This document shows, piece by piece, positions 1 to 30,182 of a stretch of DNA of 30,182 nt. The stretch comes from a virus. The position numbers were made by a program, and so were the translations under genes. Position 1 is the stretch's first letter, and each line of letters begins with the position of its first letter. The notes under the pieces were generated by a model. The model was not told the DNA's origin. It searched no databases and saw nothing but the letters and a program-made list of their open reading frames with translations. The DNA lies in IMG/VR virus record IMGVR_UViG_3300027325_000042, positions 1 to 30,182 of that record; one strand, written 5' to 3'.

Positions 1-106
1 CCAGCACAAGGAGCAGCAGCCAGAACATCGGCAGCCCTTCGTCACGGCGTCGGTGTGCGGCCCGGGTGCGGGGTGAGTTACGTCGTCGATCGGTAGGGCG
101 GGTCAT
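1..106 (-). CDS. Small membrane protein, 3' part outside window
   Basis: The reading frame opens with an ATG that overlaps the stop of the nuclease gene (ATGA) and runs off the left edge after 35 codons. A Shine-Dalgarno AAGGAGCAGCG lies just upstream, inside the last codons of the nuclease. The N-terminus is very Arg-rich (about residues 3-22), followed by MFWLLLLVL, which looks like the start of a membrane segment. A positive cytoplasmic face before a hydrophobic helix fits a small inner-membrane protein; in a phage this could be a holin, spanin or superinfection protein, but with only 35 residues no family can be named. Confidence 0.5.
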   Translation of the reverse strand, partial: MTRPTDRRRNSPRTRAAHRRRDEGLPMFWLLLLVL

Positions 107-822
107 TTCGCTGCTCCTTCTTTGTCGCTGTGGACACAGTGGTCCTTGGTTAACGGGCAGTAGGGACACAAGCCCGAGGGTGAGGCTTCCCAGTCTTCCG
201 GATCGTTCGGATCTTTCCGGGCGACTCGGTCGGCCAGTCGAATAACATCGTGCTGCAGGTCGATCAACTGACCTCGCTCGATTCTCAGTGGGATGGCGGG
301 GACTTGCAAGTCCTCCTTGATGAACGTCAGGTCCGCTCGGATCGTCATGATGTTGGGCTTCGCCAGAAACAGTACCATCGCCTGTTGATAGAGCTGATCG
401 AGATCAGCGTAGCCGCTCTTGCCTGTCTTCCAGTCGGTGATATAGGCGATGTCGTCCCGCTCCAGCACGAGATCAATGAAGCAGGTGTAGAAACCGTTCT
501 TCGAGAACGGGGCTCCCAGCGTCCAGTCGGGCATCACCGTGCAGCCGAACTCGGCGTGGGTGAAAGTGATCCCTGTCGGACGATCCTTCGCCATCCGCTC
601 CTTGACCTTCTCGAGACGGGCGAGCACCCAGTTGTACTGCCTGAACTTGGAAGGCAGGTCCGTCTCGCCGTGTTTCAGGGCCATCTCGATGGCGGCGTGG
701 ATCGCCTTACCCTCGCCGGCCCCGTCGTACTTGCGTCTTACGGCGCGAGTGAAACGGACGTAGTAGAACTGCTTCTGACAGGTGGCAAAATCTTTGAAAG
801 CGGAGTAGCTGTATGCGTTCAC
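103..822 (-). CDS. PD-(D/E)XK nuclease, Cas4/RecB-like
   Basis: A 239-residue single-strand DNA exonuclease of the Cas4/RecB-nuclease type. Visible motifs are His42 in GEGKAIHAAIE, Asp117 in CFIDLVLE, the DWKTGK core with Asp130 and Lys132, and QLYQQA (Gln143, Tyr145). Four cysteines sit as in Fe-S Cas4/AddB nucleases: Cys15 near the N-terminus and Cys219, Cys222 and Cys229 at the C-terminus. There is no CRISPR array or Cas1/Cas2 here, so a role in phage recombination or replication next to the DNA polymerase is more likely than spacer acquisition. Its start overlaps the stop of the upstream small ORF by 4 bases, so translation is probably coupled. Confidence 0.9.
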   Translation of the reverse strand: MNAYSYSAFKDFATCQKQFYYVRFTRAVRRKYDGAGEGKAIHAAIEMALKHGETDLPSKFRQYNWVLARLEKVKERMAKDRPTGITFTHAEFGCTVMPDWTLGAPFSKNGFYTCFIDLVLERDDIAYITDWKTGKSGYADLDQLYQQAMVLFLAKPNIMTIRADLTFIKEDLQVPAIPLRIERGQLIDLQHDVIRLADRVARKDPNDPEDWEASPSGLCPYCPLTKDHCVHSDKEGAAK

Positions 823-1028
823 GGTCTCTCCTGTTTGGGTGGGGCGTGATTACCACACCAGTCGTGCAAGTCTATGTAGGTCCAGCCGCTCGACTGCCGG
901 GCGTCCTCACGAATCTCTTGGTTACTGACGAAGCGATCGAAGAACACGCACCGCCAGCAGCCGGGGTGGTCACAGTCAAGAAGTACCCGCACGGTCTTAG
1001 TACCCTCGGTCGTTCGGGTGATTGACAT
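819..1028 (-). CDS. Small Cys-containing hypothetical protein
   Basis: A 69-residue protein between polymerase and nuclease, not recognised as a family. Cys19, Cys24, Cys27 and Cys58 could bind one zinc ion. Start chosen at the ATG behind a strong Shine-Dalgarno (TAGGAGCAGCGC) that includes the polymerase stop codon; its own stop overlaps the nuclease start (ATGA). It lacks the P-x-F tail of the small proteins further upstream. A DNA-binding or nuclease-accessory role is suggested only by its neighbours. Confidence 0.75.
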   Translation of the reverse strand: MSITRTTEGTKTVRVLLDCDHPGCWRCVFFDRFVSNQEIREDARQSSGWTYIDLHDWCGNHAPPKQERP

Positions 1029-1037
1029 GCGCTGCTC

Positions 1038-3071
1038 CTATTTGATGTCGCCATAGACGCGACCGAGTTTCGGCTTGCACACCAGCGGTGGCATGTCAGG
1101 CCAGTACGGACGATACGATTCCTCAAGGATGCGCTGGATCTCAGGCAGGTACGCTTCGGCCTGAGCCTCGGGGAGCAGGCCCACCAGCTCATCGTATATG
1201 TTATGTGCTACCCGCACGCCCAGTTGTTTTTCAATCAGGAACTGAGCGTGCGTCATGATCTCGTTAGCCAGACTCTGCGCCAAGTTCTCCACGAGCAGCG
1301 CACCGTACACGTTGCTGCTCCAGCCCGGACCCCGGGAGGAGTAGGACAAACCTTCGGACGACAGGTGCAGGTCTCGATAGTTCATGCACGTACCGCTGGG
1401 CCAGCGGACCACAGCAACGCCTTGCTCATGAGAGTAGAAACCGATGAGTGTTTCCGTCGGCAGGTTCAGGTGCTGGCCCAGCGTCTCTCGGTCGATCGAT
1501 CCACTGCGGGCGACCTGATTCAATAGCGCATCGCAGAACCGCCACGCCGCAGGCAGCGCAGGGTGCTTGACCTTGCGGAAAGTGTCGACGATCCGCATCG
1601 CATCCATGTGGTCGATGCCCAGCGAGATGCCCAGCCGCTCTGCTCCTGTGCCGTACTGACAGGAGAGCTGCCCGATCTTGCCCATGAACCGCTGATCAAG
1701 ATCGACCGTCGCAGGGTCAACACCAAACGCCTCAGCGTACAGATCCACATACATGTCTCGGTCGTTGAGGATGTAGTCGATACCCGTCTGATCTCGCACC
1801 ATCCATCGAGTGATGCGCAACTCAAACCCTGAGTAGTCCGCCGCGAAAAGAACGTACCCCGGAGGAGCCTCGATGCAATTGCGTACGATCCCCTTGCTGG
1901 GCCAGTTCAGGGGGTTGCCCCCTGACCCGTCACTGCCCGTCGGCCTGTGGGTGTGAGCCCCTGACGCCACGATATGCAGGGGGAACGCACCGCCCAGCGC
2001 CTTGGCAATTCGGGAGTATCGATAGTTACGCTTATCACGGCTACCCGCTGACACTTCCCCCTTCAGGTCCATCATGCGCACCACATCAGGCGGTGTGTAG
2101 GGTGAGTTGTAGATCCGCTTCCACTCGGGGTGAGCCTTGCTGGCGAGCGCTATCTGTTTATCGGGGTCGCTCGGGCTCGGGATCGTGGGCCACCCGCCGG
2201 GGTAGATCGCATCCATGATCTCCTTGAACTTGGCAGACGACCGAAGCTGACTCGCCTGTATACCCTGCGAGTCCATGTAGTCCTTCACCTCTTGGTCCTG
2301 CAGCTCCTGATGGTGGCGCAGCTTCTCGTGATCGAGCCGAAGCACGGGGTCACACATCTGGCGCAAGGCCCAGTCGATAAAGTACCGGCGGATAGCGGGG
2401 ATCTTGCCGTCCATCTTCTCCCACACGGCCCGGAGTTTCTCCACGTCTTGGTAGGCGTAGACCAGATAGGCTTCGAGATCCGCCTGATCTAGGTCTTGAG
2501 GGTGCTTGCCCATGACACTGAACAGGCCACGCCGATCCTTGGCCTGCCGCTCCTCCTCGCCGTTGCCCAGTACGTACGTCTGGTAGCAATCCTCCAGTGA
2601 CTGGCCGTGCATGTACCGCTTCGACCCTCGCGTTCGTGTATAAGCTGAGCCGTTCAGGTACTGGTCCATCATCATCGTGCACACGCACTGCCCCGGCACG
2701 AGCCCCGTGTGGTAGCGGATGTAGGAGAAGTCGAACGCTCCGTTGTGGGCGACCACGGGGCGATGCTCATACCCGCGTCCGACCAGAATTCTTTTGAGCT
2801 GCGCCGCGGGAGTCTCATCGAAGCTCCCCGGTGCAGCGGGCTGACGGGGTAGAAGCAAGGGGGTCACCCCCTCGCCCGGCATCAGCGGATCATCAAGGAT
2901 CACACACTGCGGATGCGACAGGGGGTGCACGTTGTACTCCCACGTGCTCATGTTCTTCAGGCTGCACCCGTCATCGAAGTAGGTCTCGAGGTCGAGGAAC
3001 AGCGGCGCGTTGCCATGCCCAGTGGGGTATGGGTTGATGACTGCTCGGGGCGAACTAGCGGGGGTGTTCAC
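1038..3071 (-). CDS. DNA polymerase I family (family A), Leu762-type
   Basis: A 677-residue replicative family A polymerase with 3'-5' exonuclease. Exo I is FLDLET (Asp27, Glu29), Exo II is AHNGAFDF (Asp114) and Exo III is YAYQD (Tyr205, Asp209). In the polymerase domain, motif A is ADYSGFELR with catalytic Asp412, the O-helix is Arg461-x3-Lys465-x3-Leu469-x3-Tyr473-Gly, and motif C is NIYDELV with Asp627 and Glu628. Two residues are unusual. Leu469 stands where E. coli Pol I has Phe762 and T7 has Tyr; this class is known from environmental phage surveys, where it has been linked to slower replication or temperate lifestyles. Motif C reads YDE instead of the usual HDE. There is no 5'-3' exonuclease domain, as usual for phage enzymes. 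Stop TAG overlaps the next gene's ribosome site; the start overlaps the upstream gene by 4 bases. Confidence 0.95.
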   Translation of the reverse strand: MNTPASSPRAVINPYPTGHGNAPLFLDLETYFDDGCSLKNMSTWEYNVHPLSHPQCVILDDPLMPGEGVTPLLLPRQPAAPGSFDETPAAQLKRILVGRGYEHRPVVAHNGAFDFSYIRYHTGLVPGQCVCTMMMDQYLNGSAYTRTRGSKRYMHGQSLEDCYQTYVLGNGEEERQAKDRRGLFSVMGKHPQDLDQADLEAYLVYAYQDVEKLRAVWEKMDGKIPAIRRYFIDWALRQMCDPVLRLDHEKLRHHQELQDQEVKDYMDSQGIQASQLRSSAKFKEIMDAIYPGGWPTIPSPSDPDKQIALASKAHPEWKRIYNSPYTPPDVVRMMDLKGEVSAGSRDKRNYRYSRIAKALGGAFPLHIVASGAHTHRPTGSDGSGGNPLNWPSKGIVRNCIEAPPGYVLFAADYSGFELRITRWMVRDQTGIDYILNDRDMYVDLYAEAFGVDPATVDLDQRFMGKIGQLSCQYGTGAERLGISLGIDHMDAMRIVDTFRKVKHPALPAAWRFCDALLNQVARSGSIDRETLGQHLNLPTETLIGFYSHEQGVAVVRWPSGTCMNYRDLHLSSEGLSYSSRGPGWSSNVYGALLVENLAQSLANEIMTHAQFLIEKQLGVRVAHNIYDELVGLLPEAQAEAYLPEIQRILEESYRPYWPDMPPLVCKPKLGRVYGDIK

Positions 3072-3277
3072 GCCGTGTGTGTCCGGTGCTTGTCGCGGTG
3101 AATCTCTGCTTCCAAATCCCGCAGCTCCTTCTGCTTGCGCTTCATCTTTCTGCAGGCTGCACGGTACTTGTGCTCTGCTTCGTCTCGCTCAGTCTCGTAA
3201 TAGCCAGCACGAATTCTCAGATTCTCAATAGCCTGTTCAAGGCCAGCAATTAGTTCCGCGTTTTCATCGGCGCCCAT
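3068..3277 (-). CDS. Small coiled-coil hypothetical protein
   Basis: A 69-residue, highly charged protein predicted by eye to be almost entirely helical and coiled-coil, with regularly spaced leucine, isoleucine and charged residues from about 5 to 60 and a repeated R/K/E-rich segment. It ends in RTHTA. Shine-Dalgarno CAGGAG lies 7-8 bases before the ATG, inside a repeated spacer. The stop overlaps the polymerase start (ATGA), so the two are probably translated together. Function unknown; a polymerase accessory is possible but unsupported. Confidence 0.7.
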   Translation of the reverse strand: MGADENAELIAGLEQAIENLRIRAGYYETERDEAEHKYRAACRKMKRKQKELRDLEAEIHRDKHRTHTA

Positions 3278-3338
3278 TCTCAGCTCCTGTCAGCGCCCCG
3301 CCCGGGATGGGCGGGGCTAGGTCTACCTACTCGCTGCC
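3278..3338 (-). repeat. Repeated intergenic hairpin spacer, copy 1
   Basis: Contains, on the minus strand, the gene-end codons GSE-stop, a GC hairpin (CCCCGCCC / GGGCGGGG around a 3-4 base loop) and the ribosome site for the next gene. Nearly the same block recurs at 3660-3724. There is no U-tract after the stem, so it is more likely an RNA stabiliser, processing element or weak terminator than a classical intrinsic terminator. Confidence 0.7.
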
Positions 3339-3659
3339 GATTTGCTCGTTTGCCAGTCTGATCACCTTCTCCCAAGCATTGACACTCGCATAACTTTTCT
3401 GCAAAGCGGCTTGCAGCATGGCCTCATAGCCTGTCGCCAGAGCAATAGCCTGAATGTCAACATGCTCAGCTTCTGCGATCTGATGCTTGTTCTTTCTGTT
3501 TGCGGTCTGGCTGTCCGCGATGGAATGAATCAGACTTCTAGCTTGGTCGAACGCTCTTTGCGCTGTGATCAAAACCTCTGCCCATTGAGCCTCGTCGGCC
3601 TCGATAAGTACGCCGTGATTCTCCACAGCGCTTGCCACTGTCATTTTTTTCTTGGTCAT
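3327..3659 (-). CDS. Hypothetical helical protein
   Basis: A 110-residue protein with no family I recognise. The N-terminus is MTKKKMTV, followed by a mostly helical, Ala/Gln/Glu-rich body with no cysteine. It is bracketed by the two copies of the hairpin spacer, and its last residues (IGSE) match those of the upstream gene (TGSE), showing that the spacer duplication extends into both coding ends. Shine-Dalgarno CAGGAG precedes the ATG by about 8 bases. Confidence 0.7.
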   Translation of the reverse strand: MTKKKMTVASAVENHGVLIEADEAQWAEVLITAQRAFDQARSLIHSIADSQTANRKNKHQIAEAEHVDIQAIALATGYEAMLQAALQKSYASVNAWEKVIRLANEQIGSE

Positions 3660-3724
3660 CTTGTCAGCTCCTGTCAGTGCCCCGCCCGGGAGGGGCGGGG
3701 CTATGCACTACCTACTCGCTGCCC
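3660..3724 (-). repeat. Repeated intergenic hairpin spacer, copy 2
   Basis: Second copy of the block at 3278-3338: last codons of the upstream gene, the stem CCCCGCCC-GGGA-GGGGCGGGG and a CAGGAGCTGACA ribosome site. The conservation of stem and ribosome site together points to a duplicated gene-junction cassette. Confidence 0.7.
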
Positions 3725-4641
3725 GTCGTTATGCAGCTGGACTCGAGGTTGAACGCCGTGGTCTCGAGTGAGCTCCGCAGTGTCTGCACCTTGGCCGCAT
3801 CGAACAGATCATTGTTCGTGGTGGCCGGACCAAACACTTTGAAGTCGTCGAAGTTATCGAGGAAGTGCGGGAACTTCCGGCAGAAGTTCGAGACATCAGG
3901 GGCTGTGTCACCGACGATCGCATCCGCCGACTCGCACGCCGTACGCAAGGCGTTGAACGTACGACGACTGACGGCGGTCTCGCCGCCGACCACGGTCAGG
4001 AGATCCCGGCACTCGTCCGCAAGCTTGCGTCGAATCTGATCAAGCATGCGATCGAGCTGCTGGCAGGCGTCGGCGGCAATACGCTCGACCACCTGAGGGG
4101 GCAGCGCACTGCTCGCGTTGTCGGCCATCGCTTCGACGAACGCCTGCGTCTCGAACTCGGCGATGTAGTCTGCCGCCGCCACATAGGGGAACTTGTTGAG
4201 GGGTACCTCGAACTCCCCGGCGGATGACAGGCACTTGGCCCGGAAGTTATCCCATGCCGTCGTCGGCACAAGATCATGGCTCTTGATGTAGCTGTCAGCC
4301 ACGGCGGTGCGCTCCTTGCGAGTCGTCTCGATGACATCGAGCGCAGCCTGCAGCTTGTCCACCGGGATGGTGAACTCCATGCCCTTGCCGGGTCGGGCGT
4401 TGAGCCAGCCCATACTACTGATCGTGCGCTTCAGGGTGTTGCGGATCTTACCGTCCTCTTTCTGCAGGTCGGTCGGGATCAGACTGAACGAGGTCTTCGC
4501 CTTGGCGCCGGCCTGCTCCTCGAGCAGGAGATCGGCTTCCTTGATGTGCGCCGTCTGCCGGGGGCTGGAGGTGTGGACACGGACAGTCACAAGCGTCGAC
4601 CGTGCACGGTCATGGAACTGCTGATTGATATTGGTGTTCAT
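3712..4641 (-). CDS. Hypothetical protein downstream of MoxR ATPase
   Basis: A 309-residue soluble protein. The ATG at 4641 is preferred over an upstream one because GAGAGA lies about 10 bases before it. No enzyme motif is visible; the body is largely helical with a long middle segment rich in Asp/Glu/Arg and a C-terminal half containing FCRKFPHFLDNF. In many phages a protein of about 300 residues (often annotated DUF3150) is encoded beside a MoxR/CobS-like ATPase and a VWA protein. This gene sits in that place, directly after the ATPase, so it may be a third component of the same machine; the family assignment is a suggestion, not read from a motif. Confidence 0.75.
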   Translation of the reverse strand: MNTNINQQFHDRARSTLVTVRVHTSSPRQTAHIKEADLLLEEQAGAKAKTSFSLIPTDLQKEDGKIRNTLKRTISSMGWLNARPGKGMEFTIPVDKLQAALDVIETTRKERTAVADSYIKSHDLVPTTAWDNFRAKCLSSAGEFEVPLNKFPYVAAADYIAEFETQAFVEAMADNASSALPPQVVERIAADACQQLDRMLDQIRRKLADECRDLLTVVGGETAVSRRTFNALRTACESADAIVGDTAPDVSNFCRKFPHFLDNFDDFKVFGPATTNNDLFDAAKVQTLRSSLETTAFNLESSCITTGSE

Positions 4642-4736
4642 GTGGTTGTCTCTCGTTAGGCAAGATAGATTAACGTACGTTTTGTGGGGTAGGCCATCCG
4701 TGGCCTGAGTATAAGTACGCCAGCTCACGCAGCAGC

Positions 4737-6212
4737 TTAAAAATACTGCTCGTCTTTGCTGGCTGGTGCCGCTGGCGATGTCGCTACCGGCGTGAGCGGC
4801 GGCGCAGCCACGGCCGGAGCAGTAGGCAATGCGGCGGGCTGTACTTGCGGCGCAGGCGGCACCACAGGAGCCGTGACGCTCAGCTCCTCGGTGTCCACCG
4901 CGACCTGCTTGCCGAAGTTCACGGCGTGGCCTGCCGTCTTGGCAGCAAGCCGGGTGAAGGCCGCGACGAACCCCTGCATGAGGGCTGAGTACACCGCCGG
5001 GTCCATGTCCTTGATGCGGGAGCGGGACAGCTCCTTGCCCTGCACCCCGACCTGTGCCTGACGCCTGACGAGGTAGGCCACGATGCAGGATGCTGCCGTC
5101 TCTGGCATGCGCTTGACGTACGTGATGTACGCTGCCACGTTGAGCGGCGTCAGAGCGGGCAACAACATGCGCACCTGCATCGACTGGTGCAGCGCCCCCT
5201 TGGGTGTGTCGGCACCCTCGGGATCGTTCTCGACCTGTTCCATCGTGGCGAACCGGTCGGCCAGCTCCATGGCGATGTACAGCTCATGCGCCACAGCCTT
5301 GGGTACCATGGCCTCGAGGATCTCCCGCTTGAAGGCCGGCGAGTACTCGCTGCCTTGGTGCCTGAGATCCATCATCTCGAGCGAGACCTCGTGCCACGTC
5401 GCCGGGTTCAGTCCGTTGACCACGGGGATGGCGGACCCGTAGTCCGGCTCCTTGTCGTCGTCATCGAGCACGTTCAGCCCCTCCACTCGGCCGTTGCTCG
5501 CCACGCCAGTCAGGCACACCAGCGAGGGGTGATCGTTCAGCACCTTCTCGACTTCCGGGGCGAGTACGCCCCGCTCCCCGAGGTACTCGACCACGTCCGG
5601 CGCTTCCGGTCGGATGCGGAACCACTTGCTGATCCGCCGAGCGAGGGGACCCGTCAGGAAGTTGCTCGCCGGCATGTCCTCGGGTCGGTTACCCATGGCG
5701 ATGAACGAGATCCGCGACTTGTCGGCGTCACTGAACTGGTGGGTGCCGACGCCCTTGTAATCCATCAGTGCCAGCAGCACGGCTTGGAAGGGAGGGATAC
5801 CCAGATTTATCTCATCGATCGCGATGACCAGATGCTTGGTCGGGTTGTCGATCAGGAGCTGCGTCGCCTCGTGGTACCAGATCGGCACGGCGTAGTCACA
5901 GGCTACCGTCGGACGCTGGCTGTAGGGGTCGACGTAGGTGTCGCCGGCAACCAGCGCACCCCGCACCGTGATCTCGTCGTACATGGCGCAGTTGAGGACG
6001 TTGACCATGACGCCATCGCAGCCATTGGGGTGGCCGGCAAGATCCTGTGCGGTGATGGTCGATGCGAGGTCGGTGACGGTCTGTGTCTTGCCAGCGCCAC
6101 TCGGACCCATGATGCCGAAGCTCTGACCTCGGATGAAGGACCGGCGGATGTGCTCACGGAGTCGCGTGGTGCCGACTTCGGGAACGAACTGAACACTCAT
6201 TTGATTGGACAT
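4737..6212 (-). CDS. MoxR-like AAA+ ATPase
   Basis: A 491-residue AAA+ ATPase of the MoxR/CobS group (AAA_5 type). Walker A is GPSGAGKT (36-43), Walker B is LVIAIDE (Asp133, Glu134), sensor 1 is AMGNRPED (Asn175) and a likely arginine finger lies in GPLARRI (about 189-194). Residues from about 440 onward are a Pro/Ala-rich flexible linker ending KDEQYF, which may be a contact peptide. MoxR ATPases work as chaperone-like remodelers with a VWA-domain partner (RavA-ViaA, NorQ-NorD, CobS-CobT); such a partner is encoded at 8247-9998, in the same transcription direction but separated by a dozen small ORFs. Start supported by GAGAG about 8 bases upstream. Confidence 0.93.
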   Translation of the reverse strand: MSNQMSVQFVPEVGTTRLREHIRRSFIRGQSFGIMGPSGAGKTQTVTDLASTITAQDLAGHPNGCDGVMVNVLNCAMYDEITVRGALVAGDTYVDPYSQRPTVACDYAVPIWYHEATQLLIDNPTKHLVIAIDEINLGIPPFQAVLLALMDYKGVGTHQFSDADKSRISFIAMGNRPEDMPASNFLTGPLARRISKWFRIRPEAPDVVEYLGERGVLAPEVEKVLNDHPSLVCLTGVASNGRVEGLNVLDDDDKEPDYGSAIPVVNGLNPATWHEVSLEMMDLRHQGSEYSPAFKREILEAMVPKAVAHELYIAMELADRFATMEQVENDPEGADTPKGALHQSMQVRMLLPALTPLNVAAYITYVKRMPETAASCIVAYLVRRQAQVGVQGKELSRSRIKDMDPAVYSALMQGFVAAFTRLAAKTAGHAVNFGKQVAVDTEELSVTAPVVPPAPQVQPAALPTAPAVAAPPLTPVATSPAAPASKDEQYF

Positions 6213-6222
6213 GTGATAGCTC

Positions 6223-6336
6223 TCAAGTTGGTGGTGATAGAAAGTAAAAGATGGTACGGGTACAACGGCAAGTATTTAATACACGCAATACACTACAAAC
6301 AACACACCGCATAGCAGTGCAGGTATTGTACCTCAC
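6223..6336 (-). CDS. Possible tiny Cys-containing ORF, GTG start
   Basis: A 37-codon frame starts at GTG behind a strong ribosome site (GCAGGAGCAGCGCAG), the same form used at 1028. The product has five cysteines, including CVVC, and ends FYFLSPPT. It is not coupled to the preceding array gene (20-base gap) and lacks a clear P-x-F tail. The same stretch is AT-rich on the minus strand (TTGTTT, TATTAAAT), so it may instead be a promoter for the ATPase gene. I rate gene and promoter about equally likely. Confidence 0.35.
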   Translation of the reverse strand: MRYNTCTAMRCVVCSVLRVLNTCRCTRTIFYFLSPPT

Positions 6337-6356
6337 CTGCGCTGCTCCTGCAATGC

Positions 6357-6572
6357 TTACAGATTCTTGAAGTGGGGCGCTTTTATGTAGTCGAACATCG
6401 GAGGTTGGTTCCTTAGTTGGAGCCCAAGGGACTGCGTACAATGGCGACATTTAATCCGCTGTGCGCCGTCGCGGTTTGCGCGCATGACGTCAAAGGAAGC
6501 TGTCGCCACGATCTCGTAGTCGGTACACCCGCAACAGGGCATGCTGGATTTGTACTTTAAAGTTTTTTTCAC
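6357..6572 (-). CDS. Array member: zinc-ribbon-like, tail APHFKNL
   Basis: 71 residues. Cys13/Cys14/Cys16 (PCCGC) pair with Cys42/Cys45 (KCRHC), a four-cysteine zinc-ribbon spacing. It ends IKAPHFKNL, so the tail is shortened to four residues after Pro-x-Phe; this is the last member of the array and has no following gene to supply with a ribosome site, which may explain the missing KEHSS. Its start overlaps the stop of the upstream member (ATGA). Confidence 0.8.
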   Translation of the reverse strand: MKKTLKYKSSMPCCGCTDYEIVATASFDVMRANRDGAQRIKCRHCTQSLGLQLRNQPPMFDYIKAPHFKNL

Positions 6573-6796
6573 GAGCTGTGCTCCTTGAATATAGGAGCCT
6601 GGATAACGGACACGCCGCCTATGTCGGCCGAATACCCGTGTTTATAGCCGCAGTTCTGGCATGTTAGGGAGTTCGATGAGAGCTGATTAGCATCGCGCCA
6701 CTTCCCCCACCCTTGGATCAGGTTATTCAACGGGCTCACCCCACAGCACGGCAAGGCCCGGCGCTTGGGTATGCGCGGCTTGGCAAAGATACTCAT
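6569..6796 (-). CDS. Array member: zinc-ribbon-like, tail APIFKEHSS
   Basis: 75 residues. A basic N-terminus (MSIFAKPRIPKRR) leads into PCCG (Cys17, Cys18) and CQNCG (Cys46, Cys49). The C-terminus is IQAPIFKEHSS; the codons TTC AAG GAG CAC for FKEH are also the ribosome site of the next gene. ATGA overlaps at both ends. The basic N-terminus could bind nucleic acid, but this is inference. Confidence 0.82.
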   Translation of the reverse strand: MSIFAKPRIPKRRALPCCGVSPLNNLIQGWGKWRDANQLSSNSLTCQNCGYKHGYSADIGGVSVIQAPIFKEHSS

Positions 6797-7026
6797 AAGC
6801 TGTGCTCCTTGAAGTTGGGCATGTGCAGCGGGGTTACGTAAGGCTGGGACCCTGCGTAATCACAGCTTAGGCGAGCGACATACTCCGTGTAGCAATATCT
6901 GCACTTGAGTATGTGCATAATGTCGAAGCTGTGCATGTCCTCGATCGTACGGTACTCGTAACAGTTATCGATGTAAGGGCAGAAGCAGCAGGGTGTGCGC
7001 ACGTGCGTGTCGAGCTGCTTATTCAT
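6793..7026 (-). CDS. Array member: Cys-rich, tail MPNFKEHSL
   Basis: 77 residues with seven cysteines: PCCFC (13, 14, 16), Cys22, CRYC (42, 45) and Cys55, so one or possibly two metal sites. It ends LHMPNFKEHSL. The ATG at 7026 is chosen over a longer upstream frame because it forms the ATGA overlap and follows AAGGAGCACAGCTC, contributed by the upstream gene's FKEHSS codons. Confidence 0.82.
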   Translation of the reverse strand: MNKQLDTHVRTPCCFCPYIDNCYEYRTIEDMHSFDIMHILKCRYCYTEYVARLSCDYAGSQPYVTPLHMPNFKEHSL

Positions 7027-7313
7027 GAGCTGTGCTCCTTGAAGACGGGGACTTGGGTGAACCTGAAAGCCGGCGGGTCGCCTCTGAGGTAGTGACACAG
7101 GTGGTCGCCGCACCCTTCACACCGGGCAAGCGCTAGTTGATAACACCCGCTGTCCGGCAAGTCGAACAACAGACGCGTAAGCAATAGTGTTTGACTATTC
7201 ACACTGCCGCAGCACGGCATCATCAGATCGGTTGGCAATTCTTTTCTCTTGCCGAACGCCCGGCGAATTCCAGAGAAAAGTTTTTTCGTTTTGCTCACGC
7301 GAGCTTCAACCAT
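7023..7313 (-). CDS. Array member: zinc-ribbon-like, tail VPVFKEHSS
   Basis: 96 residues from ATG at 7313; a GTG at 7298 overlapping the upstream stop (GTGA) would give 91 and fits the array's coupling pattern better, since neither start has a strong ribosome site. It carries a basic N-terminal extension of about 30 residues, then MPCCG (Cys34, Cys35) and Cys57, CEGCG (65, 68) and Cys73. The tail is TQVPVFKEHSS. It is the first Cys member after the run of Cys-poor mini-members. Confidence 0.8.
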   Translation of the reverse strand: MVEARVSKTKKLFSGIRRAFGKRKELPTDLMMPCCGSVNSQTLLLTRLLFDLPDSGCYQLALARCEGCGDHLCHYLRGDPPAFRFTQVPVFKEHSS

Positions 7314-7402
7314 ATGAACCCGGGCATGCGAAGACGAAACCCGTAGTCAAAAGGGGGTAGGTCCACATGCACGAAGAAGTACTTCAGCTTCTTGGTTTTC
7401 AT
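7295..7402 (-). CDS. Array mini-member without zinc site, tail MPGFIWLKLA
   Basis: 35 residues, no cysteine. Begins MKTKKL like its upstream neighbour (the first 16 or so bases of the two genes are identical) and ends LRMPGFIWLKLA. The ribosome site GGGTGGGAC lies within the upstream gene, whose stop overlaps the ATG. The length leaves room for little more than a short leader plus the shared tail. Confidence 0.72.
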   Translation of the reverse strand: MKTKKLKYFFVHVDLPPFDYGFRLRMPGFIWLKLA

Positions 7403-7530
7403 AAGTCCCACCCACGTAGCAACCATATAAACATAGGTATCCTCACGCACTTGTAGCTTGGCCGCGTGCCGGGGATCTGCCTGAGCTTGGGGAGAAACAA
7501 CGGGTAGCGCTGGAGCTTCTTGGTTTTCAT
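7399..7530 (-). CDS. Array mini-member, tail IPMFIWLLRGWDL
   Basis: 43 residues with a single cysteine. Starts MKTKKLQRYP, then a basic Pro-rich stretch, and ends VRIPMFIWLLRGWDL. ATGA overlaps join it to both neighbours; GAGGTGGAT about 5 bases before the ATG is a good ribosome site. The tail uses codons CCT ATG TTT ATA TGG, unlike the CCC GGG TTC of the next member, showing selection on the peptide. Confidence 0.72.
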   Translation of the reverse strand: MKTKKLQRYPLFLPKLRQIPGTRPSYKCVRIPMFIWLLRGWDL

Positions 7531-7646
7531 ATATCCACCTCGTTTTCCAGCCATATAAATCGCGGCATGGTGAACCATATCGACACACCCCCGCTAGAGT
7601 AGCCACCGTAGCCGGTGAAGTCCCTGAAGTATTCGATCCTTCTCAT
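7527..7646 (-). CDS. Array mini-member, tail MPRFIWLENEVDI
   Basis: 39 residues, no cysteine. MRRIEYFRDF, then a Gly/Ser/Tyr-rich middle (TGYGGYSSGG), then FTMPRFIWLENEVDI. Starts with an ATGA overlap behind GACAGGAGGGTGG, the best ribosome site of the mini-members. The Gly-rich middle looks like a flexible linker holding the tail away from a short aromatic head. Confidence 0.72.
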   Translation of the reverse strand: MRRIEYFRDFTGYGGYSSGGVSIWFTMPRFIWLENEVDI

Positions 7647-7780
7647 ACCCACACCACCCTCCTGTCCAGCCATAGGAAGCTGGGCATGGGGATCATGAAC
7701 GTGTTTGCGTACAAGTCGCTCAGTATGTGTATGTCTTTCGGCAGGGAGTGCAGCTCGGCGTGCTTCAGAAGCCTAGCCAT
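7643..7780 (-). CDS. Array mini-member, tail MPSFLWLDRRVVWV
   Basis: 45 residues, no cysteine. The ATG at 7780 is preferred because it lies inside the end of the upstream ORF (16-base overlap); a longer frame back to 7834 would have no ribosome site. Body MARLLKHAEL onward looks helical; the end is MIPMPSFLWLDRRVVWV. The GAC AGG AGG codons in the tail serve as ribosome site for the next member. Confidence 0.72.
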   Translation of the reverse strand: MARLLKHAELHSLPKDIHILSDLYANTFMIPMPSFLWLDRRVVWV

Positions 7781-7887
7781 AAGAGGTAATCCCTGTCGTC
7801 CAGCCATGTGAATCGAGGTGCGAAAAAAGCACAACGCCCCTGATCAAAGACCCTCTGTACGAAGTAGTGCCGTAGCTCCTTGTTCAT
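7765..7887 (-). CDS. Array mini-member, tail APRFTWLDDRDYLLWLGF
   Basis: 40 residues. Starts MNKELRHYF, sharing MNKELR with the member at 10223-10468, and ends FAPRFTWLDDRDYLLWLGF, one of the longer extensions beyond Pro-x-Phe. One cysteine. Its start overlaps the upstream stop (ATGA) and its end overlaps the next start by 16 bases. Confidence 0.7.
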   Translation of the reverse strand: MNKELRHYFVQRVFDQGRCAFFAPRFTWLDDRDYLLWLGF

Positions 7888-8042
7888 GAGAACAGCGCCT
7901 TTCGTATGCGCTCGGACTTGAACACGGGGAAGTAAACGAGGATGCGCTTGGGCTTGTGCACAGGGGTTCCAGTGAGAATGCCGAACCGGTCGCTCGGAGT
8001 AAAGGATACTGCCACGCTAAAAGTTCCAAGGAATCTATTCAT
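7884..8042 (-). CDS. Array mini-member, tail FPVFKSERIRKALFS
   Basis: 52 residues, no cysteine. MNRFLGTFSVAVSF at the start is hydrophobic, followed by a basic segment (HKPKR) and LVYFPVFKSERIRKALFS. The ATG at 8042 is chosen for its ATGA overlap with the upstream stop. The Phe-Lys-Ser-Glu version of the tail is intermediate between the FKEH and FxWL forms. Confidence 0.7.
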   Translation of the reverse strand: MNRFLGTFSVAVSFTPSDRFGILTGTPVHKPKRILVYFPVFKSERIRKALFS

Positions 8043-8152
8043 TGCACCGGTTCCCCGATCAACCACTTGAAGTCCGGCATGAGAACCATGTCGAAGTAGC
8101 AGGGAGTAGCGCAGTGGATGCTGAGTACCCGACGATTGAGATGCTTGATCAT
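8039..8152 (-). CDS. Array mini-member, tail MPDFKWLIGEPVQ
   Basis: 37 residues. MIKHLNRRVLS, two cysteines in HCATPCYF, then LMPDFKWLIGEPVQ. The ATG overlaps the upstream stop and follows TTGAGGTTAG. Its last 13 residues resemble those of the next upstream member (PDFKWL...VQ), and the DNA matches there too, so these two are recent relatives. Confidence 0.72.
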   Translation of the reverse strand: MIKHLNRRVLSIHCATPCYFDMVLMPDFKWLIGEPVQ

Positions 8153-8250
8153 TGCACTAACCTCAATGACAGCCACTTGAAGTCCGGACCGATCACGGCT
8201 CCCCAAAAATCGGGGTGGTACCACGTCCGGACGGCGAGAACCCGGCTCAC
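8149..8250 (-). CDS. Array mini-member, GTG start, tail GPDFKWLSLRLVQ
   Basis: 33 residues, the smallest in the array, no cysteine. It starts at a GTG that overlaps the stop of the VWA gene (GTGA) and ends VIGPDFKWLSLRLVQ. An ATG-initiated alternative would have to lie deep inside the VWA gene. It is directly coupled to the VWA gene, linking array and VWA expression. Confidence 0.68.
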   Translation of the reverse strand: MSRVLAVRTWYHPDFWGAVIGPDFKWLSLRLVQ

Positions 8251-9998
8251 TTGATCTTCAGGTGCGTGGCCGGCACCCCCGTCGCTGTTGCATAGCTCCC
8301 TGACGTCACCGCCCGGGCCACCGTCTCGGAGCAGTTGTTCTCGGGCGATACCCACACCACCCGCTGAGGATTGATGTCACGGATCAGTCGGGGGTTCGGT
8401 ACCTGCACATAGCAGTCGGTACCGATAATCAGCGTCCCCGCACCATCAAGCTTGGGAATCTCACCGACGTCCATCCGGCGACGCATCTCCTGCAGCGGCT
8501 TGTCGAGAGACGTGCCCCCGCCACCCCCCATGTCGAACACGTGGCCCGTGGCGTTGTTCTGGTCCACCACGAGCGTCGGGTAGGTGTCGGTGTCGAACGG
8601 GACGATGGCAAGCGAGCTGCCCCCGGCGCCGGTCACGATCGTGGTCAGGGCGTAGATCAGCTCGCCGATGCCACCCCCTGCCCAGACCATGCTCCCTGAC
8701 ACATCGAGGAGCGCCGCACACTCGACCTGCGGAGCGTAGCGGGAGGGAAGATACACCCGACTGAGGGCAGGCTCCGCCCGGCAGCGTCGGAGGCTCGAGC
8801 GATCGCCGGCACCGGCCGTGACGGCGAGCATCGACTCGCTGAGTACCTGCCGCCAGTCGACCTCACGCTGAGTGCGAGCAACACGATGCTTCAGGTCGAG
8901 CACGCCCGCCTCCATGCCGGCGCACTGGCTGGCGGTGCTGGCGAGGTTCGTGTCGATCATCGCTTCAGCGTTGGCCTTCGCGTCGGCCCGCTCCTGTGCA
9001 CTCTCCGGCTGGTGCGTCGCATCCGACTGGCCGCCGGGCTCGGACACCCCCGACACAAGGTGACCCTCACCGCCGTCGCTGTTGTCCGTGTCGGGCAGGC
9101 TGTCACCCGCACCCTCTTCACCATCACCACCCTCGCCGTCTTGGGGCTCCTCGTGGGTGAGGTGCTCGGCAAGGTAGTTGAACACGCGAGCGCAGCCGAC
9201 CGCCTTGGTCATGGTGTCAGGCTCATCAAGGTCCGAGAGGAACCGGACCACGTCCTGCCGGGTACCGTCGTCGAGCTGCAGCTGAGCAAGCGTGCTCGCC
9301 AGTGCACCGGCAGCAAACCGGGCATGACAGCGAAAGAAGTCTGCATGCAGGGGCGCCACGTTCCGGGAGGTCTCGGCCAGCGATCGATCGTGGATGGCGT
9401 CGAGCACAAGATTCGCCAAGAACCGGGCGAACTTCGCCACCTTGGGCTGATCGTTCCGGAACAGCGTCGGGAATCCATACTCAATGAGAAGATCCCCGTC
9501 AGCGTAGTGCTTCGCCTCGTGGATAGCGATGCTCCTGAAGCGCTTGTATCGGTCCGTGAAGTCGTTGTCGTCCCGCGCCTCATTACGCCTGCCGATGCAC
9601 CACAATACAAGATCCGGGTGGTACACCATCGTATCGGCAGACACGCCCATGGTCCTGACCGGGTGAGGCGAGAAGACACTCGCGGGGTCCCGGAACATGG
9701 CGAGCGTGAACTCAGGTGTTGCCACACTGAGCTGGGACAGCAAGATAGAACAGGCAAGCACGTCGTCTACGCTGGAGGCCATGCCCTCACCCAAGAGATT
9801 CTGCAGCGCGTCGTGTGCCTCGGTGCAGCGGCGAGCGAACAGGGGAGAGTATAGGTACTTGGGGTGCACACTCACACCGGGGACGTTGGCGTGCGCCTCT
9901 TCGCATTCACGGGGTGGGTCGATGACGGCATCGAGGGTCGTTGCACCCTCGGGCAAGTACGCTTCGTCGGGCAAGGGTAGATTGTTGAGATCGATCAT
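8247..9998 (-). CDS. VWA domain protein with metallopeptidase-like N-terminus (DUF2201 type)
   Basis: 583 residues. The N-terminal half contains an HEAKH motif (His160, Glu161, His164), as in the putative metallopeptidase domain paired with DUF2201. Residues about 283-312 are an acidic Gly/Asp/Glu linker. The VWA domain starts near 380 (VDWRQVLSESML, DRSSLRR) and has the MIDAS residues LLDVSGSM (Asp432, Ser434, Ser436), with further Asp residues in FDTDTY. VWA proteins of this kind act with MoxR-type ATPases as co-chaperones or metal-dependent adaptors; the likely partner is at 4737-6212. The ribosome site TAGGAGCTGAAC includes the stop codon of the previous array gene, and the end is coupled to a mini-member. 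Whether the HExxH-like site is catalytic is unknown. Confidence 0.9.
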   Translation of the reverse strand: MIDLNNLPLPDEAYLPEGATTLDAVIDPPRECEEAHANVPGVSVHPKYLYSPLFARRCTEAHDALQNLLGEGMASSVDDVLACSILLSQLSVATPEFTLAMFRDPASVFSPHPVRTMGVSADTMVYHPDLVLWCIGRRNEARDDNDFTDRYKRFRSIAIHEAKHYADGDLLIEYGFPTLFRNDQPKVAKFARFLANLVLDAIHDRSLAETSRNVAPLHADFFRCHARFAAGALASTLAQLQLDDGTRQDVVRFLSDLDEPDTMTKAVGCARVFNYLAEHLTHEEPQDGEGGDGEEGAGDSLPDTDNSDGGEGHLVSGVSEPGGQSDATHQPESAQERADAKANAEAMIDTNLASTASQCAGMEAGVLDLKHRVARTQREVDWRQVLSESMLAVTAGAGDRSSLRRCRAEPALSRVYLPSRYAPQVECAALLDVSGSMVWAGGGIGELIYALTTIVTGAGGSSLAIVPFDTDTYPTLVVDQNNATGHVFDMGGGGGTSLDKPLQEMRRRMDVGEIPKLDGAGTLIIGTDCYVQVPNPRLIRDINPQRVVWVSPENNCSETVARAVTSGSYATATGVPATHLKIK

Positions 9999-10010
9999 GT
10001 TGTTCAGCTC

Positions 10011-10226
10011 CTAAGTGTAGAGGTGGGGGAAGTAGGGTGTGGTTATGGGGTGGTCCAGCTCCTCGGCTTCCGTGGGGTACCTTTGGCCCCTACTGTGGTC
10101 ACAGCGTGAGTAGTGGTAGCTTTCCCAGTAGATTTGGTTAAGCAGCGCTCTTCGAGAACCCTCGCCGGGAGCAGGGTAGCTCGCCATGCAATGACCGCAC
10201 CGGGGAATAACCTTCAGGGTTTTCAT
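10011..10226 (-). CDS. Array member: CxxC...CxH, tail TPYFPHLYT
   Basis: 71 residues. RCGHC (Cys10, Cys13) and RCDH (Cys42, His44) form a likely zinc site. It ends HPITTPYFPHLYT, a variant of the HPVPTPWF tail of the next three related members. ATG at 10226 overlaps the upstream stop; CGGAGAACC is the ribosome site. Last array gene before the VWA gene, 12 bases apart. Confidence 0.8.
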   Translation of the reverse strand: MKTLKVIPRCGHCMASYPAPGEGSRRALLNQIYWESYHYSRCDHSRGQRYPTEAEELDHPITTPYFPHLYT

Positions 10227-10468
10227 TCCGGTTCTCCGTATACGTGTACGAACCAAGGCGTAGGAACGGGGTGGGCGAGGTGCTGCGCGAAACTGACTAC
10301 CCCATGATGCCGGGGATGTCTATGTTCACATCTCAGGTATTTTCCATGCTCCTCAGGAGTACGCCTTACCAAACGTCTCCAGCGCTCATCATCAGTCTCT
10401 TCGTATCTGTCTCTGTGTGCCGCCGTGCAAGCACCACACCGGACGACGACACGCAGCTCCTTATTCAT
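10223..10468 (-). CDS. Array member: CxxC...CxH, tail TPWFVHVYGEPE
   Basis: 81 residues. MNKELRVVV, RCGAC (Cys11, Cys14), an Arg/Glu-rich helix, then RCEH (Cys47, His49) and a His-rich loop. Ends HPVPTPWFVHVYGEPE. The ATG lies 8 bases inside the end of the upstream ORF and follows GAGCAGGGCG. The 3' end is one of three near-identical DNA copies. Confidence 0.8.
   Translation of the reverse strand: MNKELRVVVRCGACTAAHRDRYEETDDERWRRLVRRTPEEHGKYLRCEHRHPRHHGVVSFAQHLAHPVPTPWFVHVYGEPE
10231..10281 (-). repeat. Direct repeat at 3' end of array gene, copy 1
   Basis: About 36-50 bases shared with 10689-10740 and 10913-10966. It encodes the HPVPTPWF tail plus the following ribosome site. The core word on the plus strand is AACCAAGGCGTAGGAACGGG. 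Confidence 0.75.
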
Positions 10469-10688
10469 CGCCCTGCTCTATCAAGTGGGCGAGCAGCGGG
10501 GCGCGGATCTCCAAGTTGGCGCCGTGAATCATCGGATCGAAACAGTGGCACCGTCTCCACAGCTCCAGCTCGAGCTGCAAGTTCTGCGTAGGAGGCGCAT
10601 AGGCTCCTGCGATGGGAGCGTACGCGCCCGCCGCACCACAGCGCCTGCAGCGGGGGAAAGACTCGAGTGTTCTCGTGGTTGGTTTCAT
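10461..10688 (-). CDS. Array member: CxxC...CxC, tail APLLAHLIEQGDE
   Basis: 75 residues. PRCRRCG (Cys14, Cys17) and RCHC (Cys47, Cys49). A short repeat, GAYAP, occurs twice between them (about 21-31). Tail IRAPLLAHLIEQGDE has Leu instead of Phe after Pro-x. The ATG at 10688 overlaps the upstream stop (ATGA) and follows GGAGCACAGTC. A long overlapping frame at 10465-10884 lacks these features. Confidence 0.75.
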   Translation of the reverse strand: MKPTTRTLESFPRCRRCGAAGAYAPIAGAYAPPTQNLQLELELWRRCHCFDPMIHGANLEIRAPLLAHLIEQGDE

Positions 10689-10912
10689 GACTGTGCTCCA
10701 TACAGGTACGCAAACCAAGGCGTAGGAACGGGGTGGCTGAGATCCTCGGAGTGATAGGGGCCTCGCCTGCCCTGTCGAGAATGTGAACACTGGTCGTATC
10801 GGTATGCTTCTTTCCGGTTCTCGTCCAAATACGTACCGAGCGGGTAAAAACCGTCTTCTTTTTGGTACAACGCGGTGCACTCACCGCAGCGAGTGATGAT
10901 CGTGATCTTCAT
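10685..10912 (-). CDS. Array member: CxxC...CxH, tail TPWFAYLYGAQS
   Basis: 75 residues. TRCGEC (Cys9, Cys12) and QCSH (Cys42, His44). Its last 16 residues (HPVPTPWFAYLYGAQS) are identical to those of the next upstream member, and both share ITRCGEC at the N-terminus while the middles differ, so this pair arose by duplication followed by change in the middle. ATGA at both ends. Confidence 0.82.
   Translation of the reverse strand: MKITIITRCGECTALYQKEDGFYPLGTYLDENRKEAYRYDQCSHSRQGRRGPYHSEDLSHPVPTPWFAYLYGAQS
10689..10740 (-). repeat. Direct repeat at 3' end of array gene, copy 2
   Basis: Second copy of the tail-plus-ribosome-site block at 10231-10281, differing mainly at the inner edge (GGCTGA instead of GGGCGA). 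Confidence 0.75.
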
Positions 10913-11157
10913 GACTGTGCTCCGTATAGGTACGCAAACCAAGGCGTAGGAACGGGGTGGGCGAGGTCGGAGGCGACGTAAGTTATACGCCGGGTGCCGT
11001 GAGCGTCCCGCAAACCGTGCTGGCAATCTTGGAATCGCTTTCTTTCTAGCGGGAAGGCGTCCCACAAATCGAGAACAGCCCGGGAGTGCCCCGAACCGTC
11101 AAACAATGCCCCGCACTCACCGCAGCGCGTGATGATCGTGAGTGTTTTCTTTCTCAT
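10909..11157 (-). CDS. Array member: CxxC...CxH, tail TPWFAYLYGAQS
   Basis: 82 residues. TRCGECG (Cys12, Cys15) and DCQH (Cys45, His47), tail AHPVPTPWFAYLYGAQS. Paralogue of 10685-10912. The ATG at 11157 forms ATGA with the upstream stop; the ribosome site is GGGAGGATAT. Confidence 0.82.
   Translation of the reverse strand: MRKKTLTIITRCGECGALFDGSGHSRAVLDLWDAFPLERKRFQDCQHGLRDAHGTRRITYVASDLAHPVPTPWFAYLYGAQS
10913..10966 (-). repeat. Direct repeat at 3' end of array gene, copy 3
   Basis: Third copy of the same block; 10689-10740 and this one also share the bases around the next start codon (ATGACTGTGCTCC on the plus strand). Confidence 0.75.
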
Positions 11158-11366
11158 ATATCCTCCCGCTGGGGTAAGTGGTGGAACCGCGGCGCGTCGA
11201 CACCGCGAAACAGGGCTTCGTTGTGCTGGCACTTGTCGGCGTACTTCAGCTCGTTTCGAGTCTGTGTTGATAACCCCGGCTTACCGCGCAGGCCGTGCAT
11301 GGCGAGACCGATCAAGGCGGCAGCGCCACACACGGGACAGCGGAGGCGGGAGGCAAGGGCTTTCAT
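11154..11366 (-). CDS. Array member: CxxC...CxH, tail APRFHHLPQREDI
   Basis: 70 residues. RCPVCGAAAL (Cys10, Cys13) is a classical zinc-ribbon knuckle; the second site is KCQH (Cys46, His48). Tail VDAPRFHHLPQREDI. ATGA overlap with the upstream stop; GAGAACACC is a weak ribosome site, so translation probably depends on coupling. Confidence 0.8.
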   Translation of the reverse strand: MKALASRLRCPVCGAAALIGLAMHGLRGKPGLSTQTRNELKYADKCQHNEALFRGVDAPRFHHLPQREDI

Positions 11367-11578
11367 GGGGTGTTCTCGAGAAGGTGTCGGAACACAGGCG
11401 CCGGCATGTTTCGAAGCGAACGTACGCACCGCAAGAAGAGGCGCGACTCCGTGACAGCCACCGGATTCGCTCGATCCACCTCACTCATCAGGAGCGGGTC
11501 GACGTTGGCGAGCGCCCCGCACACCCGACAGCGCCGCCGGATCGCCACGCGGCGAGCCCGGCAGATGTCCATAGTCAC
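11363..11578 (-). CDS. Array member: CxxC, GTG start, tail APVFRHLLENTP
   Basis: 71 residues from GTG at 11578, which overlaps the DUF3310 stop (GTGA) and follows GGAAGGAGCGGA; ATG two codons later is an alternative. CRVCG (Cys17, Cys20) is present, but the second half keeps only Cys51 (RCVRS), so the metal site looks incomplete unless Cys6 contributes. Tail NMPAPVFRHLLENTP. Confidence 0.78.
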   Translation of the reverse strand: MTMDICRARRVAIRRRCRVCGALANVDPLLMSEVDRANPVAVTESRLFLRCVRSLRNMPAPVFRHLLENTP

Positions 11579-11814
11579 TCCGCTCCTTCCCGTTCCCGGC
11601 GGGCGATCTCACGATCGACATACCAGCGGGCCTTGCGAAGGTCTTCCAGCGTCTTGCCCTTGTGGTCCGCCCGCCACAGGTACTTGATGGCGTTGCCGAT
11701 ATTGAAGGGCATGTGCTCTATCACGTCGATGCACTCGATACCCGAGCCGTTGGCGTTGTAGTGCGGCGGGTGGTCGACCGTCTCGGGTGGGTTTGGTTTG
11801 TATTCCATACTCAT
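11575..11814 (-). CDS. DUF3310 family protein
   Basis: 79 residues, matching DUF3310 (PF11753), a common phage family of unproven function sometimes called a nucleotide-kinase-like domain. Recognisable parts are HPPHYNANGSGIECIDVIEH, NIGNAIKYLWRADHKG and DLRKARWYVDREI. The C-terminus is plain charged residues with no P-x-F tail, so it is an ordinary phage gene embedded in the array and coupled to it by overlaps at both ends. The ribosome site CTGGAG is 6 bases before the ATG. Confidence 0.93.
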   Translation of the reverse strand: MSMEYKPNPPETVDHPPHYNANGSGIECIDVIEHMPFNIGNAIKYLWRADHKGKTLEDLRKARWYVDREIARREREGAE

Positions 11815-12035
11815 TGGTTTCTCCAGCTGTCGTATCGAAATTCAGGCGCGTGGATCTGTGCTCCTCCCTGACGGAAATGCTCGCACTTAACGATCGGCCG
11901 CCGGATCGTGTGGACAGGCGGACCGCCGTTGTCGGGGACGTGTGTGCTCCTGAGCGGCGGGACAAACTCCCCGCACACACTACAGCAGACGCGAGAGGTC
12001 AGCCGCGTGAACGGCTGACCCACCCGAACGATCAC
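11811..12035 (-). CDS. Array member: CxxC...CxH, GTG start, tail APEFRYDSWRNQ
   Basis: 74 residues from GTG, overlapping the upstream stop (GTGA) behind GTGGAGCA. CCSVCG (Cys17, Cys18, Cys21) and KCEH (Cys51, His53). Tail IHAPEFRYDSWRNQ. The Arg-rich segment between the two half-sites is about 30 residues, the usual spacing in this array. Confidence 0.8.
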   Translation of the reverse strand: MIVRVGQPFTRLTSRVCCSVCGEFVPPLRSTHVPDNGGPPVHTIRRPIVKCEHFRQGGAQIHAPEFRYDSWRNQ

Positions 12036-12817
12036 TGCTCCACACTGCCTGCCGCTGACGCACGCTCGGCAGAGAGAGCCAGACCGCGATTCATCAGGTC
12101 TTGGAAGTACGCGTCGTCGGCGGCGACCCCCTCGATCAGCTCGAGAGCGGCCTCGTGGTTGATAGCCGCAATGAAATACTGCTGCATCTTCTCTTTCTCG
12201 TCTCTCGGATAGTCGTTGTCCATCGTGGCGTACATGGCCTCGAGCACGCTCTCAGGCAGGCCGACTTCTGTCAAAGCCAACAGGTTCACGTGCTCGAACG
12301 CAGCGCACTGGGGCGAGAAGTCAAAGGTCGTCGGGGGGGATTTCAGGAGATCCATCACGTCGAGCTTCGCGATCAGGTTCTCGAACACAGCCGGGGTGAT
12401 GAACTGTGCCGCATACTGGCGCTGCACCCCCTCGTTATCCGTGTAGTTCTCGTAGTTAAGCGGGTAGGTTGTGTCCGGGTGGTATCCCGTCGCCGGCTGG
12501 TCGGCCGGGTGGATAGCGGGAAGGATGCGCGTGGTGGGTGTTGTTGCAGTCATGGTTTTTCTCTCTGGTGGGTGGGACGGGTGGAGGGTCGTGCGTTTGA
12601 ACTCAGGTACGGGGGTCAAGGCATGATCGATGATGAACTGCTCGAGGGTCGCGCCGCGTTTGCTGCATCTGAAGTAGTTCGGGCAGTCTTCACAGCCGCC
12701 GACGATACCGATGGTGCGGGTACGGTCCAGGTAGCCGTTAGAGTACAGGTATTTTATCGTACAATTCAGGCTCCAGCAGTTAGTGCACAGCACAGTCTGG
12801 TAGTCCGGGCGGTTCAT
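12032..12817 (-). CDS. Array member fused in frame to a 173-residue protein
   Basis: 261 residues from ATG 12817 (ATGA with upstream stop, ribosome site CAAGGAGCACAGGTC). Residues 1-80 are an array member: CTNC and Cys19, CEDC and Cys51, and the tail motif LTPVPEFKRTTL near 67-78. No stop follows; a Pro-rich linker (HPSHPPERKT) runs into a second protein beginning MTATTP at residue 89. That methionine (12553) has its own GAGAG ribosome site about 11 bases upstream, so a separate 173-residue product (12032-12553) is probably also made. The second part is acidic and helical, without a family I recognise. Either a stop codon was lost or both products are used. Confidence 0.75.
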   Translation of the reverse strand: MNRPDYQTVLCTNCWSLNCTIKYLYSNGYLDRTRTIGIVGGCEDCPNYFRCSKRGATLEQFIIDHALTPVPEFKRTTLHPSHPPERKTMTATTPTTRILPAIHPADQPATGYHPDTTYPLNYENYTDNEGVQRQYAAQFITPAVFENLIAKLDVMDLLKSPPTTFDFSPQCAAFEHVNLLALTEVGLPESVLEAMYATMDNDYPRDEKEKMQQYFIAAINHEAALELIEGVAADDAYFQDLMNRGLALSAERASAAGSVEQ

Positions 12818-13032
12818 GACCTGTGCTCCTTGAAAGGGGGCTTGCACGCGGCAGGCTCCCAGTTCCACTCTCGCCAGTGGAACCGGCACATGTAGCACAT
12901 CTTTCGGCTGTAGCGCGCTCGATCGATCCCTCCTCGATAGGCATGCATAGCCCTCTGAAGGGCCGACCCGTAGTCGTCCGCGCCGCAGTTCGGGCAGCAG
13001 GGTATGGCGTCAAGGGTTTTATGGGTCTCCAT
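12814..13032 (-). CDS. Array member: zinc-ribbon-like, tail KPPFKEHRS
   Basis: 72 residues. PCCPNCG (Cys12, Cys13, Cys16) and MCYMC (Cys46, Cys49), plus Cys63. Tail CKPPFKEHRS, matching the FKEHSS tails some 6 kb away at 6569-7045; the FKEH codons again form the next ribosome site. The ATG lies 14 bases inside the upstream ORF behind GAGGAGCTGCGC. Confidence 0.82.
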   Translation of the reverse strand: METHKTLDAIPCCPNCGADDYGSALQRAMHAYRGGIDRARYSRKMCYMCRFHWREWNWEPAACKPPFKEHRS

Positions 13033-13318
13033 CGCGCAGCTCCTCGGGTATGTAGTACTCGAACAGGGGAGAGTTGATCAAGGTGTAAGGCGCACAGCTC
13101 GCTTGACAGAACAGCTTGCCGGGCTGTCCTGTAAATACGTGCTCGTATGAGTCGACGTTCTCCCAGACAGTCTCCCAGTTCTCGGCAAATTGATCTGGCT
13201 CTGTTGGGAAGGGCCCATCCACAGGCAAGGCCAGTCGTTTGTGGCGTGTGAGCAGGCGCGACGGGCGGCCGCACTTGTGGCAGCGGGTGATGACTTGTAT
13301 GGGCTCGGTCTTGTTCAT
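13019..13318 (-). CDS. Array member: CxxC...CxxxC, tail SPLFEYYIPEELRDGDP
   Basis: 99 residues, the longest unfused member. TRCHKCG (Cys13, Cys16) and FCQASC (Cys71, Cys75), with a wider insert of about 55 residues rich in Trp/Glu (ENWETVWENV). Tail LINSPLFEYYIPEELRDGDP. The start overlaps the upstream stop as TAATG, with TTGGAG as ribosome site. Confidence 0.8.
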   Translation of the reverse strand: MNKTEPIQVITRCHKCGRPSRLLTRHKRLALPVDGPFPTEPDQFAENWETVWENVDSYEHVFTGQPGKLFCQASCAPYTLINSPLFEYYIPEELRDGDP

Positions 13319-13554
13319 TATCTACTCCAAGGAACAGCGGGCGCGGCGATCCAGCGCTGTTGGTAAGTGACGCCGTGGCGGTCAAGATCGTCGAAGTTGA
13401 CGCCATACTCGAGCTCGGACACGCAGTGGTCCATGCAATGAATCACGGCGGCGTTCTCCTCGTGAGCCGTAGCTGGTCTATCCAGCTCCGCCGAGTTGTA
13501 CAGCGCCCCACAATACAGGCATCGTTTGCTCTTGGTAAGTTCATGCTCTTTCAT
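13318..13554 (-). CDS. Array member: CxxC...CxxxC, degenerate tail APAVPWSR
   Basis: 78 residues. RCLYCG (Cys12, Cys15) and HCMDHC (Cys40, Cys44). The end, WIAAPAVPWSR, keeps Ala-Pro but has Val in place of Phe and stops early, so this member may have lost full tail function. ATGA overlap with the upstream gene. Confidence 0.78.
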   Translation of the reverse strand: MKEHELTKSKRCLYCGALYNSAELDRPATAHEENAAVIHCMDHCVSELEYGVNFDDLDRHGVTYQQRWIAAPAVPWSR

Positions 13555-13772
13555 GGTGTCACTCTCACGTCCGGATACTTGTTTTGGTAGGCAAGCACGG
13601 GCGTTTTTATGGTTTTCTGATGGGTCCAGTGGTGGGCCTGCATGCACTGCTGATGGGCGCGATGCTCCTCCCGGTTCTCATTGGATGGCAGGGCGTTGTA
13701 TATGTAATAATAGCTGCACGCCCCGCACGCACCGCAGCGCACGACGGTCTCGAGTCGTTTATGTTTTGGCAT
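13551..13772 (-). CDS. Array member: CxxCxxC...CxxxH, tail TPVLAYQNKYPDVRVTP
   Basis: 73 residues. RCGACGAC gives three cysteines (13, 16, 19); the second half-site is QCMQAHH (Cys43, His47, His48). Tail TIKTPVLAYQNKYPDVRVTP, with Leu for Phe as in 10461-10688. The ATG is 14 bases inside the upstream ORF. Confidence 0.78.
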   Translation of the reverse strand: MPKHKRLETVVRCGACGACSYYYIYNALPSNENREEHRAHQQCMQAHHWTHQKTIKTPVLAYQNKYPDVRVTP

Positions 13773-13989
13773 GGCGATACCTGAAGGCCGGGGCGTAATG
13801 GAAACTCTCGTGGCACTGCTCCTCGCAGATATCGAACAGGCGCAGCTCCTCTGTTTTCTCTTTCTCCTCGCCGGGCGCGTCTCTGAGATGCCATAGGGCG
13901 CCGCACCCCTGACAACGCTCAGCCGTGTCAAGGAGTATCGCTCGCCTGCGTCGAGCGTGTAGGTTAGACAGGATCTCTTCACTCTTCAT
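13759..13989 (-). CDS. Array member: CxxC...CxxxC, tail APAFRYRHAKT
   Basis: 76 residues. A basic helix (HARRRR, 11-16) precedes RCQGCG (Cys26, Cys29); the second half is ICEEQC (Cys55, Cys59). Tail HYAPAFRYRHAKT. Ribosome site AAGGAGCAGCACGCC lies in the upstream gene, overlapping its last 11 bases. Confidence 0.8.
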   Translation of the reverse strand: MKSEEILSNLHARRRRAILLDTAERCQGCGALWHLRDAPGEEKEKTEELRLFDICEEQCHESFHYAPAFRYRHAKT

Positions 13990-14236
13990 GGCGTGCTGCT
14001 CCTTGGGGTGGGCGCCGGTGTGAGAGCTGGTAGCGAAAGAAGGGCGTGATGAGGTTCACGCTGCTGAGCCAGTGCTTCGAGGTGCGGCAGGTGTGATGCA
14101 AGCGCCGCTCCTCTGCCGACTCCCGGGAGCTGGCAGAGGAGGATGTGTTTCTGCTCTTGTAGACATAACTGCGTGCTCCGCAGATGGAGCAGCGAAGCAC
14201 GCAGGGCACGGTGTGGCGGTCAGGGTCCAGCGCCAT
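13979..14236 (-). CDS. First array member: CxxC...CxxxxH, tail TPFFRYQLSHRR
   Basis: 85 residues. RCSICG (Cys16, Cys19, with Cys12 nearby), a Ser-rich linker, then TCRTSKH (Cys50, His55). The motif LITPFFRYQL is followed by a 17-residue basic/polar extension, the longest in the array. This gene is promoter-proximal: GGAGCAATCACG precedes the ATG and no gene overlaps its start. Confidence 0.82.
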   Translation of the reverse strand: MALDPDRHTVPCVLRCSICGARSYVYKSRNTSSSASSRESAEERRLHHTCRTSKHWLSSVNLITPFFRYQLSHRRPPQGAARHEE

Positions 14237-14277
14237 CGTGATTGCTCCGGTGGGTGGGGGTTGTAGTGGTAATGATG

Positions 14278-14306
14278 AATATACATGTACTGTCTGGGTG
14301 TCACAA
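14278..14306 (-). promoter_or_regulatory. Sigma70-type promoter for the array operon
   Basis: On the minus strand TTGTGA and TATATT are separated by exactly 17 bases, about 40 bases upstream of the first array start codon and just after a terminator. Four of six and five of six positions match the sigma70 boxes. This is the only good promoter I see for the long minus-strand operon. Confidence 0.7.
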
Positions 14307-14316
14307 AATGAAGGCC

Positions 14317-14343
14317 AAAAAAATCCCGGCCACAAGGGCCGGG
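14317..14343 (-). terminator. Intrinsic terminator
   Basis: On the minus strand a 7-bp GC stem (CCCGGCC / GGCCGGG, 5-base loop) is followed by A then seven T. It ends transcription of 14380-14913 and insulates the array promoter. Confidence 0.88.
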
Positions 14344-14379
14344 AAAGGGTGGGTGGATCGTGTGTTGGTTGACTAAGGG

Positions 14380-14913
14380 TTAGCCGAACCTGAGCTCGGA
14401 AGCGAGATCACGGATGCGCTCAATGACTTGCTCCTTGTCGTCCGAGAGATCAGCGCCGAACACCTGCTCCCACAAGGGGTTGGTGTCGCAGTCATTGAGC
14501 TCCTCGCCATTCGCGTCCTCGCCGCCGTACAGGGCGGGGAAGAACCTCATGCCGACGTCTTCGTAGTCGAGCGGCGTGTCGGGGGTGTGGTTGCTCTGCA
14601 TGATCTTCACTTCATCGAGAAAACAGATCACGGCCCAGCCAAGGGCGCAGGCGCTGGCGCCGCACTCGGGGAGGTTCTGCCCATCTCGGGACCAGACCGC
14701 CCGGCTGACGAGATCGCGCATCGGCAGGTAGTGGGCCGTGCAGGCGCTGTCCGGGTTCTCTGCCATACGAGCGCGTACCTCGTCGTCAGGGCGGGTGGCG
14801 AAGCGGTTCATCTTAATGCGATCGGCGGGCACATGAAGGTCCATGTACTCGGCCAGCTTGTGGAGATTGTCCGCCGTGGTGATGTCGGGATGTGTAGTAG
14901 ATGTACGTGACAT
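14380..14913 (-). CDS. Conserved-type phage hypothetical protein
   Basis: 177 residues. ATG at 14913 follows CACAGGAGCACAAC. The first 60 residues contain NLHKLAEYMD and a Met/Phe-rich stretch; the centre has CGASACALGWA, a Cys-x-x-x-x-Cys-x-x-Gly signature seen in many phage proteins of unknown function that begin in a similar way. The C-terminal part is acidic and helical. It forms its own short transcription unit ending in a strong terminator. Function unknown. Confidence 0.85.
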   Translation of the reverse strand: MSRTSTTHPDITTADNLHKLAEYMDLHVPADRIKMNRFATRPDDEVRARMAENPDSACTAHYLPMRDLVSRAVWSRDGQNLPECGASACALGWAVICFLDEVKIMQSNHTPDTPLDYEDVGMRFFPALYGGEDANGEELNDCDTNPLWEQVFGADLSDDKEQVIERIRDLASELRFG

Positions 14914-15003
14914 GGTGTGTTGTGCTCCTGTGAGGTAGGTGAAACGAGTAAACCTTTCCGGTTGGCAAGAATTACTGAGGTTTCGTACTTCAGCTGTACG
15001 CTG

Positions 15004-15050
15004 AGCAAACAAGCCTGTTTACGGTCGAAAACCGCACAAACCTGTTTGGT
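15004..15050. promoter_or_regulatory. Possible operator: two CCTGTTT repeats around a small hairpin
   Basis: Plus-strand words AAGCCTGTTTACGG and AAACCTGTTTGG flank CGGT-CGAAA-ACCG. The same ACCTGTTTG word lies just upstream of the Ntn-hydrolase gene (18597-18605). The position, about 100 bases upstream of 14913, fits a regulator site, but no protein is known to bind it. Confidence 0.35.
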
Positions 15051-16445
15051 AAGCGCTCAGAAGGAGCTTCGATCTAAGGGTGATGGACGGCGCTAGACTA
15101 TGGCCGACACCGGGGCGGTTGAGAAAGTCGCTTAGGGGAGCTTAAAACCGTGCTCCTTGGGGTGTTTCGGCGGCTGGGGGTGGGAACAGAGTCGATTAGG
15201 GGCTTGGAAGGGGCGCGGATTTGCTGTTCCTAGCCGTTTTACTGGCGAAGCATACAGTGATTAAAAACGTTACAGAATTGGGATTGTAAATACCTCAACC
15301 AATTCAAAGACTTAGGTGCTTTTTAGGGGGTCTTGTAACGTTTTCGAATGGGGGTTGTTGCGCTTTTTGAGGCCAAAAGAGCGGTTATTTTGGCGAAACG
15401 TCACGCTTTTTTCGATTTGTAACGCTCCGAAATTCGCGTAAAGTTTTGATAAGCAAAACAAAACAAAGAAAACATACCTGTACTACTACTACAATTTATT
15501 AGATAAGAGAGAGAGTAGTAGTGCTGAGAATTTGCAGGTTTTCTAGGCTGAATTTGGCTGTAACAAAATGGCAAATAAACGTACGTTTTTCGCTAAAAAA
15601 GTACTTTTCTCCAATAGCTATGGATGTTTTGGCGTTACAGCTTTTGATGTTGTATTATTTCAGGGAAAAATCGCTGGGAGCCGCGTTCTGCCTATATGGC
15701 TATTGAGGTGTCGTAAGTGTATGCGTCCGATTCTGTAACGTTTTGGACGAGAACGTACGTCACATATCGCAAAAACCGCTGCAAGTTGTTGAATCTTGCG
15801 TTAAATTTGGAATTTGGAAAAATTGAAAACCCATACAATTCCTCAAAAAGCGCTCGTTTTGGACTTCTGGAGGTACGTCATATAGGCCTGATTCGGCTAA
15901 GCTCCTTGCTGTGACGCGACGCAAAATTGCCTGACCCCCGCGACCCAATTTTGTTACATTTTGGAGTATATGACGTACGTTATGACCCAACTTTATCTGA
16001 ACTACGTTAATCCGCCTAAAAAGTTCGGATTCGTACTGCATATATCTTCCCTCAAACAGTAAGGAACGGCACGCCCATACCACCAGACGTACCGCTCCTC
16101 AGTTGTCACGTTAGTTACGTTACCTGTAGGTGCTGCGCGACCCGAAAAGAGAGTGCTAGACCCCTTGCTCCGTAGGGTTATTAGCGTGTTTGTACACACT
16201 TATTAACACTTGCCGGCTATCAAACAGGCAGGAGCGGACGCCACGCTGGTAACGTGCGTCGTGCTGGGGGATCGATTCGCTGTGAAGCTACTCGACCCTA
16301 TATAGGCGCGTGTCTCGCCATCTATCCTGCTGCTGTACCGCGATGCGCTCACGGGATACGAACCCGGCCACCATCGTGGTGCTAGCTGCCCCGGCCTACA
16401 GTCAGGGACTTGGCGTTACGTACAGATTCGGGCGTTAGCCTTTAC
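15050..16445. other. Gene-free region with AT-rich core, possible replication origin
   Basis: No frame here has a ribosome site or credible protein. Composition falls from GC-rich to clearly AT-rich between about 15240 and 16100. The octamer CTGTAACG or close forms recur in both orientations (15268, 15333, 15418, 15558, 15633, 15733), three ACGTACGT palindromes lie at 15579, 15753 and 15973, and an inverted ACTACTAC/GTAGTAGT pair flanks an A/T and GA-rich loop near 15483-15520. Iteron-like repeats in AT-rich DNA suggest an origin; a promoter or untranslated RNA is an alternative. Confidence 0.45.
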
Positions 16446-16496
16446 CTGTCAGGAGCGGGGTCAACCACAATACAAGGTTGACCCCGCTCCTGACAG
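16446..16496. repeat. Perfect 21-bp inverted repeat
   Basis: Two perfectly complementary 21-base arms surround the 9-base loop ACAATACAA. It lies downstream of the minus-strand gene at 16533 and has no U-tract on either side. Such a long perfect stem could be a factor-independent terminator variant, an RNase III site, or a protein-binding cruciform. Confidence 0.85.
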
Positions 16497-16497
16497 A

Positions 16498-16520
16498 TAC
16501 CCCGGGCCGATCCCGGGGTA
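16498..16520. repeat. Second hairpin, 9-bp arms
   Basis: TACCCCGGG and CCCGGGGTA surround CCGAT. It is placed between the stop at 16533 and the 21-bp hairpin, so on the minus strand it would be the first structure formed after the gene; together they probably end transcription. Confidence 0.7.
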
Positions 16521-16532
16521 CCGTACTACCGA

Positions 16533-16715
16533 CTACTTACTAAGCTGTGCTCCTAGCTCCGGGGTCGTGCTGCCCGTGAGCTTCGCCATGCGCTTGCTGG
16601 CCGATCTGGCCTGCCGACTCGGCAGGAGCCGCGTGGCGGGCTTGGCGCGGTCTCGGTTAGGGTTACCGGCTTTCTTGCCGTGACGGGACGTAGGAACGGC
16701 GCTGTAGACAATCAT
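16533..16715 (-). CDS. Small basic hypothetical protein
   Basis: 60 residues, about one quarter Arg/Lys, with no hydrophobic core of note (SRHGKKAGNPNRDRAKPATR, then SKRMAKLTGS). Start overlaps the upstream stop (ATGA). It may bind nucleic acid, but its composition is the only hint. The last codons contain AGGAGCACAGCTTAG, the ribosome-site word of this genome, though no gene follows. Confidence 0.6.
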   Translation of the reverse strand: MIVYSAVPTSRHGKKAGNPNRDRAKPATRLLPSRQARSASKRMAKLTGSTTPELGAQLSK

Positions 16716-17365
16716 ACCGCTTCGCTCTCGGCACCCATCTCCTCCGGCGTGGCGAGGGGCGCGGCTTTCTGCGCCGCCGGGCTAGCGTCGAGTTCGGCGC
16801 GTACGGTACGGACCAGAGACACCTTAAAGTAGTGGGCGAGGTCCGCATCCTCGAATTGCGGGTTGTCTTGCAGCAAGCGCTTGATGGCGGCGCGAGCTAC
16901 TTTCTCTGCGTCGAGTGGTGCAGGTTCAGCGCTGAGCTTACCCACCGCTACCCACTCAAACCATGCGTGGCCGCACGTACTGATCGTAGACTCATACTTG
17001 TCGGCCTTGCCGCCGTTCTTGGCGATCCAGTTACCGTCTTTCTGGATGAGCTTGACTTTCACCAAATTCTCGTTGAGGAAACCGGCGAGCCTGTCGACGT
17101 TCAAGCCGTGCGTGTTCTGTACGATCTCTAAGACCGCCGAACACACCGCTACGGCGTCGTCACGTTCCGGCATGGCATCGATGGCCATGCACCACTGCTG
17201 TACGGTATCTCGCGCCGCCGTGATAGACGCAGCGAACGACCCGGCTTGCTCACGTATCGTAGCAATTGCGAGTGCCGCATGATCTACGGTATCTGAGTCT
17301 TGCTCGTCTTGCTCATCTTGTACGTCAACTGACATGGTGTCAGGCTTGGCTTGTTGCTTGGTCAT
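16712..17365 (-). CDS. Hypothetical protein
   Basis: 217 residues. An acidic N-terminus (DEQDEQDSD, about 17-25), a helical middle and a basic segment VKVKLIQKDGNW near 110, then an Ala/Glu-rich end. Two cysteines in the N-terminal half, one in STCGHAWFEW. No family recognised. ATG at 17365 follows CTGGAGC by about 11 bases; a paired GTTGTACATAA repeat just upstream may belong to its promoter. Confidence 0.75.
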   Translation of the reverse strand: MTKQQAKPDTMSVDVQDEQDEQDSDTVDHAALAIATIREQAGSFAASITAARDTVQQWCMAIDAMPERDDAVAVCSAVLEIVQNTHGLNVDRLAGFLNENLVKVKLIQKDGNWIAKNGGKADKYESTISTCGHAWFEWVAVGKLSAEPAPLDAEKVARAAIKRLLQDNPQFEDADLAHYFKVSLVRTVRAELDASPAAQKAAPLATPEEMGAESEAV

Positions 17366-17805
17366 GAGGTCTGTTAGCTCCAGTTATGTACAACTTATGT
17401 ACAACGTTAGGTACTGCGATTCCATCCCGAGAGCCGGATGCCCTTGGGATTAGGTACAGCATAGCAGAAACCGTGCAGTACATGTACGTTAGCGGCAAAG
17501 TACATGCATTAGTTTAGTTACAAACTGGTAATGTTTCGTGAGATTCCGCACGTTCCGGGGGAGCCAAGGAGCGCGGCTACACTGCAACCTTGACCCCACG
17601 CTACAACGCAAGCCTGGCCCCTTGCTCCTGAATACAAGGCTGACCCCGCCACAGTGCAAGCATGGCCCCCACCCCCGGGGGCACCCTTGGACCGAGCTCC
17701 GGTGGCGAGGCTCCCACCCCCCACCCCCGGTACCGCGCGCGCCAAGGAGCAGCGCTTCACAGGAGAATTAGTTTTTTTGAGCTAGGAGCAGCGCAAGCGG
17801 GGGTA
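17366..17805. other. Gene-free spacer with degenerate 14-bp repeats
   Basis: No credible gene. Four copies of GCAAGCCTGGCCCC-like words lie at 17584, 17608, 17634 and 17656, spaced 22-26 bases; the arms of the 16446-16496 hairpin contain the same word (ACAAGGTTGACCCC). The gene-proximal part has GTAC-rich palindromes and two GTTGTACATAA direct repeats. Two plus-strand GGAGCAGCGC words near 17745 and 17783 lead to no start codon. Confidence 0.5.
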
Positions 17806-18069
17806 TTATTTTTCCGCCTCCCCACGCGGAAAAATCCCCGGGAGCCAACGTCTGAGATCGTGAAGATCCGATAGGGCATCAGGTATGAGCTGAGGAACCT
17901 GAGTGACCTGCTCCCAAAACACCCCATCCACGCTCACCCGATCGGAATTACGTACCCGCCCGATGAGCAGGAATTCCGCGACTTCGTTAGAAGAATACAC
18001 ACCCACGACTCGCTTACCCTTCAGCACGTACCACTGCTTGGCGTCGTTATCGTCAGAGATCTTGGGCAT
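17806..18069 (-). CDS. GYF_2-like (DUF4339-like) domain protein
   Basis: 87 residues. The pattern KQWYVLKGKRVVGVYSSNEV, then FLLIGRVRNSDRVSVDG and FWEQVTQVP follows the GYF_2 layout: WY, a short beta hairpin, a helix before a Gly, then a conserved aromatic near the end. GYF_2 domains are thought to bind peptides or act as partner modules. ATG follows TAGGAGCACAA by about 6 bases. The similarity is by pattern and moderate. Confidence 0.7.
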   Translation of the reverse strand: MPKISDDNDAKQWYVLKGKRVVGVYSSNEVAEFLLIGRVRNSDRVSVDGVFWEQVTQVPQLIPDALSDLHDLRRWLPGIFPRGEAEK

Positions 18070-18105
18070 ATTTTTTTGTGCTCCTACGCGGGAGGCCTGT
18101 CTTAC

Positions 18106-18585
18106 CTACGGTTTCCAGACAGCCAGCTTCGCGTCAAGATCTGCTATATCGCAGTACAGGATATCGCCCCCACAGCCCGACATCCTCCGGCAAGCAATGG
18201 CGCAAGCTTCCATGGCCGATGCGCCAAACTCCATCGCGCCCACGGCAACTTCACCGCCCGCGCCCCAGCCATAGATAGAGAGCTGCTCCTCGATCGGGCA
18301 GGCGTTGCCCTCAAAGGTCGTAACTCGCAGGTCGCTACCCACAGCAATAACGGCCGTGCGGTCGTCGTCCGCAGCAAGGAGCTTGGGAAACTCGCTCGCG
18401 CCCAAGCCTTTGGCGTACCAGTCGGCAACGAGCTTGCTACTTCGGTAGGAGCCGACGATACCGACCACTGCGCCAGGGTCTTGATCGACCCCCCGCCAGA
18501 GTTTCGTGCAGCTGCCGAGCAGGCCTCCGTACTCGGACTGCGAATCGGAAGCAATGTACCGCCCGTCCCACGCGATGACAGTCAT
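18106..18585 (-). CDS. Proteasome/HslV-like Ntn hydrolase
   Basis: 159 residues from ATG 18585. MTVIAWDGRYIASDSQ matches the start of 20S-proteasome beta/HslV-type subunits: removal of Met would expose Thr2 as nucleophile, with Asp14 and Lys28 (TKLW) near the usual catalytic Asp and Lys. The strands VVGIVGSY and AVIAVGSD and the Gly-rich IYGWGAGGEVAVGAMEFG segment also fit. Such genes occur in several phages; their role is unclear, possibly prohead processing or degradation of host proteins. No partner HslU-type ATPase is seen here, unless the MoxR protein acts as one. Confidence 0.85.
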   Translation of the reverse strand: MTVIAWDGRYIASDSQSEYGGLLGSCTKLWRGVDQDPGAVVGIVGSYRSSKLVADWYAKGLGASEFPKLLAADDDRTAVIAVGSDLRVTTFEGNACPIEEQLSIYGWGAGGEVAVGAMEFGASAMEACAIACRRMSGCGGDILYCDIADLDAKLAVWKP

Positions 18586-18629
18586 TATAGGTATGCACCT
18601 GTTTGAAAGAGCCGGCAGATTACCACCCC

Positions 18630-18657
18630 TTGACAATACCTGCACAGCTCCTACAAT
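18630..18657 (+). promoter_or_regulatory. Strong sigma70-type promoter of the virion arm
   Basis: TTGACA and TACAAT are 16 bases apart, 26 bases upstream of the first plus-strand start. The word ACAATACC-[T/C]-GC occurs twice, overlapping both boxes, which suggests an operator within the promoter. Confidence 0.8.
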
Positions 18658-18682
18658 ACCCGCCTTGCAACCGGAGCCTGGC

Positions 18683-19339
18683 ATGGACCAACCTGACCTG
18701 CGATACAGCCTCGGCGTGATAGAACAACAGCCTCCATGGTACTGGCGAATGATCGGCCGCCGCTACTGGAAAGGGTGGCGGGTCGTGATGATAGTCAATG
18801 ACGGGCGTGATGACGAGGAGCTGGAGATCCGTAGTCCCCCGGCGAAGCGCCCACCCAACCCCCATGACGTCGCTCAGGCGACCATCAAGGTGCACATGCG
18901 GGTGCTTACTCACATGCGCAACTACCTAGACCGCCCGATCGCCCAGCTCCCCGAACCTCCACCCCTACCGAAAGACTACCCCCATGGCCGCCAAGAAGAA
19001 AACCACCAGCAAGAAGAAAGCTACGAGCAAAAAGCGCTCCGCCGCGCAGCAGTCCGCCGCGCAGTTGACACCACGCTCGGCCTCCGCTACCAGCAAAAAA
19101 ACTTCCGGCAAGAAAAGATCCAGCCGGTCAACCCCCCAGTCTTCCCCTCGCCCCTCACCGGCGACGCGTTCAACTTCCCGCCCCACTTTTCGACGAAAGC
19201 ACCGCTTCCCACGACACCCCGAGGAGATCGGCAACGTGAAGGTGAGCGTCGTCGAGATGAAAGTGAAAGCGGGGTCACCGAACTACAGGCCGCTGATCGA
19301 AGCCGTCGAGAAACTCCTCAAGGCGGGAAAGACCGATAG
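18683..19339 (+). CDS. Hypothetical protein, first gene of virion arm
   Basis: 218 residues. ATG behind CCGGAGCCTGG. The first 100 residues (YSLGVIEQQ, WYWRMIGRRYWKGWRVVMIV) are clearly coding: aromatic and basic. From about residue 101 the frame overlaps the next gene for 356 bases in a different frame, and for the first 80 of those codons this frame keeps GC-rich third positions (for example the codons for NPPVFPSPLTGDAFNFPPHF), so the overlap looks truly dual-coding. Function unknown. Confidence 0.65.
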   Translation: MDQPDLRYSLGVIEQQPPWYWRMIGRRYWKGWRVVMIVNDGRDDEELEIRSPPAKRPPNPHDVAQATIKVHMRVLTHMRNYLDRPIAQLPEPPPLPKDYPHGRQEENHQQEESYEQKALRRAAVRRAVDTTLGLRYQQKNFRQEKIQPVNPPVFPSPLTGDAFNFPPHFSTKAPLPTTPRGDRQREGERRRDESESGVTELQAADRSRRETPQGGKDR

Positions 19340-19484
19340 CGTCTCGCACGTCACACGAGCGGCACTGATCATGGCGGCGAGCGACCCGGCCGCTTTCAGG
19401 GACGTGATCGCCAAGCTTCCCAACCCGAAGACGGCGCGAGGAGGTACGAGTCGCCGTACCCGCGTCAGCAACGTGGGCTATTAA
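18984..19484 (+). CDS. Lys/Ser-rich, histone H1-like N-terminus plus conserved C-terminal domain
   Basis: 166 residues. Residues 1-70 are low-complexity Lys/Ser/Thr/Ala/Arg (AAKKKTTSKKKATSKK), like H1-type tails; residues 85-140 form a compact alpha/beta segment (VSVVEMKVKAG, DSVSHVTRAALIMAA) with a plausible DNA-binding helix pair. The ATG lacks a strong ribosome site. Overlaps the previous gene in +1 frame. Being just before the terminase genes, it may bind phage DNA, but this is inference. Confidence 0.65.
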   Translation: MAAKKKTTSKKKATSKKRSAAQQSAAQLTPRSASATSKKTSGKKRSSRSTPQSSPRPSPATRSTSRPTFRRKHRFPRHPEEIGNVKVSVVEMKVKAGSPNYRPLIEAVEKLLKAGKTDSVSHVTRAALIMAASDPAAFRDVIAKLPNPKTARGGTSRRTRVSNVGY

Positions 19485-19490
19485 CCCGCT

Positions 19491-19525
19491 GGGAGCGTGG
19501 CATACTGTACACATGGCACGCTCCC
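19491..19525 (+). promoter_or_regulatory. Hairpin covering the terminase small-subunit start
   Basis: GGGAGCGTGGCAT pairs with ATGGCACGCTCCC (12 of 13) around a 9-base loop. The ATG at 19513 and the only GGGAG nearby both lie in the stem. It could hold back translation or end transcription of the upstream unit; no U-tract follows. Confidence 0.65.
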
Positions 19526-20271
19526 GGACGCTTTGCAAGGACACATCTCATGTCCGCATACCGGCTCTCCCAGAGTCGAACGTGGATCGCTCCTCGCCAG
19601 ATATCGGCGTGGCGGCGAGCGAGCGCGCGGCCCGGTTACCCACCATCAACCGGGAAGAAGCGCTGAACCAAGTGGCCGCCGTACTCGGCGACTCGGATAC
19701 CGCACGTCAGCTGGGCAAGATCGTGCATGCCGCCGGGCACGCGATCGAGATATTGTCTTTGTTGGGTTACCCCGCGCTACGGCACCTACGTACGCAGGGC
19801 TTCTCGCTCCACAAGATCGCCACAGACTTGAGATTGAACGTCGCGGACGTGGCGGCGTTCGTCGCGGCCCAGCCGGGGTACGAGGTCGATGCGATGGAGG
19901 ACGACGAGGCGTTTGCCGACGCGCTCGCGTTCAAGCTGTATCAGGAGATGGAGGACGCGTCGACCGACCACTCACTCAACCGAAATCAGCTCGAGCTCTT
20001 CAAGGTCAGGAAGGACCTGCTGGTGGAGCTTGCCAAGCGGAGCTCGAATCGCTGGGCCCAGAAGCCGCAGGAGCAGACGAGCCACATGCCGTCGCTCAAC
20101 ATCAATCTCGGCGTCACCGCCCCCGTCAGCGGCCATACGAACGCCGAACAGCCCCGGGCGACCAAGGCCCCGGCACAGGACACGGAGCCAACTCTTGAAG
20201 GGGAATACACAGACGGCCTTGAAGACGTACCCGACAACATCCCCCGGATCGCAGCAGTCGACTTTGAGTAA
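19513..20271 (+). CDS. Terminase small subunit candidate
   Basis: 252 residues, named mainly from its place directly upstream of TerL. The N-terminal 40 residues are unstructured; 45-130 are helical, with a helix-turn-helix-like segment near 94-118 (GFSLHKIATDLRLNVADVAAF), as expected for DNA recognition at the packaging site. A helix follows (LNRNQLELFKVRKDLLVEL), and the C-terminus is acidic and disordered. The start is uncertain because it lies in a hairpin without a usable ribosome site; GTG codons further in are alternatives. Confidence 0.7.
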   Translation: MARSRTLCKDTSHVRIPALPESNVDRSSPDIGVAASERAARLPTINREEALNQVAAVLGDSDTARQLGKIVHAAGHAIEILSLLGYPALRHLRTQGFSLHKIATDLRLNVADVAAFVAAQPGYEVDAMEDDEAFADALAFKLYQEMEDASTDHSLNRNQLELFKVRKDLLVELAKRSSNRWAQKPQEQTSHMPSLNINLGVTAPVSGHTNAEQPRATKAPAQDTEPTLEGEYTDGLEDVPDNIPRIAAVDFE

Positions 20272-20428
20272 GAAACCCTACAAGTCGAAGCTGGTCGCGT
20301 ACGTGTGGGCGTCTACGGGTTCTTACTGTTGCTCAATATTTCCGGCAAACTCTGATGTTTCAGCTTTGTTAAAGCGTTTCCAATTGGGCGCCCGCCTGAT
20401 CTACAGCCCCTTTTTACACGATGTCTGA
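20264..20428 (+). CDS. Tiny PYKS protein 1, TTG start, tail IYSPFLHDV
   Basis: 54 residues from TTG, overlapping the terminase small-subunit stop by 8 bases. Starts SKKPYKSKLVAYVWASTG, then two cysteines and a helix (SALLKRFQLGA), and ends ARLIYSPFLHDV. A paralogue of the ORF at 20656; their ends differ at only two of 13 residues. Function unknown. Confidence 0.7.
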   Translation: MSKKPYKSKLVAYVWASTGSYCCSIFPANSDVSALLKRFQLGARLIYSPFLHDV

Positions 20429-20663
20429 CGAGAAACCCTACAAGTCTGCGATCATGTTCCAGCTCTCGGGGAGTGCCTGCTTGCGCAGCGTCTTTGATCT
20501 CGAAGCAGCTTTTCAACTGAAGGCTATGATGGAAGACGCCGGTAAGATACGCCCGGGAGACGACTCGTATGTTGTGGATTCCAAGTTCCTCGTGACGGTG
20601 TGGGTATTCTGCCCGTTTGATATTGGAGAGGGTTTGGATTCCGCGGGGTGCGTCCGTGTCTGA
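20421..20663 (+). CDS. Tiny PYKS protein 2
   Basis: 80 residues, ATG within the last codons of the previous ORF (GATGTCTGA). Shares the SDEKPYKS start but then diverges: MFQLSGSACLRSVFDLEAAF, an acidic loop, then a hydrophobic strand FLVTVWVFCPFDIG. The tail lacks IYSPF but has CPF. It may be a fusion of the common leader to an unrelated body. Confidence 0.7.
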   Translation: MSDEKPYKSAIMFQLSGSACLRSVFDLEAAFQLKAMMEDAGKIRPGDDSYVVDSKFLVTVWVFCPFDIGEGLDSAGCVRV

Positions 20664-20823
20664 CAAGAAACCCTACAAGTCGAAAACAGTCGCGTACCGC
20701 TGGGCGCCCACAGGCTCAGTCCATTGCTCGCGATTTCCAGCAAACTTTCCGAATTCGACGTTACTTAAGCTCTTCCACATGGGTGCCCGCATCATCTACA
20801 GTCCATTCTTACCCGATGTCTGA
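20656..20823 (+). CDS. Tiny PYKS protein 3, GTG start, tail IYSPFLPDV
   Basis: 55 residues from GTG, coupled to the previous stop (GTGTCTGA). SDKKPYKSKTVAYRWAPTG, then FPANFPNSTLLKLFHMGA, and IIYSPFLPDV. The same DNA word GTCTGAC carries stop and start at each junction, and TerL itself starts in an identical way at 20816. Confidence 0.72.
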   Translation: MSDKKPYKSKTVAYRWAPTGSVHCSRFPANFPNSTLLKLFHMGARIIYSPFLPDV

Positions 20824-22606
20824 CCTAGACCCGATCGAGGGTTTCCCTCACGACGCCTCCGCTCTTGATGAGCTGACCGACGACGTCCGCTCCATGCTCG
20901 AGGGTAACGACGAGGAGCGGGACAACACGAGCATCTTCGCGAGCTCGACGGTACTGCGCTCGCTGAACCAGCAGCTGGAAGAAGATCACATCGATGATCG
21001 TCTTTCGCTGAAAGACCTGATGATGTTCTCGGACCCCGATCAGGTGATCGAGGACGGGCCGCAGGGTAAGTCGCTCTTCGAGAAGCCGGCACTGCCAAGC
21101 CAGCGAAAGACTAGGGATATCGACTACATACCGAACCCGACGCCGCTGAAATACCACCGCGACAACGACTCGCGGATCAAGGCGCTCATGTCGGGGGTGG
21201 GTATTGGCAAGACTTCTGCGATGGCGATCGAGCTGGTGAGACTTGCTCAGCGTCAGGCGCCCGACAAGCACGGTGTGAGGTACACGAAATGGGCAGTGAT
21301 CCGATCCACATACGCTCAGTTGAAAACAACAACGCTCCCCACGTTTTTGGAGTGGTTGCCCCCTCAAGCCGTGAAAGTCGTTTATGGCTCGCCTATAACT
21401 GTGCTGATGCAGATGAGGCTCCCCGATGGGACTACTGTCCATGCCCAGTTTTTATTTTTTCCATTGGACCGCCCGGCTCAGGTCGCGAACTTATTATCTC
21501 TTGAGATCACAGGAGCAGCGATCAATGAAGCGGCGGAGATCAAGATCCCGTCGATCGTCAAGGTCCTCTTGAGTCGATGCCGGTATCCGCGGGGGTCGAC
21601 CGCGCCCATCACATGGAAAGGGATCTTGCTCGACTACAACCCGCCGCCGATCGGCAGCTGGCTGTACAAGATGTTCGAGATCAACCCGGACCCTCGATAC
21701 AAGCTCTACAAGTACCCCCCGGCGGTGCTGATCCGGCGAGATCCGACAGATCCGGAAGACCCGAAGCTCTGGACGTTCGAGCCGAACCCTGACGCCGAGA
21801 ACGTACAGCACGTGGCGGACGGCATGAAGTACTGGCTAGACCTAGCCGAAGACTACCGCTACGACTGGCCGATGCTGCAGCGGTTCGTGCTCGGCCAGTA
21901 CACCTACGGCGGGCAGGGCCGGCCGGTGTATTCCAGCTTCTCTGAACGGCGGCATATCTTGCGGCCCGACAAGGAAGCGTACCGCACGACGCCCTTGGTC
22001 ATCGGATTCGACTTTGGGATGTACACCGCCGCGGCGATCACGCAGCAGCAGGAGCGGAAAGTCGTCCTGCTGGATCTCTTGGCGGTACCCGACTCGGGGC
22101 TCGAGATGTTCATCGATGACTATCTCTTGCCCTTGCTGAACAAGCGGTACGTCGGTATACCGCGCATCGCCACGGGAGACCCGAGCGGCGGGAACCGCTC
22201 GCCGATCGACAAGGCAAGGTGCATCACTTACCTGAAACAGCGGGGGTTTCCCTACCACCACTGCAAGTCCAACAGTATCAGTGTCCGGCTCGAGGCGGTG
22301 AATTCGCATCTCAGGGCCGAAGGACGCTTCGGGGTGAACCAGCGGTGCGTCGAGGCGATCACGTCGTTCTCAGGCGGCTACCACTGGGACGCGAGCAAGG
22401 AGCATCTGGGCATCACCTCTGACAAGCCGGCGAAAGACGACGCGTCGCACGGCATGGACGCAGTGCAGTACGCCCTGATGTACTACAACGTGGGAGCAGG
22501 GCGACATACTAACGAGGGGCAGTACAATATGCCGAACGGTGCGTCGCTCAGAAAACCCCGATTCGGTTTGAAGAAGACGCCAGCGCAAGGTAACTGGATG
22601 ATCTGA
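20816..22606 (+). CDS. Terminase large subunit
   Basis: 596 residues, the ATP-driven DNA packaging motor. The ATPase has a Walker A-like GVGIGKTS (127-134) and a Walker B/catalytic-carboxylate region around GAAINEAAE (233-241). The RNase H-like nuclease shows Asp399 (GFDFGMYTA), Asp455 (TGDPSGG) and Asp548 (HGMDAVQYA). ATG at 20816 lies in the end of the preceding tiny ORF, as with its neighbours; the first 100 residues are acidic and probably flexible. Stop overlaps the next start (TGATG). Confidence 0.93.
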   Translation: MSDLDPIEGFPHDASALDELTDDVRSMLEGNDEERDNTSIFASSTVLRSLNQQLEEDHIDDRLSLKDLMMFSDPDQVIEDGPQGKSLFEKPALPSQRKTRDIDYIPNPTPLKYHRDNDSRIKALMSGVGIGKTSAMAIELVRLAQRQAPDKHGVRYTKWAVIRSTYAQLKTTTLPTFLEWLPPQAVKVVYGSPITVLMQMRLPDGTTVHAQFLFFPLDRPAQVANLLSLEITGAAINEAAEIKIPSIVKVLLSRCRYPRGSTAPITWKGILLDYNPPPIGSWLYKMFEINPDPRYKLYKYPPAVLIRRDPTDPEDPKLWTFEPNPDAENVQHVADGMKYWLDLAEDYRYDWPMLQRFVLGQYTYGGQGRPVYSSFSERRHILRPDKEAYRTTPLVIGFDFGMYTAAAITQQQERKVVLLDLLAVPDSGLEMFIDDYLLPLLNKRYVGIPRIATGDPSGGNRSPIDKARCITYLKQRGFPYHHCKSNSISVRLEAVNSHLRAEGRFGVNQRCVEAITSFSGGYHWDASKEHLGITSDKPAKDDASHGMDAVQYALMYYNVGAGRHTNEGQYNMPNGASLRKPRFGLKKTPAQGNWMI

Positions 22607-22899
22607 TGCCCGACAAGAAGCTGTTGCTCCCTGAAGTACTGCTCGCCGGGACCGCCGGGCCGGTTCTCCGCGAGTACCGCGTGATCTCCCAGATCACCCA
22701 GAAGGCCATGGCCGAGCAGCTGCAAGCGCGCCCTGACACGCTGAGCGCCTATGAGCGGGGGCACTGCGGATTGCCGGCGAGTCTCATGATTCGGTATGCT
22801 GAGGCGCTGGGGATGTCGGTCGTGCTCTTTGACACCCGAGAGTTCGGACTGTCCTATCCGGAGCATGTCGTCCTGTCCCCCGGCGACGATCAGGAGTAA
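22606..22899 (+). CDS. XRE-type helix-turn-helix protein
   Basis: 97 residues. LREYRVISQITQKAMAEQLQ and LSAYERGHCGLPASLMIRYA follow the Cro/CI helix-turn-helix pattern, including the Gln at the start of helix 2 and the recognition-helix TLSAYERG. It is translated with TerL (TGATG) and lies 3 bases before portal. A transcription regulator between packaging genes is unusual; its targets could be the ACAATACC words at 18632 and 18653, by inference only. Confidence 0.88.
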   Translation: MPDKKLLLPEVLLAGTAGPVLREYRVISQITQKAMAEQLQARPDTLSAYERGHCGLPASLMIRYAEALGMSVVLFDTREFGLSYPEHVVLSPGDDQE

Positions 22900-22902
22900 G
22901 GC

Positions 22903-25092
22903 ATGGCGAACAACACCGCACACCTCCGTCGGGTCATGAACCCGACCAGCCGGGTGGTGGTCCCCTCCTCTGCGCCCATTGTGAAAGGGTTGCAGCAGGA
23001 AGTCTCGATCGGGGGGGACAAGCAGAACGAGGCGAACCGCATCCGGGTAGAGAACGCCCGGGTCGACCGGGAGCGGGCTCGAGAGCACAGGAACGCGGAA
23101 GATACGGACTCGGCGCTTGGTCAGTACGTGGAGCAGGCGGCGCACGACGCGTTCAGCAACAAGTGTTCGAACGGCATTCAGGATGAGCAGCGGAAAGCGC
23201 TCATGGCCTACCACACGGAATTCGCCTGCGAGGAGCTGGCCTGCCTGCCCGACGGGGGAGCCGCGGCGCTCTACTACCCGCTGATCGAGATGATGACCAA
23301 GCGGATGTACGCGTTTCTGACTGACACGCTCAGTGCCGAGACCGGTCAGCCGACGTTCGACATGCGGCCGACGACAATACCGGACGTGCCGCCCGTGCTC
23401 TTGGACCGGGCCACGCAGTCGCTCGTCAGCGAGATCGAGCTGCTCTTGGCGACAGGCGTCGTACTGACCGAGACGCAGGTGACCGAAGCGATCGACCTGA
23501 TGGCCGACAAGCTCATGGAAGAGGCGAAAGCGGAGAGCGAATACGCGGTCAGGCGCTGCAAGCACGAGGTCAATGACCGACTCGACGCGACGAACTACTA
23601 CACAGCGTACTTCCGTACGTTGTTCGACATGGTGCTCTTTGGTACTGGGGTCTTGTACGGGCCGTTTCCCACGTTGGATCGGAAGGCGGCGTTCACGTCG
23701 AAGAGCAAGCCGGTGTTCGACTACCGGAAGAACCTCGGATTCCAGTCGCTCGACATGACGCACTTCGCGCCGAGTCCATGCAGCACGGACACGCAGGACG
23801 GCCGGTACTGCGTCTACTTCGAGAAGATGTCGAAGTCGGATCTCATGCGCGCGGCGTCGTGCGACTGGCACAAGGAGAACATCGACTACATCCTGCTGCG
23901 TCATCCGACGGGCTACAGCCACTGCAAGCACGGGCAGTTCGGGGACATCGATCAACTCCGGGGGTCCGCGTTCAATCGCGAGGACAAGATGTATGACATC
24001 ACCCGTTACTGGGGTGAGATCGACGGGCGCATGCTGATTGCCAACAACGTGGAGTCGTACGGCGGCCAAGAAGTCGACCCGGAGATGTGCTACGAAGTGG
24101 AGGTCTTTACCTGCGCCGGGATGCCGATCCGGATTCAACAATCACTGGACCCGGCGTGCAAGCGGCCGCTACACAAGGTCGTGATGTACGAGTGCCCGGG
24201 CGCGTTCCACGGTCGGGGCACGTACCACCGCCTGAAAGACACGCAGTCGCTGATCAACTCGGCGATGACCGCCATTCCGTACGATCTGTCGTTCACAGCG
24301 TTCCCGATCTTCGAAGTCGACAAGTCGCTGCGCGAGACTGAAGACGGTTCGGACGAGGCGATCGATCTGGAGCCGGGCTCGGTGCACATGAAGAACAGCC
24401 TGAACACCGGCACGGCGGGCAACATGATCGGGATACATCAGCTGCAGAGCCACGTGAACCTGTTCTCAGGCCTGATCGCCGAGCAGATCGAGCACGCTGA
24501 GACGCTGCTGGGACTGCCGCGGTACTTGGCCGGAGGAGCAGTGGGCTCAGGGGCTACACGCACGGCCTCAGGACTCGCACAGCTACAGAGCAACGCGTTC
24601 ACCAACCTGAAGTGCATCATCCGGAACGTGGATCTGGGGCTGACCAAGCCGTCGATCGAGCAGCTGCACCGGCTTGTCATGGTGACGAGCGACAACCCGG
24701 ATATCTTCGGGGATATAGAAGTCGTGGTTCTGGGCCATACGACCCAGCTCGCACGGCAGATCCACCGGGATTCTTTGCAGACAGACCTTGGCGTGCTGCT
24801 GCCGTTCTTCCAAGCGGGGCTCATACCGGTCGAGGGGGTCATGGACATCCTTCGGGAGTTCCTCACCCAAGGCGGATACGACCCGCGGAAGACGATCCCG
24901 GACAGCCAGTACGAGGAGGCGAAAGCGCGCGAGCTGCAAGCCGCCATTGCCACCATATCGAACATCTCCGGTGGGGTCGCAAGCTCTGCGGCGGCCGGCG
25001 GCGCGCTCGGTGGGCAGCAATTGACCGGCGGCGTGTCGGCAGGACAACCCGGTTTGCAGCCGCCTCAAGGGGCTCCACAGCTACTGCAGTAG
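22903..25092 (+). CDS. Portal protein
   Basis: 729 residues, the head-tail connector dodecamer. Typical podovirus-like portal features are the N-terminal helical part, central strands around ITRYWGEIDGRMLIANN, LHKVVMYECPGAFHGRGTY, the SLINSAMTAIPYDLSF helix and the long C-terminal helix with AIEQL-type residues near 600. The C-terminal 60 residues are Gly/Ala/Gln-rich, ending QGAPQLLQ. Strong ribosome site GGAGTAAGGC. Its place after TerL confirms the call. Confidence 0.9.
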   Translation: MANNTAHLRRVMNPTSRVVVPSSAPIVKGLQQEVSIGGDKQNEANRIRVENARVDRERAREHRNAEDTDSALGQYVEQAAHDAFSNKCSNGIQDEQRKALMAYHTEFACEELACLPDGGAAALYYPLIEMMTKRMYAFLTDTLSAETGQPTFDMRPTTIPDVPPVLLDRATQSLVSEIELLLATGVVLTETQVTEAIDLMADKLMEEAKAESEYAVRRCKHEVNDRLDATNYYTAYFRTLFDMVLFGTGVLYGPFPTLDRKAAFTSKSKPVFDYRKNLGFQSLDMTHFAPSPCSTDTQDGRYCVYFEKMSKSDLMRAASCDWHKENIDYILLRHPTGYSHCKHGQFGDIDQLRGSAFNREDKMYDITRYWGEIDGRMLIANNVESYGGQEVDPEMCYEVEVFTCAGMPIRIQQSLDPACKRPLHKVVMYECPGAFHGRGTYHRLKDTQSLINSAMTAIPYDLSFTAFPIFEVDKSLRETEDGSDEAIDLEPGSVHMKNSLNTGTAGNMIGIHQLQSHVNLFSGLIAEQIEHAETLLGLPRYLAGGAVGSGATRTASGLAQLQSNAFTNLKCIIRNVDLGLTKPSIEQLHRLVMVTSDNPDIFGDIEVVVLGHTTQLARQIHRDSLQTDLGVLLPFFQAGLIPVEGVMDILREFLTQGGYDPRKTIPDSQYEEAKARELQAAIATISNISGGVASSAAAGGALGGQQLTGGVSAGQPGLQPPQGAPQLLQ

Positions 25093-25187
25093 GAGCGGGG
25101 CGGACTAGCCCACCTGAATTGTCGTAGGTTTCCTGAGATCGCGTAAGCCCCAGTACAGTGGCCCCACTTGCCCGGGGGCTGCTTGTG

Positions 25188-25586
25188 ATGATCTTTGACG
25201 GGGACCCAATTCGTGTCGGCGATCGCTTGTTTGATACACGTCGTGACACGTCGGTCCATATCCTGAAGCTGTACAGCGATCGGGTTCTGGCCAAGATACC
25301 GGGTCAGGGCTCGGTCACATATAGCTACGGCGGCGTCGAGCGCGGCCGGACTTCCAAGTCGCTCTACTGGCACGACCCGCGCGTGATCATTCCGCGCAAA
25401 GCCGCGGTTGAGTGGGCGATTCAGCGCGACACGTTGCGAGGGCTTTGCCAGCAGATGTCCCACTTCATGGAGATGGCTCATTTCGAAGAGCCAGAAGAGC
25501 TCGACCCGGATGAGATTCGTTCGCTCGAGGAGTCGTTTGTCGATGTTGAGCTCGTGCGCGGGATGGCCCGCTCGGCGGGACGCTGA
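25188..25586 (+). CDS. Hypothetical virion-arm protein, possible SH3-like barrel
   Basis: 132 residues from ATG 25188; GTG at 25158 would add ten. Residues 1-60 look like a small beta barrel (DPIRVGDRLFDT, SDRVLAKI, WHDPRVIIP); 65-130 are helical with acidic stretch EEPEELDPDE. No family recognised. In this position, adaptor or head-completion proteins are common, but nothing in the sequence settles it. Its stop overlaps the next start (TGATG). Confidence 0.75.
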   Translation: MIFDGDPIRVGDRLFDTRRDTSVHILKLYSDRVLAKIPGQGSVTYSYGGVERGRTSKSLYWHDPRVIIPRKAAVEWAIQRDTLRGLCQQMSHFMEMAHFEEPEELDPDEIRSLEESFVDVELVRGMARSAGR

Positions 25587-25966
25587 TGGCGACTGCGATA
25601 CCGTACCGATCGATTGGCAGTCTGAGCGCCAAGTCGTCTTGTCTGTGCGTGCCGAAAGAGAAGCCGACTTGTTTTCGTTTTTCGGTCGACACGCGCTGCG
25701 TGTGCGTGGTGCTCTGGGGTCTGGAGGGCCGCACGTTTGGGCTTGAGCGCTTGCGTCTTGATGACGCCTGCAAGGTTATTGGCTCGGTGGCTTACCCGCC
25801 CGAGTGTCCCTACGTTTTCGACCATGACGGCGAGGAACTGATCATCGCGAAGCCCGGCACGTACGAGATTTGTTCTTGCGACGACGAGCCGCTGCCGCAT
25901 TCCTTCGAGGTCGAGAAGCGCTACTTGTCGGACTGTCAGGCTACCCTTGGAGTGAAGGTCGCATGA
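25586..25966 (+). CDS. Cys-rich virion-arm protein 1
   Basis: 126 residues with about ten cysteines (CLCV, CVCV, CSCD among them). Beta-rich with no transmembrane segment. Coupled at both ends to its neighbours (TGATG, ATGA). The Cys content and context suggest a virion surface or tail part whose disulfides form after release, but a metal-binding role is also possible. Confidence 0.75.
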   Translation: MATAIPYRSIGSLSAKSSCLCVPKEKPTCFRFSVDTRCVCVVLWGLEGRTFGLERLRLDDACKVIGSVAYPPECPYVFDHDGEELIIAKPGTYEICSCDDEPLPHSFEVEKRYLSDCQATLGVKVA

Positions 25967-26310
25967 ACTGCTGCCGAACCCCGCCGGGGGTGCAGATGCC
26001 GTGGAACGAGTGCGAAGCCTCAGCGGTGTCGTTCAAGTTCAAGGTCCGCAACGGCTGGAAGGCGCTGGTGAAAGTTCACCGCGTGCCCGAAGGCCTGTGC
26101 ATGTGCGTTGATGAGTGTATTTGGACGTGCTGCTGTACGCGTTTTGAAGCGGTGCCCGTTCTTGATGAATGCGGCTGCGAGCTCTGTGTCGACGAGTCGA
26201 CGACGTTCGAGCTACCTCCCGGGGAGTACCAGTTCACATTGGCCGATTGTGACGGCTTGCCCGTCGTACCCGTACCGGAAGACATTCTGGTCACGGTCCA
26301 TCACCTATAG
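25963..26310 (+). CDS. Cys-rich virion-arm protein 2
   Basis: 115 residues with about fifteen cysteines: NCC near the start, LCMCV, TCCCT and CGCELC. The C-terminal 30 residues read like an Ig/fibronectin-type strand (TTFELPPGEYQFTLADCD, then PEDILVTV), similar to the end of the preceding gene. The ATG at 25963 overlaps the upstream stop; a longer frame back to 25870 has no support. Confidence 0.78.
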   Translation: MNCCRTPPGVQMPWNECEASAVSFKFKVRNGWKALVKVHRVPEGLCMCVDECIWTCCCTRFEAVPVLDECGCELCVDESTTFELPPGEYQFTLADCDGLPVVPVPEDILVTVHHL

Positions 26311-26318
26311 GTTTCATC

Positions 26319-28472
26319 ATGGCTTGCAAAGGCGGTTCTTCGATAAGTTTTGATCCGGCGACGTGCGTGTTGTCGGGCACAGGTCCTGACGGCAATCCGG
26401 TTTCGTATCCGATTGGCGACGCCATTGCGGCGAAGCTTAATCTGGGCGGTGTCACGTGGGACGCAGAGACCTGCACCCTCACGGGGCGGGGTCCGGACGG
26501 CGTCGAGCGCGAGTTCGACATCGGGGCGGCGGTTGCCGACAAACTCGAGACGGACTTCGTCGGGTGGGACCCCGAGACTTGTATCCTCCGGGGAGTGACT
26601 GAATCCGGGGCGGTTGAATCTTTCGATATCGGTGCGGCGGTTCTGGCTAAGTTGCCGCCGCCTGTAGCTTCGACGTTTGACTACGCTTCGGCGACGCACA
26701 TTGTCACGCACAACGGTTCACCTTTCCAGTTGAACTGCGGCAAGTTCGACTTCGATCCGCTGACCTGCGAACTGTCGTACGAGAACGAGAAAGGTGTTCT
26801 GACTTCGTACTTCATTCCGCAGGATCGGTTCATCTACGATCGTGATACCTGCACGCTGACCATACTGGACGCCAAGGGGGGTCCGGGCATCGTGGTTCCT
26901 GTAGGCGTGCCGGCCGACGAAGTGTGTCTCGAGTTTGTACAGAGCGCAGCGGGTTGTGCGCTGTCGTTCACTTACAAGAACAAAGCCATGCTGGTGCCGC
27001 TGCCCAACATGCTGGTGGGCTGCGAGTACACGCTCGCGACTAACACGCTGCGCCTGCTGACGTGCGACGGCCAAGGCAAGGACGTCGTGTTCCCGAAGGC
27101 CAGCCTGAATTGCCTGACGCTGGATGACGGTACGCAGGTCATGGCATTCGACAACGGGTGCCCGGGTGGACAGAAGATGTTTAACATCCCCGCCATCAAG
27201 ATCGACACCGACAACCTCACGGTTGCCGGATCAGTTTTGACTTTCGGCTTTGGCGGCGACGGCAACGACGCGACGGTCAGGGTCGATGTTTGTCAGCTTG
27301 TCGCAGAAAACTGCAACGCCACGATCAGCGACATCCTGCCGAACGGGTTCTCGTTTGTCGACAACGCAGGCAACCCTTTCACTCTGACGTTCGCCAACTG
27401 CTGCACATACCAAGGCGTCAACGGAACGCCGTTGAACGCGGACGCGCCGCCTGTGGGTCCGGCGTACGTAGGAGCCAAGGCCGACGGCGACACGCTTGTC
27501 GAGTGCCACCCGAACGGGCTGTCATATTGGACGTGCGTCGAAGGAGCGTGGAGCCTCGACTTCATCAAGGTGCTGGACAACAACCGCCAGTACTACCTGA
27601 TCGACGCGACCGAGATAGATATGGCTGAGCCGCCGGCACTGCCGCCTGAATCACCCCGCACGGCTAACAAGCTCGACGGCGACACAGTGATGGTTTGCTA
27701 CCCGAACGGGTTCTGCGCTTTCACTTGCGTGTCAGGCGTCTGGGTCCGCGATTGGTGCAAGGAGTTTGTAGAACCGCCGACTCTTCAAGACGGAGGTTCT
27801 AACCTTGTCGCCGACGACGGTGTGACCATCGGTCCGATTCTCGGAAAAGACGGGAACCCTATTGACACGGACAGTGCTCGAGTATTCACTTTGGGCGATC
27901 TGGCAGACCCGGATCGCGGCCCGGTTCAGGACATTCGCTGCGTCGATCAGACGATCCAAGCGACCTACTGTGATGACAGCCAGATTTGTTTCGCCCCCTC
28001 ATACCAGAGGCGCACGGGCGGAGCGCTGCCGCCGAATATCGTTGTGGGCGACCCGGCGAGCGATACTCCGCTGGCCGAATTCTGCGTCGACGTCGTGTTG
28101 CCCAAGTGTCCGGTAAACGTCCGTCTTGACACTTACTTCTCTTACAAGCTGCGAAGGGCAGGAGACGGCGATTTTGCAGGACGTCTGGTCTTCCACCCGC
28201 AGTACAGCGTTGACGGCGTCGCGTGGTTCAACATGGCTATAGGGGGTGTCGACGACATTAACTACAACGGACAGACTTCTAGCGTCATCGGCGAGATCAG
28301 CTTCAATGACTGGGCTTTCACCACGGTAGCTCTCTCAGGCGCGCAGCAGATTTGTTTCAGGCTGCTACTGGTTACCAACGGCATGACGGCTGGACTGGCG
28401 GATGCCGAGACGATGAATGGCACTGTGAGCTGGATGGGAATGGTTTGCTGTGACCCCGCAACGTTGGGTTAA
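26319..28472 (+). CDS. Large repeat protein, probable tail fibre or adhesin
   Basis: 717 residues. Five units contain D-x-x-T-C-x-L (PATCVLSG, AETCTLTG, PETCILRG, PLTCELSY, RDTCTLTI); the first three also share GPDG and FDIGAAV-x-KL, with a period near 38 residues. A second repeat pair, ADGDTLVECHPNGLSYWTCV and LDGDTVMVCYPNGFCAFTCV, occurs at about 390 and 450, and the last 150 residues form a different, globular domain (CPVNVRLDTYFSYKLRR) of jelly-roll type appearance. A plausible role is a receptor-binding or baseplate-associated fibre. Confidence 0.75.
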   Translation: MACKGGSSISFDPATCVLSGTGPDGNPVSYPIGDAIAAKLNLGGVTWDAETCTLTGRGPDGVEREFDIGAAVADKLETDFVGWDPETCILRGVTESGAVESFDIGAAVLAKLPPPVASTFDYASATHIVTHNGSPFQLNCGKFDFDPLTCELSYENEKGVLTSYFIPQDRFIYDRDTCTLTILDAKGGPGIVVPVGVPADEVCLEFVQSAAGCALSFTYKNKAMLVPLPNMLVGCEYTLATNTLRLLTCDGQGKDVVFPKASLNCLTLDDGTQVMAFDNGCPGGQKMFNIPAIKIDTDNLTVAGSVLTFGFGGDGNDATVRVDVCQLVAENCNATISDILPNGFSFVDNAGNPFTLTFANCCTYQGVNGTPLNADAPPVGPAYVGAKADGDTLVECHPNGLSYWTCVEGAWSLDFIKVLDNNRQYYLIDATEIDMAEPPALPPESPRTANKLDGDTVMVCYPNGFCAFTCVSGVWVRDWCKEFVEPPTLQDGGSNLVADDGVTIGPILGKDGNPIDTDSARVFTLGDLADPDRGPVQDIRCVDQTIQATYCDDSQICFAPSYQRRTGGALPPNIVVGDPASDTPLAEFCVDVVLPKCPVNVRLDTYFSYKLRRAGDGDFAGRLVFHPQYSVDGVAWFNMAIGGVDDINYNGQTSSVIGEISFNDWAFTTVALSGAQQICFRLLLVTNGMTAGLADAETMNGTVSWMGMVCCDPATLG

Positions 28473-28499
28473 AAGAAACGCGATGTTTTGTGAACCCCG

Positions 28500-29825
28500 A
28501 TGCCGATCAAGTGCCCCCGTTTTATGAACACGTCACTTAAAGCTCTTCTGGAAGGGGCGGCGAACAACAGCTGCGTTGAGCTATCCGGCGAGTATATTGT
28601 CGACCAGCCAATAGTAGTGACCAACAAGTCTTTGCACCTAAGGGCTTGCGGGTGTGTGACGATCAAACAGGCATTTGACCCAGCGCAAGAGAAACCTATT
28701 ATCGGGTTTTATGACTCGGGCGACACCCGGCTTACGGGCCGGTTTAAGTTTTATGGTTTGGACACTCCAGCTCTTTATGATTCTCTATACCCTCTTACAG
28801 GACCAGCTAAAAATAACAATAATTATTCTGCGTTGGAATTTAGAAACAGCCCGTCTATATGCGTAGACAATGTATACGTGGAAGGCAAGATAACAGGCAT
28901 AACACTGGATAAGTGCCCGGAATCCACGGTAGGAAAAGTAGAAGGTCTGGGTTTTGCTGATCAGTTGACTTCACTTAGTAATTGGCACATTTTAATCAGG
29001 GACACAAACTCGGAGAATGTTAGCCAGTACAGAATAACATCGGATAACTTTGGCTCTACTGTTTTGTGCGGCGCGTACAGCTACAAGTATTTCGACAGCG
29101 TCCCCACGAAAATTAAATACTTGGATTCTATAACAGCTAAAAGAATAGGGGATCACGGGGTATACATAACTTCGGGAAGCCGCAATGTAATACTGGACGG
29201 GTACCATTTTAGCGATTGTAAAAGCTCCACTGTTCGCGTAGACGAAACAGGCGCGACTGTAAAGAACGGTTACGTTGAAGATAGCAATGTTGGCGTATCG
29301 GTCAGAGCGGATTGCGTCACTGTTCACAGCCTCAAATGTGATCGGTCGAGAGAGGCGGTCCGGGGCAGCCCCAACCTCCAAACAGGCGCGCGCCCCTCTA
29401 ACTGCGATGTAGACAGGGTCACTTTGGAAGACGGGGTGACAGCTGCGGTGATGGGGTTTTTCGAAAAATCGAGCCTGAGTAACATCTGTGTCCGAAGCGG
29501 GTCTTGTTTTGGAGTTTTCCTCCGCGGCGGTTACGGGGTAAACCTGCAAAACCTGCAGGGAGAAAACACCAATAGAATATTACTTCTGGCCCGGGGGGTA
29601 AGAAATTTGTCGGCCCGCAACGTTAAAGCGTATAGCGCTTCGTCTGCTTATTTGGGGCATAACGCTTACGCGGTTCTCGACAACGTAGATCAAGGAACGT
29701 TCCACGATTTTTATTCTGATGCGGGGGGCGTTCGGGAAATAAGCACGAGCTCCGACAATCTTTTTTACGACTTAGATTCTGGGGTTCCCGACCTTATTCA
29801 GGGGTCAGCCCCGCGAATGCTTTGA
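28500..29825 (+). CDS. Beta-helix tail spike, pectate-lyase-like
   Basis: 441 residues. After a short start (IKCPRFMNTSLKALLEGAAN) the protein is a run of short strands with Val/Ile, Asn and Gly at turns (VELSGEYIVDQPIVV, LHLRACGCVTI, NVILDGYHFSDC, TVKNGYVEDSNVGVSV), typical of a right-handed parallel beta-helix as in phage tail spikes that bind or cleave polysaccharide. No catalytic residues can be assigned by eye. The gene is more AT-rich than its neighbours (for example AAAAATAACAATAATTATTC), a sign of recent exchange. ATG at 28524 is an alternative start. Confidence 0.82.
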   Translation: MPIKCPRFMNTSLKALLEGAANNSCVELSGEYIVDQPIVVTNKSLHLRACGCVTIKQAFDPAQEKPIIGFYDSGDTRLTGRFKFYGLDTPALYDSLYPLTGPAKNNNNYSALEFRNSPSICVDNVYVEGKITGITLDKCPESTVGKVEGLGFADQLTSLSNWHILIRDTNSENVSQYRITSDNFGSTVLCGAYSYKYFDSVPTKIKYLDSITAKRIGDHGVYITSGSRNVILDGYHFSDCKSSTVRVDETGATVKNGYVEDSNVGVSVRADCVTVHSLKCDRSREAVRGSPNLQTGARPSNCDVDRVTLEDGVTAAVMGFFEKSSLSNICVRSGSCFGVFLRGGYGVNLQNLQGENTNRILLLARGVRNLSARNVKAYSASSAYLGHNAYAVLDNVDQGTFHDFYSDAGGVREISTSSDNLFYDLDSGVPDLIQGSAPRML

Positions 29826-29838
29826 CGAGTTGGTTTAT

Positions 29839-30182
29839 ATGGCTACGAATTCTAGCTGCGCGTGCTCTTGCAATTGCTTGAGCTGCCGGATCAAAGTGAT
29901 ACTGGCGGAGTGCTTTGAAAACACTGATGTCATGGGGGAGCTGCGCTGTGTAGAAGCGCAGGACGGCGCTTCTCTGACAGTGCAAATCCGACATCCCATT
30001 ACAGGCGAGGTGCTGTCGGGCCCGTGCACGTTGACAGTCCCCGCTGGCGCTCAAGGCGCCCCCGGACCTACTGGCGATCCGGGCCCTGCTGGCGACCCCG
30101 GACCTGATGGTGACCCCGGACCTGACGGTGACCCCGGACCTGACGGTGGCCCCGGACCTACTGGCGATCCGGGCCCTGCTGG
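29839..30182 (+). CDS. Collagen-like fibre protein, 5' part
   Basis: 114 codons, open at the right edge. A Cys-rich N-terminus (SSCACSCNCLSC, 5-16) is followed by a short beta domain (SLTVQIRHPITGEVLSG) and then, from about residue 71, uninterrupted Gly-x-y triplets (GAPGPTGDPGPAGDP), that is, a collagen-like triple helix. Such segments occur in phage tail fibres as trimeric rods. The cysteines may tie three chains or fix the fibre to the Cys-rich proteins encoded upstream. No stop within the window. Confidence 0.88.
   Translation, partial: MATNSSCACSCNCLSCRIKVILAECFENTDVMGELRCVEAQDGASLTVQIRHPITGEVLSGPCTLTVPAGAQGAPGPTGDPGPAGDPGPDGDPGPDGDPGPDGGPGPTGDPGPA
30049..30182 (+). repeat. Collagen-triplet coding repeats
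   Basis: Near-identical 18-base units (GGACCTGACGGTGACCCC) repeat in tandem, with a longer unit (GGACCTACTGGCGATCCGGG) appearing twice. Such tracts vary in length by slippage or recombination. Confidence 0.85.

Follow-up and report, generated by a model that had tools for sequence, protein, structure and literature searches.

The virus record IMGVR_UViG_3300027325_000042 of IMG/VR, of which positions 1 to 30,182 were analyzed (30,182 nucleotides, here called the window), carries on its minus strand an array of very short ORFs with a common C-terminal tail, extending from 14236 down to 6357 (Table 1). Twenty-seven tail-bearing ORFs were counted, 26 of which encode 33-99 residues; member 7 has no stop codon behind its tail and continues into a downstream ORF of ~170 residues, which places its tail internally. 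Together with a small gene that we take to be of the DUF3310 type and a gene for a VWA-like protein, the members form a chain of 29 genes. Exact 4-nt overlaps were found at 19 of its 28 junctions, or at 20 when the fused ORF is followed as far as its own stop codon; seven others overlap by 1-19 nt, and a single gap of 12 nt precedes the VWA gene. The first-pass annotation had described a chain of 27 tiny minus-strand ORFs, and this was borne out, the array being far above what shuffled DNA yields.

Table 1: Array members and neighboring features in the window (zinc-type, with Cys/His core; mini, without it).
Feature	Position	Strand	Type or best match	Tail and remarks
Terminator-like hairpin	14324..14344	-	intrinsic type, with T-run	between upstream gene and array
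Promoter match	14278..14306	-	sigma-70-like, TTGTGA-17-TATATT	upstream of member 1; consensus match only
Member 1	13979..14236	-	zinc-type	ITPFFRYQ; second Cys/His pair not seen
Member 2	13759..13989	-	zinc-type	YAPAFRYR
Member 3	13551..13772	-	zinc-type	IKTPVLAY (F replaced by L)
Member 4	13318..13554	-	zinc-type	IAAPAVPW (F replaced by V)
Member 5	13019..13318	-	zinc-type	INSPLFEY
Member 6	12814..13032	-	zinc-type, CC/CxxC subgroup	CKPPFKEHRS
Member 7	12032..12817	-	zinc-type	TPVPEFKR, internal; ATG of in-frame continuation at 12553
Member 8	11811..12035	-	zinc-type	IHAPEFRY; GTG start
Small non-member gene	11575..11814	-	phrog_236 'nucleotide kinase', 3.9e-31 (best PHROG)	within chain
Member 9	11363..11578	-	zinc-type	MPAPVFRHL; GTG start; second pair not seen
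Member 10	11154..11366	-	zinc-type	VDAPRFHHL
Member 11 (m12)	10909..11157	-	zinc-type	VPTPWFAYLYGAQS
Member 12 (m13)	10685..10912	-	zinc-type	VPTPWFAYLYGAQS, same as member 11
Member 13	10461..10688	-	zinc-type	IRAPLLAHL (F replaced by L)
Member 14 (m15)	10223..10468	-	zinc-type	VPTPWFVHVYG
Member 15 (m16)	10011..10226	-	zinc-type	ITTPYFPHLYT
VWA-like protein gene	8247..9998	-	phrog_1314, 3.6e-12; Pfam VWA_CoxE, 1.4e-4	inside array; HExxH and DxSGS
Member 16	8149..8250	-	mini, 33 aa	VIGPDFKWL; GTG start overlaps VWA stop
Member 17	8039..8152	-	mini	VLMPDFKWL
Member 18	7884..8042	-	mini, 52 aa	VYFPVFKS
Member 19	7765..7887	-	mini	FFAPRFTWL
Member 20	7643..7780	-	mini	IPMPSFLWL
Member 21	7527..7646	-	mini	FTMPRFIWL
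Member 22	7399..7530	-	mini	VRIPMFIWL
Member 23	7295..7402	-	mini, 35 aa	LRMPGFIWL; low-confidence hairpin model
Member 24	7023..7313	-	zinc-type, CC/CxxC subgroup	TQVPVFKEHSS
Member 25	6793..7026	-	zinc-type	LHMPNFKEHSL
Member 26	6569..6796	-	zinc-type	IQAPIFKEHSS
Member 27, last of chain	6357..6572	-	zinc-type	IKAPHFKNL; GTG start; no ribosome-binding site in tail
Terminator-like hairpin	6303..6321	-	weak	between member 27 and ATPase gene
AAA+ ATPase gene	4737..6212	-	phrog_1297 'ATPase', 1.8e-15; Pfam AAA below cut-off	144 nt after array
HslV-family peptidase	18106-18684		phrog_1040, 1.6e-23	

The Pfam match of the VWA-like protein lies below the family cut-off and PHROGs labels phrog_1314 'HNH endonuclease'; the HExxH and DxSGS motifs were present in all five proteins compared. 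The ATPase is putatively MoxR-like, a name given from its pairing with the VWA gene. Two sigma-70-like promoter matches occur in the stretch, compared to 4.2 expected from shuffles, so that their number does not exceed chance.

A family of small, variable proteins that keep one end constant recalls the internal proteins of phage T4, which have a shared targeting end, are cleaved by a protease and are found in the virion. Virion-associated or injected proteins with the tail as packaging signal are nevertheless very unlikely here, as the array sits among replication-type genes, away from the terminase and portal genes, which lie on the other strand.

Conservation of the tail and the Cys/His core

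The tail common to the 27 ORFs follows the consensus [I/V/L]-x-[A/T/M]-P-x-F-x-[W/Y/H]-L. Its P is invariant in the aligned members (27/27) and its F nearly so (24/27; L in two, V in one), whereas the other positions are looser, with I/V/L at P-3, A/T/M at P-1 and W/Y/H at P+4 in 20 members each and L at P+5 in 14. Between 3 and 18 residues follow the F, and 188 in one member. When ORFs of at least 30 residues were collected in three frames from the array stretches (6350-8250 and 10005-14240), P-x-F occurred within the last 20 residues of 22 of the 40 coding-strand ORFs, compared to 1.22 on average and at most 5 in 200 dinucleotide shuffles, and in none of the 39 ORFs on the opposite strand. 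A matrix built from 18 zinc-type tails ranked the eight held-out minis 1, 2, 3, 4, 6, 11, 13 and 39 among 483 ORFs. The reverse test was weaker: out of 493, 10 of the 18 held-out tails ranked 22nd or better, and the other eight came at ranks 65-374.

Identical tail residues used the same codon in a fraction of 0.46 over all pairs, the codon usage of four long genes predicting 0.51. The synonymous codons of the tail are therefore saturated and the tail is kept at the protein level, which upholds the shared tail proposed from the first reading. A regulatory or recombination repeat at the DNA or RNA level that is open in one frame by chance would account for the short repeats and ribosome-binding sites at the junctions. 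This is extremely unlikely in view of the varied codons for P (CCC 12, CCT 9, CCG 6) and F (TTC 18, TTT 6), the coding-like GC content per codon position of the zinc-type members (0.57/0.47/0.70; DNA polymerase, 0.63/0.42/0.76) and the direct repeats, which cover only part of the junctions. One detail of the motif as first described did not hold in full: the core stands, but the 'E-H' ending belongs in part to AAG GAG CAC, which reads K-E-H and also serves the following gene as ribosome-binding site. These codons stand just before the next ATG, and the last gene, which has no overlapping successor, ends in PHFKNL instead.

The members are built alike at both ends, with a shared N-terminal segment and a shared C-terminal one that closes with PxFxxL, around a highly divergent middle that differs by indels. 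A zinc-knuckle-like Cys/His core was found in 19 of them; the remaining eight are minis of 33-52 residues that keep short N- and C-terminal parts and little besides strand and tail. The first CxxC/CC pair is present in 19/19 zinc-type members and the second, C-x(1-3)-[C/H], in 17/19, compared to 0/8 minis. Judged by sequence only, 17 members thus have the two metal-ligand pairs of a zinc-ribbon-type small protein. The 'different heads' of the first-pass annotation are confirmed as divergent middles but not as unrelated heads, as 19 of 27 have the core in common and the minis keep both ends. All 27 look like paralogs of one family, even if all-against-all phmmer linked only four of them.

Two AlphaFold models were built from alignments without any sequence in common. 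In both the zinc-type model (mean pLDDT 81; strands/helix at residues 8-12, 68-72 and 75-78) and the low-confidence mini model (mean pLDDT 60, pTM 0.22; 6-15, 18-27 and 30-33), one strand is N-terminal and another runs up to the tail P, after which comes a short helix. The tail is thus predicted to be the closing strand of the fold plus a short turn, for the minis at low confidence. Fold and zinc binding are predictions, and Foldseek retrieved nothing from PDB or BFVD that resembles the zinc-type model at E <= 0.001.

Relatives and signs of recombination

Scanning all 27 members yielded no significant family match in Pfam (best E 0.0032, YmcF-like, one member) or PHROGs (best E 0.0055, one member), and an 18-member profile reached at best E 0.036 against PDB sequences. 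Within the limited sensitivity of these searches, no relatives were found in Pfam, PHROGs, PDB, phage records or IMG/VR, in agreement with the earlier remark that no described family of this form was known to its author. With CxxC/CC followed by a C-x-C/H pair in 70-99 residues, the array proteins resemble the small zinc-ribbon and zinc-finger proteins of Pfam, whose zinc-ribbon-type models gave a few weak scores, none stronger than the YmcF-like one. We know of no small zinc-ribbon proteins that have a C-terminal strand in common and also occur in mini versions.

Only one near relative was found, and its single base difference in 19,998 does not fall in the array. No tail array was seen in more distant phages having the neighboring ATPase/VWA genes. 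Rhizobium phage RHph_TM3_14A has parts of its gene order in common with the array phage and, among the small ORFs upstream of its ATPase/metallopeptidase genes, another family of short paralogs (AMLLG...D-x-x-T-M-x-P). Twelve members were found in the 48.9 kb searched, nine upstream of this gene pair. The placement is like that of the array, whereas the conserved motif is a different one, the PxF tail is lacking and three members lie elsewhere. Matches to the family were limited to four records of Rhizobium phages; where annotated, its members are listed in the RHph_TM3_14A record as hypothetical proteins.

Within the array, the tails of members 11, 12 and 14 are 79-90% identical in DNA while their middles are saturated, pointing to recombination. 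For pairs chosen after a repeat search, and with uncorrected p-values, members 11 and 14 used the same codon at 10/11 comparable tail sites and 2/14 elsewhere (Fisher p 0.0002), and members 11 and 12 at 22/25 sites in the two ends and 4/11 in the middle (p 0.003). Members 12 and 14 gave a weak mosaic (tail 8/10, N-terminal 3/6, middle 4/8). The mosaic was clear in two of nine pairs examined, pairs outside the three-member group having few comparable sites. Of nine families of direct repeats, six map to the tails, the junctions or the N-terminal segments of the array genes. No reverse transcriptase of a diversity-generating retroelement was seen among the proteins scanned, a subset of the ORFs searched without a dedicated model.

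Such junction repeats could drive unequal crossing-over, and mostly neutral tandem amplification, with duplications kept by recombination, few functional members and minis as decaying remnants, would also fit the minis lacking the Cys core and the profile matches, all of which, across the 42.8 kb contig, fall within the array and on the 18 members used to build the profile. It nevertheless appears improbable, since the tail is kept at synonymous saturation and common to minis and zinc-type members, starts and overlaps are intact, and the 18-member profile, blind to broken minis, revealed no extra broken copy in the contig.

Possible roles of the array

The explanation we tentatively prefer, and regard as quite possible, is that of lineage-specific, diversifying early host-interaction proteins on one scaffold. 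A podovirus-like phage would have built up the 27 paralogous microproteins through successive tandem duplications within its block of replication genes. Their N- and C-terminal segments are predicted to pair as two beta-strands, with the PxFxx turn closing the sheet and the middle as variable insert. The array would act as a single early operon with translational coupling, and the common scaffold would present many different surfaces binding host proteins, for takeover or counter-defence. The phage would gain from many diverging copies, whose ends and middles may be reshuffled via similar junction DNA. In favor of this explanation we count the invariant P, the saturated tail codons, the Cys core, the two models, the mosaic pairs and the repeat positions, as well as the promoter-like site and terminator upstream and the paralogs at a similar place in RHph_TM3_14A. 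Against it, neutral amplification would in part look alike, the mosaic is clear in two of nine pairs, the mini model is of low confidence, the zinc-type model has no counterpart among the solved and viral structures searched, and the promoter is at chance level.

The host-takeover module of Bacillus phage SPO1 comprises 26 genes whose proteins are said to shut down host processes (PMC6873191). Gene numbers are about alike (26 and 27) and both are phage clusters. The array's genes look like one family; they are clustered and overlap, and their putative early promoter is a consensus match.

Alternatively, the tail might plug each microprotein into one partner, the variable middle bringing a different host protein. 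This partner would most plausibly be the phage's AAA+ ATPase and VWA-like protein, to which the HslV-family peptidase might be added, so that the members would serve as adaptors for a protein-remodelling machine. We consider this rather unlikely, partner included. In its favor, the VWA-like gene, with both motifs, lies in the array and is joined to member 16 through a GTGA overlap, the ATPase gene is next after the array, an HslV-family peptidase is encoded and the minis are reduced to little more than strand and tail. MoxR-vWA-centric conflict systems are described in a 2020 eLife paper as combining a MoxR AAA+ and a vWA protein with diversified partners, a further core component (VMAP, iSTAND and FtsH are named) and large effector domains (PMC7159879), and SPO1 Gp53 is described as an adaptor-like phage protein acting on an AAA+ protease (PMC6873191). 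With an AAA+ ATPase (putatively MoxR) and a VWA-like protein beside diversified partners, the array phage may resemble these conflict systems, but its partners are paralogs of 33-99 residues rather than large effector domains. VMAP, iSTAND, FtsH or large effector domains were not seen among the proteins scanned without dedicated models.

Against docking, more distant phages with the ATPase/VWA pair, in which no tail array was seen, make this pair less likely as the partner, and the weak terminator-like hairpin separates array and ATPase gene. Furthermore, as the tail is predicted within the fold and is internal in one member, there are simpler readings than a freely exposed docking peptide, and with 3-18 residues (once 188) past the F, one partner recognizing a free C-terminal peptide need not be assumed to account for the conservation. 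It is likewise improbable that all 27 microproteins form an adaptor array, in which each would use the shared docking or closing element to deliver a host protein of its own to a single machine of the phage, namely the AAA+ ATPase/VWA-HExxH pair, possibly with the HslV-family peptidase, while recombination at the junctions re-assorts the repertoire.

Gene callers readily miss small phage ORFs, and families made up of them tend to escape notice, since pairwise searches cannot cope with members of such shortness and divergence. With its 27 copies, invariant core and variable middle, a VWA-like gene in the chain and an AAA+ gene nearby, the array provides a set for studying phage microprotein repertoires. 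That a distant phage has another, unlike family of paralogs in a similar position hints at a recurrent amplification site. If the members did act as adaptors, the array would represent a viral counterpart of a targeting-subunit repertoire.

Chained small ORFs and their common tail

Twenty-seven short ORFs on the minus strand were found to have one C-terminal motif in common, arranged in a chain that also holds the gene of a VWA-like protein and a small gene which we take to be of DUF3310 type. Exact 4-nt overlaps occur at 19 of the 28 junctions, and GC content by codon position in the array is coding-like. In the 27 tails the motif reads I/V/L (20), x, A/T/M (20), P (27), x, F (24), x, W/Y/H (20) and L (14). 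Tail-bearing ORFs numbered 22 compared to a mean of 1.22 and a maximum of 5 in shuffles, and none of 39 ORFs on the opposite strand carried the tail. A matrix trained on tails of the zinc-type members, which possess a Cys/His core, placed seven of the eight tails of the members without this core (minis) at ranks up to 13 among 483 ORFs and the remaining one at 39; in the reverse test, a matrix from mini tails placed 10 of 18 zinc-type tails within the top 22 of 493 ORFs.

Features of the window and forms of the array family
Feature	Position	Strand	Remarks
Terminator-like hairpin	14344-14324	-	Upstream of first member
Sigma-70-like site	14306-14278	-	Upstream of first member; consensus match
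Array	14236-6357	-	27 members
Member 7	12032-12817	-	Zinc-type, fused in frame to ~170-residue ORF without Pfam match
VWA-like gene	8247-9998	-	Inside chain
AAA+ ATPase gene	4737-6212	-	After array
Low-GC region	15000-16000		GC 0.44; short ORFs only; inverted copies of TGTAACGTTTT and ACGTACGT palindromes; possible origin or control region
HslV-family peptidase gene	18106-18684	-	phrog_1040, 1.6e-23
Second small paralog group	20270-20823	+	Before terminase gene; two, perhaps three short overlapping ORFs resembling tandem paralogs; KPYKSK ... FPAN ... GARxIYSPFLxDV
ORF cut by record end	29830-30182		Collagen-like GPxGDP repeats
Form A			CxxCG ... E ... C-x-H; tails e.g. APRFHHL, TPWFAYL
Form B			PCC ... 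CxxC; tails mostly PxFKEHSS
Form C			33-52 residues, no Cys core; tails mostly PxFxWL

In 46% of comparisons, identical tail residues share their codon, versus 51% expected from codon usage; synonymous sites in the tails are thus saturated while the residues persist. The reading of the tail as a DNA or RNA repeat was rejected on this codon evidence. Neutral amplification of the array is considered improbable. The strings K-E-H (AAG GAG CAC) and Y-G-A-Q (TAC GGA GCA CAG) lie immediately 5′ of an ATGA junction, and this part of the tail motif described in the first-pass annotation turned out to be the ribosome-binding site for the gene that follows. Since the last gene in the chain, ending PHFKNL, lacks such a site in its tail, hydrophobic-x-x-P-x-F is what stands as the robust protein core. 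Explaining the tail as a whole by this site was rejected, as the position of the site varies among members and PxF persists in the last gene, whose tail has no such site.

Family forms, predicted fold and possible exchange between members

The members were grouped by us as one family with three forms (A, B and C). A reading of the heads as unrelated was rejected, as the first Cys pair is present in all 19 A and B members (the second Cys/His pair in 17 of 19) and a short N-terminal segment (M-x-K-x-L-like) is found ahead of the variable middle in most members. AlphaFold modelled the 18-member A/B alignment (mean pLDDT 81, pTM 0.66) with a strand (8-12), two helices (26-34 and 36-45), a second strand (68-72) that runs up to the invariant proline, and a short helix (75-78). 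The model of the 8-member mini alignment, which is of low confidence (pLDDT 60, pTM 0.22), comprises two strands (6-15 and 18-27), of which the latter stops at the proline, and a helix (30-33); in this alignment the member at 7643 starts one codon ahead of its ATG at 7780. The two alignments have no sequence in common, and the agreement of the models suggests that the tail would complete a small sheet as its final strand and turn. No structural match to the A/B model was obtained in PDB or BFVD at E ≤ 0.001. Docking through a free C-terminal peptide, as originally envisaged, fits poorly because the F of the tail lies 3-18 residues from the stop and member 7 carries its tail within a longer ORF.

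Six of nine direct-repeat families are located at member tails, junctions or N-terminal segments. In codon comparisons of pairs picked after the repeat search, with p-values uncorrected, the members at 10909 and 10223 share tail codons at 10 of 11 comparable sites versus 2 of 14 elsewhere, and those at 10909 and 10685 share 22 of 25 in both ends versus 4 of 11 in the middle. The contrast is slight for 10685 and 10223 (tail 8/10, N-terminal segment 3/6, middle 4/8), and the six further pairs, of nine in total, are too short or too diverged for a verdict. The contrast in the first two pairs indicates that ends and middles seem to differ in age, the ends having been homogenised or the middles replaced.

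The source phage and searches for relatives

The window, an IMG/VR virus record of 30,182 bases, is contained in a second record, IMGVR_UViG_3300009417_000012 (42,817 bases), which extends ~12.5 kb further to the left, shows a single base difference in window 1-19,998 (at 15303, outside the array) and matches 25,000-30,182 at 100%. This record ends in collagen-like repeats similar to those at the window's end. Gene content suggests a podovirus-like phage, with primase/helicase, SNF2-type helicase, DNA polymerase, exonuclease and AAA+ ATPase on the minus strand and terminase and portal or head-tail adaptor on the plus strand. A VRR-NUC assignment for one of its proteins was dropped for want of a Pfam match. 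In stretch L007, a GH16-like glycosyl hydrolase gene (3289-4263, plus strand; Pfam E 0.0016, below cut-off) lies beside a gene for a 1,094-residue, 5′-cut protein without PHROG match.

No near DNA relative was detected in the phage collection (megablast, window 5000-15500), and terminase relatives are 23-40% identical across the aligned part. The ATPase and VWA-like proteins matched no phage in tblastn at 1e-5; at E up to 10, the VWA-like protein matched 17 records, most of them (14) from Pectobacterium phages including Possum (Schitoviridae). When IMG/VR was scanned with the VWA-like protein, ATPase, DNA polymerase or a four-member subfamily alignment, the 42.8 kb contig containing the window was the sole match; a three-sequence VWA alignment found one further contig of 75,764 bases. 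At least 600 stretches were matched by a TerL alignment, at least 581 of them relatives; the 80 relatives kept for a tail-cluster scan had at most 3 junction-linked tail ORFs per 3 kb versus 10 in the own contig.

Pfam, PHROGs and PDB sequences yielded no relatives of the family. Like the searches for family relatives that follow, these have little power with proteins this short, so that "not found" does not equal "absent". Two PxFxWL-doublet patterns, detecting the PxFxWL type only, hit 18 and 82 IMG/VR stretches, with the own contig in both sets. Among the 17 others of the first set, stretch L028 contained 9 tail ORFs per 3 kb without the junction criterion and the rest at most 5; on inspection, L028 was judged to hold overlapping frames of other sequence and no chain. 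The 81 others of the second set, all scored, reached at best 2 junction-linked ORFs and 5 without the junction criterion, and four multi-match loci inspected in this set proved to be three collagen-like and one other repeat protein. An 18-member profile, with the contig from which it was built as sole positive control, found nothing at E ≤ 1 in 36 related phage records. In a genome collection of 84,980 species, a scan with one subfamily returned 18 pattern matches and no relative, and one zinc-type member gave four records (best E 0.9) and no relative among 50,697 phage records (tblastn, E up to 10). Manual reading of stretches of Pseudomonas phage Rollin and of stretches G008, G025 and G027 revealed no PxF array. 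The Rollin record has ~9.5 kb without annotated gene (51781-61282), yet with small-ORF chains carrying ribosome-binding-like sites. The literature searches turned up no description of such an array. No described member of this protein family emerged from the searches made.

Neighbouring genes and possible function

A promoter scan yielded fewer sites than in shuffles, and the sigma-70-like site ahead of the first member is therefore suggestive by position only. A weak terminator-like hairpin separates the last member from the ATPase gene. HExxH and DxSGS motifs occur in the VWA-like protein and in the four proteins with which it was compared; PHROGs labels the family of the VWA-like protein "HNH endonuclease", and some deposited phage records name relatives metallopeptidases. 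An ATPase and such a metallopeptidase co-occur in Possum and Rhizobium phage RHph_TM3_14A, and the IMG/VR records G008 and G025 contain an ATPase match and a protein with both motifs; the PxF array was found in none of these four. The main rival explanation has all members dock to one machine, for which the ATPase/VWA pair would be the most plausible candidate; we consider this explanation rather unlikely. The phage also encodes an HslV-family peptidase, and the boldest reading, in which docking to the pair is combined with this peptidase, is doubtful.

Gene order in RHph_TM3_14A is partly common (small ORFs, ATPase and VWA-like genes, DNA polymerase, RecB-like nuclease, SNF2-type helicase); it is not the same, as the ATPase and VWA-like genes are swapped. 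This phage has a different lineage-specific family of short paralogs (AMLLG ... D-x-x-T-M-x-P) at 9651-13027 and on to 25726. The 48.9 kb searched contain 12 of its members, 9 of which sit upstream of the gene for the ATPase. A query with one member matched four Rhizobium phage records only, and scanning of five members gave a best PHROG E of 0.042.

The reading we favour, at slightly less than an even chance, is that the array represents a lineage-specific repertoire of early microproteins which would act on host proteins, built on one scaffold with a diversified middle. As a type of system, the array is similar to host-takeover clusters of phages, for example the 26-gene cluster of SPO1 (PMC6873191). 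The array described here appears to have arisen from a single amplified family.
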